A stretch of 64,000 bases of DNA from Antedon mediterranea. Lineage: Eukaryota > Echinodermata > Crinoidea > Comatulida > Antedonidae. The notes under the pieces were generated by a model, which saw only the letters and a program-made list of their open reading frames with translations, searched no databases and was not told where the DNA came from. The position numbers and the translations under genes were made by a program. The stretch covers positions 563,001-627,000 of the forward strand of contig NC_092675.1 in NCBI RefSeq assembly GCF_964355755.1. The letters run 5' to 3'. Shown piece after piece: positions 1 through 64,000 of the stretch. Numbering within the stretch: position 1 is the stretch's first letter; every line of letters starts with the position of its first letter.

Positions 1-1300
1 TATCATCATATTATAGTACCATAGACACAGTTATGTCAAAAAATAATAAGGATCGAAACTTTGTCATTTTTTTCGAATATTGGCCAAAATATCGGGTTTT
101 TAAAATTCAATTATTATGTGATAAAATTGCTCTATATGATCATATATTGCTTTATCATCATATTATAGTACCATAGACACCAGTTATGTCGAAAAATAAA
201 AGGGTCGAAAATTGGCCATTTTTGAAAAAATCCCTGTACTATAGTACAGGAATTTTTCGAAAATTTGCCAAAATATTAGGTTTTTAAAATTCAATTATTA
301 TGTGATAAAATTGCTCTATATGATTATATATTGCTTTATCATCATATTATAGTACCATAGACACCAGTTATGTCGAAAAAATAAAAGGGTCGAAAATTGG
401 CCATTTTTGAAAAAATCCCTGTACTATAGTACAGGGATTTTTTTCGAAAATTTGCCAAAATATTAGGTTTTTAAAATTCAATTATTATGTGATAAAATTG
501 CTCTATATGATCATATATTGCTTTATCATCATCTTATAGTACCATAGAGACCAGCTATGTCGAAAAATAAAAGGGTCGAAAATTTGGCATTTTTGAAAAA
601 ATCCCTGTACTATAGTAAGGGATATTTTCGAATATTGGCCAAAATATTGGATTTTTAAAATTCAATTATTATGTAATAAAATTGCTCTATATGATCATAT
701 ATTGCTTTATCATCATCTTATAGTACCATAGAGACCAGTTGTCAAAAAATAAAAGGGTCGAAAATTGGCCATTTTTGAAAAAATCCCTGTACTATAGTAC
801 AGGGATTTTTTCGAAAATTTGCTGAAATATTAGGTTTTTAAAATTCAATTATTATGTGATAAAATTGCTCTATATGATCATATATTGCTTTATCATCATA
901 TTATAGTACCATAGACACCAGTTATGTCGAAAAATAAAAGGGTCGAAAATTGGCCATTTTTGAAAAAATCCCTGTACTATAGTACAGGGATTTTTTCGGA
1001 AATTTTGGCCAAAATATCGGGTTTTTAAAATTCAATTATTATGTGATAAAATTGCTCTATATGATCATATATTGCTTTCTTATAGTACCATAGAAACAGT
1101 TATGTCAAAAAATAAAAGGATCAAAGATTTGCAATTTTTTTCGAAAATTGGCCAAAATATCGAGTTTTTAAAGTTCAATTATTATGCGATAAAATTGCTC
1201 TATATGATCATATATTGCTTTATCATCATCTTATAGTACCATAGACACCAGTTATGTCGAAAAATAAAAGTGTCGAAAAATGGGAAAAAATGAACATTTC
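1..1300. repeat. ~184 bp satellite array (window edge)
   Basis: About seven tandem units, with the 'tatcatcat' landmark at 1, 153, 337, 524, 708, 891, about 1077 and about 1221. Most spacings are 183-187 bp; the first and seventh units are shorter because an internal block is missing. Most units carry a perfect short palindrome (ccctgtactatagtacaggg). The array probably continues upstream of the window. No coding potential. Confidence 0.93.
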
Positions 1301-3376
1301 AAAATGAGCTAATATTACTATATGTGCATGTATATAGGGTTATGATCAACTTATGGTGTCTTATAACAAAGTTTTGTTTTTCGATATATTATATTATGTT
1401 ATCATCTTCTGACCATTATGCCTAAAAATAAGGTAGAAATTCAATCTTCTCATTTTTCAAAAAATCTCCAAACTACATTAAGGCCAAGCCTTTTTGAAAA
1501 AATCACAAAAAAATAGGCACAAAACTGAATTGTTATGCGCTAAATGTCAGTATGAACACATGTTGCATTATTACAATGATTACATTACATTATATACAAA
1601 AGGAATGAATAACACATATGACAACCTACATAGCATTAAATACTGGCATACAGTGCTTTATTGTCAACATAGTATATATACCATCAACCTGCGTGGTAAC
1701 CAAAATACAATGCAATAGTTCATTATATATTTTTATTATTAATTTTTTAAATAGAGAGCTTTGAGCATTTATTTCATCTAATCCCCATCTAAGTGTCGAT
1801 TCTTGGTACTGTCTAGACCTCTATTATCATATTAATATTTGGTATACAACATCACATGTGTTTCACATGTATCTCCTAGCATAATATACCATATACATTA
1901 AACACCTAAGCTTACATGATACAGGTAGCATATGTGACACAAATGAGATACTATTACCAAATATTCCTATCATACTGGGCAAATATTGTATGTGGAGATA
2001 CAGCATTGAGAATCAGGTATTTTTTAATATAATAGATGATTCTTGGTATGACATGGGCAGGATTTGAAATCATTAATTGGGGTTGGTAGCAAGCCAGCAC
2101 TGCTATATGATGCGAAGCTAACTTAATTAGTACGTTGGAGCAGGGAAATCAGCACACCCAGACATAATACACTATTGTCAGTATATTTCACAATATCTTA
2201 AAACAACCGGTTAACAGATTTACATTTCATATGTAATATGAGAATTAGGAGACATTCTCATCAATAAACAGAGTATAAAAGTGCATTTAAAAAATATATT
2301 ATCTTTTGGCCCAGCTTCATGCGCATAACCAATTAATATAACGTAAGCATTATTATATTTAAACCAATAACATTGCTGTGTGACTAGCTTTATAAAACGT
2401 AAAAACAATTCAAATTATTGTCACATGCTTTACAATTATAAACAAATTAGAACCATTTTTTGCGACATGCATATTTTTAATTTTATAAGTCCTGCTTTAA
2501 AATAATTCTTGCATAAAAAGATTAAACAATATATTATTTGAACTACATCCACTATTGCACCTACCGTATATGGAACTGACTGACTATACTACTTAATAAT
2601 AAAACACTACAGCGTTTAGTTTACTATAGTTTATATGATTCTATAAATAGAAAAATATCTAGAAAGATTAAATTTGTTTCTACAAAAACTGAATAATAAA
2701 GTACCTATTCTGTCATAAGACTGTACTGTACTATAATTACTAAAATATGTTTTAATAAAAGTTACTGTTTAGTGTGTTTTTGTCATTGTTGGCATCACAT
2801 ACCTTTTACAAAGTAATGTACTTAAGTGAAATTCTTCAAACTCGGCACAAATACTAGCTGTAATTTTCTTAAACCTAATTAATACTTAAAACTACTGTAG
2901 ATGCTTAACTAGAATTTCTATGTTATATTTTACTTAAGGAGTTGTTCATAAAATGATCAAACAATTGAACATTTCACATTATTATGACAAAATAATAATA
3001 ATTATGTTATTATTCTAATAAAAAATCTGTATTAAAAGGTAAATAATCAAATAAGCTCATCTGTGCTATTGGCTAATAAAAATCAGGCTTCACTGCATTG
3101 CTTATTTGACTGTTCTGCTTATTGATTGTGTGGTGTTGAGTTTAGAATTCGAGTAGTATGGCAAATTATATCATATTCAAAATCAATATTTATTGGCATT
3201 CCTAAACTTAAATGATGTTTCACTTATGTAACTTGTTTCAACAGCAATTATTCAAATATAAGTTCAATCTCGATCATCAGTGGCAGTAGCAATGAAAAAT
3301 AACCAAGGAGTTGTGTTATGGTAAAATAAATCAAGATAAAATGATGATAAAAACAGTACAGTAAACATTCATTCAT
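1301..3376. other. Gene-free AT-rich intergenic DNA
   Basis: No exon-like open frame is seen on either strand. Bases about 1850-2030 hold a degenerate repeat (atgtggagatacagca and nearby 'cacatgtg' words) that recurs at about 60355-60525. An AATAAA on the minus strand at 3189-3194 lies about 180 bases past the stop of the WD40-SOCS gene and is a candidate polyadenylation signal for it. Confidence 0.6.
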
Positions 3377-5233
3377 TCATTCTTTGTGTCTTGATTTGAC
3401 AGGCGTTATTGCTGTCCTTTCTCGAGGGCAACAAACAATTAGGTCTTTGATTCTCGTCGGAAGAGGCAAACAATTGATTGTTGAGGCTGGTATATGTTTC
3501 AAAATCACAAGACGGCACATGTGTACTAAATTGATTTTAGGCGGTAACTGCCATAATCGAACAGCTCCCTCAGTGGATGAGACGGCTAAAACGTCATCAG
3601 AATGACTGAATGATATCCGGATGATTTCTGGATACATGCTGAGTTTACAGGGCGTCATTGCGAAAGCTGTTGCTTGCGTTTTGGAATCGAGTAAATACAG
3701 TATGTTGCCGCTGCTTGATGAAATCATCACTATCACTCCATCTTGACAACCGACAGCAAATGAATCTCCCTCCATGTTGTATTTTAAACATGTAGCTTTT
3801 GTAACATTTTCTGGAAGTTTGGAACAATAGATTTGCGACCCACTGTCAATATTTTTGACATAAACTTCATCAGAGTTTACACAAACGGCCAGTACTTCGT
3901 GTGGGTACTGCGGATCGAAATCATAACAACGCTCATTGGTCAGTTTCTCATTTTTACCATCAACTAATACGCATTCAAGATTTGAAAGGTCACGTTTAAC
4001 TATAAACAACTGACCTCCAGTAGTGCTAACAGCAACAAACTGACTGTCTGGGGAAAACTTGCATTCTAAACGATCTTGATTCGTTGAATTTTTCTGGAGT
4101 TTAAATTTGCTGAAAAGTTCTCGTACCGATTTTTGGTACATGACGAGCATGTCGCTGGCTCTGAGAATGACCAATACAATGGCAAAATTTAAATGCAGAC
4201 GAGAACGTCCTAGTACGGCCACAAAGTTAGAATCAGCAGAAAAGGCACTGAAGAAAAAGGTACTACAAAACATTTCCTTTGCTTTGATGACGCTGCCCTG
4301 TTGTATATTTGAACTGATAATATCTGTATCTGTAAAGAAGCTCACTTGAGTACCACCGGGTGATACGCTACAATGCGGCAAGGCACGACTTGGTTTCGTG
4401 TTAATCACATCTGGAACTATAGAAAGAAATGCAATATATAGTTTAAAGATACATTTTTATAAACTATGACAATTTGTTAAAGAATTCTGATAAAGTCTAA
4501 ATTTGATATGTACAGCAATAAACAAATAAAATGATTGTGTTCCAGTTTGCCAATCATGGCAGGCGCTACCTTGGGTCTATACAGGACAAAAATTAGTTTC
4601 TAGTTAAACAAAGAATGATGAAAAGTTTGTGAAACAGTGTGGTGATGTGAGATTCCGTTTTCAGACTTTTTATGTTTTCTTGGTCAATTTATTCAGTTTT
4701 CTTAGGCAATTTCGTGGTTTATTTTACATCAATATTTTCATTTTCACACTTGTGCTAAATAGCGCATAGAGACTATTTGTATTTTGCGCTATATAAATTT
4801 AAACCATTAACCATAATAAATTGATATCAGGTTACTTACAGTGTGGATCATTAAAACGCCATAGTGTCATGAAGCCCTGCGGTATCCTGAAATAATTCTG
4901 TAGTCTCATCTTTCTTAGCTGAGTCAAACCTTGTGATCCGCGATAAAAATAACCTCCGAGAGACGTGACTATCTGACTGTCATCAAATGGCATAAATGTG
5001 CAGTCTGTCCACCAAATGATCTGAGCAGGGTCTAGCCCAGTGGTGACTACTCCAGGTGGAATCACGTTGAATTGATAGAAGACATGGCCTTGATCCTGTC
5101 CTTCTAAAGAAAGAGCACATCCAGTTTTGGAGAGAATTTTGTGTTTTGGAAAACTTATCCATTTGCTTTGTGGTACAGTCTGTTTTAACTTCTTCGTATT
5201 GCTGTTAACAGTAATATTAGCACCCATTTTCAT
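3377..5233 (-). CDS. WD40-repeat protein with C-terminal SOCS box
   Basis: Two coding exons: 5233-4840 and 4416-3377. The donor (T|GTAAGT) and acceptor (TTTCTATAG|TT) join in frame, giving about 477 residues. The chain has degenerate beta-propeller repeats (FMTLWRF near the end of exon 1; KFSPDSQFVAVS, FSHSDDVLAVSS and GAVRLWQL in exon 2). It ends in a SOCS box at about residues 428-460: a BC-box LVHMCRLVI that should bind Elongin B/C and an LPLP Cul5 box. By family knowledge it would be the substrate receptor of a Cullin-5 ubiquitin ligase, as WSB1/WSB2 are, but I cannot call it an ortholog of either. The start is uncertain: ATG at 5233 or 5227, with an in-frame stop just upstream at 5257-5255, and a 5' UTR exon or further coding exon may exist. 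The substrate is unknown. Confidence 0.82.
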
Positions 5234-5360
5234 AAACACTGGCCACTTATATCTTTAGTTCCATTCCAATGTTACCACTATACTATGGAAAGAAAAATCA
5301 TAGCAATTTAGTTAAAAAAAATGATTGTACCTATAAAGAAAATGTTAATACAAATAAAAT

Positions 5361-5970
5361 GCCGTCAACAAACCACACACAATATGTTGCTCTTCTGGGG
5401 AATAAGGTGGGCTTGATATTTGCCGTCAACAAACCACACACAATATTTTGCTCTTCCGGGGAATAAGGTGGGCTTGATATTTGCCGTCAACAAACCAAAC
5501 ACAATATGTTGCTCTTCCGGGGAATAAGGTGGGCTTGATATTTGCCGTCAACAAACCACACACAATATGTTGCTCTTCCGGGGAATAAGGTGGGCTTGAT
5601 ATTTGCTGTCAAGAAACCACACACAATATGTTGCTCTTCCGGGGAATAAGGTGGGCTTGATATTTGCCGTCAACAAACCACACACAATATTGTTGCTCTT
5701 CTGGGGAATAAGGTGGGCTTGATATTTGCCGTCAACAAACCACACACAATATGTTGCTCTTCTGGGGAATAAGGTGGGCTTGATATTTGCCCTCAACAAA
5801 CCACACACAATATGTTGCTCTTCTGGGGAATAAGGTGGGCTTGATATTTGCCGTCAACAAACCACACACAATATTGTTGCTCTTCTGGGGAATAAGGTGG
5901 GCTTGATATTTGCCGTCAACAAACCACACACAATATTTTGCTCTTCTGGGGAATAAGGTGGGCTTGATAT
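5361..5970. repeat. 61 bp minisatellite, 10 copies
   Basis: Units starting ccgtcaacaaaccacaca repeat every 61-62 bp with few substitutions. The array begins about 130 bp upstream of the WD40-SOCS start codon, so it lies in that gene's promoter or 5' UTR region or in a 5' intron. Open frames here are by-products of the repeat. Confidence 0.95.
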
Positions 5971-8913
5971 TTTAGTCGTTTTTTAGAAACAATACGGTAT
6001 TAATAATTATTTGAAAACTATAAACAGTGCGTCTGAACGGGTAAAATTATTTTTCTATAAATCTCCAAACTAAAATGCATGCTAAATTCCTTGTTAAATT
6101 TGGAGGAAATATATTGAATAAAAAGAAATTTACAACATTAATTTCCTCCATTATTAAATTTCTCAAAATTCCTTTCTTTCCCCTGTACTTCCATTTTGTA
6201 ATGTGTTCCTTTCTATTTCACCATATGTGTGCATGTCCTACACGTGAATAATATAGTCTATTGCTTTGATAACGTATTTATATAAATGTTTATGTTCAAA
6301 CTTTACAGTACTGTAGACTAGTGAATAAAAGTGATTTATACTGTATACTTATTTATATGTGGGTCAAGGGGAAAAAAGGTAATGAAACGTTGGTCACAAT
6401 ACAGAATTTGGAAACGTACAAGACAATATGCTAATAACTTCTCATATCTTGTGTGATGCCTCTTATTAGTGATCAAAATTAACAGCTTTCATTTCTATTA
6501 AAACTACATACGAACAAAGGATCATTCGTCCTACAAAGTGTATAATGTATAATAATGAGTTGAATGGAATTTCCTTGTGCATGACCTCAGCAGCATGCAG
6601 TTCAATTATACCTACGGTTCAATTGAGTTTTACTGACATATAACAAAGGATATCTGCCTAAATATAACATTGACAAATAATTATTAACAATCAATACATG
6701 ATAAAAGCATCCTTATAAATAACCTGTATTTTTAGCGAAATATTGAGCCTCACAATCAGTGATTAGCTGTTTCTGGCCAAGTCATCACGTACTTCAAAAC
6801 AAAATCGGTGCACAGATTTCACAGGCCTCGGCTACTGAGATAGCTCACGCTTCCATCTCATCCTTCTACACGCCTAAATCGGTTATAAAACATTGAGATA
6901 AGTTGTTTTACCTGTGCTTTACGCTTGCTTTGCCAATTACAGAAGATGAATTTTGATTTTAATAGTTAAAATGTTGTTTTGTTCTCCTACACTCTTTCTC
7001 CTCCGCGCGATCGTCGACTGCTGCTGCTGTGTTGTTGTTTTGTCTGTGATGACCTCAAGTGAGTGTTGACCTGGAAAGATTACGTAATCTCTATTTACAA
7101 CTTTCATTGTTCTGGGATTGAGTGAATTTGCTTTTGCTCTAGTTTTAATTTGCAGTATTTGTTATTTGTAAATTCTCTTCATCTTTTATTCATTTGTTCA
7201 AACTCAAAATACTGTAATATTCAGGATCTATTTACTTGCCTGTTAATATTTGAATCACTAGCCTATAGGCATACATTACAGTATTCACTCAGTCACTATT
7301 TAATTTTTCATTATCATCACCTTTATCATTCAGGATAAAAATTAAATAATGATAACAGACTCCTACGTACAGTATCTTCATCTTTAATTTATTGATTTAT
7401 AACTTATATTGAGTTACATAAAATAAAAGCACCTTGATTAACAAATTCAGTTGATATCAATAACTACTTTAAAGATGCTATTTGAATAAAATATAGGTCC
7501 ATGGTCCAACCCTAATGGTCAATATATGGCTCTGGGCCAACCCCCAATTAATCTTATCCTCTGCCTTATCAACTATCGTTAGTATATGAACAATATTTCT
7601 CAATAAACCATAGTTTAATTTGGTAGTTGAGTTTTATTATGGATAGTAAAACAAATAGTAAACTTAAACGATCATCAATCAACAAGTTTTTTACATTAAA
7701 TAAAAATTAAATATTTATACTAAAATGACTACGTAGCTTCCTAATTTAATGAATAATTAAAAGAAATGTTGATTACCAAATAGCAATCAAGGACAAAACA
7801 AAATACGTAGTATATATAATATCAGTAGAGGAATGTCCAATAAAAAGTATTAGTAATTAAAAAATGAAATTCTCCCCAAACAGCCCTTTAATTATGTTCA
7901 ATATAAATTTAGTTTTAAAATATATACAAATACAAAGTTTAGAGAATGATAGTATTTTGTGATTAGTAAAAAGTTATCTATTTACAACAATTTCTTAAAT
8001 GTCAACAATTTATGTAAGATCAACTCTACGCCAAGTGGTTCAATAACTTTTGTGATGATGGAGCAAAGATAGATTTAACAAAAGTCGTTATTCTTCCACA
8101 AACAGTCAACACTCCCAATACCGGATACCCTCAGGGCTGGGCTAATATGTCTGGAATTGTGGTAAATAAATGGTAAAAAAGAATGTTGAACCTTTTGGAC
8201 TCAAGAAAAGTCTGGTTTTGGGAGATTTTTCGATTTTCAGAAAATCTTATATTGGGAGAGTTTTCGATTTTCAGAAAGTCTGATATTAGGAGAGTTCACT
8301 CAATTTAATCACACAAACATATCGATATGGCTCGACAATTACAAGTCTTGTATAAACCATTAGAGAAATTCTGTTTGTTTATTTGTTACAGTACCACAAC
8401 AAGGAGAACAAACAGAAACCCCCATAAAGTACCCCACACTGCTGTTACTCATTAACATGTTGTAAATTATATAACACACTTATATTGGAATTTAAGCTAT
8501 TTGAACATTTTACTAGAATTTGGTTGGAACACTTATTGTATCTAATACTAATTTCAGGGAGGATTGAAATCACTTCCTGTTAATGAATACCATTAAGAAC
8601 TATTATTTTATTATTATGACATATTTATTTATCCCAATTTATTACAACTGTTCAATGGTAACACAATTTTATTTTGAAAAATAAGTTTTTTTTTATAAAA
8701 GAAAAAAAAGTTTGACGTAACAAAAGATATAATAATCACATTGTAAATATTTCATATATTTTCATGCCAAATATATATATATACTGATCACAAACACCAA
8801 AAATCTCATAGTAAAGGTGAATAGCAGCAATACTGTTATAGTATAGTTTGTTTAAGTTTAGGTTGCTGATCAACAAAAAATACTAAAGGCACTGTTGTTG
8901 ATCAACATACAGT
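5971..8913. other. Gene-free stretch with a possible non-coding first exon
   Basis: No coding exon is recognised. At about 6913-7060 a short CpG-containing, CAG-rich patch reads on the minus strand into CACAG|GTAAAA, a usable donor. It could be a 5' UTR exon of the WD40-SOCS gene, but no transcript evidence is available and the acceptor upstream of 5233 is weak. The rest is AT-rich sequence without structure I can name. Confidence 0.35.
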
Positions 8914-9227
8914 AATATACAAATAATGAATGTTTATGAGTGCAATGGTACAAATAATGGCACGAGGTGAATGATGAAAGGTTATATCAACGAGGCAAAG
9001 CCGAGTTGATATAACCTTTCATCATTCACCAAGTGCCATTATTTGTACCATTACACGAATACAAAACATTCATTATTTGTTTTATATAACATCTAGACGT
9101 TTTTTTTTCGTACACAAAAATGTTTCAAAAAGTACTATTTAACGATCGTTGAATAGTGCGTACTATTGCACGCCATGTGACCCACATTCGTCCAATCAAA
9201 TGACAGGAATTTATATAGGTGTTATAT
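8914..9227. mobile_element. Foldback MITE, family B, copy 1 (longest)
   Basis: Bases about 8914-8996 and 9000-9086 form a long imperfect palindrome (arm begins acaaataatgaatgttt). It is followed by a tail with tactattgcacgccatgtga and tccaatcaaatgacagga. Two shortened relatives lie at 27868-27981 and 38026-38135 and share that tail. No open frame, so non-autonomous. Confidence 0.8.
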
Positions 9228-9424
9228 AACATGTATTAATGTATTGATTATCAACATACAGTAACATGTATTAATGTATTGATTATCAACATACAGTAAC
9301 ATGTATTAATGTATTGATTATCAACATACAGTAACATGTATTAATGTATTGATTATCAACATACAGTAACATGTATTAATGTATTGATTATCAACATACA
9401 GTAACATGTATTAATGTATTGATT
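9228..9424. repeat. 35 bp minisatellite, about 5.6 copies
   Basis: Units starting aacatgtattaatgtattg recur exactly every 35 bp (9228, 9263, 9298, 9333, 9368, 9403). The array abuts the 3' end of the family B MITE, and the unit starts with that element's terminal 'aacatg', so it probably grew out of the element's end. Confidence 0.93.
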
Positions 9425-9594
9425 AAAACTCTGTGGCACTTTAGCAACAGAGCAGTGCCTACCATAGATATAATAATAATATCCTGGATTTATCAAGTGC
9501 CTAATGTTTTCATTTTTTGTATCAAACATGTATGGAAACATACCTAGCTGCATAATGCAGCTAGTAATCAGCGCAAAGTTGTGTCTTGACGTTA

Positions 9595-9720
9595 CCAATA
9601 CCAGGTACCTATTTATACACCTGGGTGGAGAGAGACAAAAGTAAGTAAAGTATCTTGCCTAAGGATACAAGCAATGTGATGAGCATTGGATTCGAACCCA
9701 CGATCACATGCCCCAATTAA
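9595..9720 (-). mobile_element. tRNA-like dispersed repeat (SINE fragment)
   Basis: The stretch ggattcgaacccacgatc reads on the minus strand as a Pol III B box (GGTTCGAATCC type). It is followed by the motif 'tacacctgggtggagagag'. This resembles tRNA-derived SINE heads common in marine invertebrates; the 3' part is not clear. Confidence 0.55.
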
Positions 9721-9904
9721 ATCTTCTTTTAATACTATTCTATAATCAGTTTTCCGACTTAAAGTACTGTATAAAGATTTTAACTTATTTGATTTTTTTT
9801 CAAAATAAAAGGAATGATTAAAAGACATAATACTTGAGAAAATTTTAATATGCATTGATACTTTCAATTTAAAAAAACAAACAAATATATTTATAGACCT
9901 CAGA

Positions 9905-10190
9905 AAAAGTATGATTTTTAAGTTCTTGATGGGGATTTTGTAAGGAATATTAAATTTAGTATTTATGCATGATTACTCAATATAATTGTATATAATATTT
10001 CTCACTGACTCATGTCAGTCTACAGTACTGATAAAAGCATGTAAGAATATCTTGTAGCCTGAAAATGATTTTAAAGTTTTTGATGGGGCTTTTGTAAGGA
10101 ATATCAGATTTAGTATTTATGCATGATTACTCAATATAATTGGGCCGAGTCTATAATATTTCTCACTGACTCATATAATGTCAGCTAAGT
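9905..10190. repeat. ~120 bp duplicated segment
   Basis: Two direct copies (about 9909-10025 and 10061-10185) share gatggggmttttgtaaggaat, gcatgattactcaatataat and atatttctcactgactcat, with an unrelated spacer of about 35 bp. Confidence 0.85.
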
Positions 10191-10331
10191 TGAAATATGT
10201 GATATCACTACTAAATACACCAATGCTTCATCTCACTTTAACATCAAATTAAATTTGTATTCAATGAATTGAATAAAATATTAGAAAATAGTAGAAAGTT
10301 AATGTATGTTTTATACAATATTACTATTGCA

Positions 10332-10349
10332 GGGGGGGGGGGGGGGGGG
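10332..10349 (+). repeat. G18 homopolymer
   Basis: Eighteen consecutive G followed by a G-rich stretch to about 10480. It may form G-quadruplexes, and the exact length is prone to assembly error. Confidence 0.9.
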
Positions 10350-10617
10350 TTGGGATGTAAGGTGAAACGGTCAGGTGTAGAAAAGGGGATTGGTAAGAGA
10401 ATGGGTAGATGGGAAAGATAATGGGTAGGTGAAGAGACAAATAAGTGGTGGGTGAGGCATGGCCTAGGTAAGACAGATGTGGGATGGGATTATTTATTTC
10501 ATACCAAGTTTTATATTATATATGAAAATTTTTTATAAAATAACCGAATGACAAACTGTTTCAGATGTATTTATATAATAAATATATTTTGTACAGTGTC
10601 TATTGCCAAATATGCTT

Positions 10618-13600
10618 CTAAGAGTTTTGTACCGGGTATTCCAGTATCTCAGGATCGCTTGTTTCACTCGCTGGTTCATTGGAGTCTGGCGTGTCTATAT
10701 GATCATCTTGTTTCTTGCTCTGTAATGTCTTGATCACTTCTTCCCACGCAGAAAGGCACTGAAAATTGAAAGCCTCAAAATTATAATGATGTTATATGAC
10801 AATTTATAATGGAAATGGTTTAAAATTACAGACATATAAAAAGTGAATCACATCAAGTATGTATAATAGAAAGTGTGATATTACAGGGAAATGATTTATT
10901 TAAGATGTCATTCCAGATGGAAGAAATTATCATAAACATGAGATATGTATTGCATAATGAGAATTGTAATAAGACATCCTGTACAATCAACAGTATCAGC
11001 ACTACAGAAGGAAATTGGAATTCCAGGGCTCTATGAATCAAATTTGATATACGAAAAACATTAAAACAACGAGAAAAAACAAACCAAAAACACACGTATT
11101 AATATTGATTGATCGATGGATATTTTGGCAAATATTTTATTTCAATCATCTGCAAAACCTATAACCCATCATAAGTTTGTATATTACAAACAAGAAGAAA
11201 CAACTATGTGTGTAAAAAGAAATATATTTTTACCGATTCATAATAGTTAGTCCTCCTTTCTGCCCAATTCACAAAAAGTCCTTTAATATCTTTTCTTTTG
11301 ATTTTATGCCATCTATCCATATCAGCTTTTAAGTCGGCGTTGGCTACCTCTGTACGATCATTTAATACCTCCAATTGTTTTTGAAGCTACATAGATAATA
11401 ACAATGTATAATCATAAACTAATAATAAATTGTACAATGTTTCAACTTTCAAAATAAGGGAAATAAATGAAACATTTGAACTATTACATGTTAACGTGAG
11501 CTTAATGCTGAAATTAATTAAGTGTCATTTTAATGTTTTATTTAGTAGATGACATAATTCATGCATCTGTAACCTTTTCTTGTACTATACATTTTCTGCA
11601 AGTTAAACATTATGCTTGTTGAATGTATTCTTTTAAGAGTGTCTGGCCTCTTTATTTAGTAGATAATTATCTTAATATAAACACTAACAGATTATGTCAT
11701 GTTCAACTTTGACACCATCAAGTAGGTTCTTTAATTTTTTAATGATTTGTTACAAAATACTAAAGAATTTTGTTTTGTGGTTTTAGTTGCAAAAATTTAT
11801 CATAATAGGCCTTGTTTCGGCAGCCAAGAATTATCCGATAAAAATTAATCGATATTAGTTCTTATGGAATCGGGGTTTAACTGATTTTTCTTTAAAAAAT
11901 TAACCGATATTTACAGTATCTCATTCAAATCAGATATATATAATATGAATACATGACGTTTTAACGAGATCCGAATTGAATTCAAAGAACCAGTCAAAAG
12001 TACAATTAAATTTCATTAACGCAGGTGACGTCGGTCGAACCTTTACCACTACATTTATCAAATATTCATTCAATTATAATTTTCACTGTAGAGTTCAAAT
12101 ATTTATAATGATTTCTTGAAACTATCCATTATGAAGTAGCATCTTTCATATGTTTCTTTAATTTAATATTAAATATTAAATCTATTTGTAAAGTAAAAGA
12201 GATTATGACATCACCAATACCTCTGTGATGACATAACAATCAATTTATTAGAAATATTAATTAATAATTTTTCATTTTCAATAGTAAAAAAAATTATTTT
12301 TAATTTGTGTGTTATATGAGAAAGGTTGAGCTAATTCAGTAGGAATGTTGTCAAGATGTCCTTGACTTTTTGTAACCCTTTATCTTTATCAACAAAATGT
12401 GTTCTGATCAAGTTTGGTATCTGTAGTGAACCAAAAGTGTCCTATACGTTGTCAACACTTTATAGTCTATACTTTATGTCAATTTAAAGTACCATATATC
12501 CTCGGGTATAATCCCACAACGGGTATAATCCCACATCGGGTATAATCCCACTCCCTACTTTATGTCTGACTTCACAAACATAGTACCAGTAGGCCTATTG
12601 ACTTTTGGTCTGGATGTAGGCCTTTCTCTAGCCAGTTCAGATGAGTTTTTACAAGTATATAGTCCCACCCTTAGCCAAATGTCATGCATATACCAGAGCA
12701 TATACGGTACTATCAATACATTAAATATCCTTTTGCACACAATTTTTACAGATAAATCACTATTATAAAATATCCATATTTGATTAATAATTTGTTAGTT
12801 AAGTTGTAAAGGAATTAATAATTATGGTTATTGTAAGGATGAATTGTACAAAACCAACAAAAATTGATCATTATTAGAAAAATTAAAATATGAAAAAATG
12901 AATGTGAAAATGTGTATAAAGCTCATAAAACATGCGATTTGAGGTGAGAAGACAAAGCATTTAAATTGAAAAAATGAAGTGAATTTTCATTATCAATACA
13001 ATACCTATCAAATGGTAAATTATTAATATTATACTAAATAAATAATATAGTATTATTCTATTGACAATAACAAGTATTTACACAATTAAAATCATTATGA
13101 TTACTATTAGTAATTTGACCTTGTTATGATCATGAATATTATCATTTTAAAAGAACAAAGGGTGATATACGATGAAACTTTAATAACTAAAGAAATCTCT
13201 TTTTTAAAATTATATTTTTTATTTTATTTTAGAATTTATTTATTTCTGTGTAATATATTTTCACAAATACAATGTTGAAATAGTGGCAGTATCTATGGGC
13301 CTGTAATAAATAAAAAAACTCCATATAACAATGTTTGCCAAAATCGTTATTGGTAGTCTGTTTATAAACAACGATCACATTGTAACAATGTTTGCCAAAA
13401 TCGTTATTGGTACTAGTCTGTTTATAAACAACGATCACATTGTAACAATGTTTGCTAAAATCGTTATTGGTAGTCTGTTTATAAACAACGATCACATTGT
13501 AATCTAATTTTGACTCGAAATAAAAATTTCTCATTTAGTGGCTGTTCATGGTTTCTAATGCCATCATTACGATTCACAGAGATTAGTTCGCCGCCATTCA

Positions 13601-16600
13601 ATGAACTTCAGAGATGAGGTCAACTTGAGACCTTGTTTGCGTTGAAAAACAGAATCGGTTTTTAAAAATGGTTTTGACAATACAGACAGGTAAAATTTGA
13701 GATTTTGTGCTTTTTTATTTTTGTAGTAGTATTCAATTTGTTCTTTAATTTTGAATGGAAAACAGGCCCTGTAACTGCCATAATCATAAGATAAGGATGA
13801 TGGTGATATTGGTGTACATGATGGTGATAATATCAGTAACTGGTGATACAACTATGATGATACTATTGATAGTGATACTTTGATGGCACTGTTTATGGTG
13901 GTGACGATCACTATCCTCAAAATAGTGATGATAATGGCAATCATTTATATTTTATTTGTGATAAAATGATGACAATGATGTCATGATGATGTTGATGCTG
14001 ATGTCCTGATGACGACGATGATGATGAAGATAATGATGACAATGATGATGTCATGATGATGATGATGTCATGATGATGATAATGATGATGATGATAATAA
14101 TAATAAAGATAAGAAATTTGAAGGAAGAACTTAATGTGTTAATGGCAATTATCATTTGTAGATTGTGGATGATGTACCTTTGCTATCTGTGTGTCAAGCT
14201 TACTACTTTTCTCTTCTTTGACCTCTGTTGGATCTCGGCCCATAAAAGCTGCAAATGAGTAATTCTGATCTGTAATCTTCACCTAAAGAGTTTAAAGGAG
14301 AACATTATCTCAACGAGTGTTCTACCAACTACAATCTAATGCAGTATTTTAAAGCTAAAATGGAGACTGGAGATGACCCAGCATTGTGTAACCCATGTGG
14401 AATTGCATCAGTAAGCAACCCTGTAGCCAGCAGAATTGTCTCGTCCTTTTTCCTGAACTCCCTTTTCAAACTATAGAGATCAGCAAAAATGGTAGTAAAC
14501 ACTGTAGGCTTAGCTCTAGTAAACACTGTAGGCTTAGCTCACAACAATGTTTGCTTAAATAGCCACAGAGTTTTCCTTTCTTCTTACTCATCAAAATGAT
14601 AATTAATATTGGCCGATTTAAAATATATGCTGGAGTGACCTCTGCCCGATTGTGACCTGAATAATCTCTTAGCAGGGTAGGCTTTTTATATGTACTACGT
14701 TCCCAATAAATTCAAAGTTTTATATTTTAGCGTAAACAATACAATTTTCACTTAAACAAAGATAGAATGAAATCAATAATGTTACAAAATTATGAATTAA
14801 CAGAACTCTGCAATAATGTTTAAAAACAATTATAACATAAAATACAACTGAACTTAACAAACAAAATACAACTCTGAAAAACAGTTATGCATTATTTAAA
14901 ACACATTTTAAATCCATCAACAACACACAGGTAAACGTTTGGGGTATGACAGCAACACATTTTTATTGCAGTTAATCATCTAGAACATGGTTAATTTTAT
15001 GTTTAGCTTTTTATTTGCTTTAGTTATAAATAAATCTTATCGTCAAGTTATATGATTCATAAATAATTCATGTTCATTTTTTTTTTAAATAAAAAACACA
15101 AACACTGCCAATGATTGATAGACTAAGCAATATGATTTGTAGAAGCATAGCAACTGATTTCAGTAACACTGTAGCCCATAGTTTGATTGTCTGTGGCAGC
15201 TGTGATATGGTATGCTGCTTAATGGAAAATGACAGTATTGATGTTATTATAGAATTCAATATTTTACTTCACATTTCTATTATTACATTGTTGACAAGTG
15301 AGTGGCCAAGTTGTTAAGACATTGGAATCATAATGCATAGCCTTTGGCAAGGGTTCCAGGCTCACTCACTTCATGGTTCTGGTGGTAGAACAAGTTTTCT
15401 TGGATAAGGACTTATAAACCGTAGGTCCAGTGTACACAAAATGCTTGTGTGCACTTTATAAAGAACCTAGTACATCTTTACATGGTATCTATCATGTAGA
15501 AAGATGAAACATAGCGTTGTAGTTGGTAGCACCTACATGACGCAACCCTTAAGAGAGAATATGTAGTTGAAAAGTGTAAACATTGCAGCGCATTAAGATG
15601 GAATTTAGCAAAACTTGTACTAATGTATAATTCCTGTAAATTTATATAGATTGATGTGTTGATTGATGAAATCTGTTAGACAAGACACTATTCAGAAATT
15701 GATATTAAGCCATAAATGACTGTAGGTATGCAAACACAATTACCATCTCAATCATGGAGGAAAAAATACATTTATTTATTTTTTTCTCCATGGTTTGATA
15801 TACTGTCAAGTTTTGAATGAATAGTATAAATAGGGAAAGAGTTTAACAACAACAAACAATTTTGTTTAGGTGTTAAAAAGATTTTTTTATTTATTTATAC
15901 CATAGATTGGAAACTTAAAACTTTTGCTGAGGGAAATTGTATACTGTGAGATGGACAATTACTATACTTTAAGTGAATAGCTCATAAGAGGAGAGAAAAT
16001 CTAGTAACTTGGTTTTTCGTCTCCTGAAACTGCGTGCATAGACGCCCCTACCCCTCCCACAAGTATTTACTGGGTTCTGCCTTTCTTGACTTAAACATGG
16101 TTTCATGGAAATAAATTTATTAAATGAAATGTGATATAAGACATTGTTTCGTGACAGCTATTACTGCAGTAGCGCAGTAACTTACTTCAGTATAATCAGT
16201 TGTTGATTTATTACCATATATAAGCATGCACACCTACATGACTACCTAGTACAAGACAGGTATTAAGTACTACATACAGTTGTCAGTGTATAGAGATTAC
16301 AAACAATGTTTTAATGCATGCGATATATATAGATTTTAATTCATTGTTGCATTATGAATAATTATAAACGAAAATTGTCAAAAAAAAAACCAGTCAAACT
16401 TAGCACTTTGTGAAATTAAAAAAATCTAATTCATTATGGAATAACTGTCTAATAACTAACATGCATAGCGTACTAAACTGGTTCAATCTACATTCATTTA
16501 CATATCATTTGCATATTGATGAATGGTTGCTATTGAGATGACATCAAACAAAAAAAATGTCTGACCTAGAAAGAAAGTGAGGTCAAATATAAAATGTCAG

Positions 16601-19600
16601 ACAACTCACATGTTCTCGTTCATTTTTCTTTCGATTCAGCTCATCCAGGCACTGTTCATATTCCATTTGAATTGCATCTCTCTTTTTAAGTACATTCTGG
16701 CAAAAAAAATTAAAGACTGTAAATAAATGTTGTATGCAATGTCTATTATACGTAAGCAATGTCATTATCATAGTTACAGTATCACCACGTCTGGCACGGG
16801 ACCGAGAGACGTACGGCACGGGACTGAGAGTCGTATGGCACGGGACTGAGAGACGGCGTGGTATCAATTATGTTGATGACGTCATTTTATGTGTACGTAA
16901 AATCCAGGGAACGTAAAATCAGGGTAGGTAAAACAAAGGTTCTACTGGTAACATGTATGACTACAATAAAAAGCAATTTGAACGCATAGTTAAAAGAGCT
17001 AAAAAATGCATAAATGGAGATAATAATCTGCCTAGTGTTATGGAAATGTATGATAATCGAATTGAACAGAAAAGAATTGCAATTATGAACGACGATACTC
17101 ATCCACTCCGTACATCCTTCGTGTTTAATCGTACTGGGTGTAGACTAAGAGTACCATCAAGGTTACGGACAGCACGGTACCGACTGTCGTTTGTCCCACA
17201 ATGCATATTTAAATATAATGACGATAAACACAAATAATTGTATTTTCGAACACCTGATAGCATTTATCCTTATCTGTACATATTTTACAGTACTGTGTAT
17301 TTTACTTTGTGTTTTAACATTTTACTGATTTTATTCTATTTTTATATTAAGTTGCCATGAGAAAAACCAGTTTCAAATCTTTCGTTAATCAACTATTTGA
17401 CAATAAAGTTATCTTGTATACACAGGACAAATTTCATTTTAAAATTTTGGTTAGCAATATTGCTGATTTTTGAGTTGAGAAACATAGTTTTGCATTGTAT
17501 TTTTTGCTACAAAATTTTAGAAATCTGTAGCAATAAGGTTGTTTTGTGTAGCTTCTTGCTATGCTAGTACACTGGCGAAATTATTCCCAGACACAAGTTC
17601 TGTATTGGGGTGCTAAGCACTGGCTCCAAGATGACTAAAAACACTGTATTAACAAATGACTTGTGAAACTAACTAAAAACCGACCAGTTGTTTCCAGTAA
17701 TTTATCCAACACTACATACAAAAATTGAAAAGAATTTTACTAATCAATTCCAATTATGAAATAATACATATATTCCAAGAAATAAAATACACACACTCCA
17801 TCGTCATAAATGATTCAATTTAAAAAAATATATTAAGTCATCATATACAAATATATATTTATTTGATATGCTATATCTGAAATGCAAAGTGAAATACAGT
17901 TTATGTTAGAATATCTAATAGGTCATTAAATGGTACTAGATAATAGATTCCACATTTACTATCAAGTCATTTCTGTTTATTTGATGAAACACCTTTATAA
18001 TGATGATATATATAATCTATAATGGTGCATATCATATAAAGTAGATTGAATAACACTTATATGATTTACAAAGGAGGATGCAGTCAAATAATTATAATTT
18101 TAAATAACATAATGAAGGAATAATGCTAAATGGTTTCAAAGTGATTTTAATATTAAATAAAATCTATATTTATGAGAAAAAAAAACAGATGCTATTTATA
18201 TTATTATTCTCCACACAGGAAAATCATATTTCATTAACTTTAAATTACACATTAGAAATTAGTTTTCCTGTTAAATTATAAAATAACCACTGTATAAGAT
18301 GTACTACTGGTTTGCTGCTTGCTACATAAAGCTTAGAAATAAATAAGGCCAAAAAAATACTTGTTAAGTGTCACAACCCTCCCCTGATTTTTTTAAAATG
18401 TCAATGACCTATAAAAATATAGTACTTTAAGATTAAAAAACCTTCCCACCCTCCCCTGAAATGTATTCAGAGGTCGACGCTTATCAAGTATGTTTTTTTA
18501 TTTGGCTTTTTTTTATTCTTACTTTCATTGCATCAGCATATAAAACATACTCTTTTGACACAGGTGCAAATTCATCCATCTGAGTCACATTCTGAAAAAA
18601 AAAATTACGAAAATTTAAAAAAATAAAAATATATTTTTTGTGTTGTCTACACTATCAAACTAGTTTGACAAAAAAAGTGTGATGTGCCCAAATATGGTAG
18701 TGATATGACGTTATTGTGTCAATATATGGGCGCATTTTAGAGATTTTAGATAAGATACTCTATACTTCTGTGAATGATAAATGCACATAATGCATGGCTT
18801 AGAAAAATACAGTAAAACACCTGAAGTGGACAATTTTAGGACAGAACAGTGTCCCCTTAATAGGGTGTCAAAGTGTAGCATTAAAACATATATTGCCACT
18901 TGTTATTTCAAGGAACCATGTCCCCTTATTAGGAGTGTCACTTGAATGGCTGACTGTTCCAAAGAAGGTGTTCAACTGTATTGTTTCATTATATTATACT
19001 TTTAATCACCTTTTGGGAACAGGATCACTAAAAGATGTTTGAAAAATAATTAGCTTTACATCAATAACACAAAGATTTAAAGAGAATGTCATATCTATAG
19101 TATTTATTTCTAAAATACTATATGGAAATATTAACTACAGAGGGCACACTACAATTCACAAGAGTTTGATGTTATTATATTGGACAAGATAACCATTATT
19201 TGGCATTGAACTTTGACCAGAGATAAATGTATAAAATATGTTCATTTTCATCCCAATTTCATGTAGCATTTTCCAACCCTGGCACTAGGCCTATATAACA
19301 CTGTATATTTTAAAACAAACTTCTAATATAAACATATACAGTATAATACTAATGTATGTTTATCAAATTCTCCATACAATTCAATAATATGACAATCAAA
19401 TAACATTTTGTGAATGAATACTAAATGACTGTGTAATATTAATGATAAACTATTACCTCAGTTTTAGTAGTTTCTGCACATTTCTCAAGGCATGTTGCTA
19501 TACTATGTAATATATCACTGACATCTGTCTCTGAGTCTGACCAAAGTTCAAAGGCAGGAGCAAACGACTCAATATCACTTTGATACTCTGAAAAGAATTA

Positions 19601-22600
19601 ATCAGAAAAGGAAAATATTACTTTACTGTTTTTGACAGGGTATAGTCCCAGGGGTCTGGGAAAAAAAATATGGTGAAAATTAGTCAATATTTAGACTAAA
19701 TAAGGGTGTTTATAATCGGAAATGTGAATAATGATAACCAATATTGTCACCCTAAAAAATTATTTGTTTACATTTTTGTCTTCTTTTATTAACCTTCATT
19801 TTTCATGTTTTTGGGTGACAATACATCTTTAAGTAATGATTTTCTATATTGCATTTATTAATTTTACTCAAACAAAAAAATAATCCATCACACTCAGGTA
19901 CACAATATTATAAATTCTACATTACACAACAAGGTATCACGCTTATAAAATTTAAATCTTTAAAGCTAAAATAAAATTAGCTTTTTACTAAATTATTAAT
20001 TCTGATCGAAACATAACCCTTCTATAAACTGGTTCATAACAATATAGAAAGGCAAAATAACATGGAATTTAATTCATTTTGAAAAAAATATGTTAACAAT
20101 ATGATGCCTGCTTTGTGAATCGATTTATTTTTGATAGTGCTTGATAATATGCCTAAATAAAATAATAAATAATTTAACTTTAGGGAAATGTATAGTAAAT
20201 CAACTCAATTTTTTTTTCAGTTCAATTAATGAACACACCAATTTGTTCTTTAAAAATTCGCTGTGAAATTCTATCTACTGATGCCATCTTTTGGCCAAAC
20301 TGGTCAACGTAATCCGCCATAGTCGTGAATTCTGGACTGCGATTTCTAAGGCGATAAGATTCAGCTGTAGTCTTGACTGAAGTTCCAACACGGCTTACAA
20401 GACCTTTTGCATATCTTCTATGTGTTTCAAGTTCCTATAAATAAAATAATAAATATTTAATATGATTTTTGTTATTCTTCATTCAGACTTTCACACACAC
20501 ATTAGTAACGTGTTCTGAATAATTGTTAAAGCATACACTTAGTACTGTTAAATCTAAAATACAGATAACTCTACCAAAATCAGAATTTTTCAAAAGTCCA
20601 ACATTTGTGGAAAATATATATTTTGGTTCAGTCCCAATCAAGGGAGTATGGACAGTCCAAGAGTGTATGGCCAGTTCAAAGGTGTATGATTAGTTCAAGG
20701 GTGGAGGTCAGTCCAATCAAGGGTAGATAAGTCAGTCCAGTCAAGGGTGTATGGCCAGACCAAGAAAGAATTGGTCAGTTTAATCAAGAGTGTATGGCCA
20801 GTTCAAGGGTGTATGGTCAGTCTAATCTAATGATGTATGGTCAGTCTAAATGTGTATGGTCAGTCGAACAGTGTATGGTCAGTGAAAGAGTGTATGGTCA
20901 GTCGAACAGTGTATGGTCAATTGAACAGTGCATGGTCATTCCAAGTTTGCATGGTTTTGGAAGAGTTAACTGTATTGAAATATACCTTCTAGTCTAGTAC
21001 TGTAAGACTTACATTACTTTGAAAGAAGGGTATTACAGTACAAAAACATGCAAGTACAAAATCTGTAAGAATATATAGATAGTATTTAGTAGTTGGTAGT
21101 AGAAAACAAATAATTTTACCCATGCCTTAGCCGTTAGAAAAATCTGGAAACTCTCATTGAATGACAATGTTGCATGTTCAGCGATTCTATTCAAAAATGA
21201 ATTTAAAGCCGTTTCTCGCATGTCCAAGAATTCGGTGCTAAAACGGGAAAGACGTATATTTGTTTTTTCAGGTAATGGCTGGAAGAAATGAATTAAACAA
21301 TATTAATTATAAAATGTATGACTTTTTTATTAAAACAAAACTACTAATTAACTGCACACAAGCAAATGGACTGAGAATATGGAGTTTATTTCATTCAACC
21401 CTTAATGGAATTTCTAATAAATTAAGACACATATATACTAAAAAATGCTACAGAGGCTAGAATGGGTTGCAAGATCTTTAAAAATTACAAGGCCAATTTA
21501 TATAGGCTTCTTAGGGTAGAGTAAGGTGGGTGCTAGTTGAAAATGAAGGTGGCAGGTAGTGACCATTGCAAACTCCAGAAACCACAATAATTCATGTAAT
21601 AAATATGACATGCTGGTCTTGTACATCTGCTGATATTAATGGGTTAAATTAAACACTGTGTTTAAGCCAATTTGGGATAATACACAGTAGAACCAAGAGG
21701 ACACCTTTGGGACCTTTGTCCTAGGTACTGGATGTCCCAAAAAGAGGGGTTCTTTACTGTAATCTTAAAATTAGATATTTGAAGACATTTTTTTATATAC
21801 AGTAGACAAAACTTACGGGTATAAAATGAGTTGGATGAGCCTGTGTGAGCTTTTGACGAAGCCACACAAAATCTTGGAAACGTCTTCTTACAGCAAATTC
21901 ACTATTGTCAAAACAGCTTCTTGTTGTCTGTGAAAACACAATTAAGTTTAGTTACCAATGATAATAAAGGATAATGAAGAAATTAAAAATGTGATTGATG
22001 TTTAATGTAAAAAGAATTCTACTGTTGTGAACTAAGTAAAAACTTATTAGTTATTTAGGAGTTTTCGCCACAAGTAAGAAAACATTAACTTTAACGCTAT
22101 TTCCCAAAATGCAACGTGTAAGCTCCGCTCACTTTATAAACAAATTGATCTGCGCGTGCCCAAGTTTTACAAAAAACTTTAGTTACGTGTGTCGAGAACC
22201 CTATTAATTACAAGCCAACACTTTTACAAGGCTGACCTTAGTCGTTACTCTGTATGTAATGTACACATCAAAGTTTCCCGAATGTTTTTCACGATTATCA
22301 ACAGTTACAAATAAATCCTTGGCATCTGAATCTGTATCAACTTTGATTGAACCTGCAAGAGCTTTCGTTGATGCTGCATCACTCTCAGCGCCTCCTCCTG
22401 GTGGTGTTTTCCGACTGAAATTCTAAGAGAAAAGGTCAAATTGAACAAGATATTTTATCCACCAGTCAAGTACTTAGTAGCTTAGTATTGTACCAAACTT
22501 AGCTTAGTTAACTTGCTGTTAAAGCAAACATCAACAGTAAGTAGGCCTATATATCGTTAATTTAGGAGATTTATCGCAACCTAAAAAAAACATCCCTCTT

Positions 22601-23239
22601 CTAGACTAGGCAAATGATGAGTAAAAAAATTTAAAAACTTGAAATTGCAGAAAAAAATCCTTGTTTGTGCAAGAAAATTTTTGCGGAATTTCAAATTAAG
22701 CAAGAAACTCTTTGCCGCTTGCATACTTTCAGTTTGCGCAAATCGTTCAAATTGCGCATTACATAAGCATTTTAACCGACCAATCAGAACTGTCTGAGCT
22801 GCACTGCTATATAGGCCTAGCTACTCGCAATTACCTAGCTACAACTGCCCTCTCTAGCTAGCCTAGCTAGTACTAGCATAGCCTAGCTATATGGAGGGCT
22901 AGGCACTTGGCCTAGCCTTATACTAGTTTAGCCAAGTAGCCTAGCCTAGTATGTATTGTAAGTAGCCTAGGCCTAGAGTATCGGAGGTAAAGGCCTAGGC
23001 TAGTAGTAGTAGGCTAAGTCTAGTAGTAGACTAGCTAGGCCTGGCCCTAGCCTAGCCTAGCTATAATAATAAAGTATGAAAATTAAATTAATTAAAAATG
23101 ACATTTACTAGAAGAACCGTAATCAATTTACCACAATGTCTACTTCTTCGTCTTCGTCTTCATCATACGATGGCATCCTCAAAGGATCTTTAAAACCATC
23201 TCTGTTTTGATCGCCGCCTGCCATATCACCGTCCGCCAT
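10618..23239 (-). CDS. SNX30: Sorting nexin, SNX7/SNX30 type (PX-BAR)
   Basis: Eleven coding exons: 23239-23132, 22422-22237, 21927-21817, 21278-21120, 20434-20239, 19587-19457, 18591-18523, 16696-16610, 14282-14178, 11386-11234, 10758-10618. All joins are GT-AG and in frame, giving 481 residues. The acidic N-terminus (about 1-36) is followed by a PX domain at about 72-188 with the phosphoinositide-binding core [10 protein letters not shown] (112-121) and PPLPEK spanning the exon 3/4 join. A helical BAR region follows at about 190-470 ([29 protein letters not shown]). The family binds PI3P on endosomes, where SNX7/SNX30 pair with SNX4 in recycling and autophagy. The SNX30 symbol rests on the adjacent INIP-like gene; SNX7 is equally possible because the duplication may be vertebrate-specific. 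A minus-strand AATAAA at 10498-10493 is a candidate poly(A) signal. Confidence 0.93.
12503..12553. repeat. Three short direct repeats
   Basis: The word cgggtataatcccac occurs three times at 17-18 bp spacing inside intron 9 of the sorting nexin gene. Confidence 0.9.
13327..13501. repeat. 57 bp minisatellite, 3 copies
   Basis: Units starting acaatgtttgccaaaatcg repeat three times at 57-60 bp in intron 9 of the sorting nexin gene. Confidence 0.92.
13780..14105. repeat. GAT/ATG trinucleotide-rich region
   Basis: Imperfect gatgatgat microsatellite grading into tgatgatgataatgat, ending about 75 bp from exon 9 of the sorting nexin gene. Confidence 0.85.
15293..15554 (+). mobile_element. tRNA-derived SINE, copy 1
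   Basis: The head has an A-box-like gtggccaagttgttaag and a B-box-like ggttccaggctc. The body motifs ttctggtggtagaac, taggtccagtgtacac and ttataaagaacctagtac are shared with copies at 40138, 41468 and 49290. It lies in intron 8 of the sorting nexin gene, opposite to transcription. Confidence 0.8.
16791..16856. repeat. 22 bp x3 GC-rich direct repeats
   Basis: Three units of ggcacgggactgagag type with CpGs, unlike the AT-rich surroundings. They lie directly upstream of the LINE fragment and may belong to the same insertion. Confidence 0.85.
16935..17425 (+). mobile_element. 5'-truncated non-LTR retrotransposon (LINE 3' end)
   Basis: The open frame 16953-17237 (94 residues) ends with the pattern HPL...F.....[22 protein letters not shown]. 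This is the conserved C-terminal tail of CR1/Jockey-like reverse transcriptase ORFs. The RT and endonuclease domains are missing, so it is a dead 5'-truncated copy. A 3' UTR of about 190 bp ends with an AATAAA at about 17402. It lies in intron 7 of the sorting nexin gene in the opposite orientation. The exact clade is not determinable from the tail alone. Confidence 0.75.
18641..18741. mobile_element. MITE family A, copy 1 (partial)
   Basis: Starts gtctacactatcaaac and contains gtgatgtgcccaaatatgg, followed by the complementary atatatgggcgcat. The right terminus is lost. Other copies are at 24454, 27496 and 34723. In intron 6 of the sorting nexin gene. Confidence 0.8.
18808..18980. mobile_element. 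Short-TIR repeat family C, copy 1
   Basis: Begins tacagtaaaacacct and ends aggtgttcaactgta, which are inverted to each other. The interior words gtccccttaatagg and gtccccttattagg recur in the other copies (21684, 26301, 26541, 36940). Confidence 0.75.
20640..20955. repeat. Degenerate ~15-25 bp tandem repeat
   Basis: Variants of agtgtatggtcagt(c/t) repeat at irregular spacing across 300 bp in intron 4 of the sorting nexin gene. The open frame across them is a repeat artefact. Confidence 0.88.
21684..21761. mobile_element. Short-TIR repeat family C, copy 2
   Basis: A compact copy: acagtagaacc at the left and ggttctttactgta at the right, with a gaggacacctttggg core. In intron 3 of the sorting nexin gene. 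Confidence 0.75.
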
Positions 23240-23411
23240 ATTGATACGGCCAACTAGACAAAATTGTAATTAGTACTGTATACTCTAAACACCCCGCGGT
23301 CGTTTCTTCAACGAGTTTACTAAAGAGGGCGTACTTTGTAAACACAAAAAGTTATTCTCTACATACACGCATCACACACAAATATTTTAAAGGAAATTCT
23401 TAAAATAAATC
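23240..23411. promoter_or_regulatory. Bidirectional promoter between sorting nexin and INIP-like genes
   Basis: Only 172 bp separate the divergent start codons at 23239 (minus) and 23412 (plus). The stretch contains a CpG-bearing patch (ccccgcggtcgtttcttcaacg) and no obvious TATA box in a useful position. The shared-promoter role is inferred from the geometry. Confidence 0.7.
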
Positions 23412-24804
23412 ATGTCTACTCCCAGTCCAAGTGGAGGCCAAGGTTATTTTAAAAGACGAATTTTGCATTCTATTATTTTAGATATATCGGATTGAAATCA
23501 GTAAAAACTTAAATTTCTAGCCCTAGTACTAGGCTTAGGAAAGCCCAGCCTAATAATTAACTACGGGCCGAAACTAGCCCTCTCTGGCTGGGATATATAG
23601 TATAGGAGCAGACTAGCTAGCTGGGTAGGCACATAATTATATCGCTAGTGTCATTATTGACTAGGCCTAGCTAAGCATGGTTGATGTTCTTTCAATTATC
23701 AGGCTTACTGAATCTCTTATTTATTCAAACAAACAGAACAACAGAATTTAACAATATTGGAGAATTTAAGAATGAAAAAGATGCGGATGATGCAGGGACC
23801 ACTTCCAAACACCGGCGGGTATGTATATGGCGATGTACCAATAAACTATGCTATCTATTTCTAATTGCAATATGTTACATTACCTTTAGTTTATCATTAT
23901 CTTCCTTTGTATTGTACAGTACTACCATACTTCTTGTTATTTTTATGATGATAAATAAAAATGAATACTTTTTTTTAATATATTTTGTTTCAGTGGAAGT
24001 TCTACTGCAAGTAGTGTACCTTCTAACCAGGGAAAGGTTAATTATCCGGCCAGGTCAATAGTACGTCTCAACTTAATCTCAACATACAGTGCTGTACTAA
24101 TATAATACTACTGTACAGACTTACCATATGTTTTTTTGTACGCATTGTTTGTCATCGATCAAAGATGTTATCCGCTTCGTAAAAAAGGCGTATGTCAGAT
24201 GGTGTGAAATATTTCTAAATTAATCAATTTATAAACCAATAGATGCACTGACTATGTTTAAAAACATGTTTTAATCTTTATTAGATCATTCTTGATGATC
24301 CAACAAGATGGAATGTTGAATCATGACTTTTATTATTTGGTTGGTTTTATCTAACCAACACAGTAATTTTATTTTAATTAGGCAACAAGAGATCCATCTG
24401 AAGCTCATCATTCAGCTATGCAACAAAAACAAGCTTTACAGGTGATTATCATGTAAAGCTCTACACTATCAAACTTTATGTTGAAATGTGATGTGCCCAA
24501 ATATGGTAGTGATATGACATCATCATGTCCATATATGGGCACATCACATTTTTTCCCCACAAAGTTTGATAGTGTAGACAGAGCTTAAGGTTAATCAGAG
24601 TACACACAAATTTAAATGCGATGGTCGAATAATCTAAATGTTGATGTTATTGTTTTAGTATAGAAGAGAATTTATATTATTATTAATAAATTTTAATTTT
24701 TACAGCACGCCCAATCAAATTCTTTTGCATACTATGTTACCCAGGATTCATCATTCGGTAATTTAATACTTCCTGTGATACCAAGACTACCTGCTCCAGA
24801 ATGA
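23412..24804 (+). CDS. INIP: SOSS complex subunit C (INIP/hSSBIP1-like)
   Basis: Coding exons: 23412-23442 (MSTPSPSGGQ, donor CAAG|GTTATT), about 23703-23822, 24382-24441 and 24706-24804. Exon 4 encodes the hallmark C-terminus YYVTQDSSFGNLILPVIPRL and exon 3 a helix (HHSAMQQKQALQ), both closely matching INIP. The protein is a scaffold-bound subunit of the SOSS single-strand-DNA sensor used in ATM-dependent repair; the total of about 100 residues fits. Exon 2 is problematic. The frame containing NRILTILENLRMKKMRMMQ looks like the INIP helix, but the best canonical splice sites (TTATCAG|GC and CGG|GTATGT) keep a different exon 2 frame open. The homologous frame needs donor TAT|GTATAT and does not join exon 1 in phase; an alternative start at ATG 23677 is possible. 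Candidate poly(A) signal AATAAA at 25385. Confidence 0.82.
24454..24597. mobile_element. MITE family A, copy 2 (both ends present)
   Basis: Inverted ends: agctctacactatcaaact at the left, and agtttgatagtgtagac plus agagct at the right. An inner inverted pair is atgtgcccaaatatgg / ccatatatgggcacat. It sits in intron 3 of the INIP-like gene, starting about 12 bp after exon 3's donor. Confidence 0.88.
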
Positions 24805-25027
24805 AGGCTTACTATAAGCCAAACAGACATTGAAATCATCGTTATCCACCCAATGGAACCCTCCAGTTCGTGTGATACAGGATATTGCCGAGGTCTACTG
24901 TAAACTTTGGAGATGGCTAAAGTTGGGTCTGAAGTTTCTAAGCTGTGGAGCTTGTGTATTTGGCCAATTAAAAACCATTAATTCAGTCGTTTATAGTAAT
25001 GATGTTTTGAGATGGTCCCTGAACAAT

Positions 25028-25180
25028 TACTACCAACATTTGCTGGACATTGCAGGACAATGATATATCACTGGATTTACTACCAACATTTGCTGGACAT
25101 TGCAGGACAATGATATATCACTGGATTTACTACCAACATTTGCTGGACATTGCAGGACAATGATATATCACTGGATTTTA
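25028..25180. repeat. 50 bp minisatellite, 3 copies
   Basis: Units starting actaccaacatttgctgga repeat three times exactly, about 220 bp past the INIP-like stop codon and probably in its 3' UTR. Confidence 0.93.
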
Positions 25181-26300
25181 ACATTCAACATTGGTTTGTA
25201 TTCAGCATATACCTGTAGTGTACAGTAATTGCAATTAAATAATGTGAATACAACAATATGGTGTTATTGTTTTGTATCCAAACTCCCTTCATAGTAGCAA
25301 TAGAGCCACTACACGGGAAGGATGGCAATAGGACGCACCAACCATCAAACCATTTGTAAACGCATGTAAAAAACAAAATATTGAAATAAACACTTGTTTA
25401 CCACAGTGTGAACGGAGATTTAATAGCATATCTACAAACAGAGACTAAGCATTTCCATTATAATTGAAAACAAACCCAACGATGTGTAAATTATCAAAAA
25501 TAGAAAATGTTTTCATTACAGTAGCTATACAGATGAATGGATTATTTTCAATTAAAACAATTTAATTACGAATTTACATAACATCTAAATTTTCATTACA
25601 ATCACAACAGATATTTTATTTAAATTAAACCAGTTTCTTTATAAGTAAAGGTATTAGAAAATGTTGTTCCAAGCTAGTTGAGTGAGAATTTTTAATTTGG
25701 AAGGAAACTTCAGAAGAAAATCTATGAACATTAAACAATTATAAACTCAATTTTATAGGAATATATAGAGTTTTACCAATTAATTTAATTGTGATACAAT
25801 TATCACAATTAAATAAATTGTGATAAAATACAAACTAGTTATGCTATTTACTCAACTTGCCTACAAAGCAATGTATTTTTATGATTACAATAAATTGTAG
25901 ATACACACAATGTTTTAACTATTTTTGTTCAAAAACTAACTAATGATGAACATTGTTTTTTAATTGCTTAATAAAAACCTATTACAAATACATAATACAT
26001 TTTTAACATTGCATAGGGAATACACTACACACTTTCTAAACAAACATTTCTTTTGGTCAAAAATTAAAAACGTATACAAAGTAATACGTTTTTAATTATT
26101 ATTATTTACAACTGGATAAACATTGAATATCTAGTTGGTTTTGCATGCCACGATTACACTATTATTTTATTTGTGCATCTGTTTTTTTTATGTGATATGT
26201 ATTGTTTGGTAGAGAGCATAGAGTGGTTTTGGTCTGAGGTTTGATACATCTGATGGTGATGGTACAGAACGAAAAGTGGGAATCATAATGCAAAGTTAAA

Positions 26301-26428
26301 TGCAGTAGAATCTCTATTAAGAGGACACCTTTAGAAGCCAATTGTGCCTTTAAAAGAGGTTGGTCGTACAAGTTAAAACACATCACTTGTTCATGGAAAA
26401 GTGTCATCTTAATAGAGGTAATACTGTA
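26301..26428. mobile_element. Short-TIR repeat family C, copy 3
   Basis: Left tgcagtagaatctctatta and right taatagaggtaatactgta are inverted. The core contains gaggacaccttta and tcatcttaatag. Confidence 0.72.
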
Positions 26429-26540
26429 TAACATAATTTGTATTCACATCCCAACAGAACATGGATGAATTGCGATTAAAAAGAGTGAGGAAGGGGGATA
26501 TTTGACACAAGATTTCATACAGAAGTACTCCTATTAATTA

Positions 26541-26652
26541 TTTAGAACCTAACAAAGTTGTTATTAATAGAGGTGTCGCCTGAGGGTTGGTTGTAGTTTC
26601 ATAACACTGGCCCTCGTTTGTTGGGTGTCCAAAAAGAGGTGTTCAATTGTAT
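26541..26652. mobile_element. Short-TIR repeat family C, copy 4 (degenerate)
   Basis: The right end aaaaagaggtgttcaattgta matches copy 1's end. The left end (ttagaacctaac) is worn. Confidence 0.6.
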
Positions 26653-27182
26653 ATAAAAGATACACCAAAAAGAACCCATTAAATTGAAATTAATCTTATA
26701 ACATTGCATCAGTGATTCGTTCTGTTTCGCTCTTTACAGTTAGATTTATTCAAAGATTTCCGTAAAAACAACTACTCTTATGGTAAAAATGATATTGAAT
26801 GTATGAAGTAAAAATAGTCTATTGAATTTGCAATTCACAATAGTACTGATTTTATTTCTAAAATCTGATAAGTAGGTAGGGTAGTATAAAAATGTATGTG
26901 TTTGGTATAGACAACATTCTACTAGCAAATTAACATAAGACACCTGGTTACCATACAGTTACTCCACTAAAATACCCTGGAAAACAAATGTTACACTGGT
27001 GAAACACAAACACCCTGTTGAGTAAACTAAAACATTTTCAGGTTTGTTATTTTCAAGAAAATTTAAGGACCCTCCGTATATTGCCACAACTGTATATGGT
27101 ATTTTCATTAAATAACTGGTTGTTCTATAACACAGTAAAGTTGTTAGACGAAAATGATCAACAATAAACAAATAAAAACACA

Positions 27183-27425
27183 TTTTTCCTACAAAAAACG
27201 AAAGAAATTAGAAGTTTTCATCCTAAAATTATAGGATACTACAATAATAAAGTCATGACATCATGATCAATTAAATAATAAACTTCATATGAAATGATTA
27301 TATCATTCTTATTGATCATGACATCATTTGATTGGATTTTTAAAAATATTACAATATTACGACAACAGTATAAAGGTTGTTAAGTTCTAGGATGAAAACT
27401 GATTTATCTATTTATCACGTTGATC
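27183..27425. mobile_element. Foldback element, family D, copy 1
   Basis: Left arm gttttcatcctaaaattatag and right arm ttctaggatgaaaac are inverted, with an inner pair catgacatcatgatcaatta / ttgatcatgacatcattt. The layout resembles the larger element at 29361. Confidence 0.65.
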
Positions 27426-27495
27426 ATTATCTTCCATCCATGGTATAAACTGGTGTTTAGGCATTGTTTATTTTTAGCAATGCAATTCTTCCAAG

Positions 27496-27593
27496 AATGA
27501 AAAGCTCTGTCTACACTATCAAAATAGTTTGACCCAAATATGGTGGTAGTGATATGACATCATCATGTCCATATATGGGCACAGAGATTGAAC
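27496..27593. mobile_element. MITE family A, copy 3 (partial)
   Basis: Begins aaagctctgtctacactatc, then cccaaatatggtggtagtg and ccatatatgggcac. The right terminal repeat is missing. Confidence 0.8.
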
Positions 27594-27867
27594 GTTAATA
27601 ATCAACCATTATGATTGATGTCAGACTTGTTCTTAAAATCTAAACTGGAATGGTTATGTATACTGTTCTCATTGCCTCTGTCTGGAAGACTATTTTAAAC
27701 TTACATCTACATGGAATTATCACATTCTTCTGTAATTAAGACATAATTAAATAAACTATCCAAAACACTAGTGTTTGTGTCCAGTGTTTGGTTCCAGAAT
27801 ACATTTTAATTAGGAAAGAATTTGAGGAAATTCTGATAGTTTCCATAGAGTGTAGTGTCATAATATA

Positions 27868-27981
27868 CAAATAATGAATGTTTAACGAACCGTTCAATAG
27901 TGCTTACTATTGCACGCCATGTGACTCACAATCCAGTCCAATCAAATTACAGGAATTTATTTTGGTGTAATATAATATAGA
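27868..27981. mobile_element. MITE family B, copy 2 (deleted)
   Basis: acaaataatgaatgttta is joined directly to the tail ttactattgcacgccatgtg and tccaatcaaattacagga. The central palindrome present at 8914-9086 is absent, so this is an internally deleted relative. Confidence 0.78.
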
Positions 27982-29360
27982 TGGATGCATAATACAGAGA
28001 AAACCATGAATTAACAGACTATACATTCAACCAGTACGCTAATGTTATTTTTTTTGCAACTTGCCTTGCCACATTTTACATTAGCAACACATTTCATGTC
28101 ACTTTAGATTAAAGTTGAACCTTACTTGTAACACAAAAAACCCAAAAGAAATGCTTTGTAGAACTAAATAAACTTAAGTTTAAACCTACACATATCTGTG
28201 TGTAAATCAAGCTAATTAAAAGGAATAATGTGCTCATTTTGATCAAGCACATCTCATCTATGTAGATTTTTCTAAATGATAAATGTGTTTTTCTTATAGG
28301 GTTATATTATCATACTACACAACATAGCTATACTTCTTATTCTAATCCCACAAATAACTAATTTTAAGTACAGTACTCTGCCAATTAGTTAAAACACAAC
28401 TGGATTTTGACTGACTGATGCTTATTATTAGGAGAATAAAGATTTGAATGTAGAAAGGGGCTTTGTTCTTCAACGAAATTAAGAATAAACGATCTAGAGG
28501 ATCAACTATTTATTCTAATGTATTTTTAAAGAGATTTTGGATACTGCAACTTAAATCATTGTATTTTTATCGTGGAAATTTAAATATGAATATACAAATC
28601 AAAATGTAATTATTATTTTTCATTCTTGTGTTCGTTCAAACATTAAATCCACAAATATACAGTATTTAAACAGTTTAACCTGTCAATAAAGATAGAGGTT
28701 TACATCAGTTGGACACAAGGAGATTAAAAATCAACCATCTACACTATTTAGATCAAGTGATATCAAATATTCATTTTATAGTATTTTATAGGAACAGATA
28801 CTTCAGATTCTGTAATCTGATCAGTGAAAAATAATAATATACTGTACATTTACCTAGTAAATAATTAATCTATAAATGGAAAGGTAACACAAACAAATGA
28901 CAAATTCATTTCCTTTTAAGTTTAAATTTGAAACATTTCAAACATGGTATACTAATTGTGAATTATATATTTTGACAAACTTAAACAAAAATAATAAAAC
29001 AAATTTCTAAAAAAAAGAAAATCAACATCAACATTTTTAGCATTAATGATCTTTAAAAACATGTTGGCTGAATACACACACACATATTTTAATTTCATAA
29101 ACATAAAATTCTAAATAAACAAATACATCTTTTCTGTCACATTATTATAAGCATACTAAGGTTCAACAGTAATACTCTAAAAAAATAAGTGAAATTTACT
29201 TTTAAAACCCAGAAATGAATTAAAAGGTACAAACTTAAATCTAATGACAGAACATGAGTCAATTAATTAAGGTCCTAACAAACATAGGCATATATTTAGT
29301 AGTTTTCAAAACACAAGAAATTTCAGAAGATAGTTAATGTAATGAGAAAAAGGTACTACA

Positions 29361-29692
29361 GGCCCATTTACACATAAATAAATATGTATTTTTCCTACAT
29401 AAACAAATAATCCTAACTATAGGATGATCATCTATGCTTTCTTTGATGAAAATAATATTTTTACACATCCAATCAAATGACATCATGATTGATAAGAGCA
29501 ATAATATCGTCATTTGATTGGGTTTAAAAAAATATTATTTTTATCAAAGACAGCATAAATTATTATTCTATAGTTCTAGAGTGAAAACCTTTCCTTTGTT
29601 TTATGTAAGAAAAATGCATGCTTATCTATTTATCGTCCTAGTGTAAATGGGCCTTAAGGGTTATCTATTTATCGTCCTAGTGTAAATGGGCC
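29361..29692. mobile_element. Foldback element, family D, copy 2, with duplicated right end
   Basis: Terminal inverted repeats ggcccatttacac (29361) and gtgtaaatgggcc (ends 29653) enclose inner inverted blocks (catccaatcaaatgacatca / cgtcatttgattggg). The right 39 bp (ttatctatttatcgtccta onward) is duplicated in tandem to 29692. No coding potential. Confidence 0.8.
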
Positions 29693-30359
29693 TTAAGGGT
29701 TAAACTAAGCAATCGATTTGTATGAGCATGGTGGAATTAGATTTAGAGATTCCACCATGGTATGAGTAACTGTGTAATCTGTTACTCTACATAATGACAA
29801 GTAGGTGGTAAGGAAATAACAGTATTCCAGTAATCCTACTGCAGGTCCCTGTAACTCACTATTGAATTAAAACAAAATCTTGGTAATTTTGGTCATTTTT
29901 TTACCTATTTTCTAAAAATGCATAATATAATAATAGAATAAAATATAACTATAAAATATTTTCTCAATTTTGCAATTTAATTTTGCCGATAAAATAGATT
30001 ATTTACTCGCACACACAACTGATGCGAAATTGGGAATACAAGGCAGGCAGGCTTTAATGGTAATAAACAGAGAGACTGATACTGGTAATAAAAAATACAT
30101 TAGTATGTGTATAATAATGTTCCACTTACATTTCTATGTTGCAACTCATAAACTACTATTTCTATATAAAACATTTGACATGTTAATGCACATATTTGTC
30201 ATATTTTTTAATAAATGAAAAAAAATGTTTAATTAAAACCTCTATATAACTAATTTCCAACATATAACTCAATTTCATATAAAATAAGTTTTTTTTCAAC
30301 ATTTTTGGTTCTAAACACTGTGACCTACTGTTAAGAATCGTACTATTGACAGAAAACAT

Positions 30360-30780
30360 GTAAATTCATTAATATCTAATATGAATATTCATTAGTTATG
30401 AACAATCATTATAATATATTAAATGAATATTCAATATTTTCTAAATAACGAATGAATATTCATTTCAACTTTAATAGGGAAAATAAATGTAATGTGCATA
30501 AGATCTATTATTATAATTTGTACCAATGACCATGACAGAACTCTCAATATAATTTGTTATAGGAAACATGAATATTCATTATATTCTAATTTGAATATAT
30601 AATATATGAATATTCAACTTTTGCTAGGTAATGAATATTCATTTTAACTTTAATTAGGAAAATAAATGTAATCTAATATACAATATGAATATTAATTCAT
30701 AATGATAATGTTGAAAATAATATGATACTCATTATAAACTCATAACAAATATTCATAATAAATATTTTTATCATCATTTA
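30360..30780. repeat. Interspersed ATGAATATTCAT palindromes
   Basis: The palindromic word tgaatattca and close variants recur about eight times across 400 bp of very AT-rich DNA without a fixed period. Confidence 0.7.
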
Positions 30781-31661
30781 TAAATTATAGTTAATCTTTT
30801 TTAAATCTCTTTTCAAATAAACGTCTATATATAACACAGAACACGGTTTAAAACCAAACATTTGCAAACAATTATACATTTTATATGTTGATGGGAAAAT
30901 CGGTGAGGAAACAAAATAATTATTTAATTAAACTGTGTTTTTTTTTGCCTTTGTTTACAAATGCAAACCTAGAGACAAATGCTAAGTAATAATTACAAGA
31001 ATTCAAAATATCATTGAATTTAGAAATTCGGATAATAGTATTGAGCATTAAAGGTCCTTCCTACTATCCATATTAATATTTTTTTTATATTTTTGGTTTG
31101 TTATTGACTAAAGTCTCCCCTCAGTTGCATGCGCATCTAAACTCAACTTAAGTAAAATGTTTTTAAGCTACAGCTGACTGAGTATGGAAATATTAACTAT
31201 GGTAAAAGGTATCTCAAATTATCGGATATTTTGTATAACTTACAATTATTTAAAAATTACTTTGAAAATACTATTAAAAACAGGAATGGCTGCAATCACA
31301 TGTTTAGGTATCAATGCCACAAATAATGAATCTATTTCTCACACATTTCTCGCATACAACAATGAACTGCATTTTCTTTTCTCTCACACACACCTTCCTT
31401 TTTTTCAATTTATACTATATACAATATAATACAGACATGCTACTAGCATACTTTATGACTATGTATTGCTACTCCCCAATCTGGCCTCTTGTTGTCCTTA
31501 GATGACCTGGACTGTTTGCTTGCTCAGACCAAGACCAACATCTGCCTAGGCCTAGAACTATTAATATTTACTAAAACTCTTTATTGCAGCCTATCACTGC
31601 TCGCAGAGTATGAGCGCTGTTTGCCTAGGCATAGTAACTACCAATTGCTGAGACCTGGAGC

Positions 31662-34600
31662 CTATTGTTGTTTGCAGTTGCCACTGAGTTTTCTTGACCG
31701 AGACAGCTTCTTCTTCGGTTCTTTTACCTGCGGGACTGCAGGTTCCTCTTCAGGTACCTTGTCCTCCACTGTAAGTGTAATGATACATATTATTGAGTAG
31801 CAAGGAAAGAATCTACACTACTAAATATTTATTAATTAATTACCAGATATTTAGAGCCATTGACATTTGACCTGGTATTTATGCAGCTAAAATGAATCAA
31901 CTAAAACAAAATATAATGAGCTTTCCAAGTGAGAACACAAACTGAATGGCTACTTCCTGTCTTTCACAAATGTTCCAGCATGGTTTTGGGCCGGCACCAG
32001 CAAATCGGACGTCAATGTTTCGTTTTTACCAGGCTATACGTGAGCATTGACGTGTCTGAACAGTTGACCATATTTTTTAACAGTGCACACAATATTATTA
32101 ATGTAAAGTACTCGCTTACCTTGATCAACATGTGAAGTTCTATACGGACCTGCATGAGTAAACTGGACAATCTTGCTATCTTCGTAATAAATTTCTTCTT
32201 CCATACTCTCTTCGGACTCACAGGGGTTGTGGAGATTTTCCAAATAGGGGACAACCGTCATACTCCTCAGGGGGTCATTTGATTCATGCAAGGGTCCTAG
32301 ACATACTTCAGCACCATCTTTTGGGTGTTTCTTCAACACCCATCTAGTTACAAAAAAAGTCTCTGTATAAGTATAGGTAGAATAGGCATAGGAATTCAAT
32401 AATAACCATGTCATAGTAAAACCCTGGTAAATTTACACATACGAGCAGTAGCAATCTCATTGTCTTTTCATTGGTCTTCTACACACAAATTATATAATAA
32501 CAGGTAGTTTGCCAGAGAGCTATCTTGGCAGGGGCTACACTCTGTGACTGCCAAGGCCTGTATCCTACAGCACTCCATACAAAATAATAAACAATATTAT
32601 ATTGAAAAATAATATTCAATACTTACGGATGTTGCTTTATCCTATCAAGAGGAAACCTGTCATCTGGATCTTTTTCTAACATTCCTATGATAAAAGGTAA
32701 AGGTTATCGTTTCAAGCTAAAATTATGGTTGAGTGCAATGGACAGAATATTTTAAGTTGAAAGATGGATTTGGACATTTATCTGTTTCATAACACACATA
32801 TTATTCGAATAAACTTTATTTCTAATTCACAGTTTTGATCTTGAATAGAATGTCAAGGCTGTGGAATAGAGCCAATATAGACTGCACACTCTGGTTTTTG
32901 ATTAGATTAGATTAGATTTTTGGATAAATGTTTAGAAAAATCCCAACATACACCCTATCATGAGGATGAACCTAAATAATACACAGCATGTGATACGTAA
33001 TCAACTAATCAGGTGTAGGTGTGTTATAAGTATTCATTAAAAACAGTGTATTTATTAACTACTTGACCTACCATTTAATAGAGTGGTCAGTGGTTGTCCA
33101 GTGTCTGCAGGAACAGTGAAATTCCCTTTCCCAATATTTTCAAATAGTTTATAGATATTGTCACCAGCGAATGGATACTGACCAGTCGTAATATTGAACC
33201 TGTGAGAAAAAAAAAAGTGGTCAGTTTTGGTCATCTGTTGGTGACAGAATAGGCAATACAATGCTAGCTACATTTTGTATTTAACTGAACTAGAAATGGC
33301 CCTTTTATTAGAGGCATTTTCCGTTGTACGATTGCAATAACCACAAGATTTTTTCTTAAGAAATAGTGTCTTTAATATAGAATTTGATTTCATTTGTAAA
33401 AAATATAATTGAAGCATTGCATGTCATTAAAAGTTTTTTATTTTGAGTATCCATTTCTTATTTTACATAGTTTTACTGTACAAAAATTTTTAACAAAAGC
33501 TCATTGTAAATTAAAACAAATGATTTTGGGAATAAATGTTGAACTTGACTATATAGGTAATTCTTAACACACATTACTTTTGTTAAGATTTGTAAACATA
33601 TACATTGGTATTCATTAAAGGCAGCAGTAAATACAAAATGCAAAAACATTTTAAAACATCTTTAAATTGGAACATTAGGGTTTCCTAAAATTACGGGGCT
33701 CTTAATAAACCATACTTTAAAGTCAAAAGAACCTGTTAACCATCTTAAACTGGCATATATACTTTCTTCAAATTGTCGTTAGTTGAAAATAAACTTAAAA
33801 CTTAAAACGGACACAGTGTAGTTTGTGGAAGAACATAAAAAATGTTAGGGATATGCTTACAATGTGATTCCAGATGACCAGATATCTACTTTAAATCCAG
33901 AGAAAAACTCATTGCCATTTGCAATCTCTGGTGGTTGAAAAGCAGGGGATCCCTGACTGGTGCGACATGTATCATCCTTAGTAAACTGGTCTAAGGCCTA
34001 CAAAAGTAACACATTATGTGAATGTACAGTATGGAAATTCAAATAAGCAGATCACAATCACTATTAGGAGAATATTCAACTCTATCAAACTAGAAATTTC
34101 AATTGTACCACACACAAGTTATTTGCAATTTGCAAGTCTTTTGTCCAAAAAGACTGTATAAGGAAATAAAAGCAGAAAAACAAACTATTAAGCAAAATAT
34201 AAATTGCATAATAGTTTCTTTATTTTTCTTTGATATGTATAATAAAGCCTGGTATTTATTTCCGAGAAGGCATTTCCACATAAATATTTTTACATATAGT
34301 CTATTATTTATTTTATATACATAAAACATGTTTATAAACAAAATTACATTATATTATATTTTATAAATAATAACTTACTTCAGCCACACCAAAATCAGTT
34401 ATTTTCAAGGTTCCGTCGGTGGTCAACAAAAGATTGCCTGGTTTTATATCTTTGTGAATTATACCCCTGCTATGTAAATAGTCTAGTCCATCAACTAACT
34501 GTACAAAATACCTGAATGAATAATAATACAGATAGGTTAAAATTCTAATATGCATGTATTCTTGGTTATTTAAAACACTGTCACTTTATTTTAAATATAC

Positions 34601-37600
34601 TTAATTAGGATAATGGTGATTAGAAATAAGTGCATTAATGAAGGATGACAATTCAAAACCATAAGAAAATTATTATGTAGTACAGCACTGATAATATCTA
34701 ATGTTCACTTTAGTACAGGTTCAAAGCCCTGTCTACACTATCAAACTTTATGTGACAACAAAATGTTATGTGCCCATATATGGATATGTCATATACACTA
34801 CCATATTTGATCATATCACTACCATATTTGGGCACATCACACTTTTTTTTGTGATGATGATGACGAAAACACTGATAATAATAAGATGATGATGATGTTC
34901 CTGTAATGGTGTTGTTGATCTTGATATTGATGGAGATAATACTAATGATAGGCTACAACAAGTTAAAGAAGGGAAGCAAGATCTTACAGTACTTTGAAAA
35001 GAATGCAGGAAAGGCCTTAATCATTAATGAAATGGCCTGTCACACCAAAATCGGTCCGGCGGACCAGTTTTGGCTGCCAAAATCAGTCCGGGGGACCATT
35101 TATGGCTGCCAAACCTGTCCGGCCGGACCAATTTTGGCCGCCAAAACTGGTCCGGCCTGGATAAAATCGGTCCGGGCAGTAGGACTGTTTTTGGCCGCCA
35201 AATATGGTCCGGTCTTATAAATATATGGTGCGCAAAATGAGTCATAATGTATATATCATTAACACTTTCACCGCCAAAGACGGAAATCTCCGTCTTTCGA
35301 TGCCCAGCGCCAGACCGCCAAAGACGGAAATTTCCATCTTTGGCTTTTTATTGCACAATTTGTTAGATCATGTATATATGGACCGCATATAGAAATTTCA
35401 ACATCCAAATCGACCTGGACCGCATATATTTTGATACTTTATTAACCCCTAGTGCCATTGACCTAGCTGGCCTACATCGCGTCCTATCCGTAAACAACAT
35501 AATGTGCTTTACTGCAGAGGAAGCAATTGCAGAAATATTTGCCGACTCTGACTCTGAAAATGAGTATTTATTATCCCCAGATGATGAAGGTATATTTGTA
35601 CCTAAATCTGGTTTATAAAATGTAATAAATAATTGGAGATAATTTAGCTAGCCTGGCTTAGACTAGTTTGTAGAATAGGTTGAGAAACGTGACACTGACA
35701 GACGGTGCAGCCAGGCTAAAAACCTCATTATCTCTGCTTTGTTCTCCGATTGAGCCTAAAGTGCTAAAAGTGAGCCAAGTTCTTTGTACAATTATGTGGT
35801 ATTACAGTTTTATTTCAATAAAGTGTTTGGTACCATTGGAAAGTTTATTTCTATCTCATTATTTGAGTGTATATTGCATGTTATTCTGATTACAAACACC
35901 TTTGCTATGAGCTTTGAAAAACAGGTAAATTTATCTAAAATGGCTGGCGGTGAGGGGTACTTCCTTTATTGAATGCCTGGCGGTGAAAGTGTTAAAAAAA
36001 AGGCCATGATTAGTCATTATATTGAAAACTACGGGGTTTTATTTGTTACTTTAATATTATAAATTAAGCCTGTTTTTTTTATTATCATTATTAGTAGTAA
36101 CTCATCAATAATTAGTACTAATTGTTAGGCTTTTTGTATACAATACATACTGTATGTATCTCTGCCGGTTTTTAATCCATTTTGTTCTTTTTTAACATCT
36201 TCGTTTCCCCATGATGTTAAAAACCATTTAATTTATTAATTATTTATGGTTAATCAATCAATATATCAATTCAATACAATTATTATAAAATAATTTTCCA
36301 ATATTGATTGGGCTGAGGAAGGAAAAAGGCCTCAATCATAAATAAAATCTAGCTGGCAATATCAGCGTCTCATACCTGTTCGTGTGAGTGTGTGGCAGGC
36401 TGAAATATGAGTGAACACCTAAGTCATGTTTTTAGATAAGATACATTTATTTATAGCATTTATCCGACAAGATAACTTACTAATATATATCATGGGATAT
36501 TTTTCTAGCCACAAACAACTTAAAACAGCATCATAGGCCTAGTAATTCAATTAAAATCGACAGAAGAAAAGTCCGGACCGATTTTGGCAGTGGCGGACTG
36601 CTTTTGGCCACAATTTTAGAGCCAAAACTGGCCGGACCGATTTTGGCCCCGGACCATATTTATCGTGACAGGCCATTCTCACCAGCAAAGTTACATTAAA
36701 AAACAATATCTTACTCACCCATGTGCCTGCCATATAGGTAACCTCTTATTACCTGAACTTTCCAAAAGTTCTTGAATGTTACCTACACAATATTCCATAA
36801 CTATATACGTATAAATTATTAAAGAAAAAACAACACAAAATATTACTGAACTGTCATCTAGAACAGGGCTAGATTTAATTATTGCAGAGTATAGATTCTA
36901 GATATCAACTTGTCAGCCTACTATTACTGTCAAGATGCAGTATAGTAGAGAACCCCTTTTGGACCCAAAAAATGCACTATGAATAGGGGTTGGTCAATAC
37001 ATAAATTTCTCCTTGTTCGTTTAATGGAAAGGTGTCCTCTTAATAAATAATAGAGGTTTCGCCGGAATACTAAAGAGATAACATAAAGAATAGGTTTTAC
37101 TGTACCAAACTAGATGACATTACTAATAATTTTGTATAGATTTCACAATTAAAATTATTGGTGATGACAAAATGAAACCAGCCCTAAAGCAACGGAAACA
37201 TTGAGAAAAAAATGTTTAAATGCTATATTCAGTAAAGTTTATATGTATAAATGCTATATTCAGTAAAGTTTATATGTATAAATGCTATATTCAGTAAAGT
37301 TTATATGTATAAATGCTATATTCAGTAAAGTTTATATGTATAAATGCTATATTCAGTAAAGTTTATATGTATAAATGCTATATTCAGTAAAGTTTATATG
37401 TATAAAATTGTAATATGTTTATAACCTTGTCATTTTACAAAATGCATTATGAGACGGTTGTTGTAAATTGTACAAGCTTACCAGTCGTAGACATGATAAT
37501 GGGATATATCTAAAGAATTATCATTTTATTGGCTTCCCAATATCTGGCAGCAAATGTTGCTACTATAATTGTTATAGATTTGCAGATGGGATTAGGGTGG

Positions 37601-40600
37601 GAGGCAATTAACGTGACAAAAGTGGAAACGATTTCTGCAAGATATACAGTACTAGTACACGGCAATAAATATTTGTTTTACTCAGTATAAAAAACATGCG
37701 TGTTTAGTGCTTTTAATAAATCAACAATTTATTCAATATACCATGATACAATTGAGTATAGTCCCAGGTTACAAAATTTGGTAAAAATTGCAGGGCTGAG
37801 ATTATATTACTTGATTGCGTTAATAATAGATTTACCAAAGATTTAGAGTATGTTCAAATTCATCCTATATTAGAGAGGGATTAATACTCGTACGATAAAG
37901 AGGAAACTTAGTAGTATACATTACAAGCATGAAATCAATAGTAGTGGAGGCTAAATAATAATAAACATGTTTAGTGTAGCATGGATCAATTTTTCTCCAT
38001 TGTAATAGTGGATTATTAGTAATAAAGATTTATGAATACCGTTCCATACAAAAGCGTACTATTGCAAAACATGTGACCCATATTCGTCCAATCAAATGAA
38101 AGGAATTTATTTAGGTTTTACATAATATAATATTATATATTGTATGGAAAAGCTTTCAGGTTTGATCCCGGTTAAGAATCTTTTGATAAAATATAGTAAA
38201 ATTGGATACAAATATACTGTATAACGATTAGAATAGTATTGTAGGGAGGGTAAGGTGACGTGGAAAGGAACTGGCTACCCTACACATTATGCCCAGCCTT
38301 ACAGCTCACTCCCATACTCAGAATGAATACGAAACTGGCTACCCTACACATTATGCCCAGCCTTACAGCTTCCTCCCATACTCAGAATGAATATGAAACT
38401 GGCTACCCTACACATTGGGCCCAGCCTTACAGCTCCCTCCCATACTCAGAATGAATACAAAACTGGTTACCCTACACATTATGCCCAGCCTATACAGCTT
38501 CCTCCCATACTCAGAATGAATACGAAACTGGTTACCCTACACATTATGCCCAGCCTTACAGCTCACTCCCATACTCAGAATGAATACGAAACTGGCTACC
38601 CTACACATTATGCCCAGCCTTACAGCTCACTCCCATACTCAGAATGAATACGAAACTGGCTACCCTACACATTATGCCCAGCCTTACAGCTTCCTCCCAT
38701 ACTCAGAATGAATACGAAACTGGCTACCCTACACATTGTGCCCAGCCTTACAGCTCCCTCCCATACTCAGAATGAATACAAAACTGGTTACCCTACACAT
38801 TATGCCCAGCCTATACAGCTTCCTCCCATACTCAGAATGAATACGAAACTGGCTACCCTACGCATTATGCCCAGCCTTACAGCTCCCTCCCATACTCAGA
38901 ATGAATACGAAACTGGCTACCCTACACATTATGCCCAGCCTTACAGTTCCCTCCCATACTCAGAATGAATACGAAACTGGCTACCCTACACAATATGCCC
39001 AGCCTTACAGCTCCCTCCCATACTCAGAATGAATACGAAACTGGCTAGCCTACACATTATGCCCAGCCTTATAGCTCCCTCCCATACTCAGAATGAATAC
39101 GAAACTGGCTACCCTACGCATTATGCCCAGCCTTACAGCTTCCTCCCATACTCAGAATGAATACGAAACTGGCTACCCTACACATTATGCCCAGCCTTAC
39201 AGCTCCCTCCCATACTCAGAATGAATACGAAACTGGCTACCCTACATATTATACCCAGCCTTACAGCTCCCTCCCATACTCAGAATGAATACGAAACTGG
39301 CTACCCTACGCATTATGCCCAGCCTTACAGCTCACTCCCATACTCAGAATGAATATGGTACTCTCTGCTTGAATACATAAAGATTTGAAATCTAACTCAC
39401 TACATATAATGTGATAAATGTTACACTTTACCGTCCCACAGTAAAATTTATTAATAATAAAGCAGTAAAAGGATATATTTTTTGTTTTTCCTCATTGTGA
39501 AGAACATCTACTAGGTGGATAACGTTTATATGGTGCAACCGACGTAGTAATTTGATTTCTCTGTAAAAAAAAACACAAAAACAAATAGATGAATACATAA
39601 TACTAATAATAACAATAATGTTCAATTTATATAGCGCAAAATGCATGGTGTATCTATTAAGCACTAAACAATCAATAACAATGTAAAAAGCACAAAAATA
39701 CATAGTACTCCATGCTAAATTATTAAACAATAAGAATGTGTATTGAATGTAATGGTAACCATTGTTTACTCCCATTGCTGGAACTACTCCAAGAGGAAAG
39801 GGAAATAACACTTAGTATTACTACTAAGATTCCATGGAAATTGGCTGCCTTTCCCATTACGAATCACAGTATTATTTACTGTTATGAATTTCAGTATGTA
39901 TGAATGGAATGTAATTTTAATGTAATGCTAGTCACTCGATCATATTTTAAATTACCGTTAGCAGCAAATATTTATGTACAGCATGCTACTCTTCAAACAT
40001 ACAGTAAACCTAACAATCAGGGAGGAGGAAAAGTAATGATTTTTATGGAATAAAGTTAACTTTATTTGTCTCCAGAATATTTGTCATTGTTACTTGCCTT
40101 GTTTTGCAGCATTTGAAGATTTTAGACAAATATGTTTGTTATTATTTATTTATTTATTATACTGGGCGACCACCTCTGTTAAAAACTGGTCTCCCAGAGG
40201 AACTAGTTATTGTAGATTCTTTAAAGTGTACATGAGCTACGGTTTATAGTCCTTATCTGAGAAGACTCGTTCTACCACCAGAATGATGGAGCGAGCGAGC
40301 CTCCAAACCTTGTGGATGGTATGGCTACGTAATTACGGTTCCACTCTCTTAACTGCTCGGCCACCGACTCACTCACCCACTATTATTTTTAAACCGCTAC
40401 CAAAGTTTTAGACTTATTTCTGGTATTATGTATAAGGATCCTAACTTCAGACTACTGTTTAGTGTATAGTGCCATGGCCTTGCAATGTGAAAAATAAACA
40501 GGTTTTGCTAAACAGTGTAAATAAATTACCTCCATTTCCTTAGCAACTTCCAAATAAATTACAAAATAACTATTATACAAATATTATGCAACCGGTATAA

Positions 40601-43600
40601 TTTCAACAATTCATGATTGTATAATATTTTTAACTTTAAATACAAAAAAATGTTATTGAGCAGTATTGTCCATATTAGGGAGAGGTATATACCCCAGGAT
40701 GGGCTTATACACAGCCAGTATATCATGCAGACAACCCAGTACAATGTTTCAATAGACTATTTGCCTTTACACTTGAATTTATAAAATTTATTTTATTAAC
40801 GATTTTTCAGCACAAATTTTCAAATGATATAGAATTAAATCATTGAATAAACACATACTATATTATTATAAAATCATATAATCTGTAAAGGCCAGAGAAA
40901 AATAAAATCTTACGATTGATATGCCTACATATTCACCAATTTAATAAAAAACATGTAATATTATGCATTAATTCATTTAATATGTCACACTCCTCCTCAC
41001 AGAGAACATTACGTGACCATCATTTTTGCCATTAATATAATCATATTCAACGTCATCAACCGATTGCTGACCAGTGAGAACTACCAGCTTGCTACGATAA
41101 CTTTACAATCACAGTTCACAGCAGCTCACTAACAACTTAACCAACAAATATTTTGACACAAAAACAAATTGTTTATTATGAAAAATTGTTATGTGAACAT
41201 AGTATAGCTACGGTAATTGCGAACAAAAATTCTCCCGGCGCTAAACTAAATTATGTTTTGTAAATTAATTCTTGTTCTGTTGATTGATTACAAAGTAAGG
41301 ACTGGTTGTGTTTCTAGATGACCATGAAAGACTGTAGAATCTATAATTACAACCTGATTACTTCTATCTCCAATGATAATCAAAAATAAACTAATGATTT
41401 CCAATGGTCATCATCTCCAAAAACACACTTCATCTTGACACTAAACTCATAAATACATACATTACAATTTAACATCAGCAAGGGTTCGAGCCTCACTCAC
41501 TCCATGGTTCTGGTGGTAGAACGAGTCTTCTCTAATTTAAGGACTTTGTACTGTACAGTAGGTCTAGTGTACACATCTAGCTCTTTAAAGAACCTAGTAC
41601 ATCTATCGAGATAAGTAGGGGTTACCCCAATGTACTACTAGCACACACACAGCCATTGCCACTCACAGCCACTGATCATAACTGGGCCCTCAGAGCACCC
41701 AGTATAAAGAATAAATAATAATATATAAATAAATTTGACGTACAGTCAAATCACAACTGTGATTTCATTTATTTTTGGGCTGCCCAACATAAAAAAATCT
41801 TTTACTTGTTTACATAAAATGTTACTTTTCATTTTTCATACTACAAAGTTTGAAATTCCATCTAAAATATTACATATTATACTTTTTTTTATATCCAGTT
41901 AATTTTGTTTTTATTTCCTGTGAATAATAAACTGATTCTTGTTCTGACTGGTTTATTGTTAGTATCTGTTCGCCCACTCTATTATAAAATGCCTTATAAA
42001 TAATTAACTAATTCAAAATTACTTTAATTCTCATTTTAAATTTAAGATACACATAAACATATTTCTTTTCAGACCTGGCAACAAATAAATAATAAATATA
42101 ATATTCCAAATATGAACAAACAGAGCAAAAAAATATTAATGTGATAAATTTTAAAATAAAAAAAACATAACTTGCTAAATTGAAATGTCATCATTTTTGC
42201 ATTAAATATATATATCAAGGGGAATATTACTAAAAATGGTTTTGTTAATCGTCTGCCTAAAGGTATACCACTCACTGTGTAAAGTTGATGGTTCTGTTGA
42301 TATTTTTTTTTATTTTGCTTTCTTGTTTCCGTCATAAAGTTTTGTTTAATGTCACTAATATGTTATGTATGTTATTTGTTGATTTTTGCATGTACAGTAC
42401 ATTATATTATATTTGATGTCTTTCAACCCTGTTCATGGTGATGTATGGTCACTGTAGGCTGATGATGTATGGTCACTGTAGGCTGATGATGTATGGTCAC
42501 TGTAGGCTGATGATGAAATAAAATAAAAACAAAAATATCAGCTGTTTTATACTAAGCTTTGAGAAAAGAATTGTTGGCGATTGTTTTAAAACTATCTATT
42601 CTAGGATTTAGTGGTTTGTGGTACTTTTTTCTTAAACAAAGACAACTACATCATAATATAATATATTAGTAATCAAATAGAATTACAGTAATTGTCGGAC
42701 CATGCCAAACATAATCCTGATGTAATGAGTCAGCGTTCATGTTCTAACCGCACTTACTATGGGCTTAGGCCTAGCTGATGAAAAGCCAGCATATGTTTTA
42801 AATGAGTCTAATATCAATCTATGAGTTCAGAGATTTAAAAACTGAAGTATGAACAGAAATTCACAAATTGAAGGGAATATAGAAATCATTTACACAAACC
42901 AACAGTGGTGTTGGCAGTCTACGAGTGCTGTATACCTGATAAACCAGAGCGAGATATCTCGAAAAGTAAAAGGGTTTTAGGTTAAATTCATTGAACACTA
43001 ACTGTACTCTGCACAAATGGTATAATCCAAAAACGACACCCTCTAGTGGGAGCGTCTAAACAACCACCATCATCAACAGCTTGTGGAAATACTGGGATTG
43101 CTATTTTGAACTGAATAATTATTTTTAATTTTATGTAGTTAAGTTCTTCTGGGGCCCCAGACATTTCATGTTATGGTGACTCTGTTGCTTTTGAGGTCCC
43201 AGGACATGATGTCGAATAAATAAATGAGAATGAAATGAGTACATAAATTATCTATATTTATAATACATTTTTGAAACAGGTGGGTAGGATTGAAATTATA
43301 AAAAGGTCGCAAGTTTAGAAGATCAGTTTATGATTCCCATTCAGACATTGATTATTCATTATTTAACATTCAAGAAGAGTAGCAAAGTGCAAATTGTATG
43401 CTTTGGGCATTTTTGTATTGTAGCTATACTGACTTACATAATCAAATTTTAAGGAGAAAAATTATACTGTAAAATGTTAAAGATACTACTGTATAAAGTG
43501 GAAGACAAGTACAGAATGCTGATTTATAAGGGTTAGCAGAGGTCATACTACAGAAGAAAGTTAAAAATACAATTACAAGAAAGTACATATGTTATAACAC

Positions 43601-46600
43601 ACCTGAGTGAATCCCTGCCATTTGATTGGTTCATTTTGTACCACATGTCGTTTAGTATCTAAGTTATAATTGCACAGTATAAGTTCTATTTAGCTTCTAT
43701 TAACTAGAGGGAGAGCTCGCTTCGTTCTCTTCCCTCTAGGAAGTGTAGGTGATGGTTCTCGAAATGATAATGACTCGGGTAAAAAGGTTTTAGAAGGACG
43801 TTCTTGCTTTGACGTTTTCGGTTGGTTACCATTCCTGCCTAGGAAATTATATTTTGTAGATATTTGTTTGTGTTTTTTATTTTTTTCAATTCTACATCCA
43901 ACAGCCATGACCAACTACAGGATGTCTTATTTTTAAACAGCAACATTTCATAGTACAGGCCAGTGAATTTTTTTGGAGGCAATACGGACCAGGATCCCAA
44001 TTTTTGATCACTTTTTAATTATTTTATAATTTTAGGCCGTACGTCAAAACCGAAGACGAATCTTTTTGATTCTTGATCTTTTTCTCTTTTTACTCTTTCA
44101 ACTGTTTTTCTCTTTTTACTCCTTCCACTGTTTTTCTCTTTTTACTCCTTCCACTGTTTTTCTCTTTTTACTCCTTCCACTCTTTTTCTCTTTTTACTCC
44201 TTCCACTCTTTTTCTCTTTTTACTCCTTCCACTGTTTTTCTCTTTTTACTCCTTCCACTGTTTTTCTCTTTTTACTCCTTCCACTGTTTTTCTCTTTTTA
44301 CTCCTTCCACTGTTTTTCTCTTTTTACTCCTTCCACTGTTTTTCTCTTTTTACTCCTTCCACTGTTTTTCTCTTTTTACTCCTTCCACTGTTTTTCTCTT
44401 TTTACTCCTTCCACTGTTTTTCTCTTTTTACTCCTTCCACTCTTTTTCTCTTTTTACTCCTTCCACTCTTTTTCTCTTTTTACTCCTTCCACTGTTTTTC
44501 TCTTTTTACTCCTTCCACTGTTTTTCTCTTTTTACTCCTTCCACTGTTTTTCTCTTTTTACTCCTTCCACTCTTTTTCTCTCTTTACTCCTTCCACTGTT
44601 TTTCTCTCTTTACTCCTTCCACTGTTTTTCTCTTTTTACTCCTTCCACTGTTTTTCTCTTTTTACTCCTTCCACTGTTTTTCTCTTTTTACTCCTTCCAC
44701 TGTTTTTCTCTTTTTACTCCTTCCACTGTTTTTCTCTTTTTACTCCTTCCACTGTTTTTCTCTTTTTACTCCTTCCACTGTTTTTCTCTTTTTACTCCTT
44801 CCACTGTTTTTCTCTTTTTACTCCTTCCACTGTTTTTCTCTTTTTACTCCTTCCACTGTTTTTCTCTTTTTATTTGCTCTTGTTTTTGTACACAATATAG
44901 TATTATTAATATTTATTATTACCGTATCTATCAATATTAATATTAATCGCTGTTAACATATTAAATCTTAAATATTAAGAGCTTTCCAATTTAATGTGAC
45001 AGAATTAACTTTGACGGAATATTATTAGAATAAACTGATGCTATTGTGTTGGTAATAAAGAATGTAGGGCACATTTTACACTGCTTGATCCAGGTGTGCC
45101 TGATATTCTAGGAAGCATGATTTGATGAATGTGAGGCCAGCACAGTGTAGTAATCACTCCCATAAGACACAAGGTGGCTGAGCTGGTTCTACATTATTTA
45201 AAACATGTTACCAAGGAAACATATATCAGTGCATCTGTTTCCAAAGGGTAATTGGTGATACTGAGAAATGACATTTAGTACACATTCAAATCTAAAAATT
45301 GACATTTTAAAAATACAATGCAAACAAGCAGTCATTCTTAATTACATTCTTCTTCCTACAGAAGAGAATACTAATAATATTATAATATAATCTCATTGTA
45401 GCATATTTTCTTACTGGTGGTCTGTTGCATATTAGAATTTACTAAAACTGTAGTTTAAATAGACCAGAAATTGTTAATAAATATTTGTTAGTATATTAAT
45501 ATTCTTATTAAATAATTAAAATCATAAATATGAAAAACAACTATTTATTAAAACAGTCAGTTTTATGTATAAAGGCTTGGAAAATAACCAAAAACGATAT
45601 AAAAATAAGACATAAAGATAACGATGATTTTTTATTGTTATTCCATGCCATTGATCATGACGTCAATTGATTAATACAGTAATACTTAATCTTGATTGTC
45701 AACAACAAAATAATTGACATGGTGATAAGGTATAAACTAGTTAATCATTTTTGTTGCTGTATTAGTACTTTAGTAAATAAACACTATTACTAATACTAAC
45801 TATACTGACTCAGGAATAAGCCCACCACCTTGACATACTGTATAAGCCCACCACCCTGACATATACAGTAATCCCATCACAAAAATGATCCATGTGACTC
45901 GCATTGACTCAGGAATAAGCCCACCCTGAGATATAATTCCATGTAAGCATTGCAAATTCCCTACAATATGGTCGTCAGAATAAACAACCTGTCTGGATGG
46001 TCAATATGTACATTACATGAAAGCAAAAAACAAAAAAAAACTAATTTTAGCTAGAGAAATAATAATGTACAGTAAGCATCCATTATTCTCTGACTGTTCA
46101 TAATTCATAAACATTCATAATGCTCTGACAGATAATAGCAAGAATTGATTAAATCAGTTTTCTTGTACCTTTAATAACTGCATAGTCTTGATTAAATCAG
46201 TTTTCTTGTACCTTTAATAACTGCATAGTCTTGATTAAATCAGTTTTCTTGTACCTTTAATAACTGCATAGTCTTGATTAAATCAGTTTTCTTGTACCTT
46301 TAATAACTGCATAGTCTTGATTAAATCAGTTTTCTTGTACCTTTAATAACTGCATAGTCTTGATTAAATCAGTTTTCTTGTACCTTTAATAACTGCATAG
46401 TCTTGATTAAATCAGTTTTCTTGTACCTTTAATAACTGCATAGTCTTGATTAAATCAGTTTTCTTGTACCTTTAATAACTGCATAGTCTTGATTAAATCA
46501 GTTTTCTTGTACCTTTAATAACTGCATAGTCTTGATTAAATCAGTTTTCTTGTACCTTTAATAACTGCATAGTCTTGATTAAATCAGTTTTCTTGTACCT

Positions 46601-49600
46601 TTAATAACTGCATAGTCTTGATTAAATCAGTTTTCTTGTACCTTTAATAACTGCATAGTCTTGATTAAATCAGTTTTCTTGTACCTTTAATAACTGCATA
46701 GTCTTGATTAAATCAGTTTTCTTGTACCTTTAATAACTGCATAGTCTTGATTAAATCAGTTTTCTTGTACCTTTAATAACTGCATAGTCTTGATTAAATC
46801 AGTTTTCTTGTACCTTTAATAACTGCATAGTCTTGATTAAATCAGTTTTCTTGTACCTTTAATAACTGCATAGTCTTGATTAAATCAGTTTTCTTGTACC
46901 TTTAATAACTGCATAGTCTTGATTAAATCAGTTTTCTTGTACCTTTAATAACTGCATAGTCTTGATTAAATCAGTTTTCTTGTACCTTTAATAACTGCAT
47001 AGTCTTGATTAAATCAGTTTTCTTGTACCTTTAATAACTGCATAGTCTTGATTAAATCAGTTTTCTTGTACCTTTAATAACTGCATAGTCTTGATTAAAT
47101 CAGTTTTCTTGTACCTTTAATAACTGCATAGTCTTGATTAAATCAGTTTTCTTGTACCTTTAATAACTGCATAGTCTTGATTAAATCAGTTTTCTTGTAC
47201 CTTTAATAACTGCATAGTCTTGATTAAATCAGTTTTCTTGTACCTTTAATAACTGCATAGTCTTGATTAAATCAGTTTTCTTGTACCTTTAATAACTGCA
47301 TAGTCTTGATTAAATCAGTTTTCTTGTACCTTTAATAACTGCATAGTCTTGATTAAATCAGTTTTCTTGTACCTTTAATAACTGCATAGTCTTGATTAAA
47401 TCAGTTTTCTTGTACCTTTAATAACTGCATAGTCTTGATTAAATCAGTTTTCTTGTACCTTTAATAACTGCATAGTCTTGATTAAATCAGTTTTCTTGTA
47501 CCTTTAATAACTGCATAGTCTTGATTAAATCAGTTTTCTTGTACCTTTAATAACTGCATAGTCTTGATTAAATCAGTTTTCTTGTACCTTTAATAACTGC
47601 ATAGTCTTGATTAAATCAGTTTTCTTGTACCTTTAATAACTGCATAGTCTTGATTAAATCAGTTTTCTTGTACCTTTAATAACTGCATAGTCTTGATTAA
47701 ATCAGTTTTCTTGTACCTTTAATAACTGCATAGTCTTGATTAAATCAGTTTTCTTGTACCTTTAATAACTGCATAGTCTTGATTAAATCAGTTTTCTTGT
47801 ACCTTTAATAACTGCATAGTCTTGATTAAATCAGTTTTCTTGTACCTTTAATAACTGCATAGTCTTGATTAAATCAGTTTTCTTGTACCTTTAATAACTG
47901 CATAGTCTTGATTAAATCAGTTTTCTTGTACCTTTAATAACTGCATAGTCTTGATTAAATCAGTTTTCTTGTACCTTTAATAACTGCATAGTCTTGATTA
48001 AATCAGTTTTCTTGTACCTTTAATAACTGCATAGTCTTGATTAAATCAGTTTTCTTGTACCTTTAATAACTGCATAGTCTTGATTAAATCAGTTTTCTTG
48101 TACCTTTAATAACTGCATAGTCTTGATTAAATCAGTTTTCTTGTACCTTTAATAACTGCATAGTCTTGATTAAATCAGTTTTCTTGTACCTTTAATAACT
48201 GCATAGTCTTGATTAAATCAGTTTTCTTGTACCTTTAATAACTGCATAGTCTTGATTAAATCAGTTTTCTTGTACCTTTAATAACTGCATAGTCTTGATT
48301 AAATCAGTTTTCTTGTACCTTTAATAACTGCATAGTCTTGATTAAATCAGTTTTCTTGTACCTTTAATAACTGCATAGTCTTGATTAAATCAGTTTTCTT
48401 GTACCTTTAATAACTGCATAGTCTTGATTAAATCAGTTTTCTTGTACCTTTAATAACTGCATAGTCTTGATTAAATCAGTTTTCTTGTACCTTTAATAAC
48501 TGCATAGTCATTCAGGAAGTCATTGAAAAGCAATTAATGGGTTTATACTGTACAGGAGCTTTTGAATTCAATAGCAATTTGACAAAAAAATGATACCAAG
48601 GAAGACTTGGAAAAGAGATAACTTAAGCTTTCCTAATCTAGTCAAAATCTTTCGAAGTATAAGCCAGGAAACTAACAGTAGGTACCTAATTTCCGGACAT
48701 GCATCGGTAAAGTAAGACGTACTAGCAACCGGTTGTTCCCACCCTTTCTTTCTTGTTCGTGACTATATTATTTATATGTTATAAAAAAGACTGCATACAC
48801 TATAGCAAGAAAGAATACATGTGAACTTCTATAAAATTTGGGAGAGAGGTTCTTGAGATACTGCTGTACTATTGTAGGGTGTCCACACAAGTGCTTGGAC
48901 TTCAGCTGTGTGATCTTTCATCACCATGTAGTATAAATACGAACATACGATATTACTATTATTAAATATTAAATATCCAAGACCAGCAGGAATATGAAAC
49001 TTAAGATAAAATGCATCTTGAATGACAAGTTGAAAGTTTATTACATAAAAAAAATGATTATTTCCAACAACCAATAATTGTCCTTTCTTTTCACTTTAAA
49101 ATTAAAAACCAATTGATTAAGGTCTAGCAGTAAATTAGAGTATACATATATAATTAATATGTTTATTGCGCCTTATCATGTAATCTCATGGCAGATTACA
49201 AATGTGGACATGGTTAGCACTTTTCAACTACATGCTTCTCCATAGGGTCACATCATGGATTGTCATTGCAGCCCCCAATCTCTCTCTTAAAATAGTAGCT
49301 GCATCTCTTTGTACTCGTCTTAAATTTACAGGTTCTTTAAAGTATACACAAACATACCAGAACCATGGAGTGAGTGATCCTCAAACCTTTGGTTGGTTAA
49401 ACTACCTTAACTGCTCAGTCAATAACTAATACTGATAAGCAAAAATAAAACAAAAATATTATATTAATTATTTATTAACATTCGTTCAGCTGTCAACTTT
49501 TGTTCTAGTAATTTTTAAAATTCTGTATCGTTTACAGGTATGCATTGCAAAACATTTAAATATACTGAAATTTGATACTGAATATTTTGGATATTTGAAC

Positions 49601-52600
49601 GATGGAAAAATAATTAAATTTATAAATAATTAAAACTACTGTAACTCTATTACAAATCACTGAAGATTTGTATATTTTTTATATGAGATAAAGTTCTCTT
49701 TCGTATTTTGGATAACTGGAGATCAGAGGCCGAGAAAACCATGACCACAAAGATAATAAATTACACAATCCAATAGTGGTGTTAGTAGTCTATGATGAGT
49801 GCCAGCTTACCTGGATAAACCAACAATAGCTTATGCTCTCCAGAGGAAGGGCTTAGATACAAAAGTAACAAGAAATATTTCTTACAAAAAACGCTGCTCG
49901 CTTATTGAAAAATATTTTTTATTTCAAATGTTTTTGAATGTGTCATTTTATTGTCACATAATAGATAGTTATTTTACCTGAAAAAATGTAATTTAAAGCA
50001 ACAAATACTTAAATTGTCTGTCAGACAATGGTTTTTGGGTTTCTTTTCATTTTTTATATGTGAATAAATATTACTTTTTTGTTACAGAAGTGAATACTCA
50101 ATTTCTGTCACTTTAGTTAATTTTATTGCTAAGGTCAAATCTGGGGGTCACTTCATCACCCTAGATATTTCAATTGTGAAGTATCCTATTACAAACACAA
50201 ACTTTAATTGACTGTTTCGATAATAATTCAATGAATATCTGACACTGACAGTGAATATAGGGATTTGTAATTTTAGCATGACATGTCCTAATAGACTCTT
50301 TCCCAGCCGTTTTTTGGGTCCACTGTAGCAGCTGGAATCAATAAATCATAGTGGAGTTTCCATTTTCACAAAACTGTCTGTCCTTAGAACTATAACTGCT
50401 GCTTGCTTTAGCTTCTGATTGAGTAGTCCTAATGGGACGTAGCGGGCTAGAGCAGCAGCGTGAAAAGTTCTAACATATCCACATAAGGGCATGGTTGTGG
50501 GAATAGTCCATTATGGTACAGAGGTGTTCCAGGAATTTTTTACCTTCGTATCTAAGTCCTCCCTCTGGAGAGCACAGGCTATTGTCAGTTTATCCAGGTA
50601 AGTTAGGCACGAAATAGACTTACTGTAGTGTGTGAAATCCTATTATTTTATGTAATTACTGTACAGTAAACTAGAGAGAAATGGCAATGAGGGTCTCCTT
50701 TATGGCTGCTGGATTGGTTTAAAAAATCAATGATTTAAAATTAAATATTAAGATATTAAGAACCACATAAAACCACAACAGAAACCACAATATGATCATG
50801 GACCTCTAATTTATAGGTCCATGGTATGATACAGTAGTCTATTGGATAAACTGCCTTCTTTCTTATTAGATACAAATTACGAAATTTGATTAGTTTGTAT
50901 TAAATATTGGTAAATAATTGAAAAGAATATGAAGTAAAATAGGTAATGTTTCACTTGAAGTCATATGTTTGAAATACCTTTAAAACACAACATACAAAAA
51001 TCCAGGGTTGGCTGTATACAAAAGGATGTAATGGCAGTAGCATCCTGTACAAGACAATGAGGTAACCTGATCCAGGGGCCAAAATGAGGAGGTAACCTGA
51101 TCCAGGGGCCAAAATGAGATAATAAACACAACAACAACAACATTGAAAGAAAGCCAGTGTTATTGTTTACACAACAGGTCAGTTCTCTCCTATGTACATT
51201 TGCTTATTAAATATCATATCATAGCATGATTGATAATTCTATTATCAATTAAACAGGGCCAGGCTAATAATATTCAAGTTCTTGGTCATGATTGTAAATA
51301 TTTCTTCTATAGGGCCTATTATTAATAATGCACTTAACAGAGTTTTTGAAATAAAAAGTTCAGCTATTTGCTCTTGTAGCAGAAAATAATAAAACGGTAG
51401 AATATTGTTTTTCTCTGCGAAAATGTACGAATCGTACAAATAAATTCACATACTGTAGTGGAAATACTAGCTTACAGTAGCTAGCTTATTCCATTAATGT
51501 AGTACTCACTGTAGCATGCTATATCTATTGAACAGTGGATGCTACTCTAGAAAGTTTTACCATAGATTTTATGGGATACGGATATTAAAACAAACAGTAC
51601 AAAGACAAATATTAAAATATATTTTGCAAGATTACATTTATGTAGGAACGTGGGCCTAGTTGTTTGTACACCTAGTACAGGGTCATAGAGTCTCAATGGC
51701 TGTCTTAAAGATAGCTATATTTACATTAAATTTATTGGTCATTTATGATCCAGTGTTTGGCTAGAGGCCATGTTTAATTGACAATAATGATCCAGTGCCT
51801 ACTGTAGGTAGTAGTACAATTAACACCTTCACTTAAAAAAGAAAATAAAATGTTAAAATTGAGTATGCACTAAACCTAACATACATTAATTCTGATAGTA
51901 CCTAAGCTTTGCAAGAAAAGTTCTTTAAAATCAATAAATGTTTTCGTAAATGGATTATGTAACAGGTTTGTTATCAATAGGTGAAAATCATGCGGAATAC
52001 AGTCTTGAGTTTCAATGATAAGAAACATCCTTTCAAGTAAATATTGACTGTTTTAACTGGGTCAGGAATATAGTTAAGTTTTCTAGTTGGCTGCACAATT
52101 TACCCCCAGGGCTTGTCACATGACTTGTAAATAATAATAATGTCAATAACCTCCGCGTTTAACAGTTGGCATTTAAATACATACAGTTTGACCATGGAGA
52201 AATATTAGTAATGGTATGTAAACATTATGAAAAAATTATTATCATATTTCATGACAATTGTGAATCAAGATATTTTGTGATTTACCGGTAACTGAAAAAA
52301 AATTCATATACAAAATTATCAATAATTATTATTTATAAGTACACACAAAACAAGAATAGCTAAAAAAATACTGTAATTTAGGAAAACTTTTAAAAGTTTT
52401 TGTTGTAAACTATTCAGTAATTTATATATTTTTTTAACTATCTCATTTTAACTTTAAAAGAACGTAAAAATGTAAATTCAGTGATTCATACTACTTTTAG
52501 TGATGGATACGGTTTATTGAACACACTTCCATTCCACCAGATATGAGGTGCTTACACATGGATCAGTTTAAACTTAAATCTTGGCTAACAAACACTAGTC

Positions 52601-55225
52601 TGGCATTGTACAATGTCTAGTAACAATTAAGCTAGTCAAACTTGCTTCCTACAATTAATTAGTCCGGTAGTCTAGTAACTAAAAATTCCAATATCGAGTC
52701 CTTCTTAAATACAGTATATGTGCGTGGCATTTACCAATAATTTATATAATTTAAAATGGATGCCGTACGTACTATTAAAATTCACTGTTTGCTGTACCAT
52801 AATGATATTACATGTTATTTTATGCAATATATGCAATGAATATATAGTATATTTATTTTACTCAGTGTACTTACAGATATTATTTGGGTTTTTTCAAAGG
52901 GGTCAGAAATTCTAGATATAAATGTCAATTTTCCTGTTTCCAAAATGACATGCTTCATTTTGTTTAGTACGTAATATTCAAACAATAAACTATCACAAAA
53001 TGACAACTATTTGTATCCACAAAAAAAAATTATTTCTTTATGTTTTGTATCAAATTTTTATTTTTATCTTTATTTTTGTCACAGTTAGCGAAAATAATGA
53101 ATATGAATGAATACATATTCATCACATAATTAAACTATGTTTATAAAGATAATTAATGATGAAACCAGGAAATAAAGTATGTAAAAAGTGAGACCCCAGA
53201 TTGCATAATTCATTCGTTCAGTTTTCTTTTATAGTATAATTACAAATTAAAAAAAAACAATTTCCCTTAAAACTTTAAGCTAATTATTTAAAAAAGTATA
53301 CATTACTGTATAAATAGTTACTTTAAAAAGGAAATCTATAAAAAAGCAAAATCTATTTGTATGTAATAACATTTTATTGATGTCAGCACTTTAATAAATT
53401 TATGATAAGCTGGTAATGACGGAAATTAAGCTATCTACTGCAATCATCTACAGCTAAAATAGATTTGGTTCAAACGTTAAATGGACTTCCAAGATATTTT
53501 ATTTTACTGCAATATGACAAATATAAAAGCTGTTCCTGTATATGCTCTTGCAACATGGACGTCAGCTCTGATCTCATTTGATAAATGATAGGTTAAAAAA
53601 TACAATTGATTAATCAATTTAGTGCTAAAGACAGATTCTGGATTAAGGAGGATGAAGGAGGGGAATAAGGAGAGGCAGAAGGGGTGTAAGGAGGAGAAAG
53701 GAGGGAAAGGAAGGTGTGTATTGGAAGATGAAGAAAGGGAAGTAAGGAGGTGGAAGTAAAGAGGAGGAAGGAGGGACAAGAGGTAGGGGGAGTAAAGAGG
53801 ATGAGGAAGAGTAAGGAGGATGAGAAAGGGAGAGTTGGAGGATGATTGAGGAAAGAAATAAGGAGAAGTGAGGATTAATAAGGAGAGGAGGAAGGGGAGT
53901 AAGGAAGTGAGAGAGGGAGAGTAAGGAGAAAAGGGAGGGGGAGTAAGGAAGTGAGAGAGGGAGAGTAAGGAGAAAAGGGAGGGGGAGTAAGGAAGGGAGA
54001 GTAGGAGGATGAGGCGAGTCGACTTGTTGGAATACCATTTGATGTGGAAAAAAGTCCATAATCAATGCAAAAAAAGAGCTAGACAGATTCTGAAGGAGTA
54101 AAGAAAGGTGAATAAGGCAAGTCAGCTGATTCACCATGATTAGTGGAAAAATCAATAATCATTGCAAGAAGAGAGCTAACAACGGATTCAGAGGGGTGGA
54201 AGGCACAGTGCTGCCGCTGGTTACTCATTTTGGAATGCATGTGAATAGAATATTCTAGATTATAAATTATGCTAAAAATGATTATAACTGGCCAGTGAAT
54301 GTTTGAGTGGGAGGGGCAGGTGGGTTTCTTTATTGAAATGTCTGCTTTGATCAACAACATTTTTTTAGAAATCAATAAAACCACTCATGTGGGAAAGTTA
54401 TTTGCATGTTGTACTGTATTTTGGTTTTTACAAGAATTGCATTTTTACACAAAAGCAAATTGCAGTGTTCAATAGGATTAGGATATTTCCATACATAGGT
54501 ACTATTGAGTGGGTCCTACACTGAAAGAAACTATTCAAAACAAAAAAATAATAATAATATATAAAATACAAACAATTATTATTATTAAATCAATATTTCA
54601 CAGTGATATTATCAACTTTATATTCGAATGATGAATTCAGCAACATTTATTTATTTATTTTTTGCCAATCTTCATAGCCAAAAACAAAATAGAACGGTAC
54701 ATTAAGTTGTGATCAACTACAACCATGTTTTCTTGCATAGCCTATCACATCGGCCTACACTACTAGATTACAGTCAGTAGCTAGGGCTAGCCTACCACCA
54801 AGCCCACCATCTGTTTCTGTTGCGTGTTTGTGTGATCTGGAATTCAATGTTCTGAAGAATAACATAAAAACAATATTTGATTTCTATCTATAGGCCTACC
54901 TCTGTACATTTTGATCTCCATTTGGAATTTTTCTTAATTTTCTTCTTTTCAAAATTTTAACGGCTCGCCTGCACAATGTCTCAGAATCTAAAACTTCTTT
55001 TACTTTACCGTAAGAACCTTCTCCAAGCACATCACCCATAAGATATTTACCAACCATTTTAGCCTTCTTCCTCCGTGGTTGATAGATAATTTCTGCAGAG
55101 TCAACCCTGTGAATGAAGGGGAAGTCCACATCATCGTTCAGATAGGCAATGTGATCTACGCTGGGTGTAAACGGAGTGAAACTTTGATTCGTTTCCTCTA
55201 TGTACATGTCTGCATCGACCATCAT
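31662..55225 (-). CDS. STK11: Serine/threonine kinase LKB1
   Basis: Nine exons: 55225-54900, 39560-39477, 36808-36719, 34511-34379, 33997-33861, 33199-33072, 32684-32627, 32343-32120, 31768-31662. They join in frame to 428 residues (human 433). Kinase features: N-lobe start [18 protein letters not shown]; glycine loop GEGSYGKV (68-75); ATP-binding Lys90; alpha-C Glu110; catalytic HKD (186-188); DFG (206-208); T-loop [16 protein letters not shown]. The C-terminus KLSGNCKQQ keeps the farnesylation motif CKQQ and a nearby Ser. LKB1, with STRAD and MO25, activates AMPK-family kinases in energy sensing and polarity. Exons 2-7 are 84, 90, 133, 137, 128 and 58 nt, equal to human as I recall. Intron 2 is AT-AC; intron 1 is 15.3 kb and full of minisatellites. 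The start could be the adjacent ATG at 55222. Confidence 0.97.
34723..34850. mobile_element. MITE family A, copy 4
   Basis: Begins caaagccctgtctacacta and tcaaactttatgtgac. It includes atgtgcccatatatgg and, inverted, accatatttgggcacatcac. The far terminus is worn. In intron 3 of STK11, about 210 bp from exon 4. Confidence 0.8.
35263..35991. mobile_element. piggyBac-like element (internally deleted), TTAA-flanked
   Basis: The 729 bp element has inverted ends CACTTTCACCGCCA and TGGCGGTGAAAGTG, each bounded by a TTAA target duplication (35259-35262 and 35992-35995). The subterminal words gccaaagacggaaat and ttccatctttggc are partly palindromic. TTAA specificity is the hallmark of piggyBac. It keeps only the start of a transposase-like ORF, so it is non-autonomous. 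Confidence 0.9.
35502..35618 (+). pseudogene. N-terminal remnant of a piggyBac transposase
   Basis: A 38-residue frame with [19 protein letters not shown], then DDEG, and a stop. Acidic DSDSE-rich N-termini are typical of piggyBac-derived (PGBD) proteins. The catalytic DDD domain and the Cys-rich C-terminus are absent, so the remnant cannot transpose DNA by itself. Confidence 0.65.
36809..36826 (-). promoter_or_regulatory. U12-type 3' splice site and branch point of STK11 intron 2
   Basis: On the minus strand the branch motif TTCTTTAAT (36826-36818, consensus TTCCTTRAY) is followed about 10 nt later by the terminal AC (36810-36809). The exon then starts G-TAT-ATA. There is no polypyrimidine-AG at this join, as expected for a minor-spliceosome AT-AC intron. 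Confidence 0.9.
36940..37103. mobile_element. Short-TIR repeat family C, copy 5
   Basis: Left tagtagagaacccctttt, interior gaaaggtgtcctcttaat, right ggttttactgta. Lies in the U12 intron of STK11. Confidence 0.7.
37215..37406. repeat. 31 bp minisatellite, about 6 copies
   Basis: Units starting aatgctatattcagtaaag repeat without change every 31 bp in STK11 intron 2. Confidence 0.95.
38026..38135. mobile_element. MITE family B, copy 3 (worn)
   Basis: Shares tactattgcaaaacatgtga, cccatattcgtccaatcaaa and ggaatttatttagg with the other copies; the left part is degraded. Confidence 0.7.
38267..39355. repeat. 64 bp minisatellite, about 17 copies
   Basis: Units starting cccatactcagaatgaata recur every 64-65 bp with scattered substitutions, including variants shared by non-adjacent units. 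That pattern points to higher-order duplication. The array lies about 120 bp from the donor of STK11 exon 2, inside the AT-AC intron. Frames such as [16 protein letters not shown] are artefacts. Confidence 0.96.
39467..39476 (-). promoter_or_regulatory. U12-type 5' splice site of STK11 intron 2
   Basis: Exon 2 ends CAAAAAAT and the intron starts ATATCCTTTT, a full match to the AT-AC minor-spliceosome donor. Together with the AC acceptor it restores codon Met and the kinase reading QKMYIVMEY. Confidence 0.95.
40138..40385 (-). mobile_element. tRNA-derived SINE, copy 2 (full length)
   Basis: On the minus strand the head reads GTGGCCGAGCAGTTAAGAG, an A box of Leu/Ser tRNA type. It is followed by a B-box-like ggtttggaggctc, the shared body (ctggtggtagaacgagtc) and an (AATA)n tail. 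In STK11 intron 1 in the gene's orientation. Confidence 0.87.
41468..41740 (+). mobile_element. tRNA-derived SINE, copy 3 (5' truncated)
   Basis: Starts within the tRNA head at the B box (gggttcgagcctc), lacks the A box, and continues with ttctggtggtagaacgagtc. It ends gcacccagtataaagaata followed by an AATA-type tail. In STK11 intron 1. Confidence 0.85.
42438..42513. repeat. 24 bp repeat, 3 copies
   Basis: gatgtatggtcactgtagg repeats three times at a 24 bp spacing in STK11 intron 1. Confidence 0.93.
42890..43060. mobile_element. Family E transposon end (fragment)
   Basis: Shares cagtggtgttggcagtctac and cctgataaaccag with the terminus of the larger element at 49770. It may be a solo end. 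Confidence 0.5.
43690..43908 (-). CDS. Unassigned open frame, possible terminal exon
   Basis: A 72-residue frame in STK11 intron 1, same strand. After an acceptor-like AATTTCCTAG|GC at about 43843 it encodes a basic, Ser/Pro-rich stretch ([18 protein letters not shown]) ending at a stop. The composition is more protein-like than the surrounding AT-rich DNA. I do not recognise it and see no partner exon. It could be an alternative or nested exon, or chance. Confidence 0.2.
   Translation of the reverse strand: MAVGCRIEKNKKHKQISTKYNFLGRNGNQPKTSKQERPSKTFLPESLSFREPSPTLPRGKRTKRALPLVNRS
44084..44872. repeat. 26 bp polypyrimidine minisatellite, ~30 copies
   Basis: Units starting tttttctctttttactcct repeat every 26 bp with a few G/C variants (cactg vs cactc). 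The strand bias is extreme: the STK11 transcript would carry about 800 nt of purine-rich RNA. Three units equal 78 nt, so frames stay open across the array, giving meaningless Phe/Leu/Ser ORFs up to 296 codons. Confidence 0.96.
45590..45765. mobile_element. Possible foldback element resembling family D
   Basis: Inverted patches (atgccattgatcatgacgtc and its surroundings against attgacatggtgataagg) flank a core of tgattaatac type. Similarity to family D is weak. Confidence 0.35.
46145..48509. repeat. 43 bp minisatellite, 55 apparently identical copies
   Basis: The unit (starts ttgattaaatcagttttct, ends aactgcatagtc) recurs exactly every 43 bp for 2,365 bp, and I see no variant in any row. It lies in STK11 intron 1. 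Such homogeneity implies very recent expansion or an assembly-generated array, and the copy number should be treated as provisional. Confidence 0.97.
49290..49432 (-). mobile_element. tRNA-derived SINE, copy 4 (fragment)
   Basis: On the minus strand: cagttaaggtagtttaacc, a B-box-like ggtttgaggatc, then cactccatggttctgg and tttaaagaacct. It is diverged and its tail is lost. In STK11 intron 1. Confidence 0.72.
49770..50640. mobile_element. Family E foldback DNA transposon, ~0.87 kb
   Basis: Long terminal inverted repeats: the left 49799-49865 (cttacctggataaac, atgctctccagagg, cttagatac) matches the reverse complement of 50546-50610 at most positions. The similarity extends outward to about 49770 and 50640. 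There is no transposase frame. The interior word atgtaatttaaagcaa recurs near 59.7 kb. In STK11 intron 1. Confidence 0.82.
51061..51119. repeat. 30 bp tandem duplication
   Basis: ggtaacctgatccaggggcc occurs twice at a 30 bp spacing. Confidence 0.93.
53640..54010. repeat. Purine-rich (GGA/GAA) low-complexity tract
   Basis: About 370 bp of almost pure A/G on the plus strand, with internal duplications (gggagtaaggaagtgagaga occurs twice). The minus-strand 170-codon Ser/Pro/Leu frame is a by-product. Mirror-like polypurine tracts can form triplex DNA. Bases 54011-54230 hold a diverged ~100 bp duplication. Confidence 0.92.
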
Positions 55226-55500
55226 AAACAGCCCTTCAACTGTTGGTAAACAACAAAATATCCTATCTTTTTTCCAGTGTACAGGCTAGGAGCAAACCCA
55301 ACCCATTCTCTTTTTTTCGCGCACGCTACTTTCCCCGCTACATACCGTTCGCCATAATGTTTATGAAGTGAAATCGAGGCTGGTTAGGTCACATGAGTAA
55401 ACAAACCGTTTTATTTGGCTGCGGTCCAACGCGATTTGACCGTAAAAAAACAATAGTGTGTTGTAGTACACGCCCACGCAAACCAATCAACGTCCTGAAA
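55226..55500 (-). promoter_or_regulatory. Probable STK11 5' flank / promoter
   Basis: More CpG-rich than its surroundings (cgcgcacgctactttccccg, gcggtccaacgcgatttg). It holds an inverted CCAAT (minus-strand view) near 55480 and an E-box-like gtcacatgag near 55388. The transcription start is not identifiable from sequence alone. Confidence 0.45.
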
Positions 55501-56476
55501 TATAATGGTAAATCTAGGGCAGTTCCGATTTTATAACCTACAATAAGTAATTCCAACGTATCCAGGAACCTAATTTATATCTTACCTTCCTGTGGATTGG
55601 GGCTTACTTTTCAAAATATATCCACACATTTTATTTTGTCTACATTGTAAATAATTAAGGCCTTCCAAGACTGAGGAGGGCCTATAAGTATAGCCTATTA
55701 TTTTCCAGATTTATTGTTAAATGTTAAATGTATTATTACTGGTCCTCAAGTTTAACTGGAAAACTGAGGAAACGAAACAAAACTATCTGATGTAATTTGT
55801 GAAGTTTATTTGTGTATATCTATAAGGCGGCTATCACACAAGTTACATTTTCACATGCACAAGTTTATCTCATTTTCAAATAAAGAGTTCATTGTTATCA
55901 AGAATAATAAATTAAACTCGGTTTCTTGAAAAGAATTTTTCATATCTGGAAATATTCTTTAAATCTTTCCTGAAAGTGAAGAAAAAAATGCACTTATTTT
56001 AATAGTTTTTTTTGTTAGGTTATAAGGATGAATGATCTAGACGACATTTGCTCATATAATGTTACTTTGTTGGAAATAGATCAAAACGCGACCAATTAAA
56101 GAAGGCCTCTACTTACGCGAGAAGTTATCCTCCTGATTAACATTTTTAAACTATAGAGGTCGCCAGACCAAATTAGTGACATTTGCATTGCACATTATTG
56201 AGTATTCTAGTAATATTTATACTACAGCTGATGATTATTATATTATATTGAACTGTACCTTGTATTTGTATTACATACCAATGTATAGTTCAGAGTATGT
56301 GTATTCGTTCATCTTTTCCGTCTTGCGTATCTGTATCTTGAAAAATGATGGGCCAAAATAATAAACATCGCACCCTTTCTCATCAACTTGGTTGCCGCTC
56401 TATTTTTTAAGTGCCTCACTATTAGAAACACGTGGTTACTAGGCACCCAGGAGGCACAACGTTGATGTCTTAAAAT

Positions 56477-57596
56477 CAGTGGCGGATCTAGGGGGGGTGA
56501 ATAGGGTGGCTAGCCACCCCCCTTAATTCTCAAAAAAAAAAAAAAAGATGCAACCTAATCGCGATTGACCGTCGCTAGACGTGGATTAATCTTTTAATTA
56601 AGAAGAGTAGGCCTAGCTAGGCCCTACTAGAGCTAGGGTTAGCATTAATAGTTGTGTGTAAATAGGCCTACACAGTGAAAGAGCTAAGAGTTCAATTACT
56701 ATTATGAATTCAAGAGTTTAAAAAGAAAACACGATTTACAATCTTTGGAAAATGGAAAATACCCATTTTCAAAACACACGCACTCCTAAAACTACCAGCG
56801 TCACGTTGTCAAGCTCGCTCCTCGTGTGAATGCTGACGTCATCACTCTCCAAAATACACCATTTTCCATTGCAGTTAATTTCCGCCGCCCTGGTCCGTGT
56901 GTGCACAAGCGTTAGCGTGGTATATTTACACCCCTGAGTGGAGTGTAATATCGGGAACTTTTTTCTCGCGCATGAAAGTTTTTTGTATAATATTATGGTA
57001 TGCAGTATAAACGATAAAAATAAACGAGAAACATGGTGTTCTTTTATTATTTTATAGGCATAAAATAAACATGAAATGTCTTGTATGTACACGGGACGGC
57101 CGAAAAAAGTATGTGGCGTATTTGGCGTTTTTTGATTTGTGTTATAGACACGGCGATTACTGCGATCATTGTATACCAAATTACATTGAGTTATTCACCC
57201 GGCTGTAGGGTATATATCTCTGAGGTTAACAGACCACCAAAACACGGTACACAACACATGCACTCTATCGAGGCATTTTCGGAGTACCGCATTACCAAAT
57301 GTTCATTTTGTTTGAAGGTTTTTCGATCAAAGTTTATTATTAGTTCGTCGAAAAAGATCCGTACAGTATTTAGGAAGGATGTATTTAAATTTACATTATG
57401 TAATATTTGTTATTAAGTGTGATGGAAACAGTTTCTCTAGCCTATTAAACAGTGTGTAAGCATCTATTTTTTCAAAAATTTTCGGAGCCTCGGGAGGGGG
57501 ACACCCCCTCCCAAACCCTCCCCGGCTCGGTGCTACGCACCTCGTTTGCCACTTTCGTGGCCACCCCCCCCTCGTTAGATCCTAGATCCGCCACTG
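56477..57596. mobile_element. DNA transposon with CAGTGGCGGATCTAG ends (hAT-like termini)
   Basis: The 1,120 bp element has inverted ends cagtggcggatctag / ctagatccgccactg. G/C-rich subterminal blocks follow (gggtggctagccaccccc at the left, gggagggggacaccccc at the right). The flanking 5 bases are AAAAT on both sides, which may be a target duplication; hAT elements normally make 8 bp. There is no transposase. The interior is GC-richer and contains small Cys-rich frames. Confidence 0.8.
57071..57208 (+). CDS. Small Cys/His-rich open frame inside the transposon
   Basis: A 45-residue frame starting MKCLVCTRDGRKK and containing a second cluster YCDHC, so a zinc-binding C2-CxHC-like arrangement is possible. 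A second Cys-rich piece (KCSFC ... CNIC) lies downstream at about 57300-57416 in another frame, ending at a stop. Together they could be a decayed zinc-finger protein carried by the element. I do not recognise the family. Confidence 0.3.
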   Translation: MKCLVCTRDGRKKYVAYLAFFDLCYRHGDYCDHCIPNYIELFTRL

Positions 57597-58689
57597 AAAA
57601 TATACAAGTTTCCACAGGACACAGATAGTTACAGCTGCTACTAAGGAAATTGTGGAGAACTGCTTTCCAAGTACTAGCCATAATAAACAGGCCTAAATAA
57701 TTATGTAAGCCAATTAATTAAACATAATATACAGCATTGTCTTTTCAGAAGCCTACGAAGGTACAATAATTCCTGGCGTACTTATTTCAAACGTAAATTA
57801 TAAATTTTTAAAAAGGATTGTCATTATTTTATTTTAGTTTTCTCAAGGTAATATTTTCAAATTCAAATGTTAACCATTAATATTTGCAATGTTTTGAATT
57901 ACAATCTTCGACCCGTTTACAAATTGGCTGCAATTATGTAATGGTACGGTAGTGTTTTCATAATAATAATATAAACAGTTTTAAGTAACGCCCTCTATAT
58001 GCAACCAGTCAGCTCATACGACGAACAGTTAATCAAACTCCATCCTCTCCAGGGTTATCGTAAGAAATGCAAAACATTAAACCATGGAGAAATGAGTTAT
58101 TTCCAATAATTGAACGAAAGATAGGCCTACAGGTGAAATACAAGTATATAACAACAACAACAAAAACATAGAAGCAATTGTTTATAAAGTATTTTTGTTA
58201 TTAAAACATATTTTAATTTTAAATATTGAACTAATCGAAGGATTAAAACGTGTGAAGGTGGTGTTTTGTACAAAATGATATACTGTACAGTATTTATAAC
58301 CAAATGATTTAATGTCTTTGAAAATGATCGACACATGGTTGAAAACAATACTAGAAAATCTTGCACACTTTATCACAGCGATTTGTAGAAATAAGTCACT
58401 ACAACATAATCAATTAAAACTAATTAACAATATTATTATTATTACCTTCAAAATAATAATCATTTAGGCCTGGATTCAGCTTTCTTCTTCTTTTTTCGGA
58501 CCCAAATAAAGTTTTAAAACTTCCTACATTAAATTACGAGTTACACAAAATTTGATTTCAAATTCAAGTTTACTAGGCCTAAAATATTGAATTTAGTGTA
58601 AGTAGGCCCTAATTATTAAATGTAAAATGTTAGGCCTACATTATCATTTTCCTTTTACTAGGTGTTCATTGGAATCTCCAACTACAATC

Positions 58690-59290
58690 TTATTATGATC
58701 GATACCTGCTATGATCATTAACTCGTGATCTTATTATGATCGATTATGATGATGATAGCTTCTATGATCATGATCTTATTCTTATCAATAGCTGCCATGA
58801 TCTTATGATCAATATAGAATGCTATCTTATGATCAATAGCTGATCGTATTTTGACCAATACCTTTTTGATGATATTATGATCAATAGCTCTTATGATCAT
58901 GAGCTTATTCTGATCGATAGCTGCCATGAGCTTATTATGATCGATAGCTGCTATGACCTTATTATGATCAATAGCATGTTTTATCGTATTATGATCAATA
59001 GCTGTTTGATCGTATTATGATCGATAGCTGCATGATCGTAATCATAAATAGCTGCTATGATCTTATGATCAATAGCTCCTATGATCTTATTATGATCAAT
59101 AGCTCCTATGATCTTATTATGATTAACAGCTGCCATCATATGATCATATTATGATCTATTACGATCTTATACGGATAATGATTAACTGCCATTATCTTTC
59201 TGTGAAGCTGATTGTGATCAATAGCTACTATGATCTTATTGTGACAATAGATGACCTTATTTTAATCATATACCCTTATTATGAATGTGA
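58690..59290. repeat. Degenerate TATGATC / ATAGCTG repeat cluster
   Basis: Variants of cttattatgatcaatagctg repeat about 20 times at roughly 25-35 bp. The words tatgatcata and gatc are palindromic, so the cluster has strong local hairpin potential. No open frame of interest. Confidence 0.88.
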
Positions 59291-59639
59291 GTTGCTACTG
59301 TGTAATTATACATGTAATTAAACAGGTTTTTATTAACTCCATAAACCAGGGGAAAATAATAAAACATTAGCAAAACAATCTATATCTATAATTCAACATC
59401 AAACCATGGTTTTAATTGCATTGCAACATCTCAATACATTTTGTAGATATTGTATTAAAATAATATTTATCAATGAATATTAATGCCATCATGTATCAAA
59501 CATTTCTGCGTTTGGCCAGACAGCTATTTTACAATCACTTCATTTTTATAATATCCTACTTTTCCTTGTTTAAAAAAGTAGAAAATAGGTGTGTATTAAA
59601 GATGTATTGTCCTCTGAAAAACTGATTAAAAAAAATGTT

Positions 59640-59950
59640 TTGTTGAATATGCCATTTTAATGTAACATTCCCTTTGACCAAAAATTGGATCGAAAAATGT
59701 ATTTTTCTAAAAACTGTAATTTAAAGCAAAAAAATGGTCAAATTGGCTGCCAGCCAATGGTCTGATTAAATAAATCTTCATTTTCAGGTTTTGTGTAAGT
59801 GTAACTTAATGTTAAAACTCATTTGAGTGGTAGCTGTAACTTTAACATTAAAGAAAGTTGATTTAGACATTTACTTACTATCGAAGTTGTTACTGAATAT
59901 CAATATAATAATTTCCATTGGCAGAAGCCGGCCGGCAACTAGTTAAGTAA
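59640..59950. mobile_element. Possible family E relative
   Basis: aactgtaatttaaagcaa followed by ggctgccagccaatgg matches the interior of the 49770 element (atgtaatttaaagcaa, gtctgtcagacaatgg). Ends not defined. Confidence 0.4.
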
Positions 59951-60573
59951 TTCATTTGTAATTAAAAAATAAGTTATTATCATTTTATTTTAAATGTCGC
60001 TGAGAATACATTGTATAAAGCTAATGGAATGAACACGTTTACTTTGAACCTTTTACGTTGACTTCATCAACGTAAATTGTTGTTATCGATCTTAAGTAAT
60101 GGCTTGTCTACTCATTTATATTTCCCATTTCATTAAAACCTTTCGAACAAAATTATTATTATCATTATTTTAAATATCTTTAGGCCTATTAGTAAAATTA
60201 TCAATGTTTGTACTTTTTGAAGCTCTTTACTATTAAAAAACAACAATCCATTACAGTTTTAAAATTTTGCAATTTATACAGATTATTACAGGATGAAATT
60301 AGTCGATTATCGGTATACTGTATCTATAATTTTTTCAGTATCATAAGTAGATTGTGTAATACAGTATCATATGTATCACATGTGACGCCTGTATAATAAT
60401 AAGCTTAATCTAACCATAACGTAATACAGGTATCACATGATAACATGTGACGCTGTATTACAGAATTTGCCTTGATACTGAATTGAGATAATGCCATATG
60501 TGGAGATACAGTACTGATAATGTGGTGATGAAATTCAAGTGATGGAACAGTCGTGAAATAATTGTCTTAAATT

Positions 60574-62111
60574 TCAAAGCGCCGACTCTATCTTACATAT
60601 CACTTCATGACGAGAACATGATACATTATTGTTTGAAATCTGTTTGCCTATTGGTGGAAAGAGTGGTTCTAAAAAGTCAGTAGTATCCGCCGAGAAACTG
60701 TCGTTACTGCTATACTGGTCTGTCTCGTGATAGTCTAGTCCTGGATTAGTATTACAGTTCATTTCTGTTGAAAGATGTGATAAAATAGGCGCAGAATATC
60801 CATGCTCTTGTGCAATACTTTGTTCATGTTCTAACATTATATTATACATTTCATAACTTGTTACTGGACGGGGCATCTTAGGTTTCCACGGATCGCTCCT
60901 AGAATATGGCATCGAATGGTCAGTAGAATATGGTACCAAATGGTCAGTAGAATATGGCACCGAATGGCCAGTAGTTCTGATTGTTGCTGTCGTTAAAAAA
61001 GGTGGTTTTGAAAGTGGAATTATTGGAGATCGATAATTACGAGCTCTTAAAGGCACAAATCTGAAACAAAAGAAAACAAGAGTTATCTTTATGTTTTCAT
61101 TACAAATACACTTTTTTTTGCACTGACAAAACAGACGAATTATGACAACATTTTACTAAACTTCTAGGACTCAACTGTTAGACGTCCTTGTATAAAAATA
61201 AGATATTTAAATTATCAAACATTATCAATATTAACTTGTACTATATAATACTGATTGTAAAGAGATATTCAGAAGGAAGAAAGTCAGAGAGAAATTTAGA
61301 AGAAGAAATAGAAAAAAAGTACGAGATATATTTGAACATTCGGTTTTGCGACTTTTTTAAAATTATGAAATTATCGAAATAATATTTTTCATAAAAAAAC
61401 CTTTTTTAAATGTTGATAATCAACAGTAAAAGTCGCCATTTGCTACATTACATTTTCTATTAAAGTCGTAATGTATTTTTTATCAATTTTGTTGTGGTCA
61501 TTTCAAATACATCTCATGTAATAGACAGAAAATGAGCATAGAGAGATACTGACAAGAAGTCTGAGAAGTTCACAGTTCAAAGTTCACCTTTCAGGGGCAT
61601 CCATTCTTGTTTGTATCTCTTGTATGGACATACAATCATCTTCTGACGACCCGAGTCTCTCACCGTCAGAAATGGAGGACAACTTATCCATGTTGTCCCC
61701 ATTTTGATCATGTGATGTCCACAGTTTTGGGTCATGTACTCGAGTGTGAACCCACGTTTTATCCGTTTTGTAACGCGTCAAATCGTTTGATCCCGTCATA
61801 ATACGACCGTTACGTCGAACAGAGTTGACGCTTACTATTTGACTGTTGCAATTTGGTAAACTGCGTTCAAGCGAATCCATAGGAAACTCCATGCTGGGTC
61901 CATAAATTGTTCGTTCAGCTGTCGTTTCCAAATCACGTCGTTTTGGACAGCAGACTCGTTTACACGGACTACAGAAACACGAAAGGAATTGTCGATGAAA
62001 AAATATATACATGTAGGGCACTGCGACTGGAAATGCTAACACAATATTCAACGCGTACAAATCCTTTGAGTTGTCCACTGGTTGACCTGTTGTATTAGCA
62101 ATTATACGCAT
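60574..62111 (-). CDS. Probable seven-transmembrane receptor, C-terminal exons (partial)
   Basis: Two exons: 62111-61588 and 61060-60574. The donor GAAAG|GTGAAC and acceptor TTTCAG|ATTTG join in frame; 336 residues are in the window. The first exon carries one hydrophobic helix (ALNIVLAFPVAVPYMYIFF) followed by a Cys-rich basic segment FHRQFLSCFCSPCKRVCC. This looks like TM7 plus a palmitoylated helix 8 of a rhodopsin-type GPCR, with VPYMY in place of NPxxY. The long tail (about 290 residues) is Ser/Thr-rich and has a three-fold repeat of PYSTDH type near the start of the last exon. Upstream exons (TM1-6) would lie beyond 64000, since I find none in 62112-64000. Family and ligand are unknown; another multi-pass protein is possible. 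Confidence 0.65.
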
Positions 62112-62463
62112 CTGAAAAAAAGCAAACACATTTCTATATTGCTTATCTCAAATTTTTAATACATAATGGTTTAAAACAAAATATACACAGATGGTTTTAT
62201 TGTATATTGTCACGCAGATATTACAATAATTTATCATGAATACTACGATTTAATATTTATAAATCCATTCTCACACAGATGTCCACTGGTTATATTTAAA
62301 CATAGGTTCTGTTTGAATGAAATATTATTCAAATATTGTAAACAAATATTAATAATATTCTATATGATTAGTAAATAAAAAATTGTCACGGAGAAATATA
62401 ATTAATTAGGCGGCTTGCTTTTCTATCATACAGTAGAAAGTATAGAGGACACATCCTGGACTA

Positions 62464-62847
62464 TGGCGCGTCAAGCTGTCATTTATTCAGGCAATAGAGA
62501 TATCTTAGTTTTAAACAAAGGTATCTTAGTTTTAAATAGAGATATCTCTATTAAAAACTAAGATATCTCTATTTAAAACTAAGATATCTTAATTTTTAAT
62601 AGAGATATCCCTATTAACAGAGATATCTGTATTTAAAACTAAGATATCTCTATTAAAAACTAAAATATCTCTATTTAAAACTAAGATATCTTTGTTAATA
62701 GAGATATCTCTATTAAAAACTAACATATCTTAGTTTTAAATAGAGATATCTTAGTTTTTAATAGAGATATCTCTATTTAAAACTAAGATATCTTAGTTTA
62801 AAACTAAGATATCTTTATTTCCGAATAAATGACAGCTTGGCACGCCA
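62464..62847. mobile_element. TA-flanked foldback MITE with GATATC-rich core
   Basis: Inverted ends tggcgcgtcaagctgtcatt and its near complement aatgacagcttggcacgcca are each flanked by TA. The core is a chain of alternating agatatct words (about 20 GATATC-type sites) joined by tatttaaaacta, so it folds in many registers. TA target sites suggest a Tc1/mariner-type transposase acting in trans. Confidence 0.85.
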
Positions 62848-64000
62848 TACTGGACCCAACAACAACGTTTCCTCTTAAATGATTCTGACTGAATTTACAT
62901 ACGGGTTATTCGTAAATTGCACCGCGTTCACTTCGTCTCCTTAGGCCTATGGTAGTGGTATCCCCGATTAGTTTATTTGTAACATTCTGATACAAAGAAA
63001 TATATATAATTTTATACGGAAAATGAAAGATCATGGCCCAGCCAGTATTATTTAAAATTGTTACAAGGAAAATGAAACCAGTTTGACATTTGTACATAGT
63101 TCATAGTACAAATTATCATCACTTCCTAATAGCAAGTATAGAGGTTTATGTTTTTAAGAAGTCTGAAAACTTGTATTATCGATGGTCACTTTGTTTTGAA
63201 CAGCTTGAACTGTATTTATTTGTGCGAATTGTGAGTAATCCGTCTATTTCAAGAGGACAATTGGTTAAATCTCATCGGAATAATTCCAAATACATCCAAT
63301 TATGGTCTCTAATGTACAATAATTAGATACGTCTTCATAGTAATAATGAGTCACTCAAAACACCATATACTCTATAGTATACTGTCTTAATGCCGATGCT
63401 TAAATTCACTTTCTTAGAATTATGTTTGGTGACATTTGTTGGATTGATTGACTGTATACCTGGTAATTTAATTTAACGGTAATGCGCGTGCGTGCGTCAT
63501 TCTGGTTTAGATATATTTTGTAAACAGGTTCAATGACGTAATTATATCATCTTATTTTAGTGTTTTTAGTTATCAAAATAGTAATACTAATTACTATATA
63601 TTAAAACTGTATATGAAGAATCAAGTGTTATTACTTTATGGTGATAATGCAAATGTACCTAATGCATGGTAATCTTACTTAGCACCTAAAGCCTACAGCT
63701 TAATACAATGTTTCTAAGCGCTTTACACACAAAATGATCCATTAAATATCCTAAGATATGCCAAAAAAGGGAGAAAAGCAATGAACCATTACATCTCCCC
63801 CAGCACGTTGAAGCTCTTAGAAAGCTCGTCGGAACATAATCCACAAAAGCTCGAGTGAAAGAGGTTTTGAAACATTAAGTTGTTTTTTTTAGATGATCCT
63901 AATGACCTATAAGAGATCATCTACAAAAATGGTGGTATGGTATAGTGTGAGGCCAAGCAATGTATGATAGGGAAGTTGAGTTCAAAATCTTGTATTGTCA
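62848..64000. other. Probable intron of the receptor gene, no exon seen
   Basis: No open frame here has receptor-like hydrophobic helices with splice sites. A CpG patch (aatgcgcgtgcgtgcgtc) lies near 63482 without further context. Confidence 0.5.

Follow-up and report, generated by a model that had tools for sequence, protein, structure and literature searches.

In the tumour-suppressor gene LKB1/STK11 of Antedon mediterranea, the second intron is very probably orthologous to intron 2 of human STK11. It belongs to the rare AT-AC class of U12-type introns, is very probably ancestral, and most likely depends on the minor spliceosome for its removal. The intron occupies positions 36809-39476 on the minus strand, is 2,668 bases long and interrupts a Met codon in phase 2; an earlier note on this DNA had placed a 2.7 kb AT-AC intron here, and a direct reading of the minus strand bears it out. 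The crinoid and human introns lie in the same gene and at the same codon (the Met of KQKMY), and they share phase 2 and the AT-AC subtype.

The window (the whole stretch of 64,000 nucleotides that was analysed, C6:563001-627000) carries the gene on its minus strand. A tblastn search with a human STK11 query, which over the exon 2-3 peptide is consistent with the human STK11 chains in the PDB, located exons 1 to 8 in order. These are the coding part of exon 1 at 54900-55225 (putative ATG at 55225; E 2e-35), exon 2 at 39477-39560 (84 nt; E 8e-9), exon 3 at 36719-36808 (90 nt; E 9e-7, with a PDB match to human STK11), exon 4 at 34379-34511 (133 nt), exon 5 at 33861-33997 (137 nt), exon 6 at 33072-33199 (128 nt), exon 7 at 32627-32684 (58 nt) and exon 8, up to a GT donor, at 32120-32343. 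The gene model gives the same exons, and exon 8 was also placed by alignment with the human protein. The sizes of exons 2 to 7 equal the human ones. The LKB1 product is 70% identical to human STK11 over 338 residues, and human STK11 is the nearest solved structure to the exon 2-3 peptide, so the crinoid gene is, judged by its predicted protein, the LKB1/STK11 orthologue. It is single-copy, with four exons that match this locus alone in a search of the genome (354 Mb). A processed (spliced) LKB1 copy, sought genome-wide as evidence for the junctions, is absent. Neither tblastn nor the gene model found the final exon or exons beyond the exon 8 GT donor, and a scan of viral_contigs for relatives returned one distant kinase and nothing else. 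Elsewhere in the window, a 359-aa open frame at 3377-4456 (minus strand) has WD40 repeats and a SOCS box and is possibly a WSB-like protein.

The splice model gives the LKB1 introns phases of, in order, 2, 2, 2, 0, 2, 1 and 2; intron 2 is the only AT-AC intron, and all six others are GT-AG. Intron 2 begins with ATATCCTTTT and finishes with TTCTTTAATAATTTATAC. The donor (39467-39476) is an exact match to the U12-type 5' splice site (A/G)UAUCCUUU, and from 39476 it reads as the (A/G)TATCCTTT that defines the AT-AC subtype, which is further marked by the terminal AT and by the terminal AC of the 3' splice site (36809-36810). The branch-point sequence TTCTTTAAT (36818-36826) matches TTCCTTRAY at eight of nine positions; position 4, a T, sets it apart from TTCCTTAAC, and its final base is also T. 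Its candidate branch adenosines are 36819 and 36820, which lie at -11 and -12, and 10 intron bases remain 3' of the second (36819); a U12-type branch motif is expected some 11-13 nt before the 3' splice site, which is also the optimum spacing (PMC3584512), and the motif here is optimally placed. Thus the donor, the branch motif and an AC 10 nt after it all stand as first described, and so does the join that restores KMYIVMEY, since AAAAAT|GTATATAGTTATGG, read across 39477/36808, gives KQKMYIVMEYC with the Met codon cut AT|G; no other positions restore LKB1.

A first-order Markov model of this strand gives ATATCCTTTT a chance of 4.5e-6 at the one homologous position, and gives 0.005 as the chance that a branch motif matching at 8 or more of 9 positions lies 8-15 nt before the intron end. 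The only other exact ATATCCTTTT in the whole window, where 0.29 are expected per strand, is at 12725 on the + strand and is not tied to any recognised exon. A scan of intron 2 for another U12-like donor with CC, or for another branch motif, found neither. Scored as a U2 donor, the AT-AC donor receives -9, whereas the gene's six real GT donors receive 4.3 to 8.6; the U2 scoring matrices were built on metazoan frequencies and are approximate.

The same scoring bears on a different reading, in which the major spliceosome, using a GT-AG pair nested within intron 2, connects exons 2 and 3, as the main product or as an alternative one in the manner of the prospero twintron. On the minus strand no stop interrupts the frame beyond the AT-AC donor (39476-39428) before an in-frame U2-like GTAAAG donor 45 nt on. 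This nested donor, at 39431 (ACG|GTAAAG), scores 5.8, inside the range of the real donors, and its pairing with an acceptor that ends at 36851, with the exon resuming at 36850, leaves the reading frame open. The acceptor, however, scores 3.6, below all six real acceptors (4.3-15.1), and the pair is the best among just seven in-frame GT-AG combinations near both exons. Its use would add 45 nt to exon 2 and 42 nt to exon 3, change the Met to Ile and put 29 extra, mostly hydrophobic residues into the beta5/hinge region of the kinase, and it gives no account of the exact U12 donor and the branch motif. We therefore regard this join as very unlikely to be how the two exons are spliced; the nested sites themselves are not implausible to look at, and they may see minor use. 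The arrangement resembles the twintron of Drosophila prospero (a U2 intron inside a U12 intron) in having a frame-keeping, usable-looking GT-AG pair within an AT-AC intron, and differs from it in that the crinoid pair is a prediction from sequence and that its product would disrupt the kinase hinge. It is highly improbable that the 39431/36851 pair is used in some tissues so that the 29-residue hinge insertion turns LKB1 off; if it were, the minor spliceosome would gate LKB1 activity in crinoids.

A further coding exon hidden within the 2.7 kb is another alternative, and 18 acceptor-like and five donor-like sites do lie inside intron 2. Only two combinations of these give a frame-keeping cassette, however, and both contain stops, while the direct join of exons 2 and 3 already gives the human protein free of gaps, so that such an exon is scarcely credible.

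In human STK11, intron 2 separates c.374 from c.375, is U12-type and measures 823 bp; its retention is written p.Met125Ilefs, the Met being p.Met125, and c.375-10A>G, near its branch, prevents its removal (PMC12366057). Its termini are auauccuu..ac, and IVS2+1A>G leads to Peutz-Jeghers syndrome (PMC5387049), so that the statement from which this work started, that human LKB1 intron 2 is an AT-AC intron mutated in that syndrome, is correct (U12-type also in PMC12366057). The crinoid intron is like it in its ATATCC donor, branch near the 3' end, AT-AC ends, codon and phase 2, and differs in length (2,668 bp against 823 bp), half of the crinoid intron being two minisatellites.

Hardly any case is known in which a U12 intron was gained (PMC2831892, PMC3584512). 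The U12 intron common to crinoid and human therefore implies, from the two species compared, that intron 2 would already have been present when the echinoderm and vertebrate lines diverged, if not before. The earlier suggestion that it predates the split of this lineage from vertebrates is thus supported, for these two species, by the identical codon, phase and subtype and by the four snRNAs described below. Separate acquisition of AT-AC termini in crinoids and vertebrates, by parallel gain or by a switch of type, found no support in the two lineages compared; it would have to have produced the same codon, phase and subtype twice, and essentially one U2-to-U12 switch is known, in dUrp (PMC2831892, PMC3584512). 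Against it also stand the 127 minor introns that one alignment set shows to be common to human and acorn worm (PMC10639083), and we find it barely conceivable. In the same alignment set 116 minor introns are common to human and a mollusc, and non-tunicate deuterostomes have vertebrate-like minor-intron densities; the survey text searched does not mention crinoids (PMC10639083). Vertebrate U12 introns are strongly conserved, and conversion is less frequent among those of the AT-AC than of the GT-AG type (PMC2831892). That vertebrates and ambulacrarians have minor introns in common is already documented genome-wide, and the crinoid LKB1 intron is an expected added example. The papers searched contain no discussion of STK11 intron 2 in invertebrates or otherwise outside vertebrates. 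The genome also encodes an exact crinoid-type SALMFamide, GLRFHKGAPF-GKR (C5:24566751), in which GKR is an amidation and cleavage site; a degenerate GLRFHKGAPF pattern plus the next Gly has one genome match and its backward control none, and GLRFHKGAPF-NH2 has been reported from three of the three feather stars studied (PMC9793003). The peptide marks the animal as a feather star; mitochondrial COX1 was also sought for its identity and has no match in the assembly.

Covariance-model searches show that U11, U12, U4atac and U6atac are all encoded in the genome, all above their family cut-offs. The bit scores are 126 for U12, 137 for U6atac (of which there is an additional, weaker second copy) and 98 for U4atac; the two U11 genes, L010 (C5:11057853) and L011 (C8:13519935), score 89 and 83 bits, both over the Rfam cut-off. 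These two U11 genes have diverged, with a common 5' end (AAAAAGGGCTTTT) and different later parts. Matches to the zinc-finger family of U11-48K are present, but that family is common to other proteins and they were not counted as evidence. The intron-pairing segments are intact in U11 (AAAAAGGGCTT), U6atac (GAAAGGAGAG) and U12 (GAGTAAGGAAAA), and by inspection they appear able to pair with CCTTTT, TCCTTT and, with one G-U pair, TTCTTTA, respectively.

As a positive control we examined PHB2, whose human intron 5 is an AT-AC U12 intron common to Drosophila (PMC2831892), where it is intron 3. The crinoid gene (L022, C3:7911800-7918800) has a 2.7-kb AT-AC intron ending in TTGTAC, AESAIM|ATATCCTTTC...CCTTAACATTGATTTGTAC|LGEAISQ, its position at AESAIM|LGEA being that read in the crinoid gene itself. 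It is like the LKB1 case in that the AT-AC intron is conserved across animals and lies in the same genome (on C3), and differs in its gene. Thus the genome retains AT-AC U12 introns elsewhere too.

From the sequence, position and phase of intron 2 and from the snRNA genes we infer the following route of splicing. U11 would pair with the CCTTTT of the donor and U12 with TTCTTTAAT, bulging the branch adenosine at -11 or -12; U6atac would then displace U11 at the donor, and the AC 10-11 nt downstream of the branch would serve as the 3' splice site, joining the AT|G of the kinase Met. The intron body would be free to drift, and its two minisatellites, about half of it, seemingly expanded in place.

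These are a 64-bp array of 17 copies with 95% match (38269-39355) and a 31-bp array of 6.3 copies with 99% match (37212-37406), both from a repeat search and together ~48% of the intron. The 64-bp array had been described as an invasion that ends about 120 bp from the donor. It does stop 121 bp short of the AT-AC donor, but "invaded" is too strong, since the unit is unique to the locus: in a genome search, which skips very common words, it matches at this array only. Dispersal by a mobile element was considered and rejected, every match being inside the array. That the unit was detected nowhere else suggests that the minisatellite arose by local expansion. The sequence GCTGTAAGG, a fair U2-donor look-alike, occurs in 13 of the 64-bp repeat units of intron 2.

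The intron was also said to be packed with repeats, and the two arrays agree with this, but it is not special in that respect. GT-AG intron 1 (39561-54899; 15,339 bases in the gene model) carries larger arrays, so that the abundance of repeats is a habit of the locus or of the genome and does not belong to the AT-AC intron as such. At 46145-48509 intron 1 has 55 copies of a 43 bp unit with 100% match, a very recent expansion or an effect of assembly. At 44079-44872 it has a pyrimidine-rich 26-bp array of 30.5 copies (TTTTTCTCTTTTTACTCCTTCCACTG), which accounts for long spurious ORFs and for some of the strong GC skew of the + strand. Intron 3 has diverged dispersed repeats of the CCAAAATCGGTCCGG type at 35045-35146 and 36560-36660, one of them near exon 3, which possibly belong to a genome-wide family.

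The crinoid intron adds a confirmed data point and no new principle. It indicates that large minisatellites are tolerated in the body of such an intron provided that the donor and the final 20 bases stay, and it presents a crinoid with a full set of minor-spliceosome RNAs and two textbook AT-AC introns. A disease-linked AT-AC intron would thereby go back at least as far as the last ancestor that echinoderms and vertebrates share.
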